From assembly GCF_011044975.1 (NCBI RefSeq), contig NZ_JAAKZV010000005.1, forward strand, positions 1 to 64,000: a stretch of 64,000 nt of DNA, in the 5' to 3' direction. The notes beneath the pieces were generated by a model that searched no databases, was not told the DNA's origin, and was given only the letters and a program-made list of their open reading frames with translations. The position numbers and the translations under genes were made by a program. Origin of the DNA: Streptomyces coryli. GTDB lineage: Bacteria; Actinomycetota; Actinomycetes; Streptomycetales; Streptomycetaceae. Of this stretch, positions 1-64,000 are shown in pieces; within the stretch, counting starts at the first letter, position 1, and every line of letters starts with the position of its first letter.

Positions 1-2505
1 CCACCCGACCTCTCCTGGCGCCCCGCCGCCAACGCCCAGCACGCCTACCGCATCCAGGTCGCCACCACCCCCGACCTCCTGACCCACAACACCCCCGACC
101 TCTGGGACAGCGGCCAGGTCACCGCCCCGCACAGCACCTCCGTGCCCTACGCCGGCAAGCCCCTCGCCGCCGCCCAGCGCGCCCACTGGCGGGTCCGCGT
201 CTGGGACGAGCACGGCGAGCCCTCCGCCTGGAGCGCCACCGCGACCTGGGAGACCGGGCTGCCGACCGCCGCCGACTGGGCCGGTGCCCGCTGGGTGACC
301 GCCCCCGAGTGGGCCCCGCCCGCCACCGACGCGCACGACCCCGAACGCGCCCTACCGCTGCTGGCCCGGGACTTCGAGCTGCCCCGCCCCGTAGTGAAGG
401 CGCGCCTCTACGCCACCGCACTCGGCCTCTACGTCCCCACCCTCAACGGCCGCCCCATCGCAGCCGCCGTCCTCGAACCCGCCAACACCGCCTACGACAA
501 ACGCCTCCTCTACACCACCTACGACGTCACCCACGCCCTCACCCCAGGCCCCAACACCCTCGGCTGCCTCCTCGCCGGCGGCCTCGCCCACGTCCCCGAC
601 GTGCCCGGCCGCTACCAGAAGCTCCGCGTCGACTACGGCCTGCCGAGGCTGCTGGCCCTGCTCCGCGTCGAGCACGACGACGGCTCCGTAACGACCATCG
701 GCACCGACGAGCAATGGCGTACGGCACCCGGCCCCGTCACCGTCTCCGACTGGTTCGGCGGCGAGGACCACGACGCCCGGCGCGAGCACCCCGGCTGGGA
801 CGCACCCGGCGCGGACCTCACCGGCTGGCAGCCCGTCGTCACCGCACCAGCCTCCGACGCGCAGCTCTCAGCGATCGCGCACCCCCCGGTCGAAGCCGTC
901 GACGAGCTCACCCCGACCACCATCACCCAACCCCAACCAGGCATCTACGTCGCCGACTTCGGCACCAACATCGCCGGCCGCCCCGAGCTCCGCGTCACCG
1001 GCCCCGCCGACACCACCGTCACCCTCCGCCCCGCCGAGCTGCTCCATGACGACGGCACCGTCAACCAGCGCTTCACCGGCCGCCCCTGCTACGACGCGTA
1101 CACCCTCAAAGGCGCCGCCACCCCCGAGACCTGGCAGCCGCAGACCGTCTACCACGGCTTCCGCTACGTCCAGATCGAAGGCCTGCCCCACCCCGCCGAC
1201 CACGACACCGTCCGCGCCCACGTCCTCCGCGCCGCCAACCACCCCGCAGGCGGCTTCTCCTGCTCCGACGAGCTGCTCTCCGCCGTGCACCGGATCACCG
1301 ACCGGGCGGTGCAGTCGAACATGTACAGCCTCCTCACCGACTGCCCGCACCGCGAAAAGCTCGGCTGGCTGGAGCAGGCCCACCTGGTCTTCCCCGCCGT
1401 CGCGAACAACTACGACGTCGCCGCCTACTTCCGCAAGCTGGTACGCGACATGGCGGACGCCCAGACCGACACCGGCCTGGTGCCGAGCATCGCGCCCGAA
1501 TACAAGGTCTTCGAGGACAAGTTCCGCGACGACCCCAACTGGGGCGGCGCCATCATCCTCACCCCCTGGCAGCTGTACCGCACCTACGGCGACACCGCCA
1601 CGCTGCGCACCCACTACCCCCACATGCGGCGCTACCTGGACCACCTCGCCTCCCGCGCCGACGGCGACGGCCTCCTGACCCACGGCCTCGGCGACTGGAT
1701 GGCCTTCGACATGACCACCCCGAAGGCGGTCACCGCCACCTTCGGCTACGGCCGCGCCGCCGCCGCGCTGTCCCGTATTGCCGCGGTCCTCGGCGACACC
1801 GACGGCGAACGCACGTACGCCGCCCTGGCCGAGCGCCTCCGCCGCGCCTTCCACGACGCCTTCTTCGACCCGGCCGGACACACCTACGCCACTGGCAGCC
1901 AGGCCGCCGACGCCCTCGCCTTCGACCTCGGCGCCGTCCCGGAAGCCGAGCGCGACGCGGTCCTCGCCCACCTCGTCGACTCCGTCCGGGCGGCCGGCGA
2001 CCACGTCACCGTCGGCGAGATCGCGCTGCCCTCGCTGCTGCGGGTGCTCTCCGCGTACGGCCGGGACGACGTCGTGTACGACCTCGTCAGCCGCACGGAC
2101 AGCCCCAGTTACGGCTACCAGGTGGTGCACGGCGCCACCGCGCTCACCGAGCGCTGGGACGGCCCCACCCGCGGCTCCTCGCAGAACCACCTGATGCTCG
2201 GCGCGATCGAGGAGTGGTTCTACGGCTCCCTCGCCGGCATCGGCCAGGCCGCCGACTCGGTCGCCTTCGCCCGGATCGTCATCCGCCCCACCCCCGTTGG
2301 AGACCTCTCGCATGCCGACGCCTGGTACGACACCCCGCGCGGCCGGGTCCGCAGCAGCTGGCAGCGGTCCGCGGACGGCGGCTTCACCCTCGACGTCACC
2401 GTGCCGCCGGGCGCGCCCGCCAGGATCGAGCTGCCGCTGCCTGACGGCGGCCGCGCCATCCACGAAGCCGCGCCCGGCACCCGGCGGTTCACCGCTCCGG
2501 CGTGA
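1..2505 (+). CDS. alpha-L-rhamnosidase, GH78 (5' end outside window)
   Basis: Releases terminal alpha-L-rhamnose from plant-type glycans. The frame is open from base 1, and the first codons already read as the fibronectin-like N-terminal domain of GH78 (WRPAANAQHAYRIQV, then RVRVWDEHGEPSAWS), so the start lies upstream of the window. 834 residues are visible. The central part has the beta-domain motif HGFRYVQIEG near visible residue 385 and the GH78 active-site segment TDCPHREKLGWLEQ near 446-459, followed by an (alpha/alpha)6-type region and the usual C-terminal beta domain. No signal peptide can be judged because the start is missing. The 3' end overlaps the convergent arabinofuranosidase gene by 17 nt. 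The second GH78 at 12955 has DCPQRDERMGWTGD at this site, so the two probably differ in substrate. Confidence 0.93.
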   Translation, partial: PPDLSWRPAANAQHAYRIQVATTPDLLTHNTPDLWDSGQVTAPHSTSVPYAGKPLAAAQRAHWRVRVWDEHGEPSAWSATATWETGLPTAADWAGARWVTAPEWAPPATDAHDPERALPLLARDFELPRPVVKARLYATALGLYVPTLNGRPIAAAVLEPANTAYDKRLLYTTYDVTHALTPGPNTLGCLLAGGLAHVPDVPGRYQKLRVDYGLPRLLALLRVEHDDGSVTTIGTDEQWRTAPGPVTVSDWFGGEDHDARREHPGWDAPGADLTGWQPVVTAPASDAQLSAIAHPPVEAVDELTPTTITQPQPGIYVADFGTNIAGRPELRVTGPADTTVTLRPAELLHDDGTVNQRFTGRPCYDAYTLKGAATPETWQPQTVYHGFRYVQIEGLPHPADHDTVRAHVLRAANHPAGGFSCSDELLSAVHRITDRAVQSNMYSLLTDCPHREKLGWLEQAHLVFPAVANNYDVAAYFRKLVRDMADAQTDTGLVPSIAPEYKVFEDKFRDDPNWGGAIILTPWQLYRTYGDTATLRTHYPHMRRYLDHLASRADGDGLLTHGLGDWMAFDMTTPKAVTATFGYGRAAAALSRIAAVLGDTDGERTYAALAERLRRAFHDAFFDPAGHTYATGSQAADALAFDLGAVPEAERDAVLAHLVDSVRAAGDHVTVGEIALPSLLRVLSAYGRDDVVYDLVSRTDSPSYGYQVVHGATALTERWDGPTRGSSQNHLMLGAIEEWFYGSLAGIGQAADSVAFARIVIRPTPVGDLSHADAWYDTPRGRVRSSWQRSADGGFTLDVTVPPGAPARIELPLPDGGRAIHEAAPGTRRFTAPA

Positions 2506-4324
2506 GCGGGAAGTACACCGCGTACGGCTCGTCCTCCACCTCGTGCAGCGGCACAAAGCGCAGCCCCCGGTCCTGGCCGCGGGCCCGCCACGAGCCGCGC
2601 CAGGCGAACGGGTCGCGCTCCTCGTCCGGGACCAGGACCGTCTCCGGCCGCCCGGGGTCGCCGACCAGCCGCCGCTCCTCCTCGCACAGCCCGGCCAGCA
2701 CCACCGGCCCGTCGCGGAAGGCCACCGCCTCGGGCCGGTCCGGCAGCGGCACGGCGCGCAGCGATCGCGGCAGCCGCAGCCGTACGACATCGTCGCGCCA
2801 CTCGCGACGCAGCGTCACCCAGCCGGAGCCGTCCGGGAGCGGCTGCGGCTCGCCGTTGACCGTCAGCTCCACCGGGCCGCCCGCCCACTCCGGCACCCGC
2901 AGCGCCAGCGCGAACTCCACTGGGACAGCGGCCCGCACGGTCAGCTCGATGCTCCAGCGCTCCGGCCGGCGGGTCGCGCCCCGGTCGCCGCCCGCCGCGA
3001 TATGCGTACCCACCTCGGGGTCGGGCCGCTGGGTGATCTCCACCCCGTCCCAGGTCAGCACCGACGGGATGTACTGGCCGACGGCCACACCCCCGTCGAA
3101 GCCGTAAAAGGCCCGGGCGTCGTGCAAGGTATGCGCCTGCACCATCGTGCCGTAGCAGCACCAGAAGCTCTCCGTCGCCGTGCCCCACTCCTTCCGCGCG
3201 CCAGGGCGCAGCGGCAGGTAGTACGCGGCCATGCCGGTCCGCGGGTGCTGCTGGGCCAGCAGGCCGTTGTAGAGCCCGAGTTCGATGTAGTCGGCATACT
3301 GCGCCTCGCCGGTCCAGCGCAGCAGCACATCCGCGAGCCGCAGCATGTTGTGGACCGAGCAGTGCTCCTGTGTCTTCAGGCCCAGCCGCGCCGCGAACTC
3401 ATGCGGCGGCGTCCACACCTCGAAGCTCGTCTGGCCGCCGGTGGCGAACTGCCCGCGGTCGGTCACCGCGCACCGCCAGTACGCCTCCACCACCTCCCGC
3501 CAGCGCCGCTCGCCGGTCACCTCGTAGGCGCGGGCGGCGCCCAGCGCCTCCGGAATGGTGGTGTTGGCATGCCGGTTGGTGAGCGGATCCTCCCCCTTCA
3601 GCAGCGGCTCGAAAAGCCGCGGCCGGTCGTAGCGCCGCATCAGCTCCAGGTGGGCGGCGTCGCCGGTGATCCCGTACAGGTCCGCCCACACCTCGAGCAT
3701 GCCGCCCGTCTCGTGGTCGAGGATGTCGTCCAGCTGCTCGCGGGAGAAGGCCGCGGTCCAGCGGCAAAACCAGCGGGCGGCATTCACCACAGTCTCCAGC
3801 GCCGTCGCGCTCCCCAGGTAGCGATACGCGTCGAGCAACCCCATCAGCGTCTTGTGCACGGTGTAGTGCGGCGCCCACACCGCCTTCCCGGCCGCGATCC
3901 GGTGCAGGTACTTCTCCGGGATCGAGAACACCCACTCGCCGCCGTTCTCACGCTGCAGCGCCGCCAGCCGGTCCACGATGCCCTCGGCCTTGGCGCGCAG
4001 TTCCGCATCGCCGGTGGCGGAGACGAGCCGGGCGGCGGCGGACAGCCAGTGGCCCAGGAAGTGGCCGCGCAGCTGCGAGTCGAGGCCCTCCCAGCCGCCG
4101 TACCGCCGGCCCGGTTCGGGCGCGGCGGCGGGCGTGAAGAGCGCGGCCTCGTGCACGTACGGGCGCAGCAGCTGCCCGCTCTCCAGGCTCATCAGATAGC
4201 GCCGCACCAGGTCTCGGCGGCGCCGGAACGGGTTCGGCAGCTCGGTGTAGTCGATGCGCCCGAGGCCGGGCAGCAGGCGGACGCGGTCGGGCGGGAACGC
4301 GGTGAGCGGCGGCAGCGATGGCAT
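2489..4324 (-). CDS. beta-L-arabinofuranosidase-like glycosidase (GH127/GH146, DUF1680)
   Basis: 611 residues. The fold is expected to be an (alpha/alpha)6 barrel with beta domains that removes beta-L-arabinofuranose from plant glycoproteins or pectic side chains. Characterised GH127 enzymes use a Zn-bound cysteine nucleophile. Here the matching residues appear as EHC (Glu320, Cys322) and FWCCYGT (Cys389, Cys390). The third cysteine of the classical CxCC cluster is replaced by Phe, and WCCYGT looks more like GH146. The ATG at 4324 is preferred because the family N-terminus PSLPPLTAFPPDRVRL follows at once; a TTG at 4360 is also in frame. No signal peptide is visible. The gene is divergent from the GH2 galactosidase across a 58-bp shared promoter and convergent with the GH78 gene. 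Family is sure, exact specificity is inferred. Confidence 0.88.
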   Translation of the reverse strand: MPSLPPLTAFPPDRVRLLPGLGRIDYTELPNPFRRRRDLVRRYLMSLESGQLLRPYVHEAALFTPAAAPEPGRRYGGWEGLDSQLRGHFLGHWLSAAARLVSATGDAELRAKAEGIVDRLAALQRENGGEWVFSIPEKYLHRIAAGKAVWAPHYTVHKTLMGLLDAYRYLGSATALETVVNAARWFCRWTAAFSREQLDDILDHETGGMLEVWADLYGITGDAAHLELMRRYDRPRLFEPLLKGEDPLTNRHANTTIPEALGAARAYEVTGERRWREVVEAYWRCAVTDRGQFATGGQTSFEVWTPPHEFAARLGLKTQEHCSVHNMLRLADVLLRWTGEAQYADYIELGLYNGLLAQQHPRTGMAAYYLPLRPGARKEWGTATESFWCCYGTMVQAHTLHDARAFYGFDGGVAVGQYIPSVLTWDGVEITQRPDPEVGTHIAAGGDRGATRRPERWSIELTVRAAVPVEFALALRVPEWAGGPVELTVNGEPQPLPDGSGWVTLRREWRDDVVRLRLPRSLRAVPLPDRPEAVAFRDGPVVLAGLCEEERRLVGDPGRPETVLVPDEERDPFAWRGSWRARGQDRGLRFVPLHEVEDEPYAVYFPLTPER

Positions 4325-4382
4325 CGCTTCAGACAGCCCGTAACAGCCTTTGTCTGTCAATACCCTGGCATGGAGGCATAAG
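4325..4382. promoter_or_regulatory. bidirectional promoter between GH127-like and GH2 genes
   Basis: A 58-bp gap separates two divergent glycosidase genes. On the minus strand TTGACA (4359-4354) lies 35 nt before the ATG at 4324. On the plus strand GTCAATACCC (4356-4365) is followed by ATGGAGG, whose GGAGG (4372-4376) serves the GH2 gene. A very similar arrangement occurs between the GH42 and GH29 genes at 9425-9485. AGACA (4331-4335) and TGTCT (4351-4355) form a loose inverted repeat. Promoter role is inferred from position and motif. Confidence 0.5.
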
Positions 4383-7304
4383 TTGTTGCCCTATTACGCG
4401 GACTTCGCCCCCGGCACCCGGCGCCGCCGGCCCCGCGCCGCCTTCACCTCGGACGCGGGCCGGCTCGACCTCTCCGGGACCTGGCTGTTCCGGCTCTCGG
4501 ACACGGCGACCGGAGCACCCCTGAACTTCCTCGGCCCGGAGCCGCCGGGCGAGGGCTTCACCGAGCTGCCCGTGCCCTCGCACTGGGTGCTGCACGGCCA
4601 CGGCACCCCCCGCTACACCAACACCGCCTACCCGTTCCCGATCGACCCGCCGCACGTCCCGGACGCCAACCCCACCGGCGACCACCGCCTCGACTTCGAG
4701 CTGCCCGCCGACTGGCGGCGGGCCGGCAGCGTGCTGCGCTTCGAGGGCGTCGACTCCTGCTTCCGGGTATGGCTCAACGGCCGGGAGCTCGGCACGTCCA
4801 AGGGCAGCCGGCTGCCCGCCGAGTTCGCCGCCGGCCCGGCGCTGCACCCCGGCCGCAACGTCCTCGCCGTCCGCGTCCACCGCTGGTCGTCCGGCAGCTA
4901 CCTGGAGGACCAGGACATGTGGTGGCTGCCCGGGATCTTCCGCGAGGTGAGCCTGCTGGAGCGCCCGGCCGGCGGCGTCGCCGACTTCTTCGTCCACGCC
5001 GGTTACGACCACGCCACCGGCCGCGGCACGCTGCACGTGGACGCCGACGCCCCCGCCCACGTGCACGTCCCGGAGCTCGGCATCGAGGGCCTGCCCGTAG
5101 GAGAGGAGACGTCGATCGGCGGCGTCGAGCCGTGGTCGGCGGAGCTGCCCCGCCTCTACGACGGACTCCTCGAAGCACCGGGCGAGCGCATCCCGCTGCG
5201 CATCGGCTTCCGCACCGTCGCCATCACGGACGGCCTGCTCACCGCCAACGGCCGCCCCCTGCTGCTCCGCGGCGTCAACCGGCACGAGCACGACTGCGAC
5301 CGCGGCCGCGCCCTCGACCTGGCCACGATGCGCGAAGACGTGCTGCAGATGAAGCGGCACAACATCAACGCCGTACGCACCGCGCACTACCCGCCGCACC
5401 CCGCCTTCCTCGACCTCTGCGACGAGCTCGGCCTCTGGGTCGTCGACGAGTGCGACATCGAGACGCACGGCTTCATCCTCGCCGACTGGCGCGGCAATCC
5501 GGCCGACGATCCGCGCTGGGAGCCGATGTTCCTCGACCGCATGCGCCGCATGGTCGAGCGGGACAAGAACCACCCCAGCGTCGTCATCTGGTCGCTCGGC
5601 AACGAGAGCCACCACGGCAGCAACTTCGCCGCCCTCGGCGACTGGACCCGCACCCGCGACCCCGACCGCCCGCTGCATTACGAGCGCGACCGCAGCTACC
5701 GGCACTCCGACTTCTACAGCCTGATGTACGCCCCGGTCCCGGAGGTCGAGCGCATCGGCCGGCGCGAGGAGGTCGTCCCGCCGGAGACCGCCGACGACCC
5801 GGAGCTGGAGGCCAGACGGCGCTCGCTGCCCTTCCTGCTCATCGAGTACGCGCACGCCATGGGCAACGGACCCGGCTCCCTGGCCGCGTACCGGCGCGCC
5901 TTCGAGGCGCACCCGCGCTGCCAGGGCGGCTTCGTCTGGGAGTGGATCGACCACGGCTTCCGCCGCCGCACCGCCGACGGACGCGAATACTTCGGCTACG
6001 GCGGCGACTTCGGCGACCAGCCGCACGGCGGCACCTTCTGCATCGACGGCCTGCTCTTCCCCGACCGGGCCCCGTCACCGGGCCTGGCCGAGCTGAAGAA
6101 GGCGTACGAGCCGGTGACCCTCACCGCCGACCCGGCGGCGCGCGAGGTGCACATCGCCAACCGCCACGACCTGCGCGACCTGGCGCACCTGCGGTTCACG
6201 TGGACGCTGGAGGACGCGGGGACGGCGCTCGGCTCCGGCGAGCTGAAGGCGCCGGACGTACCCGCGCGCGGCGAGGCGGTGGCCGAGCTCCCTGAACTCC
6301 CGGTGCCGGCGCGGGCGGCGGGCGAGGTGTGGCTGACCGTACGCGCCGTGCTGGCGGCGGACGAGCCCTGGGCGCCGGCCGGGCACGAGGTGGCGTGGAC
6401 GCAGGCCCGGGTGCGGGCGAGGACGGCGAGGACCAAGCCCGCGGCCTTCTCCGGACGTCCGCGCCGTACGGACCACGACGTGCTCATGGAAGACGCGGCC
6501 TTCGACGCCCGCACCGGCGTCCTGCGCCGCCTCGGCCCGCTGGAGCTCGACGGGCCCCGCCTCGACATCTGGCGCGCCCCCACCGACAACGACCGGGGGA
6601 TGGGCCCCAACTCCGCCGCCAAGGACTGGCACCGTGCCGGCCTCGACCGCATGGAGACGCGCACCGTCGCCGTCCGCGCCACCGGTGCCCGCGTCCTGGT
6701 CGAGACCCACACCGGCCCGGCCGGAACGGACCGCGCGCTGCGCGCCCACTGGAAGTGGACCGCCACCGGCAGCGCGCTCCGGCTCGCCCTCCGCGTCGTC
6801 CCGGAAGGCCCGTGGGACGGACTCTGCCTCCCGCGGCTCGGCGTCCGGCTGACGCTGCCCGCGGCGTACGACGCGGTGCGCTGGTACGGGCTGGGCCCGG
6901 GGGAGGCGTACCCGGACAGCAGGGAAGCCGCCAGAGTCGGGCTGTTCACGGCCACCGTCGCCGAGCTGCAGACCCCCTACGTCGTCCCGCAGGAGAACGG
7001 CCACCGCGCCGAGCTGCGCTGGGCCGAACTGACCGGCGCCGACGCCCCGTGCGGGCTGCGGATCGAGGGCGAGCCGCACTTCGGCCTCACCGCCCGCCGC
7101 TGGACCAGCGCCGACCTGGACGCCGCCCGGCACCCCACCGACCTGGTGGAACGGGACGCGCTGTACGTCAACCTCGACCACGCCCAGCACGGCCTGGGCA
7201 GCGCCTCCTGCGGCCCGGGGCCGCTGGCGGAACACCGACTGACGCCCGCGGAGTCGACGTTCACCCTGGTCTTCCGCACCCTCCCGTCCGGCGGTGCGCC
7301 GTGA
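4383..7304 (+). CDS. beta-galactosidase, GH2 (LacZ type)
   Basis: 973 residues with the full LacZ architecture: sugar-binding jelly roll, Ig-like domain, TIM barrel, second Ig-like domain and the beta-galactosidase small chain (DUF4981/Bgal_small_N type) at the C-terminus. It hydrolyses terminal beta-D-galactosides. The acid/base Glu is in WSLGNES and the nucleophile Glu in LIEYAHAMGN. The TTG at 4383 is chosen because GGAGG at 4372-4376 sits 6 nt upstream; TTG at 4386 and 4350 are in-frame alternatives. There is no signal peptide, so the enzyme is probably cytoplasmic. It faces a convergent GH42 gene 26 bp downstream, giving the island two galactosidases of unrelated families, probably for different linkages. 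Confidence 0.93.
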   Translation: MLPYYADFAPGTRRRRPRAAFTSDAGRLDLSGTWLFRLSDTATGAPLNFLGPEPPGEGFTELPVPSHWVLHGHGTPRYTNTAYPFPIDPPHVPDANPTGDHRLDFELPADWRRAGSVLRFEGVDSCFRVWLNGRELGTSKGSRLPAEFAAGPALHPGRNVLAVRVHRWSSGSYLEDQDMWWLPGIFREVSLLERPAGGVADFFVHAGYDHATGRGTLHVDADAPAHVHVPELGIEGLPVGEETSIGGVEPWSAELPRLYDGLLEAPGERIPLRIGFRTVAITDGLLTANGRPLLLRGVNRHEHDCDRGRALDLATMREDVLQMKRHNINAVRTAHYPPHPAFLDLCDELGLWVVDECDIETHGFILADWRGNPADDPRWEPMFLDRMRRMVERDKNHPSVVIWSLGNESHHGSNFAALGDWTRTRDPDRPLHYERDRSYRHSDFYSLMYAPVPEVERIGRREEVVPPETADDPELEARRRSLPFLLIEYAHAMGNGPGSLAAYRRAFEAHPRCQGGFVWEWIDHGFRRRTADGREYFGYGGDFGDQPHGGTFCIDGLLFPDRAPSPGLAELKKAYEPVTLTADPAAREVHIANRHDLRDLAHLRFTWTLEDAGTALGSGELKAPDVPARGEAVAELPELPVPARAAGEVWLTVRAVLAADEPWAPAGHEVAWTQARVRARTARTKPAAFSGRPRRTDHDVLMEDAAFDARTGVLRRLGPLELDGPRLDIWRAPTDNDRGMGPNSAAKDWHRAGLDRMETRTVAVRATGARVLVETHTGPAGTDRALRAHWKWTATGSALRLALRVVPEGPWDGLCLPRLGVRLTLPAAYDAVRWYGLGPGEAYPDSREAARVGLFTATVAELQTPYVVPQENGHRAELRWAELTGADAPCGLRIEGEPHFGLTARRWTSADLDAARHPTDLVERDALYVNLDHAQHGLGSASCGPGPLAEHRLTPAESTFTLVFRTLPSGGAP

Positions 7305-7330
7305 GCGCCGTCGACACCCGGGCGTGCGGC

Positions 7331-9424
7331 TCAGCCCTCCGACCGCAGCACCCGGACGTCCCAGCCGCCGAGCCCGATCCCGGCGCCTGCCGCGATCCGC
7401 TCGCCGGTGAGCACGTCCGCGAGCGCCTCCGGCGCCACGATCCGGGCCGGCGTCCAGCTCCAGTTGTGCGCGAACCACAGGCGCTCGCCGGCGGCGTTAC
7501 GGGCCGAGGTTACGGTCATCGAGTCCGGCAGGCCGGACCACAGTTGCCGCACCCCGGCACCCGGCGCGACGAACTCGGCCAGCGCCGCCGCGAACGCGGC
7601 GTCCGGCAGCGTTCCCACATACGTCACCCGGCCCGCCCCGTGGGCATGCGTCGTAGCGGCCGGCCAGCGGCCGAAGTGCGGGTGCTCGTACCAGGCCAGT
7701 GCCTCGGCTCCCTCGGGAATCAGGCCGTCCGCCCACGCCGTCGCCTCGGCCCTCGCCGGCAGCCGCAGCCCGGAGCCGTCGGCGGGCCGCACCGGCACCG
7801 GCTCCCGCAGGTTGGCGTACTCCTCGTAGCGCAGACCCGCCGCCGCCCGCAGCGGCCCGGGCGCGACCTCCGCCCGCGCCCGCGCCTCGCCGTCGCCGTA
7901 CCCGGTGCGGAAGGTGAGCAGCAGGTGCCCGCCGGCCCGCGCGTACCCTTCGAGGAGTTCCAGCACGGCGTCGTCCGCCGCGTACAGCGCCGGCGCCACC
8001 AGCACCGGCCAGGCCCGCGCCAGCTCCTCCGCCGACCGCGGCAGCTGCGGCACGTTCAGCACGGCCGCCTGCCGCCCGGCGTCGAAGAAGCCCTGGTAGA
8101 AGGCCCCGAAGATCCGGGTGTACGAGCCCGGGTCCGGCTCGTACCCGCCACCCGGCCGGGCCAGCGGCGGCTGATGCTGGAAGGCCCAGTCGCTCTCCGC
8201 CGACCGCACGAACGCCACGTCCGCATCCGGCACCAGCCCGCGCAGCGCCTCGTCCGCGGCCGCCAGCTCCCGGGCGATCCGCCCGGCCTCCCGCAGCACC
8301 CGGCCGGGGCGCAGCGAGTGGCCGAGCAGCCCGCCCCAGTACGTCTCGTGCCCGGAGTGCAGCGTGTGCCAGTGCCAATAGGCCACCTGCCGGGCCCCAC
8401 GCGCGACCAGCGCCCACGCCGCCTGGCGCAACTGGCCCTCGTACGGCGGGTGGTTGGTGTGCGCCCCGCCGATGGAGGTGGCGCCCGTCTCGGTGACGTG
8501 GAACGGCGCCTGCTTCGAGCCGCGGGCGCGGTCCGCGGCCTGGTACAGCTGCGCCACGCCCTGCCCGAACCAGCCGCCGTCGTGGCGCCGGCCCGGGTCC
8601 GGCAGCGCCAGCTCGTCCTGGGTCGCGTAGTAGACGTTCGCGGAGGCCACGTCGAGGCCGCGGTTGAGCGCCACGTCGTCGACCGCCGGGCGGGTGTAGG
8701 CGAGACAGGTCGTGACGTACTGGCCGGGGCGCGCCAGCTCGCGTACGAGTCCGGCCTGCCACGCGATGAACTCCGTGGTCAGGTCCGCCTGATAGCGGCG
8801 CCACGCCAGGTCGTACGCGGGGGTGGTGTTGCCGTCCGGCGGCCACAGTTCGTCCCACGAACCGATCCGGTGCGACCAATAGGCAAGCCCCCAGCGCGCG
8901 TTGAGCACCTCCACGCTGCCGTAGCGCTCCTCGAGCCGGGCCACGAAGCCGGCGAACACCTCCGGATTGTGGATCAGATGCAGCCCCGGCTCGTTGTCCA
9001 CCTGGTAGCCGATGACGGCCGGATGGTCCGCGTACCGGCCGACGACCTGCCGCACCACCCGCTCCGCATAGCCGCGGAAGACCGGACTGGTGAAGTCCAC
9101 CTCCTGCCGCGCGCCCCACGCCACCCGGCGCCCGCCGCGCAACTGCACCGCCAGCTCCGGGTGTTTGCGCTGCAGCCACGGCGGGACCGCGTACGTCGGG
9201 GTGCCGAGCAGCACGCCGATCCCGCGCGCCCGCGCCCCGTCGAGCACCGGCCGCAGCCAGTCCAGGTCGAAGACCCCGTCCCGGGGCTCCCACGTCGACC
9301 AGACGGACTCGCCGACGCGGATGAGCGTCAGGCCCGTCTCGGCCATCAGGTCGAGGTCCGCCTCGAGGCGGTCGTACGGCATGTACTCGGCGTAATAGGC
9401 GGCACCCAGGCGGACTGTCGGCAT
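7331..9424 (-). CDS. beta-galactosidase, GH42
   Basis: 697 residues beginning PTVRLGAAYYAEYMPYDR, the usual GH42 start where the first barrel strand follows the N-terminus. The acid/base Glu is in YQVDNEPG and the nucleophile Glu in HVTETGATS. After the TIM barrel come the trimerisation domain (ALYAADDAVLELLEGY region) and the small beta domain. GH42 enzymes act on beta-galactosides, and some on alpha-L-arabinopyranosides, inside the cell; no signal peptide is seen. The ATG at 9424 is chosen over longer in-frame starts because the upstream residues do not look like the family. Divergent from the GH29 fucosidase and probably co-regulated with it from the shared gap. Confidence 0.93.
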   Translation of the reverse strand: MPTVRLGAAYYAEYMPYDRLEADLDLMAETGLTLIRVGESVWSTWEPRDGVFDLDWLRPVLDGARARGIGVLLGTPTYAVPPWLQRKHPELAVQLRGGRRVAWGARQEVDFTSPVFRGYAERVVRQVVGRYADHPAVIGYQVDNEPGLHLIHNPEVFAGFVARLEERYGSVEVLNARWGLAYWSHRIGSWDELWPPDGNTTPAYDLAWRRYQADLTTEFIAWQAGLVRELARPGQYVTTCLAYTRPAVDDVALNRGLDVASANVYYATQDELALPDPGRRHDGGWFGQGVAQLYQAADRARGSKQAPFHVTETGATSIGGAHTNHPPYEGQLRQAAWALVARGARQVAYWHWHTLHSGHETYWGGLLGHSLRPGRVLREAGRIARELAAADEALRGLVPDADVAFVRSAESDWAFQHQPPLARPGGGYEPDPGSYTRIFGAFYQGFFDAGRQAAVLNVPQLPRSAEELARAWPVLVAPALYAADDAVLELLEGYARAGGHLLLTFRTGYGDGEARARAEVAPGPLRAAAGLRYEEYANLREPVPVRPADGSGLRLPARAEATAWADGLIPEGAEALAWYEHPHFGRWPAATTHAHGAGRVTYVGTLPDAAFAAALAEFVAPGAGVRQLWSGLPDSMTVTSARNAAGERLWFAHNWSWTPARIVAPEALADVLTGERIAAGAGIGLGGWDVRVLRSEG

Positions 9425-9485
9425 CGCCCGAAGCTGGCAGAGGCCGCTGCCCGCGGTCAATATCCCCGTAAATGGATAGGAATTT
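9425..9485. promoter_or_regulatory. bidirectional promoter between GH42 and GH29 genes
   Basis: A 61-bp gap. On the minus strand TTGACC (9460-9455) lies 36 nt before the GH42 ATG. On the plus strand GTCAATATCCCC (9456-9467) is followed by ATGGATAGG (9472-9480), with AGGA as a short ribosome site for GH29. GGCAG (9436-9440) and CTGCC (9447-9451) form an inverted repeat. The order and spacing match the GH127/GH2 gap, which suggests one regulator for both pairs. Confidence 0.5.
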
Positions 9486-10976
9486 ATGGATACGTACGCA
9501 CCTGCCTGGGACTCCCTGCGCCGCCATCGCATCCCGCGCTGGTTCCAGGAGGCCAAGCTCGGCATCTGGGCCCACTGGGGACCGCAGTCGGTGGCGCGGG
9601 CCGGCGACTGGTACGCCCGGCACCTCTACGGCCCGTTCGCCGGCACCGAGGGCTTCGAGCAGAAGCGCTCCCGCCGCCAGACCGCCCTGCACCGGGAGCG
9701 GTACGGGCACCCCACCGAGTTCGGCCACAAGGACCTGTGCCGGCTGTGGCGCGCCGAGAAGTTCGACCCGGAGGCGCTGATGGACCGCTTCCGGCGCACC
9801 GGCGCGCGCTACTTCGTCTCGATGGCCGCGCACTGCGACAACTTCGACCTCTGGGACTCGGCCCACCAGCCGTGGAACGCCGTCAGCATCGGCCCCCGCT
9901 CCGACATCGTCGCCCGCTGGGCGGACGCCGCCCGCGGCGCGGGGCTGCGCTTCGGGATCAGCATGCACGCCGGATCGTGGACCTGGCGCTGGCTGGACGC
10001 CGCGCACGCGGCCGACACCGAAGGCCCGTATGCCGGCGTCCCGTACGACGGCCGCCTCACCGCAGCGGACGGCCGCGGCACCTGGTGGGAGGGCCTGGAC
10101 CCGCGCGCGCTGTACGGACCGCCGCGCAGCCCCGGCGACCCGCCGCCACCGGATTTCATCGGCAACTTCTACGCCCGGCTGCGCGACGTCACCGATCGGC
10201 ACACGCCGGAGCTGGTCTACCTCGACGACTCCCGGCTGCCCTTCGACGAGGGCAGCGTCTGCCCGGCGAACCCGCCCAGCGGGGAGGGCCTGGCCTACCT
10301 CGCCGACTACTACGCGGCGGCGCCCGAGGGCGTGGTGAGCATCAAGACGGTGCCCGCGGCCGACCGTCAGGCCGTGCTCCTGGACGTCGAGCGGCATCAG
10401 CTCGGCGCTACGGACCCGGAGCCGTGGCAGTACGACACGAGCATCGGCGACTGGTACTACCGCGACGGCGAGCGCTACAAGACCGCGGGCGAGATCGTGC
10501 ACCTGCTCATCGACACCGTCAGCAAGAACGGCTGCCTGCTGCTCAACGTCCCCCAGCTGCCGGACGGCACCATCGACGACGAGACGGCGGCCGTCCTCGA
10601 CGCCCTGTCCGCCTGGACGGACGCCTGCGGCGAGGGCGTCTTCGACACCCGGCCCTGGCGGGTCTACGGCGAGGGCCCGAGCGGCGTCGAGGGCGCGAAG
10701 GCGCGCGAGAAGACCATCGCGTACACGCCGGAGGACGTGCGCTTCACCTGCCGCGGCGAGACCGTGTACGCCCACCTCATGGCCTGGCCGCCCGCCCGTA
10801 CCGCCGTCCTCCGCAGCCTCGGCACCGCCGCCGGCCTGCTCGGCCGCGCACCGCGCCGGGTCGAACTCCTCGGCGACGGCACGCCCTTGCGCTTCACCCG
10901 GCACCCCGAGGCGCTGCACGTCGAGCTGCCGGAGACGCCGCCGACCGAGCATGTGCAGGTGCTGCGGATCGAGTGA
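9486..10976 (+). CDS. alpha-L-fucosidase, GH29
   Basis: 496 residues. It starts DTYAPAWDSLRRHRIPRWFQEAKLGIWAHWGP, the typical GH29 opening in which FGIFIHWG is replaced by LGIWAHWG. Other family marks are MAAHCDNFDLWDS near residue 115, the probable catalytic Asp in YLDDSRLPFDE near residue 245, and DTVSKNGCLLLNVPQLPDG near 345 before the C-terminal beta domain. It releases L-fucose from glycans. There is no signal peptide. The aldo/keto reductase just downstream resembles L-fucose dehydrogenases, so the pair may form a fucose-release and oxidation step. The start is set by AGGA at 9478-9481. Confidence 0.92.
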   Translation: MDTYAPAWDSLRRHRIPRWFQEAKLGIWAHWGPQSVARAGDWYARHLYGPFAGTEGFEQKRSRRQTALHRERYGHPTEFGHKDLCRLWRAEKFDPEALMDRFRRTGARYFVSMAAHCDNFDLWDSAHQPWNAVSIGPRSDIVARWADAARGAGLRFGISMHAGSWTWRWLDAAHAADTEGPYAGVPYDGRLTAADGRGTWWEGLDPRALYGPPRSPGDPPPPDFIGNFYARLRDVTDRHTPELVYLDDSRLPFDEGSVCPANPPSGEGLAYLADYYAAAPEGVVSIKTVPAADRQAVLLDVERHQLGATDPEPWQYDTSIGDWYYRDGERYKTAGEIVHLLIDTVSKNGCLLLNVPQLPDGTIDDETAAVLDALSAWTDACGEGVFDTRPWRVYGEGPSGVEGAKAREKTIAYTPEDVRFTCRGETVYAHLMAWPPARTAVLRSLGTAAGLLGRAPRRVELLGDGTPLRFTRHPEALHVELPETPPTEHVQVLRIE

Positions 10977-11014
10977 TCCGGCTGGTACGAATCGTCTCGT
11001 ACGCAGTGGATCAC
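10973..11014. repeat. nested inverted repeats between GH29 and reductase genes
   Basis: The outer arms GTGATCC (10973-10979) and GGATCAC (11008-11014) enclose inner arms GTACGA (10985-10990) and TCGTAC (10997-11002). All pair perfectly. The left outer arm covers the GH29 stop codon, and the right arm ends 22 nt before the reductase ATG. It could be an operator for the reductase gene or an intercistronic stem. There is no T-run, so a simple terminator is less likely. Confidence 0.5.
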
Positions 11015-11036
11015 CGGCAGGCGAGAGGACACCCGC

Positions 11037-11999
11037 ATGACAGGCATACCCAGCGGACCGCGCGAGCTCGGCCGGACCGGCGTCCACGTCCCGCCGCTCG
11101 GGCTCGGCTGCGCCCCGCTCGGCGACGATGCCGCGCCGGGTGCGGAGCAGCGCTCGGCCGCCGTGGTGGAGGCGGCGCTCGCGGCCGGCTGCGGCTACCT
11201 GGACACCGCGCCGCACTACGGCGCCGGCGTCTCCGAGGAGCGGCTGGGCCGCGCGCTGGCCGGCCGCGACCGCGACGCGTACGTGCTCTCCACGAAGGCC
11301 GGCCGGCGGCTGACCGGCGGTGGCGCCCGTGTATGGGACCTGAGCCGCGACGGCATCCGCGCCACCGTCGAGGACTCGCTGCGTCGGCTCGGCACCGACC
11401 GCCTCGACATCCTGCTGCTGCACGACGTCGACCACCATGCCCGCGAGGTCTACGAGACCGGCTTCCCGGCGCTCGCCGAGCTGCGCGACGAGAAGCTGGT
11501 CAAGGCGATCGGCTTCGGCATGAACGACGCAGCGGCGCTGGCCCGTTACGTATCGGACCTCGACGCCGACGTGGTGCTGTGCGCCGGCCGCTACACGCTC
11601 CTGGACACCAGCGCGCACGACACGCTGCTGCCGCTGTGCGAGCGGCGCGGCACGGCGGTCGTCCTCGGCGGCGTCTACAACAGCGGCCTGCTGGCCGACC
11701 CCCGTCCCGGCGCCAGCTACGACTACCGGGAGGCCCCGCCCGCCCTGGTCGCCCGGGCCCGCGAACTGGACCGGGTGTGCGCGGCGTTCGACGTCCCGCT
11801 CCAGGCGGCCGCGCTGCGCTTCGGCTTCGGCCATCCGGCGGTGGCCGCCGAAGTGGTAGGGGCACGCACCGCCGAGGAAGTGCGGTCGAACGCCACGTAC
11901 TTCGCGCACCCCATCCCGGAGGCGCTGTGGCGAGCCCTCGCCGACGAGGGCCTGCTGCCCCCGGACATACCGCTGCCCGCCGGGGAGCCGAGTGCCTGA
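11037..11999 (+). CDS. aldo/keto reductase, L-fucose dehydrogenase-like
   Basis: 320 residues of the NAD(P)-dependent AKR TIM-barrel family. The catalytic tetrad is visible: Asp and Tyr in DTAPHYGAGVSEERLG, Lys in LSTKAGR, and His in LLLHDVDHH. Its length and the C-terminal nucleotide-binding part resemble D-threo-aldose 1-dehydrogenase / L-fucose dehydrogenase, which oxidise L-fucose to the lactone. That assignment is supported by its position directly after the GH29 fucosidase, but substrate is inference. GAGAGG stands 9 nt before the ATG. The AEC transporter gene follows 18 bp downstream on the same strand, so the two are probably cotranscribed. Confidence 0.85.
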   Translation: MTGIPSGPRELGRTGVHVPPLGLGCAPLGDDAAPGAEQRSAAVVEAALAAGCGYLDTAPHYGAGVSEERLGRALAGRDRDAYVLSTKAGRRLTGGGARVWDLSRDGIRATVEDSLRRLGTDRLDILLLHDVDHHAREVYETGFPALAELRDEKLVKAIGFGMNDAAALARYVSDLDADVVLCAGRYTLLDTSAHDTLLPLCERRGTAVVLGGVYNSGLLADPRPGASYDYREAPPALVARARELDRVCAAFDVPLQAAALRFGFGHPAVAAEVVGARTAEEVRSNATYFAHPIPEALWRALADEGLLPPDIPLPAGEPSA

Positions 12000-12017
12000 C
12001 CCCCGGCGGGAACGGAC

Positions 12018-12938
12018 ATGCAAGGAGTCCTCACCGGCTTCGCCGTGCTCGCCACGGTGATCGCGGTCGGCTACGTCCTCGGCCGCCGCGGCCACCTGGG
12101 ACCCGACGGAGCCGCCGTCCTGACCCGGCTGGCCTTCAACGTGGCCACCCCGGCCCTGCTGTTCAGCACGCTGCTGGACGCGGAACTGTCCATGATCCTT
12201 TCCGGGCGCCTGCTGATCACCGCGATCGGCACCGCCGCCGCGGCGGCGCTCTTCATCGCGGTCGCGGCGATACGGAGCTGGAGCATCGGTTACACGACGG
12301 TGGGCGCGCTGTGCTCCGCCTACGTGAACGCGGGAAACCTCGGCATCCCGATCGCCGCCTACGTCCTCGGCGACGCCTCGCTCATCGCCCCGGTGATGCT
12401 CTTCCAGCAACTCATCGCCGCGCCCATCGCCCTGGCGGTGCTGGACCTGACGCGGGAGGGCGACCGGGTCTCGCTGCTCCGCCGCCTCACGGCACCGGTG
12501 CGCAATCCGGTGACGATCGGCGCACTGACCGGCGTCGCCGTGGCGGCGACCGGATGGACGGTCCCCGGCCCCGTGCTGGAACCCGTGGTCCTCATCGGGA
12601 ACATGGCCGTACCGGCGGTGCTGCTGGCCTTCGGCATCTCCCTCTACGGAAGCGGCGTGCCCGGCCGCGGCCGCGACGGCCCCGCCGTCCTGCTGGCCAC
12701 CACGCTCAAGACCATCGCCCAGCCGCTCATCGTCTGGGCCCTGGCCACCGGGGTCTTCCACCTCGGCGGCACGGCCCTGCGGGATGTCGTCGTCACCTCG
12801 GCCTTGCCGGCGGCGCAGAACATCTACACGTACGCCGCCCACTACCGCGTCGCGGAGCGCTTCGCGCGCGACGCCGTGCTCCTTTCCACGCTCGTGTCTG
12901 CGCCGGTTCTGGTGGTTGTGGCGACCCTTCTCGGATGA
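12018..12938 (+). CDS. AEC family transporter (auxin efflux carrier type)
   Basis: 306 residues, almost entirely hydrophobic helices, about 8-10 membrane segments in two halves separated by a polar loop near residues 150-165 (LTREGDRVSLLRRL). The AEC family exports or takes up organic anions such as malate and other small acids across the cytoplasmic membrane. Visible family features are FNVATPALLFSTLL in the first half and the Asn-containing helix SAYVNAGNLGIPIAAYV. It is flanked by a fucose-dehydrogenase-like gene and a GH78 gene, so a sugar-acid product is one possible substrate, but no sequence feature shows that. The stop at 12936-12938 almost touches the next possible start, suggesting an operon. 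Confidence 0.87.
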   Translation: MQGVLTGFAVLATVIAVGYVLGRRGHLGPDGAAVLTRLAFNVATPALLFSTLLDAELSMILSGRLLITAIGTAAAAALFIAVAAIRSWSIGYTTVGALCSAYVNAGNLGIPIAAYVLGDASLIAPVMLFQQLIAAPIALAVLDLTREGDRVSLLRRLTAPVRNPVTIGALTGVAVAATGWTVPGPVLEPVVLIGNMAVPAVLLAFGISLYGSGVPGRGRDGPAVLLATTLKTIAQPLIVWALATGVFHLGGTALRDVVVTSALPAAQNIYTYAAHYRVAERFARDAVLLSTLVSAPVLVVVATLLG

Positions 12939-12954
12939 AATGAGGTCTGTTCCC

Positions 12955-15759
12955 GTGAGTCCGAAGCATGAAGCAGCGAACACCAGCGTGGTGGGCGTCC
13001 GATTCGAGTACGTGGACGAGGTCTTAGGCGTCTCGGAGCCGCGTTTGTCCTGGCAGGTGGGTACGGACGACCCCGGCTGGCGGCAGACGGCGTACGAGAT
13101 CGAGCGGGACGGGGACACGGTCGAGCGGGTCGCGTCCGAGGCGCAGGTGCTCGTCCCGTGGCCGTTCGAGCCGCTGGGCTCACGCACCCGTGTGAGGGTC
13201 CGGATCCGCGTGGCGTGCGGCGGACAGTGGAGCGACTGGAGCGACCCCGCCACCGCGGAGACGGGGCTGCTGCGGCCCGAGGACTGGACCGCCCGCTTCA
13301 TCACCCCACGGGACCACGGCGCTCTGGACGCCCCGGCCCCCGAACTCCTCCGCACCTTCACGGTGCGCCCCGGCGTGGCCTCCGCCCGCCTCTACGCCAC
13401 CGCCCACGGCCTGTACACCGCCTCCCTGAACGCCAGCCGGATCGGTGACCAGGTACTCGCGCCCGGGTGGACCAGCTACCGACACCGCCTCCGCTACCAG
13501 ACGTACGACGTGACCGGACTGCTGCGCGAGGGCGAGAACACGCTCGCCGCGGTGCTCGGAAACGGCTGGTACCGCGGCTATCTCGGCTGGTGGGGCGCTA
13601 GGGCCCACTACGGCGACCGCCTGGCCCTGCTCGCGCAGTTGGAGATCCGCTACCGCGACGGGACAGTCGACGTGATCGGCACCGACGAGGACTGGCGGGC
13701 CCGGGACTCGGCGATCCTCGCCGACGACTTGTACAACGGGCAGCGCACCGATCTGCGGCACGCGCCCGGCGCGGCGACCGGCAAGGTGGAGGTGCTGTCC
13801 ACCCGGGAAGCGCCCCTGGACCGGCTGGTCGCCCCGGTCGGCCCGCCCGTCCGCGTCACCGAGGTGCTGCCCGCGGTCGAGGTCCTGCAGTCCCCGTCCG
13901 GGCGCACCCTCGTCGACTTCGGGCAGAACGTGGTGGGCTGGGTGCGGCTGCGCGTGCGCGGCGCCACGGGCGGGCAGGAGGTCACGGTCCGGCACGCCGA
14001 AGTCCTGGAGGACGGGGAGCTGTGCACGAGACCGCTGCGGACGGCCGATGCCACCGACTCGTATCTCCTCACCGAGGCCGACGAGTTGATCCTGGAGCCG
14101 TCCTTCACCTTCCACGGCTTCCGCTACGCCGAGATCACCGGGATGACCGGGCTCCGCCCCGAGGATCTGCAGGCAGTGGTGACCGGGAGCGAACTGCGGC
14201 GGACCGGCTGGTTCTCGTGCTCCGACCCTGAGCTGACGCAATTCCACGAGAACGTCGTCCGAAGCACGCTGGGCAACTTCCTCGACGTACCGACGGATTG
14301 CCCCCAGCGCGACGAGCGGATGGGCTGGACCGGCGACATCCAGATCTTCGCGCCGACCGCCGCCTTCCTCTTCGACACCGCCGGCTTCCTGTCCAACTGG
14401 CTGCGCGACCTGACGGCCGACCAGCACGCCGACGGCGCGGTCCCGTGGGTGATCCCGGACGTCCTCGGCACCGAAGTGCCCGCCGCAGCGGCCTGGGGAG
14501 ACGCGGCCGCGGTGGTGCCGTGGGTGCTCCACGAGCGATACGGCGACGTAGGGGTGCTGGAGCGGCAGTACGCGAGTGCGCGTGCGTGGGTCGACAAGGC
14601 GGCCTCGCTGACTACCGGCGGAGTCTGGGCGGAGGGCTTCCAGTTCGGCGACTGGCTCGACCCGGCGGCCCCGCCGGACGACCCCTTCGCCGCCCGTACG
14701 CCCCCGGACGTCGTCGCCACCGCATGCCTGGCCCGCTGCGCGGACCTCGTCGCCCGCACCGCCCGGGTGCTCAGCCGCACCGAGGACGCGGCCACGTACG
14801 CGACGCTGGCCAACCGCACCCGGCAGGCCTTCACCCGCGCCTTCGTCACCGAGGCCGGCCGCATCCTGGGCGACTCACCCACCGCCTACGCCATAGCGTT
14901 GGAATGGGATCTGCTGCCGACGGCCGGGCAGCGTACGGCTGCCGGCGACCGCCTGGCCGACCTGGTCCGTACGAACGGCTTCCACATCGCCACCGGCTTC
15001 GTCGGCACCCCACTGATGACCGACGCGCTGACGAACGCCGGCCACCCCGAACTCGCCCACCGGCTGCTGCTGTCCAAGACCTGCCCGTCCTGGCTCTACC
15101 CCGTGACCATGGGCGCCACCTCAGTCTGGGAACGCTGGGACAGCATGCTGCCCGACGGCACGGTGAACCCTGGCCAGATGACGTCGTTCAACCACTACGC
15201 GCTGGGCGCCGTCGCCGACTGGATGCACCGGACGGTGGCGGGCCTCGCCCCCGCCGAGCCCGGATACCGGCGGATCACGGTGCGCCCACAGCCGCCCGGG
15301 ACCCTCACACACGCCTCGGCCCGCCACCTGACGCCGTACGGCGAGGCATCGGTGAGCTGGCGACGCGCCGATGGCCGCTTCCACCTGGAGGTGGTGGTGC
15401 CACCGGGAGCCAGCGCCTCGGTGTACCTCCCCGGCGGAGAACACTCGCCCGAGTCCGTAAGCCACGGCACGAGCCGCTGGGCGACCGACGACCCTGATGC
15501 GCGGGAACGCTCAAGGGTGACCACCGTCCGGGAACTGATCGACGACCGCGCCCACTGGGACGAGGCGGTCCGGATCTTCGCCGAACACGGGGTACCGGCG
15601 ACAGCCCTGGCCCACCGCCTGGAACCCTTCCTGAACGTGCCCCTGCACAGGCTGCCCGCCCTCATGAACAGCGTGATCTTCGCAGGCAAGGGCCACCGGG
15701 CCGCCACCGAACTGAATGAACGGATCACGAACGAGCCCCCGCCGGACAGCGACCGATGA
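12955..15759 (+). CDS. alpha-L-rhamnosidase, GH78 (second copy)
   Basis: 934 residues with the complete GH78 order: N-terminal Ig-like domain (NTSVVGVRFEYVDEVLGV), beta-sandwich domain (ATAHGLYTASLNASRIGDQVL), a domain with VLGNGWYRGYLGWWG, the (alpha/alpha)6 catalytic domain with PTDCPQRDERMGWTGD near residue 445, and a C-terminal beta domain (GHxF-like NHYALGAVADWMHR). Beyond that lies an unusual tail of about 80 residues from RERSRVTTVRELIDD to the end, rich in charged helix. The GTG at 12955 has GAGG (12942-12945) upstream; an ATG at 12940 is also in frame but has no ribosome site. No signal peptide. Last gene of the glycoside island, likely coupled to the AEC gene. Confidence 0.92.
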   Translation: MSPKHEAANTSVVGVRFEYVDEVLGVSEPRLSWQVGTDDPGWRQTAYEIERDGDTVERVASEAQVLVPWPFEPLGSRTRVRVRIRVACGGQWSDWSDPATAETGLLRPEDWTARFITPRDHGALDAPAPELLRTFTVRPGVASARLYATAHGLYTASLNASRIGDQVLAPGWTSYRHRLRYQTYDVTGLLREGENTLAAVLGNGWYRGYLGWWGARAHYGDRLALLAQLEIRYRDGTVDVIGTDEDWRARDSAILADDLYNGQRTDLRHAPGAATGKVEVLSTREAPLDRLVAPVGPPVRVTEVLPAVEVLQSPSGRTLVDFGQNVVGWVRLRVRGATGGQEVTVRHAEVLEDGELCTRPLRTADATDSYLLTEADELILEPSFTFHGFRYAEITGMTGLRPEDLQAVVTGSELRRTGWFSCSDPELTQFHENVVRSTLGNFLDVPTDCPQRDERMGWTGDIQIFAPTAAFLFDTAGFLSNWLRDLTADQHADGAVPWVIPDVLGTEVPAAAAWGDAAAVVPWVLHERYGDVGVLERQYASARAWVDKAASLTTGGVWAEGFQFGDWLDPAAPPDDPFAARTPPDVVATACLARCADLVARTARVLSRTEDAATYATLANRTRQAFTRAFVTEAGRILGDSPTAYAIALEWDLLPTAGQRTAAGDRLADLVRTNGFHIATGFVGTPLMTDALTNAGHPELAHRLLLSKTCPSWLYPVTMGATSVWERWDSMLPDGTVNPGQMTSFNHYALGAVADWMHRTVAGLAPAEPGYRRITVRPQPPGTLTHASARHLTPYGEASVSWRRADGRFHLEVVVPPGASASVYLPGGEHSPESVSHGTSRWATDDPDARERSRVTTVRELIDDRAHWDEAVRIFAEHGVPATALAHRLEPFLNVPLHRLPALMNSVIFAGKGHRAATELNERITNEPPPDSDR

Positions 15760-15787
15760 TCCGCCCGGCTCCCCGGCCCCCTCGGCA

Positions 15788-16351
15788 TCATGGCCGCTCG
15801 GCCGGCCGCGGTCGGCTCCCACGCAGCAGCCAGGGCCGCGTCCGCCGGGTCAGCCGCGGCAGGATCAGCCAAGTGAGCAGCGCCGTAAGCACCCCACTGG
15901 TGGCGGCCAGCGAGACCGGCCGCGGCAGCCCGGGCGCGACGGCCTGAATGCTGAGCGAGAGCACCAGCAGGGTGGGGTACGCGGCGGCCCAGGTCAGCAG
16001 AAAGGTCTTAGCGCGCTGCCGGAACGATCCGCCGGTGACCGTGAACCAGCTATTCATGCCAGGCACAGTGATCCGGCGCTCCTCGGAGATACGCTCCACA
16101 CGGCGCAGCAGATCGTGCCGGACCTGGGAGTCCTCCCACGCCCGCAGATGCCCGGGCGTCTCGAACTGATACACCAGGTGATGAAGCCCCTGAGCATCAT
16201 GCAGCCGAACCCCACCGAGATGACCGGGAAACCGAGCAGCCGCCGCATCGACCTCATCGGCCCACCGCGCAAACTCCTCCTCCCGCCCAGGACGCACCAC
16301 CCGGGTAACCGCAACCGTGACGGGCCCACCGCCACTCCCGGCAACCGTCAC
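15788..16351 (-). CDS. ABM-domain protein with C-terminal membrane helices
   Basis: 187 residues. The N-terminal half (TVAVTRVVRPGREEEFARW to about residue 110) reads as an antibiotic biosynthesis monooxygenase (ABM) dimeric alpha-beta barrel, with HLVYQFETPGHLRAWEDS typical of the subgroup fused to membrane segments. Two hydrophobic helices follow (TFLLTWAAAYPTLLVLSLSI and SLAATSGVLTALLTWLIL) before an Arg-rich tail. The substrate is unknown. The GTG at 16351 is chosen with GAGG close upstream. A GGAGG at about 16377 precedes a tiny in-frame-stopped reading (GTG to TGA, six codons) that overlaps this start and might couple translation, but this is speculative. Convergent with the GH78 gene. 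Confidence 0.75.
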   Translation of the reverse strand: MTVAGSGGGPVTVAVTRVVRPGREEEFARWADEVDAAAARFPGHLGGVRLHDAQGLHHLVYQFETPGHLRAWEDSQVRHDLLRRVERISEERRITVPGMNSWFTVTGGSFRQRAKTFLLTWAAAYPTLLVLSLSIQAVAPGLPRPVSLAATSGVLTALLTWLILPRLTRRTRPWLLRGSRPRPAERP

Positions 16352-16550
16352 ACCGCCTCGCCGATCACAGATTCCTCCTACATCCGCTGACCGGTGCGGG
16401 TAACCACTCCTGCCCCACACGAATCATGTCCGGACCACCGCCGCTGACGGCGGCGGTGGTGTCGTACTCGGCCATCAACCAATCGGCTGATGCTCCTTCG
16501 AGCGCGAAGGACGATGCCCGCCCACGTCCCGCCGCGGCACGCTCGTACGC
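16352..16550. promoter_or_regulatory. divergent gap with two perfect inverted repeats
   Basis: Two palindromes lie between the ABM gene and the ABC operon. ACCACCGCCG (16434-16443) pairs with CGGCGGTGGT (16451-16460) around a 7-nt loop. CCTTCG (16495-16500) pairs with CGAAGG (16505-16510) around AGCG. The second ends 40 nt before the ATG of the ABC ATPase, a position suited to an operator. No canonical -35/-10 pair was recognised. Confidence 0.45.
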
Positions 16551-17449
<899 letters not shown>

Positions 17450-17453
<4 letters not shown>

Positions 17454-18226
17454 ACACCCTCATCCCCGCCCGCACGACCGCCGTCAAAGGCAGCGCCACC
17501 GCGGTCCTCAAGACAGAGGCGCGGCTCCTCCTGCGTGAACCGGCTTCCCTGTTCTGGGTCTTGGCCTTCCCCACGATCCTGCTGTGCATCCTGGGCGCCA
17601 TCCCGTCCAACCGGGAACACTCGGACGACCTGGGCGGACTGCGCGTCGTGGACTACTACGTCCCCGTCGCCATCCTGCTCGCCGTGATCGTGGCCGGCCT
17701 CCAGGCCATGCCGCCCGTACTCACCGGCTATCGGGAGCGCGGCATCCTGCGCCGGATGTCCACCACCCCGATGCGGCCGGGCTCCCTCATCGGCGCACAG
17801 ATCGCGCTGCATGGCGCCGCCATCGCCCTCTCCGCACTGCTCGCGCTCGCTGTGGGCCGGCTCGTGTTCGACGTGGCCCTGCCCCGCCAGGTCTTCGGGT
17901 ACGTGGTGGCGCTCGCGCTCGCCACGCTGGCCAGCCTGGCGCTCGGTGCCACCATCTCCGCCGTCTGCCGCACCACCAAGATCACCCAGGCGGTGGGATC
18001 GGCCGTGTTCTTCCCGGGGATGTTCACCGCCGGCGTCTGGCTGCCGGTCGCGAGCATGCCCGAGGTGCTGCAGCGCATCGTGACCCTCACGCCGCTGGGC
18101 GCCGCCGCGCAAGCCCTCGATGAGGCCGCTGCGGGAGAATGGCCCAGCTGGACGCATCTGGGGGTCGCGGCGCTGTGGTCGGTCCTGCTGATCGCCGCGG
18201 CCCGGCGCTGGTTCAAGTGGGAGTAG
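17450..18226 (+). CDS. ABC-2 type permease
   Basis: 258 residues with about six membrane helices, starting with a cytoplasmic stretch (KTEARLLLREPASLF), then FWVLAFPTILLCILGAIPS and a short extracellular loop. The ABC-2 motif region RERGILRRMSTTPMRPGSLI lies near residue 95. It forms the membrane channel for the ATPase encoded immediately upstream, with which its start overlaps by 4 nt. The kinase gene begins 7 bp after the stop. Substrate unknown; hydrophobic drug, lipid or peptide export is usual for the family. Confidence 0.9.
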
Positions 18227-18233
18227 CTCATCC

Positions 18234-19529
18234 ATGACGAGATCGGTCGAGGAGCGCTGGGCGCAGTTCTTCCGGTACGGCCCGTACGCTCTGCTGGGTC
18301 TCGCCACGCTCCTCGGCGGCGTGGCCGCGCCCCTCGTGATGACCCGGCGGGAGATGTACGCGGCGGCGGCCCTGCTCCTCGCCGCACTGGCCCTGCAGGC
18401 GTGGTGGTCCCGGGCCGCTCCGCGGTTGCTGGCGGCAGCCGCGGCCGGGGCAGGAGCGGACCGCGATTCCCCGGCCCAGGACCCTGCCGGCGCCCCGCTG
18501 CTGCCCGAGCGGACCGTCGCAGGTGGCGTCTATTTCGCGCTCCGCACCGCCCTTGCCTTCGTCCTCACCTGGCTCAACCCCTTCTTCGCCCTCTATGCCT
18601 GCCTCGGCTGCTTCGAGGCCGGGCACCTGCTGCCGCCACGCACCGCCCGGGTCGGGCTGTTGATCACCGCCGTCATCATGGCGGGATCGCAGTCCGGCGG
18701 TCTGCCACCCGACTCGCTGATGCGGTGGTTCGCCTTCGGTGCGCTGTTCGTCTTCAACGCGGCGATCTTCATCGGTCTCAACGAGCTCGGCATCAAGGAG
18801 GCCGAGAAGACCAGGGAGCGCGCCGAGACCATCGCCGCCCTGGAAAAGGCCCTCGCCGAGAACGCCGCCCTGCACGCGCAGCTGGTTCTCCAGGCGCGGG
18901 AGGCAGGGGTCGCCGACGAGCGCCGCCGCCTCGCCGCCGAGATCCACGACACCATCGCCCAGGGGCTGACCGGCATCATCGCCCAGCTCCAGGTGGTCGC
19001 CTCCACAGCGGCTCCAGACGTGGCCCGCGCGCACCTGGACCGCGCCCAGGCGCTGGCCCGCCGCTCCCTGGGCGAGGCCCGCCGGTCCGTACAGAACCTG
19101 GCTCCGGCGGCCCTGGAGCACGACGCACTGCCCCAGGCGCTGGGGACGGCCGTCGCCGAGTGGTCCGAGCGCACCGGTGTCCCGGCCCGGCTCACCATCA
19201 CCGGCACCGAGGAGCCGCTGCACGACGAGGTCGCCACCACCCTTCTGCGGATCGCCCAGGAAGCCCTCGCCAACACCGCCCGGCACGCCGGCGCCGCCCG
19301 CGCGGGCGTCACCCTCTCCTACATGGGCGACGAGGTCACCTTGGACGTACGCGATGACGGGCGGGGCTTCGACCCGCAAACCGCGGCACCGCGCACCAGC
19401 AACGGCGGCTTCGGCCTCGCCGGGATGCGTACCCGCGCCGAACGCATCGCCGGCACCGTCGCCGTCGAGTCCGAACCCGGTCAGGGCACCGCGATCAGCG
19501 CCCGCGTACCGTTGGTGCGCCATGGCTGA
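18234..19529 (+). CDS. sensor histidine kinase (NarL-partner, HisKA_3 type)
   Basis: 431 residues. Four to five hydrophobic segments cover about residues 15-190 with little extracellular material (ALLGLATLLGGVAAPLVM, LTWLNPFFALYACLGCF, LLITAVIMAG, FAFGALFVFNAAIFIGL). A coiled stretch then leads to the phospho-acceptor box DERRRLAAEIHDTIAQGL (His near residue 240). The ATPase domain has the N-box EALANTARHA and the G-box DDGRGF. Intramembrane-sensing kinases of this plan often detect membrane stress. It overlaps the response regulator gene by 8 nt, the strongest evidence that the two are partners. Confidence 0.92.
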   Translation: MTRSVEERWAQFFRYGPYALLGLATLLGGVAAPLVMTRREMYAAAALLLAALALQAWWSRAAPRLLAAAAAGAGADRDSPAQDPAGAPLLPERTVAGGVYFALRTALAFVLTWLNPFFALYACLGCFEAGHLLPPRTARVGLLITAVIMAGSQSGGLPPDSLMRWFAFGALFVFNAAIFIGLNELGIKEAEKTRERAETIAALEKALAENAALHAQLVLQAREAGVADERRRLAAEIHDTIAQGLTGIIAQLQVVASTAAPDVARAHLDRAQALARRSLGEARRSVQNLAPAALEHDALPQALGTAVAEWSERTGVPARLTITGTEEPLHDEVATTLLRIAQEALANTARHAGAARAGVTLSYMGDEVTLDVRDDGRGFDPQTAAPRTSNGGFGLAGMRTRAERIAGTVAVESEPGQGTAISARVPLVRHG

Positions 19530-20160
19530 GCGGACCATCACCCTGCTGATCGTCGACGACCACCCGGTCGTCCGGGACGGTCTGCGCGGCATGTTCGCCG
19601 CCGATCCCGGCTTCGACGTTCTCGGCGAGGCCGCGGGCGGCGTCGAGGCGGTCGCTCTCGCCCTGCGCCTCGACCCGGACGTCGTGCTGATGGACCTGCG
19701 GATGCCCGCCGGCAGTGGAGTCGAGGCCATCGCCGAACTCACCCGGCGCGGCTCCCACGCCAAGATCCTCGTCCTCACCACGTACGACACGGACGCCGAC
19801 ACGATCCCCGCGATCGAGTCGGGAGCCACCGGCTACCTGCTCAAGGACGCGCCCCGCGACGAGCTCTTCGCGGCGGTCCGCGCGGCCGCGGAGGGCCGCA
19901 CCGTCCTGTCGCCCGCCGTCGCATCCCGCCTCGTCGGCGCGGTCAGGAAACCCACCTCGGCCGCAGGGGCGCTGTCGGCCCGCGAACGCGAGGTGCTCGA
20001 ACTGGTCGCCAAGGGAACCTCGAACCGCGAGATCGCCCGGGAACTCTTCATCAGCGAGGCGACGGTCAAGACCCATCTGACCCACCTGTACACGAAGTTG
20101 GGCGTCAAGGACCGGGCAGCCGCGGTGGCCGTGGGATACGACCGCGGGATTCTGGGCTGA
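19522..20160 (+). CDS. NarL/LuxR-family response regulator
   Basis: 212 residues. The receiver domain has the acidic pair in IVDDHPVVRDG, phospho-acceptor Asp in VVLMDLRMPAG near residue 56, Thr in VLTTYD and Lys in YLLKDAPRDE. The LuxR helix-turn-helix is LSAREREVLELVAKGTSNREIARELFISEATVKTH split over residues about 150-185. The ATG at 19522 lies inside the end of the kinase gene (ATGGCTGA), so translation is coupled. It probably controls the operon of which it is the last gene. Confidence 0.93.
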   Translation: MAERTITLLIVDDHPVVRDGLRGMFAADPGFDVLGEAAGGVEAVALALRLDPDVVLMDLRMPAGSGVEAIAELTRRGSHAKILVLTTYDTDADTIPAIESGATGYLLKDAPRDELFAAVRAAAEGRTVLSPAVASRLVGAVRKPTSAAGALSAREREVLELVAKGTSNREIARELFISEATVKTHLTHLYTKLGVKDRAAAVAVGYDRGILG

Positions 20161-21124
20161 TGCGGTCGGCGTCGGGCACCTGCAAGGCGTCGACCCTCAG
20201 CCCGGGGCTGCCGCCGTGATGTGGCTCAGCACGCACAGCCTTGGCACTTGTACTGGGCCGTGTTCGTCACCCGCCCCGTGTAGACCGCGGTTTCTCCGTA
20301 CACACGGATCCTGGGCGGGCTGCACGGATACGCCGGTCGGCACTCTCAGTGTCTGCGCTGGGGGCGTCACGACAATGCCAGCGACAATCAATCGGCTGCT
20401 TCGCAGCCAAGGGAGTCGAACCGAAGTGCCCCTGAGCGACGAGTACGCCCAGTACATTGCCGAGTTTTCAGCCGTCCGTGGATGATCAAGGTGTGTGGTA
20501 CGAGCTCGTCATCGACCTCGAGGCGCCGTTGTCAACCGCCTCGGGTCCGCCGTATACCGCGACCACGGCATGATCATCTCAGCCGACAACGGCCCGGGTG
20601 ATCCGGCACAGTTCGCTGCCGCGCTGTTGTCGACATCCGTGATCGAAGACCTGGACACCGCAGGCCCGGCCCGGTCATCTCGGGCACCCGGATTACCGGG
20701 GGCCGAAGAAAACCGGCGACTGAAAGGTGCGCGCGCCTCGGTGCTCCCGGCAGCATCGAGGCGCGCTGCGGGGCCGCCCGCCCAGCACCCCGCACGATCG
20801 TGTACGAACGCACCCGCGAGCGCGGGGAGCGGAACAAGGTCGTCGAGAAGGCCGCCAAGCCCGCCGCGGGCCGGCGGGCGCTTCCGCTTCCGCTGCCGGT
20901 ATCCGTCGTCGCGCTGGTCATCTTCCACGCGATCAAGGCGAAGGAGCGTGAGGCGACTCCATCGTGCACCGGGGCGGCCGCGGCCGCGACCTGCAGCGTG
21001 CGCCGACAGGATTCCCCGACGCCAAGGACTTGTCGGGACGGTCTCCAAGCTGTTTACGATCTTGCTTGCTAGTGACCAAGCCATGCTGGCCGCGCTGTGG
21101 GCGGTGCGGCAGCAAGAAACGGGG
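20161..21124. other. about 1 kb with no supported intact gene
   Basis: No frame here has a convincing start, length and family. Open frames on both strands have mixed character. The plus-strand stretch around 20800-20960 reads YERTRERGERNKVVEK followed by a short hydrophobic run (PVSVVALVIFHAIKAK) and could be a membrane-protein scrap. GGCTGC/GCAGCC at about 20395-20409 forms a small hairpin. The minus strand carries a cysteine-rich C-terminal fragment, listed separately. The region looks like decayed accessory DNA. Confidence 0.5.
20226..20303 (-). pseudogene. possible C-terminal fragment ending in CxxCxC
   Basis: A 25-codon minus-strand reading, YGETAVYTGRVTNT followed by AQYKCQGCAC and TGA, looks like the end of a small secreted or metal-binding protein. 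A plausible upstream part (VVTPPAQTLRVPTGVSVQ) lies in a different frame just before it, suggesting a frameshift near 20300. No protein family was recognised. It could be a remnant, a short peptide from the GTG at 20303, or chance. Confidence 0.25.
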
Positions 21125-21139
21125 ACCGTCCAGGACGGT
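21125..21139. promoter_or_regulatory. perfect palindrome upstream of secreted protein gene
   Basis: ACCGTCC (21125-21131), one base, then GGACGGT (21133-21139). It ends 31 nt before the GTG of the secreted four-Cys protein, so it may be an operator or a short stem in its 5' leader. Confidence 0.4.
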
Positions 21140-21170
21140 GGCCCAATTGCGTACCAAAGGAGAGACCTGA

Positions 21171-21548
21171 GTGAGAATCCTCAAGCCCGCCCGCAAGGTG
21201 GGCGTCGTCGTCGCCCTGGCCTGTGCGGCCGTGCCATTCGCTCTCGCCACCCCGGCTGCCGCGGAAAGCTGGGACCGGAAGTGCTACGGCATCACGGCCC
21301 CCTACAAGGGCTTCAACGAGATCATGGGCAAAGTCAGCAAGAAGGGCGACTGCAGGGACGGGCTGGCTATGCTGCAGCGGCACCGCTGGTGGGGCTGGGA
21401 AGTTGTGGACGAGCGCCGGCTGACGGGCACATCCGCCGGTCTGATGCACAAGTGCACCGGAAGCGGCACCTACACCTACAAGACGGTCGTCTCCATCGAC
21501 AGCCAACTGGGCGTCTACGAGAGTGAAAGCCGCCGTTTCACCTGCTGA
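21171..21548 (+). CDS. small secreted four-cysteine protein, unknown function
   Basis: 125 residues. The N-terminus has Arg/Lys residues, a hydrophobic core (VGVVVALACAAVPFALA) and a probable signal-peptidase site after TPAAA, leaving about 95 exported residues. The mature part has exactly four cysteines (KCYG, DCRDG, HKCTG and the terminal TC), so two disulfides are likely, and it is rich in Lys, Trp and Tyr (RHRWWGWEVVDERR). The GTG at 21171 has GGAGAG about 8 nt upstream. No family was recognised. It is isolated, with decayed sequence before it and a transposase scrap after it, which hints at lateral arrival. Confidence 0.7.
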   Translation: MRILKPARKVGVVVALACAAVPFALATPAAAESWDRKCYGITAPYKGFNEIMGKVSKKGDCRDGLAMLQRHRWWGWEVVDERRLTGTSAGLMHKCTGSGTYTYKTVVSIDSQLGVYESESRRFTC

Positions 21549-21615
21549 GGTGGATCGCCGATAGCGTTCCTCGGCTCGAACCACAAGCCGCTTCGGTTCG
21601 GGGGATCCCGTTCGG

Positions 21616-21751
21616 GTGCTGGCGGACAACGCGTACTCCTCCTATGTCATCCGCCAGCACCCTGCGTCGTCGCGGCGTCGGCTGCGCCAGGACAAGGCCC
21701 GCACGATCAGGACCGGCAAGAGCAGGGCCAGAAGTGGCCAGGTCAACGTAG
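21616..21751 (+). pseudogene. transposase remnant (IS5-type DDE fragment), frameshifted
   Basis: VLADNAYSSYVIRQH (21616-21660) matches the LADKAYSSRAIR motif around the second catalytic Asp of IS5-family transposases. The expected continuation LRRRG appears in the +1 frame from 21662 (LRRRGVGCARTRPARSG) and ends at TAG 21749-21751. Only about 45 codons remain, with neither ends nor inverted repeats, so this is a dead scrap that marks a past insertion. Confidence 0.6.
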
Positions 21752-21866
21752 TACTCACGCTGGGCAAGAGTCGGCGGCGGTAGATCCATACCACCGAAGC
21801 CCCGCAGGGGACGAACCAAGACCTGGGGTTGAGTCGACTACGCGCGCCGCTCTTCTCGCCTTCGGG
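21752..21866. other. short intergenic stretch, nothing recognised
   Basis: Between the transposase scrap and the minus-strand continuation frame. No gene, repeat or site could be supported. Confidence 0.4.
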
Positions 21867-22055
21867 TCACTGGGTGGTTCCCGGCTGCAGCCGGGTCGAC
21901 AGCACGTAGTCCACCTTTGCGTCGGTATATGTCTCACCCGGCGCCACCCGGTGGGGGAGGTGCGCGCGGGTGCTCTGTGCGCCGGAGTGGTGAGAGGGTC
22001 CGTGGAGGAAGCGGACATCCACCTCCGGTACGTCGGTGAACGTCACCTCACGCAT
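21867..22055 (-). CDS. hypothetical small protein, possibly 5'-truncated
   Basis: 62 residues from the only usable start (ATG 22055): REVTFTDVPEVDVRF, then HLPHRVAPGETYTDAKVDY and a short tail. The codon use is ordinary for the genome. The same frame is open upstream back to the TGA (22122-22124) that ends the preceding gene, and those 22 codons (including PDPDTADIVFEASVH) also look coding but contain no start. Either this gene has lost its beginning or the TGA is a mutation or readthrough point in one longer protein. No family recognised. Confidence 0.45.
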   Translation of the reverse strand: MREVTFTDVPEVDVRFLHGPSHHSGAQSTRAHLPHRVAPGETYTDAKVDYVLSTRLQPGTTQ

Positions 22056-22121
22056 GTGGACGGACGCTTCGAAGACAATGTCGGCGGTGTCCGGGTCCGG
22101 TGGTGGGCTGGACGACGGCCT

Positions 22122-22871
22122 TCAGGGCGGTAGGTCGCGTCTGGTCTGCCGCGCGCTTCGCCGCTTGTCGGGCGGCACGTCCCGCCCGTCCCCGCGTCGC
22201 CTCCGGGCGCGTCCACCGGCCTCGCGGTGCGAGCGCGAGCCGTCCCGGCCACGGTTGAAGATCCCGGAAAGACGCTCGCCCACGCCCGGGGAGCGGTCGC
22301 GTAGTGCTCCTTTGGCGCGTTCGCGCAATCCGCTCAGGGCGCCGGTAACGCCGGCCGCGGTCTTGCCGGCCGTACCGAGGGCGGTCGTGGCATCCCCAGC
22401 CCCGCGCCCGACGTGCCGCACCGCATCTCCCGCACCGTCGCTTACTTGCTCAACCGCGTTCCCGGCGCCGCTGCCGACCGCACGCAGCGCATCCTCGGTG
22501 CCAGTGCCCACCCCCTCCAGGGTGTCCTCGACCCCGCGGGTCAGACTCGTGAGGATCTCCGGATTGCGGTCGACGGTATCCAGCACCCGCTCGACGATCC
22601 GGGCGACGTTGTCGAGCCGCACCTTGAGGTGTGCCTCGGCCTCCACGCCCTTGATCGTCAGTTTCACCCGGCCGAGCGCGACGTCGGCGCCCACGTTCAG
22701 GCGCAGCACATCCAGGACCTCGGTGCGCAGCGAGACCCGCGCTCGCAGGTCCTCGACTTCCAGGTCGATCTCGTCCACTTGCAGCTTCGGAACGTCGAGC
22801 AGGACGTCCGGCTCCGCCTGTGCGTCGGTCGTTCCCCGGTCGGCCCGGGGTGGCGTGGCTTCCTGGCCCAT
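22122..22871 (-). CDS. conserved-looking protein with Gly/Ala repeats, gas-vesicle neighbourhood
   Basis: 249 residues. The first 110 are amphipathic beta/helix segments (VLLDVPKLQVDEIDLEVEDL, ARVSLRTEVLDVLRLNVGAD, VKLTIKGVEAEAHLKVRLDN). The middle carries a degenerate 11-residue repeat built on GxGAGDAV (VGSGAGNAVEQ, VSDGAGDAVRH, VGRGAGDATTA). The last 60 residues are very Arg-rich and probably disordered or nucleic-acid binding. Similar proteins occur in streptomycetes, as far as I recall near gas-vesicle or stress genes; the function is unknown. GGAGG lies 8 nt before the ATG. The GvpA-like gene at 23810 is on the same strand upstream. The frame continues past the TGA into the next small reading. 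Confidence 0.7.
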   Translation of the reverse strand: MGQEATPPRADRGTTDAQAEPDVLLDVPKLQVDEIDLEVEDLRARVSLRTEVLDVLRLNVGADVALGRVKLTIKGVEAEAHLKVRLDNVARIVERVLDTVDRNPEILTSLTRGVEDTLEGVGTGTEDALRAVGSGAGNAVEQVSDGAGDAVRHVGRGAGDATTALGTAGKTAAGVTGALSGLRERAKGALRDRSPGVGERLSGIFNRGRDGSRSHREAGGRARRRRGDGRDVPPDKRRSARQTRRDLPP

Positions 22872-23195
22872 GATGCCGCCCTCCGGCGGAATGGATCCTT
22901 CCAGTTCTCATCCAAGAATTACGGACGCCGCCAGCGCCGGCAACAGGGGTAAGGCAGAGGCATGGCCGTCCTGGGGAGAAGAGTGAGGAGGCCCTCCGCT
23001 CCCGTAGCCGCTGGCGTCGCGGAATCGGCGTTCTGGGCCTCGGCCGCTGGGGGCACCCGCCGCCGCTCGAGCCAAACGTCGTAGGCCCTTATTCCGTAGC
23101 CGGCGCAGCTAATGCCGGCGCACACCGGCTCGCCCATCCGATCGATACCTGACCTTTCCGCTCGAGGCAACACCCACTGGATAGGGAAAGGGTGA
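22872..23195. other. intergenic region upstream of the Gly/Ala-repeat gene
   Basis: 324 bp with no supported gene. It should hold the promoter of the minus-strand gene ending at 22871, but no clear -35/-10 pair was seen. The DJ-1-like remnant begins immediately after it, and the missing 5' part of that gene is not present here in any frame. Confidence 0.4.
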
Positions 23196-23711
23196 ATTTC
23201 GCGAACCACACGCAGAACAGAAAGGCGCAACACACGGCTGCGCGAGGACGGCGCGGACTTCACTATCGCTGCCGCCTCGATGGATCCCATTCACACCCTG
23301 GTAAGTGACAAGGATCCCGGCCAGACCGTACAGCCTGATGCCACCTTCGATACGGTAAACGGCACCGACTACGAACTTCTGCTGCTCCCCGGCGGCACGC
23401 TCAACGCCGACAGTCTTCGACTGGATAACCACGCGATCGGCATGGTGAAGGCCTTCGCGGCTTCGGGGCGTCCCATCGCGGCGATCTGCCACGGTCCCTG
23501 GGCGCTGGTCGAGGCGGATGTCCTGAAGGACAAGACGCTCACGTCCTACGCGTCGCTGCGGACCGACATCCGCAATGCGGGAGCCAAGTCCTGGGTGGAC
23601 GAACCCGTGGTGAGCGACACCGAAGGCGGCTACACCCTGGTGACCTCCCGTACGCCGAAGGGCCTCGACGACTTCATCGGCGCGATCCACCGGGCCCTCG
23701 CCGGCGAGTGA
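23196..23711 (+). pseudogene. DJ-1/PfpI family protein, 5'-truncated
   Basis: The frame is open from 23196 after a TGA. RRNTRLREDGADFTIAAAS leads into SDKDPGQTV, the LLLLPGG strand, the nucleophile elbow AAICHGPW with its Cys, and LTSYASLRTDIRNAG, an excellent match to PfpI/YhbO-type glutamine-amidotransferase-like proteins (stress-related deglycase or peptidase activities are reported for the family). The first 40-50 residues, including the first beta strand and the catalytic-triad Glu region, are missing, and no start codon precedes the matching part. The first ATG (23280) would give 143 residues. Probably non-functional, or a recent deletion product. Confidence 0.65.
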
Positions 23712-23809
23712 GAGAAGGGCCGGGGCGGCACCGGGTGTTCCGGCCGCTTCCGCCGCTTCCCTCCTCCGGAGCACCGCTCGACGGCCACACCGGTCGCAGC
23801 GCCTGGAGC

Positions 23810-24244
23810 TCACTCATCTTCCGGATTACGCCGCCCGGCTGCGCGCTTCGCGCGAGGCCGGTCGGATTCGTCGGCTGTTGCCCGCTGCCCTTCGTCGCGG
23901 GCCTGTTGGAAGGCGTCGGCGAGGGTCTGCGCGGCGCCGGACAAAGCGCCCTTGGTCTTGCCGCGCGCACCGGACTCGGTCATCTTGCCGGGCAGTTCAG
24001 GCAGCCCGGCCGGCTTCTTCGGTCCGGCCTCCAGGTCCAGGCGCCCGACCGCCTCCGCGAAGCGGAGATACGTGTCGACGCTCGCGACCACAATGCGGAT
24101 GTCGATCTTCAGCAGCTCGATCCCCACGACGGAGACGCGGATGAAGGCGTCGATCACCAATCCGCGATCGAGGATGAGCTCTAGGACGTCGTAGAGGCTA
24201 CTGCTGCTGCCTCCGCTGCCTTGCTGGGCAGGCACTACGGTCAT
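23810..24244 (-). CDS. gas vesicle protein, GvpA/GvpJ family, with long tail
   Basis: 144 residues. Residues 16-68 ([19 protein letters not shown], then [19 protein letters not shown] and [14 protein letters not shown]) are a clear GvpA-type structural domain, the protein that forms or caps the gas-vesicle shell. Classical GvpA has about 70 residues; this one adds about 75 charged residues ([33 protein letters not shown]), more like GvpJ/GvpM-type minor proteins. The ATG at 24244 has AGGAGG 7 nt upstream. No gvpF, G, K, L, N or O is visible within the window, so it is an orphan whose partners are elsewhere or lost. The Gly/Ala-repeat gene lies downstream on the same strand. Confidence 0.85.
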
Positions 24245-24336
24245 GCGACCCCTCCTGGTGCATGTCAGGCGCTGCCCGAGTGCCCGCGGCAGGGCAGATG
24301 AAGCCGGTCCCGGCGGGGGTAGCGCGGCGCCCCGGC

Positions 24337-24867
24337 TCAGGACGGCGGAGCTGGAATCGGCATCGACGCCAGCGCCCGCGCCGTGTGGACGAGGTTGGCC
24401 GCCATCGCCCGCCCGGTCGACGCCGACCAGTCGTGGCCGCGGTCGTCGTCGAGGTAGTCGGGGCCGGGCCCGGGGCCGAGATGCCAGTACGTCCATGCCT
24501 GACCCGGGACGGTGAAGCCGACGTCGCCGAGGGCGCCGGAGATCTCGCTGATCACGTGATGGGCGCCGTCCTCGTTGCCGGTGACCAGGACGCCGGCCAC
24601 CCTGTTGTAGGCGACGGGGCGTTCCTCGTCGTCGGTCTCGCTCATCATGGCGTTGATGCCTTCCAGGACCCGCTGCGCCACCGAGGACGGGCGGCCCAGC
24701 CAGGTGGGGGAGGCGATGATCAGAATCTGCGAAGCCAGCAGCTTTTCGTGCACCTGCGGCCAGTCGTCGCCCGCACCCATGTCGGTCTCGACCCCGGGCT
24801 TGAGCGTCAGGCCGACGGCGCGTACGACATCGGTCTCCACCCCATAGTCGGTGAGCGCCTTGATCAC
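24337..24867 (-). pseudogene. flavodoxin-family NAD(P)H reductase, N-terminus disrupted
   Basis: The GTG at 24867 gives 176 residues. [23 protein letters not shown] and [17 protein letters not shown] are typical of flavodoxin-like FMN-binding proteins of the NADPH-dependent FMN reductase/WrbA-like type. Upstream of GTG the same frame still reads as family sequence ([21 protein letters not shown], the phosphate-loop region) back to a TGA at 24940-24942, with no start codon. The first strand of the Rossmann-like fold is therefore missing. Either a frameshift or deletion has broken the gene, or translation begins at GTG and yields a protein without its FMN phosphate loop. Nothing shows which. 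Confidence 0.65.
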
Positions 24868-25009
24868 GGTGGCGGCGAGGGCCTCGGTGTTCGAGGTCGT
24901 GAACCCCTTGGCTGCCGGGCCCCCCGCTTCAGGAGAGAATCACCGAGTCGAGCCCGGCTTTGCCCGAGACCTTCTGGTACGCGGAAGACCCCGTCGCCGA
25001 CGCGAAGGT

Positions 25010-25444
25010 CTAGCGGGTGGCGGGGGAGACGGTCGCGGTGACCGGGGTGCCCGTCTCGACGGTGCGGCTGACGGTGCAGAGGCGGTCGTGGGAGGTCTTG
25101 ACCGCCCTGGGCAGGATTGCCCGGGCGCGGTCGCCGGATTCCCCGTCGGGGAATTGGACGGAGAAGGTGATCTCAAGGTCCGTCATCCGGTTGCCGAGAT
25201 CGTCGTCGGTCTTGTTGCCGGTCACCGTGACGGTGAATTCGACGGGCTCCGTATGGCGGCTGGTGGCGACGTCCACGTCGGCCGCGGTGCAGCCGCCGAT
25301 CGCGGCGAGGAAGAGCTCGACCGGGGTGAAGCCGGGTCCGGTGCCGGTGGCGAAGGTGAGCGTGCCTCCGCGGGCGTTGGTTGCGGTGAACTCGCCGGGG
25401 CCGGTCCGCTCGACGGTCACGGAGCGCAGGGAGTTGGCTGTCAT
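25010..25444 (-). CDS. OsmC family protein
   Basis: 144 residues of the OsmC/Ohr-like fold, thiol peroxidases or related proteins of the cytoplasm. It reads LRSVTVERTGPGEFTATNARGG, then ELFLAAIGGCTAADVDVAT with the conserved Cys (near residue 54) of the first catalytic position. The second region, usually containing another Cys, has SHDRLCTVSRTVETGTPV, so both cysteines are present. The start ATG 25444 fits the family. After the TAG stop the same frame continues for 26 sense codons (TFASATGSSAYQKVSGK and so on) to a TGA at 24929-24931, which look coding and could be the end of a lost gene. The broken flavodoxin gene follows. Confidence 0.88.
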   Translation of the reverse strand: MTANSLRSVTVERTGPGEFTATNARGGTLTFATGTGPGFTPVELFLAAIGGCTAADVDVATSRHTEPVEFTVTVTGNKTDDDLGNRMTDLEITFSVQFPDGESGDRARAILPRAVKTSHDRLCTVSRTVETGTPVTATVSPATR

Positions 25445-25565
25445 GCCAACGACCGTAGTGTCGGGTCACCGGAGCTGCCCGTAGCCGGCGCCCGACCGGG
25501 CCGGTATCAGCGTCAGGTTCCGTCGGTCGGCGCCCCTGTGTGAGGTAGCTGCCGAGGCCCGGCCA

Positions 25566-26369
25566 TCAGCCGTTCTGATGCTGGTAGGTGGCCCACTCGT
25601 CGGCGTGGTGGGCCATGTTCTTCATCCAGGTGACGGGAGCGTTGCGGGCGATCTCGTCCCATAGGTGCGCGTTGGCCTTGGCGAAGGCGGCGACTGCTGC
25701 GTGAGGGGCGCCGGCCCAGGAGGGGAAGCGGTGGCACCAGGCGTCCGCTTCGGCGGCGGTGTGGCCGGCTTCCATGAGGCGGAGGATGAGCACCGCGGGG
25801 TCGATCCAGGCGGCGCCGCGGGTGGGCCAGGCCCAGTCGATGAGGTGCGCCTGGTCCGTGATCAGGACGTTGTGCGGGGCAAGGTCGGTGTGCAGCAAGG
25901 AGTCGCCCGCGAGCTGTCCGGCCTCTGCCGGGGTGAGGTACGAGGCCCATCGTTGCTCCGCGCGCTTCCCTGTCTTTTCCGGGCACGGGGTCTGCTGGAG
26001 TTCGTCGATCGCCTGCGCGACGAGTGACAGGTCGGGGGAGCCGGGGCGGTAGTCGGCATGCCGGCCGTCGAGATGATCGTAGATGAGGAGATCCCAGCCG
26101 CCGGACTGCACGTGCCAGAGCAGACGAGGGCAAGCAGCGGGCAGATGCGGGTTGATGTCCGCCTCGCGCTGCTGGGTGCGGATCTGTGGATGGTCGGCCG
26201 GGACGCCTTTGGCGAAGTAGACCTCGGTGGCCGTGTGGAGGGTGGTCGCGATACCGGAGTTCACACCCGCGGACGCCGACACGGCCTTCAAGATCAGGCC
26301 GGTGTGCTGCTCGACGTCGTATCGGACGGCTGGGGGCAGGTCGCGCCACAATTGGCGGGCCATGGACAT
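25566..26369 (-). CDS. APH-fold phosphotransferase, partner of RiPP-like peptide
   Basis: 267 residues of the aminoglycoside phosphotransferase/protein-kinase-like fold. The nucleotide-binding Lys is probably Lys54 (EVYFAKG), the catalytic loop is HTDLAPHN (residues 160-167, catalytic Asp162), and the metal Asp is in LIDWAWPTRG (Asp178). All key residues are present, so it should be an active kinase. The ATG at 26369 is chosen (ATG 26363 also possible). It lies 80 bp downstream of the 51-residue peptide gene on the same strand. APH-like kinases serve as modification enzymes in class V lanthipeptide (LxmK-like) and thioamitide pathways, which makes peptide phosphorylation/dehydration a reasonable hypothesis. 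An ordinary antibiotic or metabolite kinase is the alternative. Confidence 0.82.
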   Translation of the reverse strand: MSMARQLWRDLPPAVRYDVEQHTGLILKAVSASAGVNSGIATTLHTATEVYFAKGVPADHPQIRTQQREADINPHLPAACPRLLWHVQSGGWDLLIYDHLDGRHADYRPGSPDLSLVAQAIDELQQTPCPEKTGKRAEQRWASYLTPAEAGQLAGDSLLHTDLAPHNVLITDQAHLIDWAWPTRGAAWIDPAVLILRLMEAGHTAAEADAWCHRFPSWAGAPHAAVAAFAKANAHLWDEIARNAPVTWMKNMAHHADEWATYQHQNG

Positions 26370-26449
26370 GATCGGATTCCTGGGTGTTGTGCGGTCGACC
26401 GCCACGACCCAATGACGAGTCGTGGCGGCCTGCGGGGAAGCATGGTGCG

Positions 26450-26605
26450 TCAGTACGGCTGGTCGTCGCCGGCGCTGCAGGAGCACATGACGGTCTCGAC
26501 CATGGTGTCGAGGTCGCCGACGATCTCCAGCTCGTCCTGGGCGAGGGGGCGGGTGGTGAGCTCGACCGGAACGGGGCGGCTGGGTGCCGCTGTCGGGGTT
26601 GCCAC
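26450..26605 (-). CDS. candidate RiPP precursor peptide (51 aa)
   Basis: GTG 26605 to TGA 26450-26452. A strong ribosome site GGGAGG stands upstream with about 10 nt spacing. The product has a Pro/Thr-rich start (ATPTAAPSRPVPVELTTRP), an acidic leader-like helix (AQDELEIVGDLDTMVETV) and a short Cys/Ser-rich C-terminus MCSCSAGDDQPY. This leader/core plan, with all Cys and neighbouring Ser in the last 12 residues, is that of a ribosomally made, modified peptide. The APH-fold kinase gene follows on the same strand. No YcaO, LanB/M, radical-SAM or HopA1-like protein was found in the neighbourhood, so the family is unassigned. Downstream or distant genes may complete it. Confidence 0.65.
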   Translation of the reverse strand: MATPTAAPSRPVPVELTTRPLAQDELEIVGDLDTMVETVMCSCSAGDDQPY

Positions 26606-26960
26606 GGTGGGTTACCTCCCTTCTCCGTGTTTATCTCTGCCGAGCAGGTGGATGACCCGGTTGATGCGCGACTTCCGGGCCGATCTGGCCGCAATCCAAG
26701 CCGGCAGGGCCACGGAGTACTTCGCGGTTGACACGGAGGATCGACTGGAGCCGCGCGGACATGAGGTGGTGACGGAAGGGGGCCGCCGGCCGAGTCGCCC
26801 CGGCCTCGACCCGGCGGACGTGGCTGTGCCCCTCACCGCCTGCGCCGTGGGACTCGCCTTCTACGTCCTCGTCGACGTTCACGCCGCTGATCAGGCCCGG
26901 GGTGCCGTGTTCCACCGGTATTGCCGAGCTGTACGCCTGACTGCTGGTTCCGGCACACGG
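26606..26960. other. gap between MFS gene end and peptide gene
   Basis: 355 bp. The minus strand here should contain the peptide promoter, and AGATAAA near 26630 is the only AT-rich -10-like stretch. A plus-strand reading (LVDVHAADQARGAVF near 26870-26915) weakly recalls the small DUF6207 family, but it has no proper start or end. No gene is supported. Confidence 0.4.
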
Positions 26961-28208
26961 TCATTGACCCGCAGTTGCCCGGCTCTGGTGCCGGCAGACC
27001 AGCGCTCCCGCGGTCGCCAGCGCCAGGAAGCCGCCCATCACCACGGCCATGGGGGCGGTGCTGCGGGTGCCGAAGAGGCCGATGAGGGGGGAGGCTGCGG
27101 CGCCGAAGGAGAACTGGGCCACGCCCAGCAGCGCGGACATCGTGCCCGGGGCCTGCCGGCCGCGGCTCTGTCCCACGGCACTTGCCGCGGGAAACAGGAA
27201 CCCGAAGGACGGGACGCTGATGAGCAGGCACAGGCAGAAGGACCAGAGCTGCGACCCCACCGCCGCGGTGAGGACCAGAAGGAGGAGCTGGCCGCCCAGC
27301 CCCAGCACGGCGCCGATGACCATGAGCGTCTCGGCACGCAGCCTGCGGACCAACCGCCTGTACAGGAGGGCCGCGCCGAGGTTGGCGACGGCGTTCACCC
27401 CGTAGACGAGGCTGCTCATCGTGGCCGGCAGGTGCAGCAGGTCGTGGAGGACGAATGTCGCCCCGGCGATGTAGGAGAAGACGGCGGCGCCCAGGCAGCC
27501 CATGGTCAGCACCGGCGCCAGGACAGTGGGCCGCGACAGCAGTGTCCCGGCGGCGCGCAGCGCTCCGCCGGCTCCGCCTCTGATCCGCAGTTCGGGTGGC
27601 AGTGACTCGGGTACGACCCGCGCGGCTCCCATGGCGAGGATCGCGCCGGCCAGGGCGAGCGCCACGAACACGAACCGCCAGGGCGCCACAGCCAGGAGGG
27701 CGCCGCCCAGGACCGGCGCGATCACCGGCCCGAGCGCTCCGATCGCGGACAGCGTGGCGTAGGCCCGGGAGAGTTCGACCCCGCGGTAGAGATCAACGAT
27801 CACTGCCCGCCCGACGACGATGCCCGCGGCTCCGCTGACGCCCTGGCCGAACCGCAGCGCCGTCATCACCTCGATGGTCGGCGCGCACGCGCACCCAAAG
27901 CTGAAGACCGCGAACGCGGAGGTGCCCAGCAGCAGGACGGGCCGGCGCCCCACCAGGTCGCTCAGGGGCCCCAGGACGAGCTGTCCGGCGATCACGCCGA
28001 GCAGGAACGCCGTCAGTGTCGCCTGCGCCCCGGCACTGCTCGTGCCCAAGGAGCGCGCCATGTCCGGTAACCCCGGCACGTACATGTCCGTCGCCAGCGG
28101 GCTCACGCCGCCGAGGCCGGCTATGACCGCCAGGAACACGGTGCGAGAGCCGGAATTCGACGCCGCTCGGACCGGCCCCCGTGGCCGACGCGTGCGTCCG
28201 GGCGTCAC
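26961..28208 (-). CDS. MFS multidrug transporter, Bcr/CflA type
   Basis: 415 residues, 12 predicted membrane helices. The N-terminal half has MYVPGLPDMARSLGTSSAGAQATLTAFLLG and the MFS motif A GPLSDLVGRRPVLLLG, both typical of the Bcr/CflA drug-H+ antiporters in the cytoplasmic membrane. The C-terminal half ends with LVCRHQSR. Its start overlaps the end of the MarR gene by 4 nt (28205-28208), so the two are translationally coupled and the regulator most likely controls efflux. The substrate is unknown. Confidence 0.92.
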   Translation of the reverse strand: MTPGRTRRPRGPVRAASNSGSRTVFLAVIAGLGGVSPLATDMYVPGLPDMARSLGTSSAGAQATLTAFLLGVIAGQLVLGPLSDLVGRRPVLLLGTSAFAVFSFGCACAPTIEVMTALRFGQGVSGAAGIVVGRAVIVDLYRGVELSRAYATLSAIGALGPVIAPVLGGALLAVAPWRFVFVALALAGAILAMGAARVVPESLPPELRIRGGAGGALRAAGTLLSRPTVLAPVLTMGCLGAAVFSYIAGATFVLHDLLHLPATMSSLVYGVNAVANLGAALLYRRLVRRLRAETLMVIGAVLGLGGQLLLLVLTAAVGSQLWSFCLCLLISVPSFGFLFPAASAVGQSRGRQAPGTMSALLGVAQFSFGAAASPLIGLFGTRSTAPMAVVMGGFLALATAGALVCRHQSRATAGQ

Positions 28209-28717
28209 CGTGCGCGCCCTTCCTCACCCGGCCGCCGTCCGTCTTCTTCAGGTGCCGTTCGCTCCGTCAAATCCAAGTCAACCAACGCGAGTTGCTGCAT
28301 GAGCTCACCGGCCAGCCGCAGCAGGCCGCGCTCCGCGGGAGTCAAGGTCCGCGCCAGTGCCGACGCCAGCCAGGCATTGCCGTCCCTCACGTGCTCCCGG
28401 AGTGCCTGCTCGCCCGCTTCGGTTACGGCGATGTCCTGACGCCGCTTGTCGGTGCTGCTGCGGCGGCGGGCCACCCTGCCCTGGCGCTCGAGTTCCTGCA
28501 CCACCCGAGTCAGCGACTGGGCCTGCACCCCTTCGATCGCCGCCAGTTCACTGATCGCAAGCGGGCCGCGGTGCTTGAGGTTGGCCAGAATCGATGAGGA
28601 CAGCCGGGTCAGCGGTTCGGGGCTGCCCTGGTGCTCGGCACGCATCCGGGAAGCCAGCCGCGAGACGCCCCACCGAAGCTGCTCGGCGGTGTACAGATCT
28701 TCTTCGTCAGCATCCAC
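28205..28717 (-). CDS. MarR family transcriptional regulator
   Basis: 170 residues with a winged helix-turn-helix: LTRLSSSILANLKHRGPLAISELAAIEGVQAQSLTRVV, then the wing QGRVARRRSSTDKRRQDIAVTEAG with the Asp/Arg pattern of MarR. N- and C-terminal helices provide dimerisation. MarR proteins are usually ligand-released repressors. The gene leads the operon with the Bcr/CflA transporter (4-nt overlap), so it should respond to a transported drug or phenolic compound. An operator was not certainly found; a weak GTGTT/AACAC repeat lies at 28738-28765. Confidence 0.92.
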   Translation of the reverse strand: MDADEEDLYTAEQLRWGVSRLASRMRAEHQGSPEPLTRLSSSILANLKHRGPLAISELAAIEGVQAQSLTRVVQELERQGRVARRRSSTDKRRQDIAVTEAGEQALREHVRDGNAWLASALARTLTPAERGLLRLAGELMQQLALVDLDLTERTAPEEDGRRPGEEGRAR

Positions 28718-29167
28718 ATAACCAAGCTAAACCTTGGGTGTTCGATGTGAGAATCCCTCAAACACGCCTTATCTACCAAGCTTTGACTTGCTTCTACCCT
28801 GCCGAGGTCCGTGCGTCACGGCGCTGCCGTCAGCCGCGGGCGCCAGGCCGGTCGCGCAGCCGCTCCCGTTCGTCAGCCGGAGGGACGGCAGCCGTTCTTG
28901 CTGCAGGCCGGAGGGGGGTAGAGTCTTTACGCAGCCACCCACGCCGTACATCGGCTCACGGTCCCGAATCGGGCCCGGTGGCATCCGCAGACCTCCGGGT
29001 AATGACGCCCGACCGGCAGCGATGAAGCTGCCCGCTCCAGTCGGCAGGACGCTCGCCCCGCGGGCGGCCCGGGTGGCCGAGGACTCCGCCCGCTCCCAGC
29101 GTGGAGTCGCGCACGACCGCGCAAGTACGTCCGCTGGGACGGGTGCGCCTGAACGAAGAACGGTTGC
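28718..29167. other. 450-bp divergent gap, MarR/MFS and SulP
   Basis: No gene is supported. The first 80 bp are relatively AT-rich (28720-28790) and probably hold the MarR promoter; the rest is the leader of the SulP gene. No riboswitch class, terminator or strong hairpin was recognised. No ribosome site precedes the SulP ATG clearly. Confidence 0.4.
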
Positions 29168-30664
29168 ATGTCCACAGTCTCCGCGTCCCCGCGGCTGCGT
29201 CTGTCGCGCCCCGACTTCCTGCGGTCCCCGAAGATCCTCCGCACCGAGGTGCTGGCCGGCCTGGTGGTCGCCCTGGCCTTGATACCTGAGGCGATCTCGT
29301 TCTCGATCATTGCCGGGGTCGACCCGAGCGTCGGCCTCTTCGCGTCCTTCACCATGGCCGTAGTGATCTCCATAGTCGGCGGCCGCAAGGCGATGATCTC
29401 CGCCGCTACGGGAGCGATAGCCCTGGTCATCGCCCCGCTCAACCGCGAGCACGGCCTCGGCTACCTGATCGCCGCCGTCATCCTCGGCGGCATCTTCCAG
29501 ATGGCCATGGGAGCCCTCGGGGTGGCCAAGCTGATGCGGTTCGTGCCGCGCAGCGTCATGGTTGGCTTCGTCAACGCCCTCGCGATCCTGATCTTCATGG
29601 CGCAGGTGCCGGAGATGCGCGACGTGCCCTGGGCCGTGTATCCGCTGATCGCCGGCGGGCTGGCGCTGATGGTGCTCTTCCCCCGCCTTACGAAGACCGT
29701 GCCCGCGCCGCTCGTCTCCATCGTCATCCTCACCGTGATCACCGTGGGCGCCGGCATCGCCGTGCCCACCGTCGGCGACAAGGGCGAGCTGCCCTCCTCG
29801 CTGCCGACGCCGGGCCTGCCGGACGTGCCGTTCACCCTGGAGACCCTGACCACCATCGCCCCGTACGCGCTCGCCTTCGCGCTGGTCGGGCTGATGGAGT
29901 CGCTGATGACCGCGAAGCTGGTCGACGACATCACCGATACCCGCTCCGGCAAGACCCGCGAGTCGATCGGCCAGGGCATCGCCAACATCGTCACCGGCTT
30001 CTTCGGCGGCATGGGCGGCTGCGCGATGATCGGTCAGACGATGATCAACGTGAAGGTGTCCGGGGCCCGCACCCGGCTGTCGACGTTCCTGGCCGGCAGC
30101 TTCCTGATGGTGCTGTGCATCGTCTTCGGCCCGCTCGTCTCCGACATCCCGATGGGCGCCCTGGTCGCCGTCATGATCATGGTCTCGGTCGCCACCTTCG
30201 ACTGGCACTCCGTCCGGCCGAAGACGCTCAAGCGGATGCCGCTCGGCGAGACCCTGGTCATGACCGTCACCGTCGCCTGCGTGGTGGCCACCCACAACCT
30301 CGCCATCGGCGTCGTCGCCGGCTCCCTCACCGCCATGGTGATCTTCGCCCGCCGAGTCGCCCACCTGGCGAACGTCTCCGGGGTACTGGACCCGGACGGC
30401 AAGCAGGTCGTCTACTCCGTCACCGGCGAGCTCTTCTTCGCCTCGTCCAACGACCTGGTCCACCAGTTCAATTACCAGGACGACCCGGACGACGTCGTCA
30501 TCGATCTGTCCTGCGCGCACATCTGGGACGCATCGTCGGTCGCCGCCCTGGACGCGATCGAGACCAAGTACACCCAGCGCGGCAAGAAGGTCACCATCAC
30601 CGGCCTGAACAAGCCCAGCGCCGAGATGCACGAAGAGCTGGCCGGCGAGCTGACCTCGCACTGA
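29168..30664 (+). CDS. SulP family anion transporter with STAS domain
   Basis: 498 residues. The N-terminal 380 form the 14-helix SulP membrane domain ([23 protein letters not shown] is the family signature near residue 30; [25 protein letters not shown] near 285). The last 100 residues are a STAS domain ([22 protein letters not shown]). It takes up sulfate, bicarbonate or another small anion by symport. It stands alone on its strand with the CoA-binding gene convergent 46 bp downstream. No carbonic anhydrase is fused or adjacent, so the substrate remains open. Confidence 0.92.
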
Positions 30665-30710
30665 GGGCGACCAGCACAAGCTCCTGGCGCTGTGCGCTGC
30701 GCTTGCTCCC

Positions 30711-31118
30711 TCAGCTCAATCGCGGGATCTCGATCGCCGGGCACCGGTCCATCACCATCTCCAGCCCCGCCGCCCGCGTCCGCTCATACGCCGCCTCGTC
30801 GATGACGCCGAGCTGGAACCACACCGCCTTCGCGCCGATCGCCGCCGCCTCGTCGGCCACCGGGCCGGCCAGGTCGCTGTTCACGAAGACATCCACCACA
30901 TCCACCGGAAAGGGGATATCCGCCAGGCTCGCGTACCCCTGCTCACCGTGGACGGGCTCGGCCTTCGGGTGGACCGGCACGATGCGCTTGCCGAAGCGCT
31001 GCAGGACGTCGGCCACGCCGTAGGCGGCTCGTGACTGGTTGTTGGAGAGGCCGACCACCGCCCAGGTGTCGCCCGTCTCGGTCAGGATCTTGCGTACCGT
31101 CTCCGCGTCTCCATACAT
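30711..31118 (-). CDS. CoA-binding protein (YccU type)
   Basis: 135 residues, a single Rossmann-type CoA-binding domain like the N-terminal part of succinyl-CoA synthetase alpha: WAVVGLSNNQSRAAYGVADVLQRFG, then VPVHPKAEPVHGE and AVWFQLGVIDEAAYERTRAAGLEMVMDRCPAIE. The role in the cell is unknown. The ATG at 31118 is preferred over the GTG at 31127, but neither has a strong ribosome site. Divergent from yigZ. Confidence 0.9.
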   Translation of the reverse strand: MYGDAETVRKILTETGDTWAVVGLSNNQSRAAYGVADVLQRFGKRIVPVHPKAEPVHGEQGYASLADIPFPVDVVDVFVNSDLAGPVADEAAAIGAKAVWFQLGVIDEAAYERTRAAGLEMVMDRCPAIEIPRLS

Positions 31119-31168
31119 GCCCGTCACAACGACGACCCCGCCCTCCCGATTCCCGGACCTGCCCGCAT

Positions 31169-31174
31169 TAGGGT
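31169..31174 (+). promoter_or_regulatory. -10 element TAGGGT, likely leaderless yigZ transcript
   Basis: TAGGGT ends exactly 6 nt before the yigZ ATG at 31181, the spacing expected when transcription starts at the A of ATG. No ribosome site is present. No good -35 was seen. Confidence 0.45.
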
Positions 31175-31180
31175 GACGGG

Positions 31181-31807
31181 ATGCAGGAGCAGTACGAGAC
31201 GGTCGCCCGGGAGGGCGTGCACGAGACCGAGGTGAACCGGTCGCGGTTCATCTGCGCGCTGGCGCCGGTGGCGACCGAGGCCGAGGCGCAGGACTTCATC
31301 GCGCGCGTCCGCAAGGAGCACCCGGCCGCCTCGCACCACTGCACCGCCTACGTCATCGGCGCCGACGGCGCGATCCAGAAGGGCGACGACGACGGCGAGC
31401 CGGGCGGGACCGCGGGGCTGCCCATGCTGCAGATGCTGCTCCGGCGCGAGGTCCGTAATGTCGTCGCGGTCGTCACCCGCTATTTCGGCGGTACGAAGCT
31501 GGGCGCCGGTGGGCTCATCCGCGCGTACGGCGGCGCGGTCGGCGCGGCGCTCGACGCCGTCGGCACGGTTACCCGGCAGCGCTTCCGGCTGCTCACCGTC
31601 ACCGTCGACCATCAGCGGGCCGGGAAGGTGGAGAACGATCTGCGCGCCACTGGCCGCTCGGTGCGGGGCGTGCGCTACGGCGCCGAGGTGGACATCGACG
31701 TCGCCCTGCCGGAGCCGGAGCTGCCCGCCTTCCGCGCCTGGCTTGCGGACGTGACCGCCGGGTCCGCGCGGGTGGAGCTGGGCGGGGAGACGTACGGGAG
31801 CGGCTGA
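31181..31807 (+). CDS. YigZ/IMPACT family protein
   Basis: 208 residues. The N-terminal UPF0029 domain contains EVNRSRFICALAPVATEAEAQ, then ASHHCTAYVIG, DDGEPGGTAGLPML and VTRYFGGTKLGAGGLIRAY, all signatures of the family. The C-terminal DUF1949 ferredoxin-like domain covers about residues 135-205. Relatives bind nucleic acid or act with translation control in eukaryotes; the bacterial role is unclear. A -10 element 6 nt upstream suggests a leaderless mRNA. The sbcD gene follows 51 bp later. Confidence 0.93.
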   Translation: MQEQYETVAREGVHETEVNRSRFICALAPVATEAEAQDFIARVRKEHPAASHHCTAYVIGADGAIQKGDDDGEPGGTAGLPMLQMLLRREVRNVVAVVTRYFGGTKLGAGGLIRAYGGAVGAALDAVGTVTRQRFRLLTVTVDHQRAGKVENDLRATGRSVRGVRYGAEVDIDVALPEPELPAFRAWLADVTAGSARVELGGETYGSG

Positions 31808-31858
31808 TGCGGGGGTTCTGAACGGCGTTGTCAGACCCCGTCGATACAGTCGTGCGTC

Positions 31859-33025
31859 ATGAGATTCCTGCACACGTCGGACTGGCATCTCGGCCGCTCC
31901 TTCCACCGGGTGAACCTGCTTGCCGCGCAGCGGCAGTTCATCGACTTCCTGGTGGCCGCCGCGGCCGAGCGCGAGGTCGACGCGGTGCTGGTGGCCGGGG
32001 ATGTGTACGACCGGGCGGTGCCCCCGCTGGCCGCGGTCGAGCTGTACGACGACGCGCTGCAGCGGCTCGCGGAGCTGGGCATCCCGGTGGTGATGACGCC
32101 CGGGAATCATGACTCGGCCCGCCGTCTCGGCGTCGGCTCCCGGCTGATCGAGCGGGCGGGCATCCATCTGCGTACGGACCCGGCCCGCTGCGGCGAACCG
32201 GTGCTGCTGCGGGACGCGCACGGCGACGTGGCGCTCTACGGGCTGCCGTATCTCGAGCCCGCCCTGGTGCGCGCGGACCTGGGCGTCGAGGAGAACGGGC
32301 ACGCGGCCGTGCTGACCGCCGCCATGGACCGGGTGCGGGCGGACCTCGCCGGGCGGGCACAAGGCACCCGCACCGTCGTGCTCGCGCACGCCTTCGTCAC
32401 CGGCGGCCAGGGCTCCGACAGCGAGCGGGACATCACCGTCGGCGGCGTCGCGTCCGTGCCCGCCGGCGTCTTCGCCGGTGTCGATTACGTGGCCCTGGGC
32501 CATCTCCACGGCTGCCAGACCCTCAGCGAGCGGGTGCGCTATTCGGGCTCGCCGCTCGCGTACTCCTTCTCCGAGGCCGCGCACCGCAAGACGGTGTGGC
32601 AGATCGACCTCGACGAGGCCGGCGACATCGCAGCCGAGCGCATCGACTGCCCCGTGCCGCGACCGCTCGCCCGCCTCCGCGGCCGCCTCGACGACCTGCT
32701 CGACGACCCGGTGCACGAGGCGCACGAGGACGCGTGGGTGGAGGCCGTCATCACCGACCCGGCGCGGCCTGCCGAGCCGATGGCCCGGCTCGCCGCGCGC
32801 TTCCCGCATGTGATCAGCCTCGTCTTCGAGCCGGAGCGGCAGGATGAGGAGGCCCAGGAGTCGTATGCCGAGCGGCTGCGCGGGCGCAGTGACACCGAGA
32901 TCGCGGAGGACTTCGTGCGGCACGTACGGGCGGGCGAAGGGCCCACCGCGGGGGAGCGGGAGGTGCTCGGCGGCGCCTTCGACAGCGTCAGAGCCGCCAT
33001 GGCGCGCGAGGAGGCGGTGCGTTGA
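31859..33025 (+). CDS. sbcD: nuclease SbcCD subunit D
   Basis: 388 residues, Mre11-type Mn-dependent phosphoesterase that with SbcC degrades DNA hairpins and processes double-strand ends. Motifs in order: HTSDWHLGRSF (residues 5-15), VLVAGDVYDRAVPP (near 42), PGNHDSARRL (near 81), VLAHAFVTGGQGSDSER (near 175) and ALGHLHGCQ (near 210), containing all metal ligands. The C-terminal capping part follows. It overlaps sbcC by 4 nt, so the two are translated in a coupled way. Confidence 0.96.
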   Translation: MRFLHTSDWHLGRSFHRVNLLAAQRQFIDFLVAAAAEREVDAVLVAGDVYDRAVPPLAAVELYDDALQRLAELGIPVVMTPGNHDSARRLGVGSRLIERAGIHLRTDPARCGEPVLLRDAHGDVALYGLPYLEPALVRADLGVEENGHAAVLTAAMDRVRADLAGRAQGTRTVVLAHAFVTGGQGSDSERDITVGGVASVPAGVFAGVDYVALGHLHGCQTLSERVRYSGSPLAYSFSEAAHRKTVWQIDLDEAGDIAAERIDCPVPRPLARLRGRLDDLLDDPVHEAHEDAWVEAVITDPARPAEPMARLAARFPHVISLVFEPERQDEEAQESYAERLRGRSDTEIAEDFVRHVRAGEGPTAGEREVLGGAFDSVRAAMAREEAVR

Positions 33026-36000
33026 GGCTGCACCGGCTCGCCGTCCGCGCCTTCGGGCCGTTCGCCGCCGTCCAGGAGATCGACTTCGACGCGCTGTCCG
33101 GCGCCGGCATCTTCCTGCTGCACGGGGCTACGGGCGCGGGCAAGACCTCTGTCCTGGACGCCGTCTGCTTCGCCCTCTACGGCGGCGTCCCCGGCGCCCG
33201 CCAGGGCGGGTCGCTGCGCAGCGACCATGCCGATGCCGGGACGCCGACCGAGGTGGAGCTCGAACTGACCGTCGCCGGGCGGCGGTTGCGCCTGACCCGC
33301 CGTCCCGCGCAGCCGCGGCCGAAGAAGCGCGGCAGCGGGTTCACCGAGGAGAAGGCCGTCAGTCTGCTGGTCGAGTGGGACGCGGCCGCCGACGACTGGA
33401 AGGGGCTCAGCCGCTCCCACCAGGAGATCGGCGAGGAGATCGGACAGCTGCTGGGCATGACCCGGGAGCAGTTCTGCCAGGTCGTGCTGCTGCCGCAAGG
33501 GGACTTCGCGCGCTTCCTGCGCGCCGACGCCCAGGCCCGCGCCACCCTCCTCGGCCGGCTCTTCGACACCCGCCGCTTCGCCGCCGTCGAGGACCGCCTC
33601 GCCGAGCTGCGCCGCGGCGCGCACGACGACGTGCGCGCGGGCGACGAGCGGCTCCTCGGCCTGGCCCACCGCATCGAGCAGGCCGCCGACTCTCCGGAGG
33701 CGCCCCGCCCCGAACTCGCCCCCGGCGACCCGGGGATCGGCGAGGAGCTGCTGCAGTGGGCGGCCCAGGTCCGTACGGGCGCCCGCGAGCGCCGCGACAT
33801 CGACCTGCTGGCCGCCAGGACCGCCGAGCAGGCGCACGCGGCGGCGACGGACTCCCTCGAGGAGGCACGGGACCTCGCCCGGCTCCAGCAGGCGCACGCC
33901 GACGCCCGCCGCCGCGAGGCCGCCCTCGACGGGCAGCGCCCCGAACGGGACCGGGCCGCCGCCCGCCTGGACCGCGCCCGCGCCGCCGACGCCGTCACCC
34001 CCGCACTCGACCTGCGCGCCGCCGCCGACACCGAGCACCGCTCGGCCGCCGCCGCCGAGCAGCAGGCCCGCGCGCTGCTGCCCGACGGGATCGACACCGA
34101 ACCCGCCGACCAGCTCGCCGCCCGCGAGCGCCGGGTCCGCCGGGAGCTCGGCTCCCTCGAGGCGGCCCGCCGCGCGGAATCCCGCAGCGCCGACCTCGCC
34201 GCCGAACTCGACGGCCTGGAGCGGGAGTCGTCCGCCGACGAGGAGATCGCCCGCGAGGCCGATGCCTGGCTGGAGAGCTGGGACGCCACCCGGGAAGGCC
34301 TGCAGCGCCGCCTCGATGCCGCCCAGGAGGCCGCGACCCGCGCCGAGCAGCTCGCCGCCCGGCTGGCACCGGCACGCCGCACGGCCGAGGCCGCACACCG
34401 CCGCGACACGCTGCGCGACCAGGTAACCGACGCAGAACGGCATTTGCTCGACGCGCGCGAGACGGCCGCCGCCGCCCACCAGGCCTGGCTCGACATGCGC
34501 GAGGCCCGGCTGCTGTCCATCGCCGCCGAACTGGCCGCAGGTCTGGAGCCCGGCGCCGACTGCCCCGTGTGCGGTTCCGCCGAACACCCCGCGCCCGCCC
34601 GGCCGCAGGACGACCACGTCGACAAGGAGACGGAGGAACGGGCCCTCGCCGAGCACCGCCGCCTGGAGCGACTGCGCGAGGACGCCCAGCAGCGGCTGCG
34701 CTCACTCTCCGAAGCGCTGGCGGCAGCTGAGCAGGAGGTGGCCGAGGGCCCCACGGATACCGTGCTTCCGGCTGCCGGCCGCACGGGCGCGGAACCGGCG
34801 GCCGACCGCACAGCCGAACCATCCGCCGCCGCCCTCGCCGCCGTCGCCGACCAACTGGCAGCCGACGAGCGCGCCGCCCGCCTCGCGGCCGGCGACGCCT
34901 TCGCCGCCCGCGAGGCCCTGGACGCCGCCACGGCCGAGCACGACCGTCGTACGGCCCGCGCCCAGGAAGCCCGCCGGCGGGCCGCCGCCCGCACCTCCCG
35001 CCGCGAAGCGCTCCTCGCCGAACGCGCCACGGTGGAGCACGAGGTGGCCAAGGCCCGCGGCGACGCCCCGTCCGTGGCCGCCCGCACCGCCGAGCTCGAC
35101 CGGCAGGCGGAGCTGCTGCTGCAGGGGGCGGAGGCGGCGCGCCGCCTGGAGCTCTCGGCGCTGCGGCTGAAGGAGGCCGACGCGCGACTCGCCGACGCCG
35201 CGTACCGGGCCGGGTTCGACACGCCGATGGCCGCCGCCGACGCCTGGCTCGACGCCGAAGGCCGGCGCGCGCTGCAGCATCGCCTGGACGGCTGGCAGCG
35301 CGAGGAGGCCGCCGTCGCGGCGGTGCTCGGCGACGCCCGTACGACCGCGGCCGCCGCCCGCCCGCCCGCGGATGTGCCCGCCGCGCAGACCGCCGCCGAC
35401 ATCGCCACCCGGCGGCTGCGCGCCGCCTCCGCCGCCGAGCACGCGTCAGAGCAGCGCTGCGCCGACCTGGACCGGCTCTCGGCGGACACCGCGGACGGCA
35501 TCCGCGAACTGGCCCCGGTGCGCGCCGCGTACGACCGCATCGCCCGGCTCGCCGGCCTCGCCGCCGGCACCTCCGCGGAGAACGAGCGGAAGATGCGCCT
35601 GGAGTCCTACGTCCTGGCCGCCCGGCTCGAACAGGTCGCGCACGCCGCGTCCGTGCGGCTGGCCCGGATGTCCGGCGGCCGCTACACCCTCGTCCACTCC
35701 GACACCCGCGACAAGGCCAGCGGCCGCGGCCGCAGCGGCCTCGGCCTGCATGTCATCGACGCCTGGACCGGCGCCGAGCGGGACACCGCCACCCTCTCCG
35801 GCGGCGAGTCCTTCTTCGCCTCCCTCGCCCTCGCCCTGGGCCTGGCCGATGTCGTCACCGAGGAGGCCGGCGGCGTCCGCCTGGACACGCTCTTCATCGA
35901 TGAGGGCTTCGGCAGCCTCGACGAGCAGACTCTCGACGAGGTCCTCGACGTCCTCGACGGCCTGCGCGAACGCGACCGCACGGTGGGCATCGTCAGCCAC

Positions 36001-36114
36001 GTGCCGGACCTGCGGCGCCGCATCCCCGTCCAACTCGAGGTGCTCAAGGGCCGCTCCGGCTCGGAGGTCCGCCACCACACGACGGCCTTGACCTCAAGCG
36101 CGGTTGAGGTGTGA
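33022..36114 (+). CDS. sbcC: nuclease SbcCD subunit C (SMC-like ATPase)
   Basis: 1030 residues, Rad50-like. Walker A GATGAGKT (35-42), long coiled-coil arms rich in Ala, Arg and Glu, the zinc hook CPVC at 514-517 between the arms, signature LSGGESFFASLALALGLADVV near 930, and Walker B TLFIDEGFGSLD near 960. The TTG start overlaps the sbcD stop (TTGA). The enzyme tethers DNA ends and gates the nuclease. The coiled-coil composition is extreme in Ala/Arg, common in high-GC actinomycetes. Confidence 0.96.
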   Translation: MRLHRLAVRAFGPFAAVQEIDFDALSGAGIFLLHGATGAGKTSVLDAVCFALYGGVPGARQGGSLRSDHADAGTPTEVELELTVAGRRLRLTRRPAQPRPKKRGSGFTEEKAVSLLVEWDAAADDWKGLSRSHQEIGEEIGQLLGMTREQFCQVVLLPQGDFARFLRADAQARATLLGRLFDTRRFAAVEDRLAELRRGAHDDVRAGDERLLGLAHRIEQAADSPEAPRPELAPGDPGIGEELLQWAAQVRTGARERRDIDLLAARTAEQAHAAATDSLEEARDLARLQQAHADARRREAALDGQRPERDRAAARLDRARAADAVTPALDLRAAADTEHRSAAAAEQQARALLPDGIDTEPADQLAARERRVRRELGSLEAARRAESRSADLAAELDGLERESSADEEIAREADAWLESWDATREGLQRRLDAAQEAATRAEQLAARLAPARRTAEAAHRRDTLRDQVTDAERHLLDARETAAAAHQAWLDMREARLLSIAAELAAGLEPGADCPVCGSAEHPAPARPQDDHVDKETEERALAEHRRLERLREDAQQRLRSLSEALAAAEQEVAEGPTDTVLPAAGRTGAEPAADRTAEPSAAALAAVADQLAADERAARLAAGDAFAAREALDAATAEHDRRTARAQEARRRAAARTSRREALLAERATVEHEVAKARGDAPSVAARTAELDRQAELLLQGAEAARRLELSALRLKEADARLADAAYRAGFDTPMAAADAWLDAEGRRALQHRLDGWQREEAAVAAVLGDARTTAAAARPPADVPAAQTAADIATRRLRAASAAEHASEQRCADLDRLSADTADGIRELAPVRAAYDRIARLAGLAAGTSAENERKMRLESYVLAARLEQVAHAASVRLARMSGGRYTLVHSDTRDKASGRGRSGLGLHVIDAWTGAERDTATLSGGESFFASLALALGLADVVTEEAGGVRLDTLFIDEGFGSLDEQTLDEVLDVLDGLRERDRTVGIVSHVPDLRRRIPVQLEVLKGRSGSEVRHHTTALTSSAVEV

Positions 36115-36124
36115 CGCTCATGGC

Positions 36125-36514
36125 ATGGATACACCGGACAGCGGACTCCTCCTCTTCCGCAACACGATGCGCATCACCGAGGGGCACCTAGACGCATTCC
36201 GCCGCGCCATCGAGCAGGGGGTGGGCTATGTCGAAGAGCATGGCCCGCAGCTGATGGTGGAGGTCTTCATCGACGAGGAGCAGCACCTCGCCCACAGCTT
36301 CCAGCTCTTCCGCGACTCGGACGCCGTCCGCGCCCACTGGAAGATGTCGGACCCGTACATCCAAGAGGTCATGAAGCACTGCAGCATCGAGCGCTTCGAG
36401 ATCTTCGGCGAGCCGGACCCCGACGTGCTCGCGGGGATACGTGACGCGACCGGCGCCGACCTGCGGATCGCGCCGCGGCACACGGGCTTTGTGCGGTTCG
36501 GGGGGCGCGGCTGA
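36125..36514 (+). CDS. hypothetical protein, ABM-like dimeric alpha-beta barrel
   Basis: 129 residues. FRNTMRITEGHLDAFRRAIEQGVGYVEE, then MVEVFIDEEQHLAHSFQLFRDSDAVRAHW has the pattern of a ferredoxin-like ABM/YgiN protein: strand, helix, two strands, helix. The last part (GIRDATGADLRIAPRHTGFVRF) is less typical. No catalytic role can be named. The ATG at 36125 starts 10 bp after sbcC and may share its transcript. Convergent with the TetR gene. Confidence 0.65.
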   Translation: MDTPDSGLLLFRNTMRITEGHLDAFRRAIEQGVGYVEEHGPQLMVEVFIDEEQHLAHSFQLFRDSDAVRAHWKMSDPYIQEVMKHCSIERFEIFGEPDPDVLAGIRDATGADLRIAPRHTGFVRFGGRG

Positions 36515-36520
36515 GCGGTG

Positions 36521-37060
36521 CTACGGCTCCAAGCCCAGGGCGGCGCAGGCGCCGTCCAACGCCGCCCGGCGGAGCTCGTCTTCGGGGACGTCGGCGAATT
36601 GGAGCGTGCAGTCCTGGAGGCCGCCGATGGCTATTGCGGCCCGAGTGGCCTGCTCCAGGGTGGGTTCGGGGCCGTGCAGCAGCTTCGTCAGCCGCCCGCG
36701 CCAGTCCATCACGCGGTCGATCAGGCCAAGATCGGCGAGCGTGGTCAGCTCGCTGAGGATGAGCACCATCTCTTTGCGGTGGCGGTAGTGGAAGTCGAAG
36801 TAGCCCTCGAGCAGGGCCCGGGGCGCGACTTCATCCAGCGCCTCCTGGCGCGCCAGGAACGCCTCTTCCTCGTCGAGGATCGGCTGCACGATGCTGCGGA
36901 CCAGGTCCTCGCGTGACGAGAAGTGGTAGTAGAGCGCCGGCTTGGTGATGCCCAGCCGGTCGGCGATCGCCTGCAGGCTGGTCCGCTGCACACCCTGCTG
37001 GACGAACAGCTCGCGGGCGACCTCCAGGATCCGCTGTCGAGTGGCCGAAGGACGAGGCAT
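36521..37060 (-). CDS. TetR/AcrR family regulator
   Basis: 179 residues. The DNA-binding domain is PSATRQRILEVARELFVQQGVQRTSLQAIADRLGITKPALYYHFSSREDLV in overlapping pieces over residues 2-52, followed by a helical ligand/dimer domain. It is divergent from the FAD-dependent oxidoreductase gene, with a 43-bp palindrome exactly between the two starts, so it should repress both itself and the oxidoreductase until a ligand, probably the oxidised substrate or a drug, binds. Confidence 0.93.
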   Translation of the reverse strand: MPRPSATRQRILEVARELFVQQGVQRTSLQAIADRLGITKPALYYHFSSREDLVRSIVQPILDEEEAFLARQEALDEVAPRALLEGYFDFHYRHRKEMVLILSELTTLADLGLIDRVMDWRGRLTKLLHGPEPTLEQATRAAIAIGGLQDCTLQFADVPEDELRRAALDGACAALGLEP

Positions 37061-37076
37061 GTCGGCACCCTATCTG

Positions 37077-37119
37077 ACTTAACGATAGGTAAGTACCGTG
37101 TACTTACCTATCGTTAAGT
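37077..37119. promoter_or_regulatory. 43-bp palindromic TetR operator
   Basis: Arms of 20 nt (37077-37096 and 37100-37119) are perfect reverse complements around CGT. Each arm contains CTTAACGATAGGTAAG or its complement. The right arm ends next to AGGAGG, the ribosome site of the oxidoreductase gene, so a bound repressor would block the start of both divergent transcripts. The length suggests two dimers. Confidence 0.8.
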
Positions 37120-37132
37120 AAGGAGGCGGATC

Positions 37133-38374
37133 ATGCGGATCCTCATCTCCGGCGCCAGCATCGCCGGTCCGGTGCTGGCGTACTGGCTCACCAGGCACGG
37201 CTTCTCCGTCACCGTCGTCGAGCGCGCGGCAGCGTTACGCAGGACCGGTGGCCACGCGATCGACCTGTTCCGGCCCGCGATGGACATCACGGAGAAGATG
37301 GGCGTGCTCCGGGACGCCGAGGAATGGGCCACCGGCGCCCGCCGGTTGAGCCTCCACCGGGAGGGCAGGAAGAAGCCCGTCCGCGTGGACCTCGCCAAGA
37401 TCTTCAGTGCCACCTCCGACCGGCACCTCGAGATCATGCGTGACGACCTGAGCGAGATCTACTACGACGCCACGCGCGACGACGTCGAGTACGTCTTCAA
37501 CGACTCGATCACCGCGATCTCACCCGACGGCGAGGTGCGGTTCGAGAGCGCCGCGCCCCGCCGTTTCGGCCTCGTCGTCGGCGCGGACGGGCTGCACTCC
37601 AACGTGCGCCGCCTCACCTTCGGCGACGAATCCCGCTTCGGCAGCTTCATCGGCGCCTATCTCGGGGTGCTGACCCTGCCGGCCGCCTACGCCCTCGACG
37701 GCGAACTCCACATCCACGTCGGCGTCGGCCGTACGGCCGGCATCTTCGGCGCCCGACATCTCGACGACGCACGGGCACTGTTCCTCTTCCGCAGCGAGCA
37801 CGAGCTCGACTGCCACCATCGCGACGTCTCCCGGCAAAAGGAGCTGCTGCGCGGCGCGTTCGCCGGCCTGCACCCCGACGTGGACCGCTGGCTGGCCGAG
37901 CTCGACCGTACCCCGGCGTTCTACTTCGACTCCATCACCCAGCTCCGCATGGACACCTGGTCGAGGGGACGGGTGACGCTCGTCGGCGACGCGGGCTACT
38001 GCCCCGGCCCGGCCGTCGGCGGCGGCACCACCCTGGCGATAGTCGGCGCCTACATCCTCGCCCGGGAACTGGCACGGGCGGGCGGCGACCACGAACGCGC
38101 CTTCCCCGCCTATGAGCGGGCGATGGCAGCGCACGTACGCGGCAGCCGCGAGGTCGCCCGGAGCGCCGCCAAGACCCTGGTCCCCACCTCCCGCCTCGGC
38201 GTGTGGGGACTGGCCCAGGGCACCCGCCTGATCTCCGCCCTGCCCCCGGGCCCCAGCCGCGCCCTCGTCCGCCTCACCACCAAGAGCGCGCGCCTCTACG
38301 ACGCGATGACCCTCGACGACCACCAGCCGTCACTCACCGCAGCTTCGCCGGCCGCCGAAGGGCGGAGGCTCTGA
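37133..38374 (+). CDS. FAD-dependent monooxygenase (PheA/TetX-like)
   Basis: 413 residues of the group A flavin monooxygenase family. FAD-binding GxGxxG variant ISGASIAGPVLAYWLTRHGF at the N-terminus, then Glu in VVERAAALR, the DG motif VVGADGLHSNVR near residue 145 and the GD motif VTLVGDAGYCPGPAVGGGTTLAI near 285. It hydroxylates an aromatic or polycyclic substrate using NAD(P)H and O2. AGGAGG is 7 nt upstream. Control by the divergent TetR protein is likely. The stop overlaps the start of a broken DoxX gene (TGATG). Confidence 0.92.
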   Translation: MRILISGASIAGPVLAYWLTRHGFSVTVVERAAALRRTGGHAIDLFRPAMDITEKMGVLRDAEEWATGARRLSLHREGRKKPVRVDLAKIFSATSDRHLEIMRDDLSEIYYDATRDDVEYVFNDSITAISPDGEVRFESAAPRRFGLVVGADGLHSNVRRLTFGDESRFGSFIGAYLGVLTLPAAYALDGELHIHVGVGRTAGIFGARHLDDARALFLFRSEHELDCHHRDVSRQKELLRGAFAGLHPDVDRWLAELDRTPAFYFDSITQLRMDTWSRGRVTLVGDAGYCPGPAVGGGTTLAIVGAYILARELARAGGDHERAFPAYERAMAAHVRGSREVARSAAKTLVPTSRLGVWGLAQGTRLISALPPGPSRALVRLTTKSARLYDAMTLDDHQPSLTAASPAAEGRRL

Positions 38375-38570
38375 TGGAACCACTTATCGCGCTCCTGGCG
38401 GGACACTCCCCAACCCCGGCCTGCTCGTCACGCTCACCGGCATCCTCGAACTCGCCGGGGCCGTCGGCGTTCTCATCCCCGCGACCGCGCGCGTCACCGC
38501 TGCCTGCCTGATCGCGCTGATGGTCGCGATGTACCCGGCGAACGTCTCGGCCGCCCGGAGCCGGCCGTAG
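38374..38570 (+). pseudogene. DoxX-like membrane protein remnant, frameshifted
   Basis: The ATG at 38374 overlaps the stop of the monooxygenase gene (TGATG) and opens MEPLIALLAGHSP. A shift near 38414 moves the family-like part into another frame: NPGLLVTLTGILELAGAVGVL, then ACLIALMVAMYPANVSAARSRP to TAG 38568-38570. This matches the last three helices of DoxX-family proteins. About half the protein is missing, so it is dead, but it shows that the monooxygenase once had a coupled membrane partner. Confidence 0.6.
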
Positions 38571-38682
38571 CGGGGGCGGCGGGCCAGGCGGGAGGAAGGC
38601 GACCCGGCCGCGCACCCCCGCATGCGGCTGTATCAGATAAAACGACGTATCCGCGGAGCAGATGCGGTTCGGCGCGTACTCG

Positions 38683-39225
38683 TCAACCGGACGAGCGAAC
38701 GGTCGCCCCGGGCAACTCGTACAAGAACCACTCCTCGTCCGCCCCGCACTCCACCCCGATCTGCCGGAATCCGGCCCGCGCCAGCACCCGCTGCGAAGCG
38801 GCGTTGCCCGGCTCGGTCTTCGCCCGCAGCAGTCGCACCCCGGGCTGCCCGGCGGCCCACCCGCACAGCAGCCGGACGGCGTCCGTGGCCCAACCGCCGC
38901 CGCGCGCGGACACCGACAGGTCGTAGCCGATCTCCACCGCCCCGTCCGCATCCGGCGCCGCGTGGAATCCGATCCCGCCCAGCGCCACCCCGTCCTCGGT
39001 CCTGGTGATCGCGTACGAGCCCCACCCCGGCCGGTGCGTGCCCAGCAGCACGGCCTTGACCATCATCCGTGCGCCGGTGGACGTACCCTCCGGCGGCGCC
39101 CCGTCGATCCAGACCAGGCCGCCGCTCTGGCCATCGGCGACCTGCGCGAGCTGGGTGGGAGCCAGCTCGCGCAGGGTGACCCGGCCCGCGGTGAGCACCT
39201 GCGGGCCGGCATCGCGCGTCGTCAC
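38683..39225 (-). CDS. GNAT family N-acetyltransferase
   Basis: 180 residues. LTAGRVTLRELAPTQLAQVADG opens the fold, with VEIGYDLSVSARGGGWATDAVRLLC as the acetyl-CoA loop region and AKTEPGNAASQRVLARAGFRQIG as motif B; this is the RimJ/RimL-like group. The GTG at 39225 overlaps the end of the DUF885 gene by 4 nt (GTGA), so both are in one operon. Substrate unknown. Confidence 0.9.
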   Translation of the reverse strand: MTTRDAGPQVLTAGRVTLRELAPTQLAQVADGQSGGLVWIDGAPPEGTSTGARMMVKAVLLGTHRPGWGSYAITRTEDGVALGGIGFHAAPDADGAVEIGYDLSVSARGGGWATDAVRLLCGWAAGQPGVRLLRAKTEPGNAASQRVLARAGFRQIGVECGADEEWFLYELPGATVRSSG

Positions 39226-40916
39226 AGCGCCGACAGCTCCGCGACCAGATCGTCGAGGCCGAGGGATCCGAGCGACAGCGCCGCCATGTGCCACGTCTTC
39301 GCGTCGAAGGCGTCGCCGTGTGCGGTACGAGCGGCGTCCCGGCCCTGCAGCCAGGCGCGTTCGCCGAGCTTGTAGCCGATCGCCTGGCCCGCCATGCCCT
39401 GGTAGCGGATCAGCTCGCTCTGCACGAAGTCCGCGGGCCGCCCGCTGTGCATGCCGAAGAACTCCTGCGCCAGCTCCGGCGTCCAGGTCTCGCCCGGGTG
39501 GAACGGCGAGTCGGCGGGGACGGTCAGCTGCAGGTGCATCCCGATGTCGATGATGACCCGCACCGCGCGCATCATCTGCGCGTCGAGATAGCCGAGCCGG
39601 GTCTCGGCCGACGTCAGGAACCCGAGCTCGTCCATCAGCCGCTCGGCGTACAGCGCCCAGCCCTCGGCATTCGCCGACACCATGCCGACGGTCGTCTGGT
39701 AGCGGGAGAGCTGCTCGGCGACATGCGTCCACTGCGCCAGCTGCAGATGGTGGCCCGGCACGCCCTCGTGGTACCAGGTCGAGACGAGGTCGTAGACCGG
39801 GAAGCGGGTCTGCCCCATCGTCGGCAGCCAGGTGCGGCCGGGGCGCGAGAAGTCCAGCGACGGGCCGGTGTAGTACGGCGCCGCGGCCGAACCGGGCGGC
39901 GCGATCCGGGACTCGACCCGCTTGACCCGCTCGGCGAGCTCGAAGTGGGTGCCGTCCAGCTTCTCGATCGCCTCGTCCATCAGCGACTGCAGCCACTCGC
40001 GCGTCTCCTCGACGCCCTCGACCGCCTGCCCGTGGTCCTCCAGCCAAGCAAGCGCCTCCCAGGGGGTCTTGGCGCCCGGCAGCACCTTCTCCGCCTCGGT
40101 CTTCATCTCGGCGAGCAGCCGGTGGTACTCGGACCAGCCGTACGTGTACGCCTCGTCGAGGTCCAGGTCGGTGCCGTTCCAGTAGCGCGAGAAGCGGGCG
40201 TAGCGCTCGCGGCCGACGACGTCCGGCGCGCCCTCGATGCCCGGCGCGTAGACGTCCCGCAGCCAGTCGCGGAGCCGCAGCACCGCGTCGGTCGCGGCCT
40301 GCGCGGACGAGGCGAGCTCGGCGGACTGCTCCGCCGGCCCCTCGGACACGAGCTGCGTGAACCAGCTCTCGCCGCCCTCGCTGTCCCCGGCCCACTCGCC
40401 GAGCTGCTCCACCATGGCGGTCACCTGCCGCGGCCCGCCCGGCAGCTTGCGATCCAAGCCGAGCGCGAGCGACTCCTGATAGCCCTCCAGCGACGCCGGT
40501 ACCGCACGCAGCCGCGCGCCGATGTCGGACCAGTCCTGCGCGGACTCCGTCGGCATCAGCGTGAAGGCCTGGCGGACCGAGTGCGCGGGGGAGTTGAGGT
40601 TGCTGACCGAGCGCAGCCCCTCGTCGGCCTCGTGCACCGCCAGCTCCGCCTGCAGCCGCTCGCGCAGCAGCCGCGCGCACCGCCGCTCGGCGTCCGCGTC
40701 ACCGCCGGGCCTGGCCTCCGCCTCGGCCAGCTTCCGCAGGGTGGTGCGGGACAGCTCGGCAAGAGTCTCCTGGCCGGCCGGGGAGAAGTCGGGGAGCTTC
40801 GTCTCGCTCCCGGGGACGCCGAGGTAGGTGCCGGTGATCGGGTCGAGGGCGACGAGCTCGTCGACGTAGGCGTCGGCGACCTGGCGGGGCAGCGGATTCG
40901 CGTTCGTTTCGGACAT
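39222..40916 (-). CDS. DUF885 family protein (probable metallopeptidase)
   Basis: 564 residues, helical. The zinc-peptidase motif HEGVPGHHLQ is present near residue 380 (HExxGHH variant), followed by EGWALYAERLMDELGF near 415. These are the marks of DUF885, a family related to thermolysin-like helical peptidases, so peptide cleavage in the cytoplasm is likely although few members are characterised. The GNAT gene follows with a 4-nt overlap. Starts 34 bp before the Lrp gene end on the same strand. Confidence 0.92.
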   Translation of the reverse strand: MSETNANPLPRQVADAYVDELVALDPITGTYLGVPGSETKLPDFSPAGQETLAELSRTTLRKLAEAEARPGGDADAERRCARLLRERLQAELAVHEADEGLRSVSNLNSPAHSVRQAFTLMPTESAQDWSDIGARLRAVPASLEGYQESLALGLDRKLPGGPRQVTAMVEQLGEWAGDSEGGESWFTQLVSEGPAEQSAELASSAQAATDAVLRLRDWLRDVYAPGIEGAPDVVGRERYARFSRYWNGTDLDLDEAYTYGWSEYHRLLAEMKTEAEKVLPGAKTPWEALAWLEDHGQAVEGVEETREWLQSLMDEAIEKLDGTHFELAERVKRVESRIAPPGSAAAPYYTGPSLDFSRPGRTWLPTMGQTRFPVYDLVSTWYHEGVPGHHLQLAQWTHVAEQLSRYQTTVGMVSANAEGWALYAERLMDELGFLTSAETRLGYLDAQMMRAVRVIIDIGMHLQLTVPADSPFHPGETWTPELAQEFFGMHSGRPADFVQSELIRYQGMAGQAIGYKLGERAWLQGRDAARTAHGDAFDAKTWHMAALSLGSLGLDDLVAELSAL

Positions 40917-40949
40917 GCTGGCCAGTCTCGTACATCACCAGCGGGCACG

Positions 40950-41429
40950 TCACGCGGGTTCGTACGGGAGCAGCGGGCCGCACTCCCACTGCTGGAAGAT
41001 CAGCCGGGTCTCCACCCGCGCCACCTCGGGCCGGGAGGTGAACTCGTCCAGTACGAGCCGCTGCAGATCGGCCGTGTCCGCCACCGCCACGTGCACCAGA
41101 TAGTCGTCGGGCCCGGTCAGATGGAACAGCGCCCGCGACTCCGCAAGACCGCGCACCCGCTCCACGAACGGGCCGATCAGCTCCCGCCGGTGCGGCCGCA
41201 CCTGCACCATCAGCAGCGCCTCCAGGCCCCGCCCCAGCTTCGCCGGATCGACCCGCAGCCGCTGCCCGACGATCACCCCGGCCCGGCGCAGCCGCGCCAC
41301 CCGGTCCAGGCAGGTGGAGGGCGCGATGCCGGCGGCCGCGGCGAGGTCGCGGTTCGTCATCCGGGCGTCGTTCTGCAGCAGCCGCAGAATCTCCAGGTCT
41401 ACCGGATCGAGAGCGGGATTATCGGACAT
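40950..41429 (-). CDS. Lrp/AsnC family transcriptional regulator
   Basis: 159 residues: N-terminal helix-turn-helix LDPVDLEILRLLQNDARMTNRDLAAAAGIAPSTCLDRV in pieces over residues 7-44, then the RAM (ligand-binding) domain LEALLMVQVRPHRRELIGPFVERV. These proteins sense amino acids. It is divergent from the PLP enzyme below, 60 bp apart, with GAGAATTC in the gap, so it probably controls that gene in response to a sulfur or branched amino acid. Confidence 0.93.
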   Translation of the reverse strand: MSDNPALDPVDLEILRLLQNDARMTNRDLAAAAGIAPSTCLDRVARLRRAGVIVGQRLRVDPAKLGRGLEALLMVQVRPHRRELIGPFVERVRGLAESRALFHLTGPDDYLVHVAVADTADLQRLVLDEFTSRPEVARVETRLIFQQWECGPLLPYEPA

Positions 41430-41489
41430 CGGCCGAACGTAGCACGGCAACCGCCCGGTAGCACCCGCTGAGAATTCATCCTGATCTCC

Positions 41490-42647
41490 ATGGAGACCCC
41501 GCTGCGCAACCTCGCCACGGAGGCCGTGCACGCCGGGCGCGAAGACCTCGCCGCCCGCGGCCTGCACGCCGCCCCGCTCGACCTGTCGACCACCTACCCG
41601 TCCGCCGACAGCCGCGCCGAGGCCGCCCGCCTCGACGAGTTCGCCGCCACCGGCGCGCTGCCCGCGGGCCCGCCGGTCTACGGCCGGCTCGGCAACGAGA
41701 CCGTCGACCGCTTCGAGACCGCCCTCGCCCGCCTGGAGGGCACCGAGTCCGCGGTCGCCTTCGCCAGCGGCATGGCGGCGCTGACGGCGACCCTTCTCGT
41801 CCGGGCCTCGCAGGGCCTCAAGCACATCGTCGCCGTCCGCCCGCTGTACGGCTGCAGCGACCACCTGCTGACCGCTGGGCTGCTCGGCACCGAGGTGACT
41901 TGGACCGACCCGGCGGGCATCGCCGACGCGATCCGCCCCGACACCGGCCTGGTGATGGTCGAGACCCCGGCGAACCCGACCCTCGCCGAGGTGGACCTGC
42001 GCGCGGTGGCGTACTCCTGCGGCGAGGTGCCGCTGCTGGTCGACAACACCTTCGCGACCCCGGTGCTGCAGCGCCCGGCGACCCTCGGCGCCCGCGCCGT
42101 GCTGCACAGCGCGACCAAGTACCTCGGCGGCCACGGCGACGTCCTCGGCGGCGTGGTGGCCTGCGACGAGGAGTTCGCGCGGCAGCTGCGCCAGATCCGC
42201 TTCGCCACCGGCGGCATCCTGCACCCGCTCGCCGGCTATCTGCTGCTGCGCGGCCTGTCGACGCTGCCCGTACGCGTGAAGGCCCAGTCCGCCACGGCCG
42301 CCGAGCTGGTGCGCCGCCTCAAGGCGGACCCCCGTATCACCAAGGTCCACTACCCGAAGGTCGGCGGCGCGATGGTCGCCTTCGAGGTCGACGGCGACCC
42401 GCACGAGGTGATCGCCGGGGTCGAGCTGATCACCCCGGCGGTCAGCCTCGGCAGCGTGGACACGCTGATCCAGCACCCGGGCTCGATCAGCCACCGCGTC
42501 ATCGGCGCGGACGGCCGCCGCAGCGGCGGGATCAGCGACCGGCTGCTGCGGATGTCGGTGGGCCTGGAGGACGTCGAGGACCTGTGGGCGGACCTGGACG
42601 CCGCGCTCAGTGCCGCCGTACGGGCTCCGGCTGAAGCCGTGCGGTGA
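41490..42647 (+). CDS. trans-sulfuration PLP enzyme (cystathionine gamma-lyase / methionine gamma-lyase type)
   Basis: 385 residues of Cys/Met-metabolism PLP family. The phosphate-binding region is YGRLGNETVDRFETALARLEG and SGMAALTATLLV; the PLP Lys is in HSATKYLGGHGDVLGG near residue 210, and ATPVLQRPATLGA precedes it. The enzyme cleaves or makes thioether amino acids such as cystathionine or methionine. It is divergent from an Lrp/AsnC gene, a frequent pairing for this family. Its end overlaps the convergent ACT-GNAT gene by 41 nt. Confidence 0.9.
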   Translation: METPLRNLATEAVHAGREDLAARGLHAAPLDLSTTYPSADSRAEAARLDEFAATGALPAGPPVYGRLGNETVDRFETALARLEGTESAVAFASGMAALTATLLVRASQGLKHIVAVRPLYGCSDHLLTAGLLGTEVTWTDPAGIADAIRPDTGLVMVETPANPTLAEVDLRAVAYSCGEVPLLVDNTFATPVLQRPATLGARAVLHSATKYLGGHGDVLGGVVACDEEFARQLRQIRFATGGILHPLAGYLLLRGLSTLPVRVKAQSATAAELVRRLKADPRITKVHYPKVGGAMVAFEVDGDPHEVIAGVELITPAVSLGSVDTLIQHPGSISHRVIGADGRRSGGISDRLLRMSVGLEDVEDLWADLDAALSAAVRAPAEAVR

Positions 42648-43920
42648 TCACGAGGGTGCCCTCCTCGACCTGGTAGTCGAGCGGCAGCCCGAGGCCGCGC
42701 ATGGCGGCGACCATGCCGGTGTTGGACGACTGGGTGACGGCGTACGCGCTCGCGTAGCCGGCCTCGTCCGCCAGCACCAGCAGTCTCCGCAGCAGCTCGG
42801 CGCCGATGCCGCGGCGCTGCCAGGCGTCCTCGACCAGCACCGCCACCTCCGCCTCGTCGCCGTCCCACAGCAGATGCCCGAGGGCGACGAGGCGGCCGGA
42901 GGCGGATTCGACGGCGAGGGTGCGGCCGAAGCGCGGGCTGAGCAGGTGGTTGAGGTAGCGGTCGGCGTCGCCGACCGGGCCGTGGTAGCGCAGCGCCAGG
43001 GTGTCGGGGGAGCAGCGGTCGTGCATCGCCCGCGCCGCTGCCACGTCGCCGGGCTCGGCGCGGCGTACGGACACATCGCTGCCGGTCCGCAGCGTGGCCT
43101 GCTCGCGGGAGGTGGGCATCCGCGGCCCGAGCCGGGTGTCCAGCTCCACCAGCGCCCGGGCCCGCGCGAACTCGGTCGGCGTGAACGGCAGATACGGCCG
43201 CTCGATCGCCAGCTGCCCGCCCGACGGGTCGCGCAGCCGGATCACGGTGCCTTCGAGCACGCCCTCCTCGGGCACCTCCGCGGCCGGCGGGCGGCCGGCG
43301 GGGGAGAGGGCGGGCACCGAGTGGATGGTGCAGCGGCCGAGCAGCCGGCGCAGCGCGAGCGGCAGCTCGGACGGATCCATGGCGGTACGGGTCGCCAGGC
43401 CCAGCACCCGGGTCGGGGTGTCGACCAGGTCGTGCGGATCGGCCCGCTCCAGCCATGTGTCGCGGCCGCCGGCGCCCGCCACGGCGTCCTTGATGGCGTC
43501 CCCGTCCACGGCCACCGGGGCCCGCAGCAGGAACTCGTCCACCGTCCCGTCACCCAGCGGATGCGTCTGCAGCGTCAGGATGTCGGCCGCGTGCTCGGCC
43601 AGCGCCGCGCAGACGGCGGCCAGGGTCCCCGGCTCGTCGCGCACCGTGGTCCGCATCCGCCACAGCGCCGTCTCGCCGCCCGAGGCCGCGACCGCCGCGG
43701 CGGCCGGATCAGGGGGTGCGTGGGTCCTGCGGTGTGCCCACCATGTGTGGAACCCGACCGTGATGAGCAGCACGATCGCGGACACGGCGAGCATGGGTGG
43801 GCCCTCCGGACCCTTGAGTACGGTCTTGGCGACGCTGTCCGCCACCACCACGGCGGTGAACAGCGCCGCCAGCTCGACGACGTCCCGGCGCCAGGTGTGC
43901 TGAGTCTTCCTTTTCATCAT
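42607..43920 (-). CDS. membrane-anchored ACT-GNAT fusion protein
   Basis: 437 residues. Two hydrophobic segments lie near the N-terminus (VELAALFTAVVVADSVAKTV, LAVSAIVLLITVGFHTWW). An ACT-like sensor region follows (MRTTVRDEPGTLAAVCAALAEHAADILTLQ), then a middle region of about 100 residues without a recognised family, and a C-terminal GNAT acetyltransferase domain from SVRRAEPGDVAAARAMHDR with the acetyl-CoA motif WQRRGIGAELLRRLLV. This suggests an amino-acid-sensing acetyltransferase at the membrane, acting on protein or a small substrate. ATG 43920 has GAGG 8 nt upstream; GTG 43926 and ATG 43917 are alternatives. Downstream of phoD on the same strand. Confidence 0.8.
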   Translation of the reverse strand: MMKRKTQHTWRRDVVELAALFTAVVVADSVAKTVLKGPEGPPMLAVSAIVLLITVGFHTWWAHRRTHAPPDPAAAAVAASGGETALWRMRTTVRDEPGTLAAVCAALAEHAADILTLQTHPLGDGTVDEFLLRAPVAVDGDAIKDAVAGAGGRDTWLERADPHDLVDTPTRVLGLATRTAMDPSELPLALRRLLGRCTIHSVPALSPAGRPPAAEVPEEGVLEGTVIRLRDPSGGQLAIERPYLPFTPTEFARARALVELDTRLGPRMPTSREQATLRTGSDVSVRRAEPGDVAAARAMHDRCSPDTLALRYHGPVGDADRYLNHLLSPRFGRTLAVESASGRLVALGHLLWDGDEAEVAVLVEDAWQRRGIGAELLRRLLVLADEAGYASAYAVTQSSNTGMVAAMRGLGLPLDYQVEEGTLVITARLQPEPVRRH

Positions 43921-43986
43921 GGTCACAGCCTCGGCGAACGTTGTTGCGTGATCACGAATGCGCTGTGACCGGTGCGTAAAGAGTGG

Positions 43987-45567
43987 CTATTGTCCGACCC
44001 GTCCCGGCTGCAGCACCTTGGTGAACAGCACCGCGCCGCCCTCTTCCCGGAGCCGGACGGTCATCTCGCCGCTGCCGCCGTCGATGTCCACCTGGCCGTA
44101 GTACTGGCCGCCGGCCGACGGCGGTACGTTCGCGGACGTGGGCGCCTTCACGAACGGCTGCGTCGCGCCGAAGGTGCCGTCCAGCTTCAGCGCCGGGAAG
44201 CCGCCCGCGTTCAGCGGCCCGGAGACGAACTCCCAGAAGGGCTCGAAGTCGGTGAACGCCGCCTTCGACGGGTCGTAGTACTGCGCCGACGTGTAGTGCA
44301 CATCCGCGGTGAACCAGACCGTGCCGGTGATCCGCTCGTGCTTGATGTGCCGCAGCAGGTCGGCGATCTGCAGCTCGCGCCCGAGCGGCATGCCGCTCTC
44401 GCCCTGCGCGATGGCCTCGAAGCGGGTGGTGCTGTCCGGGACGACCAGGCCGAGCGGCATGTCCGAGGCGATCACCTTCCAGACCGCCTTGGACCGCGAC
44501 AGCTCCCTCTTCAGCCAGGCGAGCTGCTCGGTGCCGAGGATGCCGGTGGGGTCGTCCGGCTGGTTGTTGGCGGAGTTCTGGTTGCGGTACGTCCGCATGT
44601 CGAGCACGAAGACGTCCAGCAGCGGGCCGCGCCGGATCACCCGCTGGACCTGGCCGCTCGCGTCCGGGTGCAGCGAGGACACCGGGAAGTACTCGGCGAA
44701 GGCCCGCTTCGCCCGCGCCGCCAGCACGTCCGCGTTCTTCTCCGTATAGCGGGCGTCCTCGATGATCTGGCCGGGGAACCAGTTGTTGCGCACCTCGTGG
44801 TCGTCCCACTGGTTGATCCACGGGATCTGGGCGTTGAAGCGGCGCAGGTTGTCGTCGAGGAGGTTGTAGCGGAAGTTGCCGCGGAATTGGTCCAGCGTCT
44901 GCGCGACCTGCGCCTTCTCGTCCGTGGTGACATTCCGCCAGGTGCTGCCGTCGGGCAGCGTGACGGACGGCAGGATCGGGTTGTCGGCGTAGATGTTGTC
45001 GCCGCTGCAGAGGAAGAAGTCCGGATCGAGGCCGCGCATCTCCTCGAAGATCGTGTAGCCGCCTCGGTCGGGGTTGATGCCCCAGCCCTGCCCGGCGAGG
45101 TCCGCGGACCAGGTGAAGCGGATGTCCTTGCGGCGGGACGCCGGTGCGGTACGGAACGTGCCGGTGACCGGCTCGCCCTTGCGGCGCGGGTCGTCGGGGT
45201 CGGCGAGGGTGACGCGGTAGTGGATCTGCTCGCCCGGCGGCAGGCCGCGCAGCTGGGTGCGGCCGGTGAAGTCGGTGTCCGGGCCAACAATGGGCCCGTG
45301 CCAGCGGCGGGCGTTCTTGAACGACTCGGTGGCCGAGGTCTCCACGATCATCCGCGCGGCCCGGTCGGAGCGCACCCACACCAGCCCGGAGCCGGCCCGG
45401 ACGTCGCCCACCTGCACGCCCCACTTCGCCGCCGGGCGGCCGCTCAGCGCCTGCGCCGGGGCGAGGCCGGTGACGCCGGGCAGCGCCAGCGCCGCGGACG
45501 CGGCCGCGCTCCCGCGCAGCAGGGCTCGTCTGCTCGGCCTCCGGTCTGCCTGGTCGTTGCTGTTCAA
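43987..45567 (-). CDS. phoD: alkaline phosphatase D, Tat-secreted
   Basis: 526 residues from TTG 45567. The twin-arginine signal peptide SRRALLRGSAAASAALALPG is near the N-terminus, so the enzyme is exported folded. The PhoD_N Ig-like domain follows (WVRSDRAARMIVETS), then the catalytic domain: SGDNIYADNP near residue 185 (metal ligands), NQWDDHEVRNNW near 245, and WFTADVHYTSAQYYDP near 420. It uses Ca/Fe to remove phosphate from extracellular phosphomonoesters and diesters. TTG is favoured over GTG 45576 because GAGG sits at a good spacing. A PHO-box-like repeat lies about 73 nt upstream, so phosphate limitation probably induces it. Confidence 0.93.
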   Translation of the reverse strand: MNSNDQADRRPSRRALLRGSAAASAALALPGVTGLAPAQALSGRPAAKWGVQVGDVRAGSGLVWVRSDRAARMIVETSATESFKNARRWHGPIVGPDTDFTGRTQLRGLPPGEQIHYRVTLADPDDPRRKGEPVTGTFRTAPASRRKDIRFTWSADLAGQGWGINPDRGGYTIFEEMRGLDPDFFLCSGDNIYADNPILPSVTLPDGSTWRNVTTDEKAQVAQTLDQFRGNFRYNLLDDNLRRFNAQIPWINQWDDHEVRNNWFPGQIIEDARYTEKNADVLAARAKRAFAEYFPVSSLHPDASGQVQRVIRRGPLLDVFVLDMRTYRNQNSANNQPDDPTGILGTEQLAWLKRELSRSKAVWKVIASDMPLGLVVPDSTTRFEAIAQGESGMPLGRELQIADLLRHIKHERITGTVWFTADVHYTSAQYYDPSKAAFTDFEPFWEFVSGPLNAGGFPALKLDGTFGATQPFVKAPTSANVPPSAGGQYYGQVDIDGGSGEMTVRLREEGGAVLFTKVLQPGRVGQ

Positions 45568-45638
45568 GCTCCGCACCTCATCTTCTCTAGCGACGGCGGC
45601 TCACATCGTGACCCCGCGTCCGCAACAGGGCCGTGCCC

Positions 45639-45660
45639 TGGACGCGAACGACAAGTGAAC
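45639..45660 (-). promoter_or_regulatory. candidate PHO box upstream of phoD
   Basis: On the minus strand two adjacent 11-nt units, GTTCACTTGTC (45660-45650) and GTTCGCGTCCA (45649-45639), resemble the direct-repeat units bound by Streptomyces PhoP. The second is imperfect. The position, about 73 nt before the phoD start, fits an activator site. Confidence 0.4.
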
Positions 45661-45698
45661 AACTCCCGCAACTCCAGGGGAAGTCCGGCGCGTGGGAA

Positions 45699-47153
45699 TC
45701 AGTCGTTCCGTACCCGAGTGCCACTCGCGGTGCGGAGCCGTTCGACACCGCGTGCGATGTCCGAGGGCGCCAGATGGGCGTATCCGAGCACCAGCCGCAC
45801 CCGCGGATCGTCCGCGGACGCGCTGCCGTACGAGGACAGCCCCAGCACCTCGACGCCGGCCCGCAGCGCCCGGGCGGTGAACTCCCGCTCGGGGCCGTAT
45901 CCCTCGGGGAGCGCCGCGATCACGTGCAGCCCGGCGGCGATGCCGGAGACCTCGGCGCCGGGGAAGTGCTCGGCGAGGGCGGCCACCAGGGTGTCCCTGC
46001 GGGTCTTGTACTCGCGGCGGGTGCGGCGCAGGTGGCGGTCGTATTCGCCGCGCTCGACGAGGTCGGCGAAGGCGGCCTGGTCGAGGACGGAATTGCCGAG
46101 GTCGAGGCGGAACTTGCGCTCCGCCAGCTCCGCGGCCAGCCACGAAGGCGCCACCATCCAGCCCAGCCGCAGGCCGGGGGCGAGGGACTTGCTGACCGAG
46201 CCGGTGTAGAGGACCCGCTCGGGGTCCAGGCCCTGCAGCGCGCCGACCGGCTCGCGGTCGTAGCGGAACTCGCCGTCGTAGTCGTCCTCGACGACCAGGT
46301 GCTCCCCTTCCCGCAGCCACTGCAGCAGTCCGGCCCGGCGCTCCGGCGAGTACGCGATCCCGGACGGGAACTGGTGCGACGGCGTCAGCACCGCGATCCG
46401 CGCGCCGCTGCGGCGCAGCGCACGCAGGTCGATGCCCTCCGCGTCGATGGCGACACTCGTCGCCGCTATGCCGGTGGCCTCGAACTGCAGCCCGTGCGGC
46501 GGGCTCCCCGGATCCTCCAGCGCCATCGTGCGGTGCCCGCGCGCCCGCATCACCATCCCGGTCAGCGTCAACGCCTGGGACACCCCGGAGCACACCAGCA
46601 CCCGCTCCGGATCCGCGACCACCCCGCGCCGCCGGGCCAGCAGCGCGGCGAGCGCGGTGCGCAGCCGGGGCAGGCCGCGCGGGTCCGGGTAGCCGAGCCC
46701 GCCGTGCGGCAGCTCGGACAGCACCCGGCGCTGCGCGGCTCCCCAGGTGGCGCGGGGAAACAGCGACAGGTCCGGGGTGCCGGGCTTGAAGCTCAGAGCG
46801 GGCGCGGGACCCGGTGCGGGCGCGGCCGGGGCCGGCGCCGCGCCGGCGATCTCGCTCACCCACGTCCCCGAGCCGCGCCCGGCGCGCAGATAGCCCTCCG
46901 CCGTCAGCTGCTCGTACGCGTCCGTGACCAGCCCGCGCGACACCCCGAGGTCCGCCGCCAGCTCCCGGCTCGCCGGCAGCCGGGTGCCCGCCGCGAGCCG
47001 CCCGGAGCGCACCGCGTCCCGCAGCGCCGCCTGCAGCGTCTGCCCGCGGCGGCGCGCGGGCGCGGCGGCGGCGGGCAGCAGCAGCTCCCAGGCGGCGGTC
47101 CAGCCGGGCGTCTCCGCTTTCTCCGCCGCCGAATTGGTCCCCGATAGCGTCAT
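45699..47153 (-). CDS. MocR/PdxR-type GntR regulator with aminotransferase domain
   Basis: 484 residues. The GntR winged helix is at residues about 30-100 (TLQAALRDAVRSGRLAAGTRLPASRELAADLGVSRGLVTDAYEQL in pieces), followed by a fold-type I aminotransferase domain with the PLP Lys in GSVSKSLAPGLRLG near residue 300 and VEDDYDGEFRYD near 270. MocR regulators use PLP or an amino-acid adduct as ligand; PdxR types control vitamin B6 or amino-acid transport. It is divergent from a DMT transporter, with a GGACC/GGTCC repeat in the gap covering its own -10 (TAAGGT). ATG 47153 is 8 nt after TAAGGT, so the mRNA may be leaderless. Confidence 0.9.
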   Translation of the reverse strand: MTLSGTNSAAEKAETPGWTAAWELLLPAAAAPARRRGQTLQAALRDAVRSGRLAAGTRLPASRELAADLGVSRGLVTDAYEQLTAEGYLRAGRGSGTWVSEIAGAAPAPAAPAPGPAPALSFKPGTPDLSLFPRATWGAAQRRVLSELPHGGLGYPDPRGLPRLRTALAALLARRRGVVADPERVLVCSGVSQALTLTGMVMRARGHRTMALEDPGSPPHGLQFEATGIAATSVAIDAEGIDLRALRRSGARIAVLTPSHQFPSGIAYSPERRAGLLQWLREGEHLVVEDDYDGEFRYDREPVGALQGLDPERVLYTGSVSKSLAPGLRLGWMVAPSWLAAELAERKFRLDLGNSVLDQAAFADLVERGEYDRHLRRTRREYKTRRDTLVAALAEHFPGAEVSGIAAGLHVIAALPEGYGPEREFTARALRAGVEVLGLSSYGSASADDPRVRLVLGYAHLAPSDIARGVERLRTASGTRVRND

Positions 47154-47159
47154 GGAGGT

Positions 47160-47177
47160 GGACCTTAATCGCGGTCC
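47160..47177. promoter_or_regulatory. GGACC-N8-GGTCC operator in MocR/DMT gap
   Basis: Inverted repeat GGACC (47160-47164) and GGTCC (47173-47177). It overlaps the minus-strand -10 TAAGGT (47167-47162), fitting autorepression, and lies 12 nt before a plus-strand -10 TAGCGT (47189-47194) that ends 7 nt before the DMT gene ATG. Confidence 0.5.
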
Positions 47178-47201
47178 GGTCGCGCTCGTAGCGTCGTTCA
47201 C

Positions 47202-48182
47202 ATGATGAAACCGCAAGCTCAGGGCGCGCTCCTCGCCGGCATCGCCTGCTTCCTCGTCGGCGGGTCCTTCACGGTCAACTCCGTGCTCGGCGACTACCCG
47301 TACGCCACCGGGCAGGCGCTGCGCTACGGCGGCGCCTGCCTGCTGCTGCTCCCGCTGCTGGGCCGCGGCGGCCTGGCGCCGCTGAAGCGCCTCGCGCCGC
47401 GGCAGTGGCTGCGCCTCGCGCTGCTCGCCGCGGTCGGCATGGCGGGCTTCAACTTCGCGGTGCTGGCGGCCGAGCGGACCGCGGAGCCTGCCGTGCCCGG
47501 TGTCGTCGTGGGCTGCGCCCCGATCCTGGTCGCCGTCCTCGGCCCGCTGCTGGCCGGGCGCCGCCCCACCCGGGCGGTGCTCGGCGGGGCCCTGCTGGTC
47601 GCGATGGGGGCGCTGATCGTCCAGGGCCTGGGGCGTACGGACCTGGCCGGCATGATCTACTCCGTGCTCGCGCTGCTCGGCGAGACCGGCTTCGCCCTGA
47701 TCGCGGTGCCGCTGATCCGCCCGCTCGGCCCCAAGCTGCTGTCCACCGCGGCGACCGGCCTGGCCGCGCTGGAGTCCATGGCCGCCGGACTGGTGCACGG
47801 CGGCACCGGCGTCCTGCAACTCCCCAACGGCGGCGAGGCCCTGGCGCTCGCCTGGCAGACCGTGATCGTCACGGTGATCGGCTTCGTCTGCTGGTACTCC
47901 GGCATCCAGCGCATCGGCGCCGAGCGCGCCACCCTCTTCTCGGGCCTGATCCCCGTCTCCGCCGCCATGACCGCCCCCCTCGTCGGCACCGGCGGCTACG
48001 GGCTGCCGCAGGCGGCGGGCAGCCTGCTGGTCGGTCTCGGCGTCGCCATCGGCTCCGGCCTGCTCGCTGGACAACGCCGCACCTCATCGGCTGAGATGGC
48101 GGAGTGCCCGCAGACGCGCTCGACACAGCAGACGAAGCAGCCGATGACGCCGCCGCCTTCGAGGAGCACCGTCCGCTCCTGA
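47202..48182 (+). CDS. EamA/DMT family transporter
   Basis: 326 residues, about ten membrane helices in two EamA repeats (residues 8-140 and 150-285). It exports or imports small metabolites, often amino acids. Helical text such as LLAGIACFLVGGSFTVNSVLG and LLAAVGMAGFNFAVLAAERT fits the family. The final 40 residues (SSAEMAECPQTRSTQQTKQP and so on) are polar and overlap the sigma-factor gene by 79 nt, so the true function may need only the part before about residue 290. The MocR regulator upstream probably controls it. Confidence 0.88.
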   Translation: MMKPQAQGALLAGIACFLVGGSFTVNSVLGDYPYATGQALRYGGACLLLLPLLGRGGLAPLKRLAPRQWLRLALLAAVGMAGFNFAVLAAERTAEPAVPGVVVGCAPILVAVLGPLLAGRRPTRAVLGGALLVAMGALIVQGLGRTDLAGMIYSVLALLGETGFALIAVPLIRPLGPKLLSTAATGLAALESMAAGLVHGGTGVLQLPNGGEALALAWQTVIVTVIGFVCWYSGIQRIGAERATLFSGLIPVSAAMTAPLVGTGGYGLPQAAGSLLVGLGVAIGSGLLAGQRRTSSAEMAECPQTRSTQQTKQPMTPPPSRSTVRS

Positions 48183-49018
48183 CCCAGGTGGCCTACCGCA
48201 TGCTGGGCCGCATCGCCGACGCCGAGGATGTCGTCCAGGACGCCTGGCTGCGCTGGTCGGCCGCCGACCGCAGCGAGGTGCGCGAGCCGCGGGCCTTCCT
48301 CGTACGGATCACCACGCGCCTCGCCATCGACCGGCTGCGGCAGGTGCAGTCCCGGCGCGAGGCCTATGTCGGGCCGTGGCTGCCGGAGCCGCTCGCCACC
48401 GACCTCGGCGGCGAGGTGCCCGACACGGCCGAGCAGGCCGTGCTTGCCGATTCGGTGAGCCTCGCCGTCCTCGTCGTGCTGGAGTCGCTGTCGCCGCTGG
48501 AGCGCGCCGTCTTCGTGCTGCGGGAGGCCTTCGGCTATCCGTTCGCCGACATCGCCGCCATGCTGGAGCGCTCCGAGGCGGCCGTCCGCCAGCTCTCCGG
48601 CCGCGCCCGCAAGCACGTCGAGGAGCGCAAGCCGCGCTACGACGTCGACCCGGCCGCGCGCCGCGACATCACCGAGCGCTTCATCGCCGCCGCCACCGGC
48701 GGCGACATGCAGGGGCTGATGGAGCTGCTCGCCCCGGACGTCACCCTGGTCGGCGACAGCGGCGGCAAGTCCAGGGCGCCACTGCGCGAGCTGGTCACCG
48801 CCGACAAGGTCGGCCGCTTCATCCTCGGGGTCGCGGAGACCAGCATGGAGCGGATGGACATCCGCATGGAGATGCGCGAGGTGAACGGCGCCCCGGCGCT
48901 CGTCACGTACGACGGCGACAAGATCGACAACGTCCTGACCGTGGAGATCCTGGACGGCCGCATCCAGCGGATCCTGATCCAGCGCAACCCGGACAAGCTG
49001 GCCGGCGTCGCCCGCTGA
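48104..49018 (+). CDS. ECF sigma factor, ECF41-like with SnoaL-type domain
   Basis: 304 residues. Region 2 is HRPLLTQVAYRMLGRIADAEDVVQDAWLRW (residues 23-50), region 4 LSPLERAVFVLREAFGYPFADIAAMLERSEAAVRQLSGRARKHV (near 130-172). The C-terminal 110 residues form a SnoaL-like domain (RRDITERFIAAATGGDMQGLMELLAPDVTLVGD) as in ECF41 and SigJ-type factors, where it modulates the activity without an anti-sigma factor. The GTG at 48104 lies inside the DMT gene. A later start cannot be excluded, but the region-2 start requires one near here. Confidence 0.9.
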   Translation: MPADALDTADEAADDAAAFEEHRPLLTQVAYRMLGRIADAEDVVQDAWLRWSAADRSEVREPRAFLVRITTRLAIDRLRQVQSRREAYVGPWLPEPLATDLGGEVPDTAEQAVLADSVSLAVLVVLESLSPLERAVFVLREAFGYPFADIAAMLERSEAAVRQLSGRARKHVEERKPRYDVDPAARRDITERFIAAATGGDMQGLMELLAPDVTLVGDSGGKSRAPLRELVTADKVGRFILGVAETSMERMDIRMEMREVNGAPALVTYDGDKIDNVLTVEILDGRIQRILIQRNPDKLAGVAR

Positions 49019-49069
49019 TCTCTCGCTGATCGCTCCGCATTATCCCTGCTCACACCCCCTGCCCGGGCA

Positions 49070-49104
49070 TTGGTCTTGACCAAGTCCCGGCCCCGTCCTA
49101 GGGT
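49070..49104 (+). promoter_or_regulatory. promoter with DasR-like site over -35
   Basis: TTGACC (49076-49081), 17 nt, TAGGGT (49099-49104) is a good housekeeping promoter for the GntR gene. The palindrome TTGGTCTTGACCAA (49070-49083) covers the -35. Its core TGGTCTTGACCA differs by one base from the DasR-site core TGGTCTAGACCA. A DasR-type GntR protein could therefore repress this gene. Confidence 0.55.
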
Positions 49105-49143
49105 CGCAGTGAAACTGCAACAACCTTTCTTAAAGACCTCTGA

Positions 49144-49165
49144 TTAAGACGCACTTAAGACGCAC
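49144..49165 (+). repeat. tandem 11-bp repeat in GntR leader
   Basis: TTAAGACGCAC occurs twice without a gap (49144-49154, 49155-49165). A related TTAAAGACCTC starts at 49130. The copies end 12 nt before the GTG and lie between the promoter and the ribosome site, so they may be binding sites of the regulator itself. Confidence 0.45.
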
Positions 49166-49177
49166 GCGGAGGACAGG

Positions 49178-49912
49178 GTGGGGACGACCACGCCGGCTGC
49201 AGTGCCGGAGCCGAAGTACTGGCACCTGAAGAGCGTGCTCAGCGACGCGCTGGAGAGCGACTTCGAGGTCGGCGAGATCCTGCCGAACGAGCGCGACCTC
49301 GCCGCCCGCTTCGGCGTCGCCCGCGCCACCCTGAGGCAGGCGCTCGACCAGCTCGAGCTGGAGGGCCGGCTGCAGCGCCGCCGCGGCGTCGGCACCACGG
49401 TCGCGCCGCCCCGGGTGGGCGTCGCGGTCGGCGACACCGAGCCGCGCTGGCCCGGCGACAGCGACGAGGCCTGGGAGCCGGTCGGATATGTCGAGCAGCA
49501 GCCGCCCGCCGCCGTGACCCGCCTGCTGGGCGCGGCTGCCGACGACAAGGTCCATGTCGTACGCCGCGTCCGCGCCCGCCACGGCCAGCCGGTCGCCGCC
49601 GAGCTCGTCTACGTCCCGGCCGCTTCCGTCCCCGGCCTCACCCGCATAGACGCCGAGGGCCCCGCCCTGGCCCGCGCCGTGCTGCGCGAGCTGCAGCGCC
49701 TCGAGCTGCAGGGCCAGGAGCGCACGGTCGAGCTGGGCTCGGCCACGGCCGACGACGCCAAGGAGCTGGACCGGCTGCCGGGCGCCCCGGTGCTGGTCGT
49801 CACCGCGCGCTACACCTCCGGCGACGCCACCGCGGCCGTCGCGGTCGGCACGTATCGCGCCGACACCTGCCGCCTCACCTTCGGCGAGGACGGCGGCCTG
49901 CTGGCCGGCTAA
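49178..49912 (+). CDS. GntR family regulator with UTRA domain
   Basis: 244 residues. Winged helix-turn-helix GEILPNERDLAARFGVARATLRQALDQLELEGRLQRRRGVG in pieces over residues 32-70, then a UTRA effector domain (VVRRVRARHGQPVAAELVYVPAASVPGL). This is the DasR/NagR-like HutC subfamily, which usually senses phosphorylated sugars. GGAGG precedes the GTG. A DasR-type site overlaps its -35 and a tandem repeat lies in its leader, so self-control or cross-control with a DasR paralogue is likely. It converges with the oleate hydratase gene (4-nt overlap). Confidence 0.9.
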   Translation: MGTTTPAAVPEPKYWHLKSVLSDALESDFEVGEILPNERDLAARFGVARATLRQALDQLELEGRLQRRRGVGTTVAPPRVGVAVGDTEPRWPGDSDEAWEPVGYVEQQPPAAVTRLLGAAADDKVHVVRRVRARHGQPVAAELVYVPAASVPGLTRIDAEGPALARAVLRELQRLELQGQERTVELGSATADDAKELDRLPGAPVLVVTARYTSGDATAAVAVGTYRADTCRLTFGEDGGLLAG

Positions 49913-51687
49913 CCGGCCCGCCGGTCGTCATCCAGCAGCCCGAACTCCGTCAGCAGCGCGCCCACTTCGGTCGCGTCCAGCCGCTTCAGCAGCCGCTCCC
50001 GTACGAACCCGGGCCCGGGCAGCCGCAGCTCGGCCCCGTCCCGTAGGTGGCTGACCGCGGCCAGCAGCTCGCGCACGTCGTAGGTGGAGTTGAAGACCTC
50101 GGGCACCCCGCGCTCGACACCCAGCAGCCGGTACGCCGCCTCCATGCCGGTGCGCGCCGAGTACTCGGTCGTGAAGATGGTGTCCCGGGTGGTCTCGGCG
50201 AACTGGCCGATGAACGCGAAGTTCACCGCCCCCTCCGGCACCACATCGGGCCGGTCGCCCGCCCGCCGCGGCAGGAAGAACGCGGTCACGTACGGCATCA
50301 TCACCGGCACGCACCGGGCGCCCTCCGCCGCCAGCCCGGCGATCTCGTCCTCCGGCACGCCGAGGTGGTACAGCCACTCCTGCGTGATCTCCTCGCCGGT
50401 GCACTCCTGCATCGGCTTGCGGACGTAATCCCCGGGCCGGTCGACGAACAGCGAATAGACCCACACCACGATCTGGTCCGCCGGCTGCTGCTTGAAGTGC
50501 GGCTGCCGGTTCACCGTCCAGCTCAGCAGCCAGCTGGAGTCGCGGGCGGTGACGATGCCGCCGGTGACGACCTTGCCGCTGAACGGGTCGCGCTTGCAGA
50601 CCCGCTCGATGTAGCCGGGGATGCGCGGATCGAGGGTGGTGACGGTGGCCGACTCCCACTTGCTCTCGGGGATGTTGCCGCAGAAGACCTCGGGCCGGCC
50701 GAAAGCCGGGTCCTTCGCCGCGATCCGCCGCCACAGGTCCCAGGCGGGCGCCGGGCCTTCGTTGAGCCGGGCCGGGGTGTGCTGGTCGCCGTTGTCGGAA
50801 TTCTCGGTGAGCGAGCCGATGGTCGTGAGCACCAGCTCGTCCTCGCCCAGATCGACGCCGCCCTCCGCCCCGTCCTCGGTCCAGTGGATACGGGTCGCCT
50901 GCTTGCGCCCGGGCGCCAGGTCGAAGTCGATGTCGGTGACCTCGACGCCGAAGCGGAAGGTCACGCCCTGGTCCATCAGCCAGCGGGTGAGCGGCAGCAC
51001 CATCGACTCGTACTGGTTGTACTTGGTGAACTTCAGCGCGGACAGGTCGGGCAGCCCGCCGACGTGGTGGATGAAGCGGTGCAGATACAGCTTCATCTCC
51101 AGAGCGCTGTGCCACTCCTCGAAGGCGAACATGGTGCGCCAGTACAGCCAGAAGTTGCTGTCCAGGAAGTCCTGCCCGACGACCTCGTTGATCCGCTTGC
51201 CCTCGAGCTCCTCCCGGCCGGTGAGGAAGAGCTTCGCGATGTCCTTCTGCGCCCGGTCGCTGAGCGCGAAGAGCCCGTCGGTGCCGGCGTCCTGCCCGCG
51301 CCGCTCGGTGACGCGCTGCAGCGACCTGTTGGGGTCGTCCTTGTTGAGCCAGTAGAACTCGTCCAGCACGGAGGCTCCCTCGACCTCCAGCGACGGCACC
51401 GAGCGGAACAGATCCCACAGGCACTCCATGTGGTTCTCCAGCTCCCGCCCGCCCCGGATCACGAACCCCTTCTTCGGCTCCTTGATCCCGTCCAGCGCGC
51501 CGCCGGGCAGCGGCAGCCGCTCCAGCACGGTGATCCGCTCGCCGGGCACCTGCGCATCCCGTACGAGAAAGGCCGCCCCGGCCAGGGAGGCAAGCCCGGC
51601 GCCGACGAACCAGGCGCTCTTGCGCTCGGCGCCCTCCGGCTTGCGCGGCCGCGCGAAGGCCTCATAGTTCCCGCTGCTGTAGTACAT
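49909..51687 (-). CDS. oleate hydratase (myosin-cross-reactive antigen family)
   Basis: 592 residues. YYSSGNYEAFARPRKPEGAERKSAWFVGAGLASLAGAAFLVRD in pieces gives the N-terminus and the FAD-binding GxGxxS/AxxxA site. Typical features follow: LERLPLPGGALDGIKEP, RGGRELENHMECLWDLF and EFYWLNKDDPN near residue 110. The enzyme adds water to the C9 double bond of oleic acid to make 10-hydroxystearate, using FAD as cofactor, and may detoxify host or environmental fatty acids. The ATG at 51687 is chosen because the family begins here; an ATG at 51723 is in frame. The TetR gene lies 90 bp upstream on the same strand. Confidence 0.94.
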   Translation of the reverse strand: MYYSSGNYEAFARPRKPEGAERKSAWFVGAGLASLAGAAFLVRDAQVPGERITVLERLPLPGGALDGIKEPKKGFVIRGGRELENHMECLWDLFRSVPSLEVEGASVLDEFYWLNKDDPNRSLQRVTERRGQDAGTDGLFALSDRAQKDIAKLFLTGREELEGKRINEVVGQDFLDSNFWLYWRTMFAFEEWHSALEMKLYLHRFIHHVGGLPDLSALKFTKYNQYESMVLPLTRWLMDQGVTFRFGVEVTDIDFDLAPGRKQATRIHWTEDGAEGGVDLGEDELVLTTIGSLTENSDNGDQHTPARLNEGPAPAWDLWRRIAAKDPAFGRPEVFCGNIPESKWESATVTTLDPRIPGYIERVCKRDPFSGKVVTGGIVTARDSSWLLSWTVNRQPHFKQQPADQIVVWVYSLFVDRPGDYVRKPMQECTGEEITQEWLYHLGVPEDEIAGLAAEGARCVPVMMPYVTAFFLPRRAGDRPDVVPEGAVNFAFIGQFAETTRDTIFTTEYSARTGMEAAYRLLGVERGVPEVFNSTYDVRELLAAVSHLRDGAELRLPGPGFVRERLLKRLDATEVGALLTEFGLLDDDRRAG

Positions 51688-51778
51688 CCCCCCATTCACC
51701 CCCGCCCAGGGCAGGTGCCGCATACGCCCGGCGCCGAATGGATGACCACAGGGAACTTGCGCGTGAGCGACGGTGAAC

Positions 51779-52420
51779 TCAGCGGGGGCGAGGGTCTGCC
51801 TGTGTGCCGTAGCGGGCGAGCATGGTCAGCACCGCTTGGTCGACCGCGTTGGTGATGGCGGAGTCGTCGGGCTCCCAGCGTGCGAGCAGCATCCGCGGCC
51901 AGAACACGTAGTTGGAGATCATCCCGAGGAATTGGGTAGCCGCCATCTCGGCGTCGTCGAGCCGGGCTGTGCCGGCGTCGTTTGCCGCTTCCAGGTAGCG
52001 GCGGACCGATTCGAAGTAGGGCATCTTGCCGAGCTTGAACTGGGTCTCGCCGAGCTCGGGGAAGCGTGGCACCTCGGCGATGACGATGCGGAAGAGGGCG
52101 GCCATGCCGGGCTGGGTGAGAAGGTCCACGTACCGGCGTGCGATGGTCTCAAGCCCCGCGCGGAGGTCCCCTGGCTCGGGGAGGGGCGCCTCCTCGTCGT
52201 CGACCTTCCAGTATTCGGTGACGATCGCCTCGAACAGGGCCGCCTTGGTGGCGAACTGCTTGAACAGAGTCGCCCTCGACACCCCGGCCGCCTCGGCGAT
52301 GCGGGCCAGCGAGGTGCCATCGTAGCCGGAGTCGAGGAACAGCTTCGTCGCCGCCTCGACGATGGCCGTCCGCTTCTGCGCTGCTACGCGCCGGTGGTAT
52401 CCCGAAGGCTGTGCCGTCAT
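51779..52420 (-). CDS. TetR family regulator
   Basis: 213 residues. The DNA-binding domain is KRTAIVEAATKLFLDSGYDGTSLARIAEAAGVSRATLFKQFATKAAL in pieces over residues 16-62, and the C-terminal part resembles TetR_C domains of AcrR-like regulators. GGAG stands 4 nt before the ATG at 52420. It is divergent from the SDR gene with two identical operators between them. It could also influence the oleate hydratase gene, which lies downstream on the same strand. Confidence 0.92.
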   Translation of the reverse strand: MTAQPSGYHRRVAAQKRTAIVEAATKLFLDSGYDGTSLARIAEAAGVSRATLFKQFATKAALFEAIVTEYWKVDDEEAPLPEPGDLRAGLETIARRYVDLLTQPGMAALFRIVIAEVPRFPELGETQFKLGKMPYFESVRRYLEAANDAGTARLDDAEMAATQFLGMISNYVFWPRMLLARWEPDDSAITNAVDQAVLTMLARYGTQADPRPR

Positions 52421-52445
52421 GCGCTCCAGTATGCCTCTTGCTACG

Positions 52446-52467
52446 AGGTGAGTCACTTGACTCACCT
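52446..52467. promoter_or_regulatory. operator 1, GGTGAGTC-N4-GACTCACC
   Basis: A perfect palindrome with arms AGGTGAGTC and GACTCACCT around ACTT, 26 nt upstream of the TetR gene start. The same 8-nt arms recur at 52496-52515. Centre-to-centre distance is 49 bp. Confidence 0.75.
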
Positions 52468-52494
52468 CTGGTCCTGCTCTTACCTTGAGGGAAG

Positions 52495-52516
52495 AGGTGA
52501 GTCGCTCGACTCACCA
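52495..52516. promoter_or_regulatory. operator 2, GGTGAGTC-N4-GACTCACC
   Basis: Second copy of the palindrome, with GCTC as spacer, ending about 27 nt before the SDR gene ATG. Together with operator 1 it brackets both divergent starts, a strong sign that the TetR protein controls itself and the SDR gene. Confidence 0.75.
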
Positions 52517-52542
52517 TTAATGGAAACCTGGAAGGACGCATT

Positions 52543-53331
52543 ATGGGGCGCTTTGAGGGCCAGACCGTCATGGTCACGGGCGGCAGCGGGGGCATGGGCA
52601 GCAGCCATGTGCAGGGCTACCACGCCGAGGGGGCGAACGTCGTCATCGCCGGCCGCGACGACGACGCCGGCCGCGATCTCGCTGCACAGCTCGGTGATCG
52701 GGCTCTGTCCGTGCGCCTGGATGTCGCCGGCGAGGAGGACTGGGCGGCGGCGGTGCGAGACGTCGAAGGCCACTTCGGGCCGATCACCATCCTGGTGAAC
52801 AACGCGGGCATCCAGAACCCGGCGGCCCCTATCGAGCACACCGAACTCGGCACCTGGGAGCGCATCTTCAGCGTCAATGTCACCGGCCAGTTCCTCGGCA
52901 TCAGGGCCGTGGCTCCGTCGATGCGCAAAGGCGGTGGCGGAAGCATCGTCAACATCGCCTCGACCATGGCCCACGGCGGCACGGCCTTCTACGCCCCCTA
53001 CACCGCCAGCAAATGGGCCGTGCGCGGGCTGACCAGGACGGCCGCGCTGGAGCTGGGACGGGACAACATCCGGGTCAACTCCATCCACCCCGGCGTCGTC
53101 TCCACACCACTGATCAACGAACCCACCCTCGCCGGCCAGCCGGCCATCGCCGACTTCTACTCACCCGCCCCCTTCGCCATCCCACGCCTGGCCGAACCTG
53201 CCGACATCACCCGCCTGCTGCTCTTCATCACCTCCCAGGACGCATCCTTCGCCACGGGCTCGGAATTCGTCCTGGACGGCGGCCTGCTGCTCGGCCCTGC
53301 GCTGCAACCCGAGGCCGACATCGCAGCTTGA
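52543..53331 (+). CDS. SDR family oxidoreductase
   Basis: 262 residues, classical short-chain dehydrogenase. NAD(P)-binding TGGSGGMGSSHVQGY at the N-terminus, NNAG in ILVNNAGIQNP, catalytic Ser in VNIASTMAHGG and YxxxK in YTASKWAVRG. It oxidises or reduces an alcohol/ketone substrate, like 3-alpha-hydroxysteroid or FabG-type enzymes. Regulated by the divergent TetR through the duplicated operators. Confidence 0.94.
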   Translation: MGRFEGQTVMVTGGSGGMGSSHVQGYHAEGANVVIAGRDDDAGRDLAAQLGDRALSVRLDVAGEEDWAAAVRDVEGHFGPITILVNNAGIQNPAAPIEHTELGTWERIFSVNVTGQFLGIRAVAPSMRKGGGGSIVNIASTMAHGGTAFYAPYTASKWAVRGLTRTAALELGRDNIRVNSIHPGVVSTPLINEPTLAGQPAIADFYSPAPFAIPRLAEPADITRLLLFITSQDASFATGSEFVLDGGLLLGPALQPEADIAA

Positions 53332-53367
53332 GATCATTACGGGCGGCGTCCCTTAACCTTGGCTCCC

Positions 53368-53727
53368 ATGAACCTGGAGAAGATCAACGGAGTCCCAGTC
53401 CTGCTGTGCCCGGCCGACGGCGACCCGATCGCCGCCGAGCGCGACGCCCTCGACCTCATCGGCGACGCGGGTTACCAGGGCGCCCGCTGGGTCGCGGTCC
53501 CCGCGGAGCGCTTCGGCGCGGACTTCTTCCGGCTGCGCACGCGCGTAGCCGGCGACATCATCCAGAAGTTCGTCCAGTACGGCATGGGCCTCGCCATCGT
53601 CGGCGACATCTCCCAGCACATCGAAGCGAGTGACGCCCTGCGCGACTTCGTCCGCGAATGCAACCGCGGCCGCCAGACCTGGTTCGTGACGGACACCGCC
53701 GAACTGGGGGAGAAGCTGGGCGGCTAG
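53368..53727 (+). CDS. DUF4180 domain protein
   Basis: 119 residues: NLEKINGVPVLLCPADGDPI, then VAVPAERFGADFFRLRTRVAGDIIQKF and GLAIVGDISQHIEASDALRDF, the whole DUF4180 fold. Function unknown. No ribosome site is visible before ATG 53368, and TAACCT ends 8 nt upstream, so a leaderless transcript is possible. Its stop overlaps the end of the ROK gene by 4 nt on the opposite strand. Confidence 0.88.
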   Translation: MNLEKINGVPVLLCPADGDPIAAERDALDLIGDAGYQGARWVAVPAERFGADFFRLRTRVAGDIIQKFVQYGMGLAIVGDISQHIEASDALRDFVRECNRGRQTWFVTDTAELGEKLGG

Positions 53728-54881
53728 CGTCGCGCCGTCACCGTCGACTCCACCGCGAAGAGCTCCTCCTCGACGTGGTCGAGGGCCAGCCGCAGCGCGC
53801 CTGTCGCGATTGCCGCCTCGCCCAGGAGGGAGAGCTTCACCTGTGGTGGGCGCAGGCAGTAGCGGGCCAGTTCGGTGCGCAGCGGGTCGAGGACGCCGTC
53901 CAGGCCCGCCGCCCAGCCGCCGACCACCACGCGCTGCGGGTCCAGGGCCAGGACCAGCGCGGCGACGTCGTGGACGAGGCGCTGGATGAAGCGCTGCACC
54001 GCGTCCCGCGCCTTCGCGTCGCCGCCCCGCGCCAGCGCGAACACCCGCGCCACCGCGGCCTCGTCGAGCTTGTGCAGCGGCTCGCCGGTGGTCGACAGCA
54101 GCTTCTCCGGGAGCGCCTCCCGGCCCAGCAGGTGCAGCGCCCCGATCTCGCCGGCGGCCCCGCCGTAACCGCGGTGCAGCCGGCCGCCGATCAGCGACCC
54201 GGCGCCGGGGCTCAGCCCGGCCAGGACGAACACGAGGTCGTCACAGTCGCGGGCGGCGCCCTTCCAGTGCTCGGCCACGGCGGCCGCGTTGGCGTCGTTC
54301 TCCACCAGCACCGGGCAGCGGAAGGAGCGGCGCAGGCGGTCGCCGAGCTTGAGCCCGGTCCAGCCGGGCAGCGCCGTGCCCAGGCGCACCGTGCCGTCGG
54401 CCTCGATGATCCCGGGGCTGCCGACGCCGACCGCGCGGAGCGCGTCGCGGGGCACGCCCGAATGCCGCAGCACCTCGCCGACGACCGCACGGGTGCGCTC
54501 GAGACGCTCCTCGGCCGGGGCCTCCTCGTCGACTTCGCGCGCGGCCGAGCCGACCATGCGGCCCTCGAGGTCCGACAGCAGTCCGGCGACCCGGTGCGGG
54601 CCGATCTCGATGCCGAGCAGATACCCGGACTCGGCGCGGAAGCGGAACCGCCGCGCGGGCCGCCCCTGCTTGCGCTCGGATCCGGCGTCAGCGGCCGCGG
54701 GCCCGACCACACCCGTGTCGACGAGCCCCTCGATGACGCCCTCAAGCGTCGGCCGCGACAGCCCGGTGACGCCGACGAGTTCGGTCAGCGTGGCCGCGTC
54801 CACCCCGCGCAGCGCGTGCAGCACCACGGCGGAGTTGATGCGCCGCAGCAGGGACGGATCCCCACCCGTGAGCTGCGCCAA
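53724..54881 (-). CDS. ROK family transcriptional regulator
   Basis: 385 residues. N-terminal winged helix (NSAVVLHALRGVDAATLTELVGVTGLSRPTLEGV in pieces), then a ROK/hexokinase-like domain with GVGSPGIIEADGTVRL and NDANAAAVAEHW. ROK repressors sense sugars or sugar phosphates. The usual zinc motif CxCGxxGCxE is absent; GEIGALHLLGREALPEKLL stands in its place, so the zinc site is lost. TTG 54881 has GGGAGG 6-7 nt upstream. A carbohydrate operon could be its target, but none is adjacent. Confidence 0.88.
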   Translation of the reverse strand: MAQLTGGDPSLLRRINSAVVLHALRGVDAATLTELVGVTGLSRPTLEGVIEGLVDTGVVGPAAADAGSERKQGRPARRFRFRAESGYLLGIEIGPHRVAGLLSDLEGRMVGSAAREVDEEAPAEERLERTRAVVGEVLRHSGVPRDALRAVGVGSPGIIEADGTVRLGTALPGWTGLKLGDRLRRSFRCPVLVENDANAAAVAEHWKGAARDCDDLVFVLAGLSPGAGSLIGGRLHRGYGGAAGEIGALHLLGREALPEKLLSTTGEPLHKLDEAAVARVFALARGGDAKARDAVQRFIQRLVHDVAALVLALDPQRVVVGGWAAGLDGVLDPLRTELARYCLRPPQVKLSLLGEAAIATGALRLALDHVEEELFAVESTVTARR

Positions 54882-54925
54882 CGCCCGCCTCCCTCACGAA
54901 TCATGTACGCCCGGGATGGTAACCG

Positions 54926-55585
54926 CTATTCGCCGGACCCGGGAGCGACGAAGCCCGACTCGTACGCCGCGATCACCGCCTGCGTGCGGTCCCGCGCGCC
55001 CAGCTTCGCCAGGACGGCGCTGACATGGGTCTTCACGGTCTCGGTGCCGAGGTGAAGGCGCGCGGCGATCTCGGCGTTGGTGAGCCCTCGGGCGATCAGC
55101 CGCAGCACCTCGCCCTCGCGTTCGGTGAGCGCCGCCTTGTCGAAGGACTGCCGGGCCTGCTCGTTGCCGTGCGCGGCGGCCAGATTCCGTAGCGCCGCCG
55201 GGAAGAGCAGCGACTCGCCCTCGGCGACCAGCCGCACCGCGTGCACGATCTCCGCGGGCCGGGCCCGCTTCAGCAGGAATCCGTCGGCACCGGCGCGCAG
55301 CGCCCCGTAGACGTACTCGTCCTCCTCGAACGTCGTCACCACGAGGATCTTCGGCGGCTCCGGAACGGTGCGCAGCACCGCCCGCGTCGCCTCGATGCCG
55401 TCCATCAGCGGCATCCGCACATCCATCGCGACGACATCCGGCCGCAGCTGCCGTACGAGCGGAATCACCGCCGCCCCATCCGCCGCCTCGCCCACGACCT
55501 CAATGTCCGGCTGCGCCTCCAGAATCGCGCGCAGCCCGGCGCGCACAAGCGCGTCGTCGTCGACGAGCAGGACGGTGATCGGCAC
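54926..55585 (-). CDS. NarL/LuxR response regulator (second system)
   Basis: 219 residues. Receiver domain with VDDDALVRAGLRAIL, phospho-acceptor Asp in VAMDVRMPLMDG near residue 54, and Lys in GFLLKRARPAE; LuxR helix-turn-helix LTEREGEVLRLIARGLTNAEIAARLHLGTETVKTH split over residues 152-186. It is second gene of an operon with the kinase; a strong hairpin separates them. The GTG at 55585 lies 11 nt after the hairpin and has no ribosome site. Confidence 0.93.
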   Translation of the reverse strand: MPITVLLVDDDALVRAGLRAILEAQPDIEVVGEAADGAAVIPLVRQLRPDVVAMDVRMPLMDGIEATRAVLRTVPEPPKILVVTTFEEDEYVYGALRAGADGFLLKRARPAEIVHAVRLVAEGESLLFPAALRNLAAAHGNEQARQSFDKAALTEREGEVLRLIARGLTNAEIAARLHLGTETVKTHVSAVLAKLGARDRTQAVIAAYESGFVAPGSGE

Positions 55586-55596
55586 GCGATCACTGT

Positions 55597-55643
55597 AGCC
55601 GGGTGAGTCCGAACCCCCGCCGTCGGCTCGGACTCACCCGGCT
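55597..55643 (-). terminator. 16-bp-stem hairpin between kinase and regulator genes
   Basis: Arms 55597-55612 and 55628-55643 are perfect reverse complements (AGCCGGGTGAGTCCGA and its complement) with a 15-nt GC-rich loop. The stem covers the kinase stop codon and ends 11 nt before the regulator start. There is no T-run, so it may act as attenuator, RNA-stability element or translation block rather than a plain terminator. Confidence 0.7.
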
Positions 55644-56848
55644 ATCGGCAGCTCCACCCGCACCCGCCACTCGCCGTCACACGGCCCGCACTCCGCCGCG
55701 CCGCCGAGCAGCTCGGCCCGCTCCCGGATCCCGCGCAGCCCGGATCCGCCGGTGCCCGCCGCCGACTCCGCGGGCAGCTTGCTGCGCACCTCCAGCTCCA
55801 GCCGCCCGCCCCCCGCGGCGATCCGGACCGTGGTCGGCACCGGACCGGCATGCCGCAGCACATTGGTCAGGCACTCCTGCAGCATCCGATAGCCCTCCCG
55901 CGATACGGGCCCGGGAACGGCGTCGAGGTCCCCGCTGATGTCCGTACGGACCTCGGCCCCCGCTCCGCGCGCCGACTCGACCAGCCGCCCGGCGTCCGCG
56001 AGCGTCGGCCGCCGGCTGACCGGGGCGGCGTCCTCGCGCAGCACCTTCAGCACTCGGTCGAGGTCGTTCAGCGCCTCCCGCCCGGTGTCCTCGATCGCCG
56101 CCAGGGCCCGCTCGGTGAACTCCGGCGACCCCGCCGCCCGCGCCGCGCCCGCCTGCACGACCGCGACCGTGAGGGCGTGCCCGATGGTGTCGTGCAGCTC
56201 GCGCGCCAGCCGGTTGTGCTCCAGCAGCCGCTCGGTGCGCTCCTCCAGCTTGGCCAGCCGCTCCGCGGGGGAGGGGCCGAGCAGCTTCGGGGCCAGCGCG
56301 GCCATGGCGGCACCGGAGGCCCACAAGGCGGCGTACACCAGGACCGCGGCGACGGGGGCGAGCAGGCGATACCACCACTGCCAGTGCTCATGGAGCCCCA
56401 GCGGCTCCGCCGTCAGCCCGTCCCACACCGACGGCACGAGCATCCCGACCACGCCCGCGGCCCCGTTGACCGTCACCGTGACGGTCACGAAGCCCAGCCA
56501 CAGCCGCGTCACCAGCCAGCCGAAGACCCGCACCTTGTCGCCCCAGGACTGCGACGGCGACCTCGCGATGTCCGGGTGCGGCCGGTCACCGGGATAGAGC
56601 AGCAGGTCCACCTGCACCGACTCGGCGGTGCGCATGGCCGGGATCAGCGCCGCCACCGCCAGCAGCGGCACCGGCGTGACGAGCATCAGCGCGAAGTGCG
56701 CCAGGCTGGTGTCATTGCCGAGCCCCGGCGAGACCATCGCGACCACCACGGCGAGGACCGCACCGATGAACAGGTGCAGCCACCGCGTATAGGTCACTGC
56801 CCGCAGAGCGGGTCGCAGCGGCCGGGGCAAGGAGATCACGCGATCCAT
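55634..56848 (-). CDS. sensor histidine kinase (second system)
   Basis: 404 residues. Hydrophobic segments occupy about residues 20-190 (LHLFIGAVLAVVVAMVSPG, LMLVTPVPLLAVAALIP, LGFVTVTVTVNGAAGVVGML, LAPVAAVLVYAALWASGAAMA). The H-box is RLARELHDTIGHALTVAVVQ with His near residue 232, and the ATPase domain has LQECLTNVLRHAG and GLRGIRERAELLGG. ATG 56848 is chosen. It is divergent from an ABC operon that begins 100 bp away, the arrangement seen when a two-component system controls an exporter. Confidence 0.92.
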   Translation of the reverse strand: MDRVISLPRPLRPALRAVTYTRWLHLFIGAVLAVVVAMVSPGLGNDTSLAHFALMLVTPVPLLAVAALIPAMRTAESVQVDLLLYPGDRPHPDIARSPSQSWGDKVRVFGWLVTRLWLGFVTVTVTVNGAAGVVGMLVPSVWDGLTAEPLGLHEHWQWWYRLLAPVAAVLVYAALWASGAAMAALAPKLLGPSPAERLAKLEERTERLLEHNRLARELHDTIGHALTVAVVQAGAARAAGSPEFTERALAAIEDTGREALNDLDRVLKVLREDAAPVSRRPTLADAGRLVESARGAGAEVRTDISGDLDAVPGPVSREGYRMLQECLTNVLRHAGPVPTTVRIAAGGGRLELEVRSKLPAESAAGTGGSGLRGIRERAELLGGAAECGPCDGEWRVRVELPIAG

Positions 56849-56948
56849 CGTGCCAGCACCCCCGCAGCCGCGAATCCCCCGCGTGGGGGACCCGGAACCC
56901 GCCACCGGGGGAGGCCCCTGACCTGCGTGAACCGGAATCGTGGCGGCC

Positions 56949-57878
56949 ATGACAGCAGCCACAGCCATCGAAGTGCGCGACCTGACCAAGGTCTACGGAA
57001 AGGTGCGCGCCGTCGACAGCGTCACCTTCACCGTCGAGCCCGGCCGGGTCACCGGCTTCCTCGGCCCCAACGGCGCCGGCAAGTCCACCACCATGCGCCT
57101 CGTCCTCGGCCTCGACCGCCCCACCTCCGGCACGGCGACCATCGGCGGCCGCCCGTACGCCACCCTCACCGAGCCGCTCCGCCAGGTCGGCGCGCTCCTC
57201 GACGCCGGCGCCGCCCACGGCTCCCGCACCGCCCGCGGCCACCTCGCGGCCCTCGCCGCCAGCAACCGCATCCCGGACCGCCGGGTGGCCGAGGTGCTGG
57301 AGATGACCGGCATCGCCAAGGCGGCCGACCGCCGGGTCAAGACGTTCTCCCTCGGCATGCGCCAGCGCCTGGGCATCGCGGCCGCCCTCCTCGGCGACCC
57401 GCCGGTGCTGATGCTCGACGAGCCGTCGAACGGCCTCGACCCCGAGGGCATCATCTGGATCCGCGAGCTGCTGCGCCAGCTGGCGGGGGAGGGCCGCACG
57501 GTCCTGGTCTCCAGCCATCTCATGGGCGAGACGGCGGCATTCGCCGAGCACCTGATCGTCCTGGGCCGGGGCCAGGTGCTGGCGGATACCCCCATGAAGG
57601 ACTTCATCGCCTCGCGCGTACGGCCGCGGGTGCGCGTGCGCACCAGCGAGGACGAGCGCCTGCGCGCGCTGCTCAAGGAGCACGGCTACGACCCCGTCCG
57701 CTCCGACGACGGCCGCTGGCACGTCGACGACGCCGAGGTGGACGCCATTGGCCCGCTGGCGGCCCGCGCTGGTATCCCGATTCTCGAACTCGCCGCCGAG
57801 GAGGCCACCCTCGAGCAGGCCTATCTCGATCTGACCGCATCCGCCACGGAGTTCACCGCCGTCCCCCAGGAGGCCTGA
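56949..57878 (+). CDS. ABC transporter ATP-binding protein
   Basis: 309 residues. Walker A GPNGAGKSTTMRLVLG near residue 37, signature FSLGMRQRLGIAAALLG near 132, Walker B VLMLDEPSNGLDPEG near 153. The C-terminal region (LRALLKEHGYDPVRS) is the usual extra domain of exporter ATPases. The permease gene starts 4 nt after the stop. Divergent from the kinase gene, so probably regulated by the HK/RR pair. Confidence 0.93.
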   Translation: MTAATAIEVRDLTKVYGKVRAVDSVTFTVEPGRVTGFLGPNGAGKSTTMRLVLGLDRPTSGTATIGGRPYATLTEPLRQVGALLDAGAAHGSRTARGHLAALAASNRIPDRRVAEVLEMTGIAKAADRRVKTFSLGMRQRLGIAAALLGDPPVLMLDEPSNGLDPEGIIWIRELLRQLAGEGRTVLVSSHLMGETAAFAEHLIVLGRGQVLADTPMKDFIASRVRPRVRVRTSEDERLRALLKEHGYDPVRSDDGRWHVDDAEVDAIGPLAARAGIPILELAAEEATLEQAYLDLTASATEFTAVPQEA

Positions 57879-57882
57879 GAAG

Positions 57883-58620
57883 ATGCCCGCCACCGCCGTA
57901 CTCCGCTCCGAGTGGATCAAAATCAAGACCCTGCGCGGCACCGTGTGGTCGCTCGCCGCCGTGCTGCTGCTGACGGTCGGCTTCAGCGCCTTCGCCAACG
58001 GGGCGTTCGGTGAGGCCGAATCGGACAACGGGGACTTCGACCCGCTGTTCTCGGTCTTCATCGGCATGAGCCCCGGCCAGATCGCGGCCATCGCCTTCGG
58101 CACCCTGGCACTGTCGTCCGAGTACGTGTCCGGCGGCATCCGCGCGTCCCTCGCGGCGGTGCCGCGCCGCGGCGCCTTCTACGCCGCGAAGCTGGCGAAC
58201 GTCGCCGGACTCGCCTTCGCCATCGGCCTGCTGACCACCTTCGGCTCCTTCTTCCTGAGCGGCGCCCTGCTCGGCGAGAAGGCCCTGTCCATCGGCGACG
58301 ACGGCGCCCTGCGCGCGTGCGTCGGCGGCGCCGCCTACCTGGCCCTGATGGCGGTCTTCGCCACCGGCCTCACCGCCGTGCTGCGCAGCGGGATGGCGGT
58401 CCTGAGCATCCTCATCCCGTTCATCCTCGTGGTGTCCTTCGTCATCGGTACGGGCGCGGCCGGCGTCGCGGACTATCTGCCGGACCGTGCCGGGCAGCAG
58501 ATCATCTACGCCGACCCGCCGGCCTCCCTCAACCCGTGGGCGGGCCTGGCGGTCACCGCCGCCTGGGCCGCGGCCGCGGCGCTCGCCGGCTGGTGGTCGC
58601 TGCGCCGCCGGGACGCCTGA
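57883..58620 (+). CDS. ABC transporter permease
   Basis: 245 residues with six membrane helices: TVWSLAAVLLLTVGFSAFANG, then LSSEYVSGGIRASLAAVPRRGAFYAAKL (the cytoplasmic ABC-2/NatB-like region) and later LSILIPFILVVSFVIGTG. It is the channel of the ATPase encoded upstream, 4 nt away. Substrate unknown. Confidence 0.9.
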   Translation: MPATAVLRSEWIKIKTLRGTVWSLAAVLLLTVGFSAFANGAFGEAESDNGDFDPLFSVFIGMSPGQIAAIAFGTLALSSEYVSGGIRASLAAVPRRGAFYAAKLANVAGLAFAIGLLTTFGSFFLSGALLGEKALSIGDDGALRACVGGAAYLALMAVFATGLTAVLRSGMAVLSILIPFILVVSFVIGTGAAGVADYLPDRAGQQIIYADPPASLNPWAGLAVTAAWAAAAALAGWWSLRRRDA

Positions 58621-58682
58621 ACGCCGCTGAACTGGCCTGACGTCGCGGCGAATGCACCGGTTCGCACTCTTGATCGCTTGTC

Positions 58683-58729
58683 TCACACTGTGAATACTGC
58701 AGCGCACGCGAATTTTGGAATCCCAAAAT
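58683..58729. promoter_or_regulatory. two inverted repeats upstream of subtilase gene
   Basis: TCACACTGTGA (58683-58693) is an 11-bp palindrome. ATTTTGG (58712-58718) and CCAAAAT (58723-58729) form a second one in an unusually AT-rich patch. Both lie within 70 bp of the protease start and could be operators. Confidence 0.45.
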
Positions 58730-58751
58730 CCCTGATCTGCAGAGGACTCAC

Positions 58752-61700
58752 GTGCGAAGCCAGGCAGGAAGAGCAGGCATCGCCATAGCGGCCGCAATAG
58801 CGGCCGTGGCGACTGCAACGGGCGTCTCCGCACCGGCCACCGCCGGTTCGGACGCCCCGAAGGCGGCCGAGAAGAAGGCCCCCACCCACCGCGTGCAGCT
58901 GATCACCGGTGACATGGCGCAGGTGACGGACGGAAAGGTCACCGGCTTCGAGCCGGCCCCCGGCCGCGAGAACATCCCGGTGCACACCCGGACCGACGGC
59001 GACCACTCCTACGTGGTCCCGCTCGACGCCCAGCGGCTCGTCTCCAGCGGGAAGTTGGACCGCCGCCTCTTCGACGTCACGGGACTGGCGACCTCCGCGT
59101 CCCGCAAGTCGTACAAGAATGGCCTCAAGGTCATCGTCGGCTATAAGGGCAGCGCCGGCACCGCCCGTAACGAGGTGCGCGCCACCGAAGGCACCAAGGT
59201 CCGCCACCGGCTCGAGTCCCTCAACGCCGAGGCCGTCACCACCAAGCAGGACGACCTCCCGAAGCTCTGGAAGGCGCTGACCCGCGAAGGCGAGAACTCC
59301 ACTCTCGCCGCCACCGCGGGCATCGACCGCGTCTGGCTCGACGGCACCGTCAAGGCCCAACTCGACGTCAGCGTCCCGCAGATCGGCGCCGACAAGGCCT
59401 GGTCCGCCGGCTACGACGGCAAGGGCGCGAAGGTCGCCGTCCTCGACACCGGCGTCGACGAGACCCACCCTGACCTGGCGGGCCAGCAGGCCGCGGAGAA
59501 GAACTTCTCCTCCTCCGCCGACACCAAGGACCGCCAGGGCCACGGCACCCACGTCGCCTCCACCATCGCCGGTACGGGCGCCAAGGGCGGCGGCAAGTTC
59601 AAGGGCGTCGCGCCCGGCGCCAAGCTCCTCGACGGCAAGGTGCTGAGCGACGAGGGCAGCGGCAGCGACTCGCAGATCATCGCCGGCATGGAGTGGGCGG
59701 TCGGCCAGGGCGCCGACATCGTCAGCATGAGCCTAGGCGGCACGGACGCGCCCGGCCTCGACCCCATGGAGGTGGCGGTCAACAAGTACGCCGACGAGGG
59801 CGTGCTGTTCACCGTCGCCGCCAGCAATGACGGCCCCGCCCCGGAGACCATCGGCACCCCCGGCTCGGCGGACGGCGCCCTCACGGTCGGCGCCGTCGAC
59901 GACGCCGACAAGATGGCCGACTTCTCCAGCCGTGGCCCGCGCCTCGGCGACGGCGCGATCAAGCCGGACGTGACGGCCCCCGGCGTGGACATCACCGCCG
60001 CCTCCGCCCCCGGCAACTCCATCGCGCAGGAGGTCGGCGAGAACCCCGAGGGCTACATGACCATCTCGGGCACCTCGATGGCCACCCCGCACGTCGCGGG
60101 CGCGGCCGCCATCCTGAAGCAGCAGCACCCGGAGTGGAAGGCCGCCGAACTCCGGGGCGTGCTGACCGGCTCCACCAAGGACACCGGCTTCACCGCCTTC
60201 GAGCAGGGCTCGGGCCGTATCCAGGTGGACAAGGCCATCGCGCAGGGCGTCTACGCCACCCCCACCTCCCTCAGCCTCGGCAAGGCCGCCTGGCCGCATG
60301 ACGACGACGAGCCGATCAACCGGACCCTGACCTACCGCAACACCGGCACCGAGCCCGTCACCCTGGACCTGGCCATCGCCGGGAAGGGCCCCGACGGCGC
60401 GGCCGCCCCGGAGGGGATGTTCAAGGCCACCCCGGCTCAGGTCACCGTGCCGGCGGGCGGCACCGCCGAGGCGACCGTCACTGCGGACACCAAGGTCGAG
60501 GCGCCCGACGGCAAGTACACCGCTGCCGTCACGGCGACGGGCGGCGAGCAGACCGTGCGCACGGCGGTCGCGGTGGAGCGGGAGATCGCCTCGTACGCGG
60601 TCTCGCTGAAGCACCTGGGCCGCGACGGGTCGGCCGCCGGGCAGTTCCAGACCTACGTCACCGGGCTGACCGGTGAGGCGGCGGGCAAGGAGTTCGCCCT
60701 CGACGAGTCGAGCGAGTCCACCACGGTGCGGCTGCCGAAGGGCGACTACACGGTGCACGGCATCGTCATCGCCGACCGCGGCGACGTCACCAAGGGCCTC
60801 GACTGGATCGCGCAGCCCCGGCTCACCGTGGACGGCGACAAGGAGCTGACGCTGGACGCGCGGACGGCCAAGGCGGTCGACATCACCGTCCCGGACGACG
60901 AGGCGACGGCGGCCCAGGCCTATGCGGCGTATGAGGTGGACGGCAAGTCCTACCCGGTGACCTTCGGCTGGCGGCTGGAGACCTACCAGGGCTTCCGCTC
61001 TGCCCACCTGGGCCCCGAGATGGCTGACGGCCAGACGCTGAACCAGGTGTGGGACGCCGACTTCACCAAGGGCGACGACACCCAGTACTCGCTGATTTAC
61101 GGCGGTGCGGCCAAGCGCCTCTCGGACGGCTTCACCAAGCACGTGCAGCGGCGTGAACTGGCCCGGATCGACGCCGGCCTCGGCGCCGCCGCCCCCGGCA
61201 AGACCGCCTGGCTGTCGGCCGGCGGTACGACGCCCGGTCTCAGCGGCTTCACCAGCGGTCAGTTCGTCCCGGCGGAGGCCACGCGGCACCTGTACGTGTC
61301 CACCGAGGACAACGCCACGTGGACCACCTTCGCCGACCAGATCGGGCCCCCGCTGCCCAACGGCTGGCTGCCCACGGAGGTCTCGTACCAGATCTTCTCC
61401 GGGAAGTACGAGGCCGGCCGGACGTACCGGATGGACTTCAACACCGGGGTCTTCGGGCCTGTGATCAAGGAGCGGGACGGCATCGTCCGTTCCGGCGACC
61501 TGATCTACGCCTTCATGTCCATGTTCGCGGACGGTGCGGGGCACGAGGGCCGCTCGGAGGGGGTCACGGCGACCACGGCCTTCTACCGCAACGGCGAGAA
61601 GATCTCCGAGAGCGACGAGGACCTGAGCGCCACCTCGTTCGACGCGGTCAAGGAGGACGCCGAGTACACGATCACCACGTCGCAGGTCCGCGACCCGGAG

Positions 61701-62072
61701 ATGTTCCAGGTGGGTACGCGGATCGACGGCAGCTGGACGTTCCGCTCCAAGAGCGGCGACAAGGGGAATCTGGCGGCCTCCACGGTCCGCTTCCATCCGA
61801 AGGTCGACCTCGAGAACAAGATCGCCGCCGATGAGGACATCCGGATGCCGGTCGAGATCCAGGGCTCCGCAGCCGGCGACAACCTCAAGTCCCTGAAGAT
61901 CGAAGCAAGCTACGACGGCGCCAAGACCTGGAAGGAACTCCGCTACCGCGACGGCAAGGTGCAACTGACCACCCCGGCGGCCGGCAAGTCCGTATCGCTA
62001 CGGGCCGAGGTCGTGGACAAGCAGGACAACAAGTCCACGATCGCCGTGCACGACGCCTTCCTGGGCCGCTGA
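58752..62072 (+). CDS. secreted subtilisin-like serine protease (S8), large
   Basis: 1106 residues. The signal peptide spans about residues 1-32 (AGIAIAAAIAAVATATGVSA, cleaved near TAG), then an inhibitor-type propeptide of about 165 residues. The catalytic triad is Asp232 (VLDTGVD), His264 (GHGTHVAS) and Ser442 (SGTSMATPHVAG). About 600 residues of beta-rich domains follow (TLTYRNTGTEPVTLDLAIAG and others), likely for substrate or surface binding. It degrades extracellular protein. The GTG at 58752 has GAGG upstream. A strong terminator lies after the stop. Confidence 0.95.
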   Translation: MRSQAGRAGIAIAAAIAAVATATGVSAPATAGSDAPKAAEKKAPTHRVQLITGDMAQVTDGKVTGFEPAPGRENIPVHTRTDGDHSYVVPLDAQRLVSSGKLDRRLFDVTGLATSASRKSYKNGLKVIVGYKGSAGTARNEVRATEGTKVRHRLESLNAEAVTTKQDDLPKLWKALTREGENSTLAATAGIDRVWLDGTVKAQLDVSVPQIGADKAWSAGYDGKGAKVAVLDTGVDETHPDLAGQQAAEKNFSSSADTKDRQGHGTHVASTIAGTGAKGGGKFKGVAPGAKLLDGKVLSDEGSGSDSQIIAGMEWAVGQGADIVSMSLGGTDAPGLDPMEVAVNKYADEGVLFTVAASNDGPAPETIGTPGSADGALTVGAVDDADKMADFSSRGPRLGDGAIKPDVTAPGVDITAASAPGNSIAQEVGENPEGYMTISGTSMATPHVAGAAAILKQQHPEWKAAELRGVLTGSTKDTGFTAFEQGSGRIQVDKAIAQGVYATPTSLSLGKAAWPHDDDEPINRTLTYRNTGTEPVTLDLAIAGKGPDGAAAPEGMFKATPAQVTVPAGGTAEATVTADTKVEAPDGKYTAAVTATGGEQTVRTAVAVEREIASYAVSLKHLGRDGSAAGQFQTYVTGLTGEAAGKEFALDESSESTTVRLPKGDYTVHGIVIADRGDVTKGLDWIAQPRLTVDGDKELTLDARTAKAVDITVPDDEATAAQAYAAYEVDGKSYPVTFGWRLETYQGFRSAHLGPEMADGQTLNQVWDADFTKGDDTQYSLIYGGAAKRLSDGFTKHVQRRELARIDAGLGAAAPGKTAWLSAGGTTPGLSGFTSGQFVPAEATRHLYVSTEDNATWTTFADQIGPPLPNGWLPTEVSYQIFSGKYEAGRTYRMDFNTGVFGPVIKERDGIVRSGDLIYAFMSMFADGAGHEGRSEGVTATTAFYRNGEKISESDEDLSATSFDAVKEDAEYTITTSQVRDPEMFQVGTRIDGSWTFRSKSGDKGNLAASTVRFHPKVDLENKIAADEDIRMPVEIQGSAAGDNLKSLKIEASYDGAKTWKELRYRDGKVQLTTPAAGKSVSLRAEVVDKQDNKSTIAVHDAFLGR

Positions 62073-62078
62073 ACACGA

Positions 62079-62107
62079 GGGCGCCCGCCTCCCGGAGGCG
62101 GGCGCCC
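62079..62107 (+). terminator. intrinsic terminator after subtilase gene
   Basis: Arms GGGCGCCCGCCTC (62079-62091) and GAGGCGGGCGCCC (62095-62107), loop of 3 nt, followed by TTCTG. Perfect 13-bp stem, starting 7 nt after the stop. Confidence 0.85.
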
Positions 62108-62173
62108 TTCTGCCTGTAGCGTCGGAGTCTCCGCCCCGCAGACCACCTCGGACAGCATCGAGAGGCCCCGTCG

Positions 62174-63388
62174 ATGACCGCGCACCACCCCGACGCCACC
62201 GAAGCTCCTGCGGAGATCCGCAGCAATGTCCCCGGCTCGTTCGCCCGGGGCGTGCTGACGAGGCGGCATCCGGCGCTGATCCGGCAGGTACGGGACGCCA
62301 TTCCGCTCGGCCCTCGGCAGCATCGCGCGCTGGACCGGCTGGAAGCCGACGTCGCGCGCGACGAGATCACGCCGCTTGACGACGCTGCGGACGATCACAG
62401 CATCTGGAATGACTGGGCGCAGGGCTACTACGGACAGTCGTGGCTCGATGCGCCGTTCCTGTGGGCCGAGTCGTACTTCTACCGCAAGCTCCTGGCCGCC
62501 ACCGGCTACTTCGAGTCGGGGCCTTGGCGCGGTGTGGACATCTTCGCTCCGTCGAAGCAGGCGGAGCTGCACAGCAAAGACGTCGACGCCGAGCTCCGCG
62601 CTCTCGACGAGCTCCCGCGGCAGGCGGAGCGGGAGCGGGAACGCGGGGAGGTCTTGCTGCAGTCGTCGCTGTGGGGCAATCAGGCCGACCTCGGCTTTGC
62701 CGCCTCCAGCAATGCGCCCGCCGAGCAGCGTCGCGACGAGCGCCTGGTCGTCGACGACCGGACGCGCCTGTGGGACCTCCTGGCCGCCGGCACCCCGGGG
62801 ACGATCGCGGTCCTGGCCGACAACGTGGGCCGCGAGCTCATCCCGGACCTGGTCCTCATCGACCATCTGCTGCGCCACCATGCCGAGCGGGTGGTGCTGT
62901 ACGTCAAGCCGTATCCGTACTACGTCTCGGACGCCACCGCCCCCGACACCTTCGAGCACCTCCGCCGCCTGGCGGCGGCACCTGGTGAAGCCGGGGCGGT
63001 CGGACAGCGACTGTGGTCCGCTCTCGCAACAGGCCCCCTCGAAATCCGCGCCCACTCCTTCTTCTGCGCTCCGCTGGAATTCAACCGGATGCCCGCCGAC
63101 CTCCACGACGAGCTGGCGGAATGCGCGCTGACGATCCTCAAGGGCGACCTGAACTACCGGCGCCTGGTGGGCGATCGAGCATGGGATCCCGTCACGCCGT
63201 TCGAGCGGACGACCGCGTACTTCCCGAGCCCGGTAGCCGCGCTGCGCACCCTGAAATCCGACGTCATCGTCGGGATGGCGCCCGAGCGCCTCGACGAGCT
63301 TGAGGCTTCCGGCAGCGATTGGCGAACCAGCGGCACCCACGCCCTGGTGCAGCTGCACGGGGTTACCGAGCGTCAACTTCTTGGCTAG
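62174..63388 (+). CDS. damage-control phosphatase ARMT1-like (DUF89)
   Basis: 404 residues of the DUF89 metal-dependent phosphatase superfamily, which removes phosphate from damaged or side-product sugar phosphates. Motifs: LADNVGRELIPDL near residue 215 (metal/substrate Asp-Asn), VLYVKPYPYYVSDAT near 245, and TILKGDLNYRRLVGDR near 320. The N-terminal helical domain contains NDWAQGYYGQSWLDAPFLWAESYFYRKLL. ATG 62174 is chosen. Downstream of a terminator, so its own promoter is needed; none was recognised in the short gap. Confidence 0.88.
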   Translation: MTAHHPDATEAPAEIRSNVPGSFARGVLTRRHPALIRQVRDAIPLGPRQHRALDRLEADVARDEITPLDDAADDHSIWNDWAQGYYGQSWLDAPFLWAESYFYRKLLAATGYFESGPWRGVDIFAPSKQAELHSKDVDAELRALDELPRQAERERERGEVLLQSSLWGNQADLGFAASSNAPAEQRRDERLVVDDRTRLWDLLAAGTPGTIAVLADNVGRELIPDLVLIDHLLRHHAERVVLYVKPYPYYVSDATAPDTFEHLRRLAAAPGEAGAVGQRLWSALATGPLEIRAHSFFCAPLEFNRMPADLHDELAECALTILKGDLNYRRLVGDRAWDPVTPFERTTAYFPSPVAALRTLKSDVIVGMAPERLDELEASGSDWRTSGTHALVQLHGVTERQLLG

Positions 63389-63391
63389 GGT
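63386..63391 (+). promoter_or_regulatory. -10 element TAGGGT before methyltransferase gene
   Basis: TAGGGT ends 6 nt before ATG 63398, exactly as before yigZ at 31181, again pointing to a leaderless transcript. It overlaps the end of the ARMT1-like gene. Confidence 0.4.
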
Positions 63392-63397
63392 CGGCGG

Positions 63398-64000
63398 ATG
63401 CCTGACGGTGACAGAATGCCCTCGCCCGAGGAACCGCAGTACATCCGTGACCTGCGTACGGACCGCCCGCACCCGGCCCGCGTGTACGACTACCTCCTCG
63501 GCGGCAAGAACAACTACGCCGCCGACCGCGCCGCGGCCGAAGCGGGCAAGCGGGCCAACCCGAACAGCCTGATACCGCCGCGCGAGAACCGCGCCTTCCT
63601 GCGCCGGGCCGTGCACTACCTGGCGGCCCAGGAGGGCATCGACCAGTTCCTCGACGTCGGTACGGGCCTGCCCACCTCGCCGAACGTCCACGAGGTCGCC
63701 CAGGCCGCGAACCCCGCCGCCCGCGTGGTCTACGTCGACAACGACCCCATCGTCCTCACCCACGCCCGCGCGCTGCTGGTGGGGACCCCGGAGGGCCGCA
63801 CCAAGTACATCGAGGCCGACCTCCGCGATCCCGAAGCGATCCTGAACGCCCCGGAGCTACAGGCGACTTTGGACCTGACGCGCCCGGTGGGCCTGCTGCT
63901 GATCGCCATCATGCACTTCGTCCCGGACGAGGCCGGTCCGCTGGATATCGCCGAGCGATTGCTGTCTGCCCTCCCCTCGGGCAGCTTCCTCGCCCTGTCC
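63398..64000 (+). CDS. SAM-dependent methyltransferase, PF04672 family (3' end outside window)
   Basis: 201 residues visible. YIRDLRTDRPHPARVYDYLLGGKNNYAADRAAAE in pieces is the diagnostic N-terminus of this actinobacterial family (DUF574), then the SAM-binding FLDVGTGLPTSPNVHEVAQ with the next acidic residues in VVYVDNDPIVLTHARALL. Substrates are mostly unknown. No ribosome site; a TAGGGT 6 nt before the ATG suggests a leaderless mRNA. Confidence 0.9.
   Translation, partial: MPDGDRMPSPEEPQYIRDLRTDRPHPARVYDYLLGGKNNYAADRAAAEAGKRANPNSLIPPRENRAFLRRAVHYLAAQEGIDQFLDVGTGLPTSPNVHEVAQAANPAARVVYVDNDPIVLTHARALLVGTPEGRTKYIEADLRDPEAILNAPELQATLDLTRPVGLLLIAIMHFVPDEAGPLDIAERLLSALPSGSFLALS

Follow-up and report, generated by a model that had tools for sequence, protein, structure and literature searches.

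Why would a very small peptide gene lie next to a gene for a kinase of the APH (aminoglycoside phosphotransferase) fold? The question was raised by a locus in a stretch of 64,000 nucleotides of Streptomyces coryli DNA (the window), for which the original prediction proposed a minimal or split pathway for a ribosomally synthesized and post-translationally modified peptide (RiPP), in which Ser42 and Ser44 of the peptide would be phosphorylated, the phosphate eliminated and rings closed to neighbouring Cys residues. The features of the locus are as follows.

26614..26619, minus strand: ribosome-binding site GGAGGT, 8 nt 5' of the GTG start, read from the sequence
26450..26605, minus strand: precursor peptide gene, 51 aa, GTG start; its homologues adjoin homologous kinases
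26453..26485, minus strand: presumed core, residues 41-51 (CSCSAGDDQPY), with a deduced leader/core border
25566..26369, minus strand: APH-fold kinase gene, 267 aa, with K54, D162, N167 and D178 present (Pfam, alignment, AlphaFold and Foldseek)
26606..26960, no strand: 355-bp gap at the position of the radical-SAM maturase gene of the relatives, with no trace of it in protein or DNA comparison
26961..28208, minus strand: Bcr/CflA-type MFS transporter gene, a neighbour outside the system

The coordinates, residues and catalytic positions first proposed for the peptide and the kinase were confirmed by re-reading the sequence, as was the strong ribosome site of the peptide gene, GGAGGT at 8 nt before the GTG. 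The peptide gene is followed after 80 bp by the kinase gene on the same minus strand. The C-terminal end of the peptide is MCSCSAGDDQPY, and the C-terminal stretch of the precursor reads ...VMCSCSAGDDQPY; the window holds a single instance of the pattern of this end, and none of 100 shuffles contains it. Pfam, NCBIfam and PHROGs all returned nothing for the peptide, and a promoter and terminator scan of the locus, which covered one promoter type, gave nothing useful and no promoter-like site 5' of the peptide.

The Pfam APH family (PF01636) matched the kinase with 24 bits, barely over its cut-off of 23.2. Matches in NCBIfam and Pfam were weak throughout, PHROGs gave none, and a sequence search of the PDB returned weak matches only (best E 0.014). 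The AlphaFold model had a mean pLDDT of 96.8, and its ten best Foldseek matches were aminoglycoside phosphotransferases, with eukaryotic protein kinases ranking lower. K54, N167 and D178 are invariant in 102 of 102 aligned kinases (the window kinase and 101 rows of relatives, some of them the same organism fetched twice), and the position of D162 is occupied by Asp in 97 of them and by Glu in 5. Both the APH fold and the catalytic Lys, Asp, Asn and Asp of an APH-type phosphotransferase are thus found in the window kinase, the start of which (MSMARQLW) is similar to those of its relatives. The five kinases with Glu in place of the catalytic Asp162 (HTEWNP for HTDxxP) are those of L113, L114, L115, L126 and L130, in which every core terminates in DDNPYK or DDNPYN.

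A tblastn search of plasmids showed that relatives of the peptide adjoin relatives of the kinase and, unexpectedly, sit directly behind radical-SAM genes. The exact DNA pattern C-x-C-x3-D-D-Q-P-Y-stop was then searched in a collection of 84,980 genomes, each from a different species, and 52 stretches matched, about two being expected by chance on a rough estimate. All 52 record titles are those of actinobacteria. According to profile searches, a kinase gene adjoins the peptide in 51 of the 52 loci and a radical-SAM gene lies directly upstream in 49, the three others being L021 (fragments with stops), L032 and L054. The expected pairing of a RiPP-like precursor and its own APH-fold kinase is thus conserved as a unit, with the maturase as a further conserved neighbour, and since the pair recurs across actinobacteria, it is not due to chance. 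The full operon runs from a radical-SAM/SPASM-like maturase through the precursor (about 38-75 aa, from deduced starts) to a tailoring enzyme, and the maturase was seen with 143 of 151 non-redundant precursors; a small precursor conserved beside a radical-SAM maturase is what is expected of a radical-SAM RiPP. A peptide profile blind to neighbouring genes matched in 74 of 392 Streptomyces-group genomes, in 28/297 and 19/297 genomes of two other families, and in 6 of 396 genomes sampled across the phylum; a further survey, of G007's family, largely duplicates the genomes of the 28/297 sample and was kept apart from it. In the records seen, the products are annotated as hypothetical protein, as radical SAM protein or oxidoreductase, and as phosphotransferase or kinase. 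In the open-access literature no description was found of an operon with a radical-SAM enzyme, a precursor and an aminoglycoside phosphotransferase, and no related mention of the core strings, including DDQPY. Judging by literature and database searches the family is apparently new; it would represent a new kind of biology only once its chemistry is shown.

The window copy departs from this arrangement. The family profile of the maturase, searched in all frames of the 64 kb, gave a best E of 3.4, so that this radical-SAM RiPP component was not found within the window, and a six-frame profile search, tblastn and blastn revealed nothing convincing in the 355-bp gap. The remark that no second modification enzyme is visible was therefore borne out for the radical-SAM maturase, and a split or minimal pathway agrees with the lack, in the window copy, of the maturase that its relatives have. 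We consider that the window pair probably belongs to a mobile, apparently undescribed RiPP-like system of Actinomycetota and has been orphaned. Its maturase might be supplied in trans from elsewhere in the genome, or the pair might be a recently stranded remnant. A more severe reading, to which we give somewhat less than an even chance, is that the pair is dead or dying, the maturase having disappeared together with a portion of a mobile element, which left the peptide and kinase idle. The absence of the maturase within 64 kb agrees with it, as do other maturase-less copies (L006, L097, L088, L105 and L144). No maturase match at E 1e-15 was obtained in the genomes of L097 (G259) and L088 (G375) or on the plasmid of L006, the genome of L144 (G004) gave a weak match only, and that of L105 (G245) fragments. 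Kinase genes without a peptide occur as well (whole in L238, a fragment in L239), and the MFS gene of the window neighbourhood forms with a MarR gene (28205-28717) a pair that stands without peptide and kinase in another genome (L240). Against decay, both frames, all catalytic and core residues and the strong ribosome site are intact, and the kinase has diverged no faster than its relatives: it is 62-65% identical to six of them, which are 61-84% identical among themselves, with dN of 0.25-0.31 and dS of 0.70-1.08 (NG86). By these rates the window kinase neither looks freed from selection nor shows accelerated change, although a loss of the maturase that happened recently would as yet have left no mark on it.

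The dehydration proposed for Ser42 and Ser44 fared less well. In 112 non-redundant precursors, whatever their kind, counting back from the conserved Pro places Ser at the Ser42 position in 75 and at the Ser44 position in 35, so that Ser is not conserved, although the window peptide itself has both Ser residues. All 112 kinase-linked precursors have the Tyr, but Ser and Thr are missing between P-11 and the C-terminus in 11 of them, between P-9 and the C-terminus in 15, and between P-7 and the C-terminus in 48. With 11 of these 112 lacking Ser and Thr even in the longest stretch, Ser dehydration cannot be what the family as a whole does, nor is a dehydratable core residue, as expected in class V, a general property of it. 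Class V lanthipeptides are defined by a kinase, a HopA1-like lyase and a cyclase. No HopA1-type lyase, LxmY-type or other class V partner was found by Pfam among 26 window proteins (peptide and kinase included, from 48 candidate genes in the window list) or among ten recurrent neighbour groups of the relatives (out of 20 groups listed). Their kinase LxmK acts on a RiPP. It shares the APH-type fold and is a structural match to the window kinase model; the present family differs by a radical-SAM enzyme in place of a lyase partner, which was not found, and by its non-conserved Ser. Phosphorylation of Ser42/Ser44 with elimination and addition of Cys to form lanthionine rings, as in class V, is thus very improbable. 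The system is real, conserved and wider than first thought, and a different mechanism is better supported.

This mechanism is suggested by the core, which in nearly all precursors has the form C-x(1 or 3)-[D/N/E]-D-[N/Q]-P-X, in some cases extended by a further residue. What the family conserves is the Cys, Asp-Asp-[N/Q]-Pro and the residue that follows Pro. The spacing is Cys-X3-[D/N/E] in 110 of 151 precursors and Cys-X1 in 40, and the one other is L174, which the spacing pattern did not fit. For the 151-precursor set, longer stretches of the same places were substituted at 19 loci that had little sequence 3' of the peptide, and L147, which shares a genome with L175/L207 as an additional copy, was retained; the set omits L168 (which ends in PYQK, with a kinase present), L195 (a false match) and the window itself. 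In one sample, 3 of 45 peptide ends were left out of the following comparison.

The residue X after the conserved Pro is Tyr in 115 of the 151 precursors, His in 23, Phe in 10 and Asn in 3. A kinase gene lies 3' of 112 of the 115 Tyr precursors, these 112 not being independent of each other, versus none of the 36 with His, Phe or Asn, three of which (L092, L077 and L088) were seen over 1500-1556 bases 3' of the peptide, a length that shows the GNAT acetyltransferase gene and only the first part of a kinase gene beyond. Three Tyr precursors are without kinase: L134 adjoins a transposase-like gene, L145 is an additional copy that is scrambled, and at L199 neither kinase nor GNAT lies within 5 kb. 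In Streptomyces sp. NBC_01669 (L054 and L145), a second CSCSAGDDQPY end was observed behind a scrambled leader, with neither maturase nor kinase adjoining.

A GNAT gene lies 3' of 34 of the 36 non-Tyr precursors, and 6 of the 112 kinase-linked Tyr precursors have one too. A role of GNAT as a His-specific partner was considered and rejected, and GNAT is not the determinant of the residue, because it accompanies Tyr, His, Phe and Asn. Neither kinase nor GNAT is present at L003, L119 and L199. The clearest case is the comparison of L001 with L003 and L119, in which the operon is the same but Phe replaces Tyr and the kinase is absent; the downstream hypothetical gene is retained in L003 and L119, at 51% and 49% identity to that of L001. 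This conserved hypothetical protein of 147-170 aa is encoded 3' of one operon subfamily (L003 6201-6713, L119 6218-6694, L001 4281-4724), and Pfam gave nothing for those of L003 and L001. At L105, a family kinase was observed just upstream of a peptide that ends in NDNPH (positions -940 to -139 relative to that end), together with a GNAT and no maturase; these are perhaps two fused or decayed operons.

The 23 viral rows, repeats included, comprise 14 with Tyr and kinase, 5 with His and GNAT, 1 with Phe and GNAT, 2 with Tyr and GNAT in which no kinase was found (L246 and L247, the same peptide) and 1 cut by a contig end. One divergent viral precursor (L258, 4109-4297) ends in SSDQVYNN, the Pro being lost and the Tyr and kinase kept. 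In a tree of 154 maturases, from which L242 was left out as its contig stops 415 bases past the peptide, six independent pairs were available, in which the kinase went with Tyr in 5, the opposite was seen in 0 and there was no difference in 1. The corresponding sign test (p 0.0625, above 0.05) is suggestive of the Tyr-kinase link, not significant; two smaller trees agreed in 2/2 and 3/3 cases.

As the kinase tracks X = Tyr and is absent from the His, Phe and Asn precursors, it most likely phosphorylates the Tyr after the conserved Pro. The radical-SAM enzyme very likely binds to the acidic leader and introduces its modification in the C-terminal core, and the kinase would probably act on the Tyr hydroxyl or on a group derived from that Tyr. 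If the rule holds, the genome sequence alone predicts the residue modified by the kinase. APH-fold enzymes are best known as antibiotic-resistance kinases; under the same rule they would include tyrosine kinases of peptides.

The maturase has the properties of radical-SAM RiPP maturases, namely a CxxxCxxC motif and auxiliary-cluster Cys, invariant in 17 of 17 sequences, and a recognition domain in the N-terminal part, the latter based on a model. This model, weak near the cluster loops, aligns with SuiB (residues 2-369) and SkfB (3-348), N-terminal domain included, a domain for which Pfam gave no match in the four maturases scanned. SkfB and SuiB thus share the fold over most of the chain; they are unlike the family maturase in having 13-14% identity to it and other precursors, and we know of no kinase partner for either.

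As for the radical chemistry itself, the ranthipeptide maturase PapB is reported to form a thioether at Cys-X3-Asp/Glu (PMC9413430). By analogy, the invariant Cys might conceivably be joined by a thioether to the neighbouring Asp/Asn. The family resembles the ranthipeptides in its radical-SAM maturase and, in 110 of 151 precursors, in the Cys-X3-[D/N/E] spacing; it is unlike them in having one motif at the very C-terminus and not six, a Cys-X1 spacing in 40 of 151 precursors, and a kinase or GNAT in the operon, and any thioether in it would be a prediction from sequence. A single fixed thioether would not require a differing Cys-to-Asp spacing, which counts against it.

Two readings of the maturase would give the kinase another substrate. 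In the first, a redox cofactor or signal would be excised from the C-terminal residues, as for PQQ or mycofactocin, and decorated by the kinase or GNAT. The better NCBIfam matches of the four maturases include mycofactocin and PqqE maturases, and the C-terminal Tyr is reminiscent of mycofactocin. However, the four maturases reached 57-70 bits with the mycofactocin model (TIGR03962), the cut-off of which is 265, no redox enzyme was found among the ten recurrent neighbour groups scanned, and the last residue varies (Tyr, His, Phe, Asn, or Tyr and one or two more), unlike in a cofactor precursor, which makes this reading improbable. In the second, which we regard as hardly credible, the system would be a viperin-like antiviral pair, with modified nucleotides made by the radical-SAM enzyme and supplied or converted by the kinase, and with an incidental peptide. 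The maturase of Streptomyces phage Success does match the PADLOC models of prokaryotic viperins (pVip) 'associated with kinases' (E 5.9e-16, cut-off unstated), but with the prokaryotic viperin model NF038283, which has a cut-off of 180 bits, the four maturases reached 32-45, the family enzyme has the additional SuiB/SkfB-aligning N-terminal domain and seven extra conserved Cys, and the peptide has a conserved end that goes with the kind of tailoring enzyme.

Modification of the peptide could also serve self-protection, a toxic radical-SAM product being inactivated in the producer by phosphorylation or acetylation, with the Tyr still a possible site. The corramycin phosphotransferase, which inactivates corramycin inside the producer, is the top structural row for the kinase model, tied with others, and acts on corramycin according to its entry title; it is unlike the window kinase in sequence (16% identity), and to our knowledge corramycin is not a RiPP of this kind. 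We hold self-protection to be rather unlikely: no exporter was found among the ten neighbour groups, where the Pfam scan gave no leader peptidase either, the loci with neither kinase nor GNAT would be left unprotected, and the structure agrees with tailoring as well as with protection.

Copies of the system were also observed on a phage and on plasmids. Genes 1-3 of Streptomyces phage Success (NC_073472.1, L283; 266-2380), annotated as kinase, hypothetical protein and oxidoreductase, form a complete copy of the same three-gene operon at the left end of the phage, beside helix-turn-helix, metalloprotease and tyrosine-recombinase genes. Its host, according to the record, is S. lividans. The gp2 peptide is MNTATTTTEETGTVVLVDDVEALTGDITPGCGDDNPYN, and neither gp2 nor gp1 matched in PHROGs. 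Unlike the window copy, that of Success is complete and phage-borne, and its core is PGCGDDNPYN versus CSCSAGDDQPY. In IMG/VR, 22 of 29 loci are family members, most of them holding the whole operon; the 7 left out (L263-L269) are weak matches, and repeats occur among the 22 (L252-L254 and L261; L246 and L247; L248 and L260). One of these loci (L241) encodes a peptide very similar to that of the window. L001 sits on a plasmid named phiDSM40276, and a relaxase is recurrent near one subgroup of operons. The family is thus found in roughly one in five sampled Streptomyces-group genomes and in an isolated phage, the copy of which opens its biological role to laboratory testing.

The sequences establish how the genes are ordered, that the core is conserved, that the window has no maturase, that Tyr and kinase are tied, and that a Streptomyces phage carries the system. 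A role in competition among phages or other elements is a natural idea. We propose tentatively, as one possible account, that these are phage- and plasmid-mobile RiPPs in which the radical-SAM enzyme would rigidify the Cys-Asp-Asn/Gln-Pro end, the APH-fold kinase, of a type that usually acts on small molecules, would make a C-terminal phosphotyrosine and GNAT would provide an alternative or additional cap, under a rule linking core to tailoring enzyme, and that they might be used in competition between actinobacteria and mobile elements.

Elsewhere in the window, a gene with a gas vesicle protein domain (PF00741) was observed near the locus (23810-24496, minus strand), and the region 142-15759 carries two alpha-L-rhamnosidase genes and an alpha-L-fucosidase gene, perhaps a glycan-degradation cluster.
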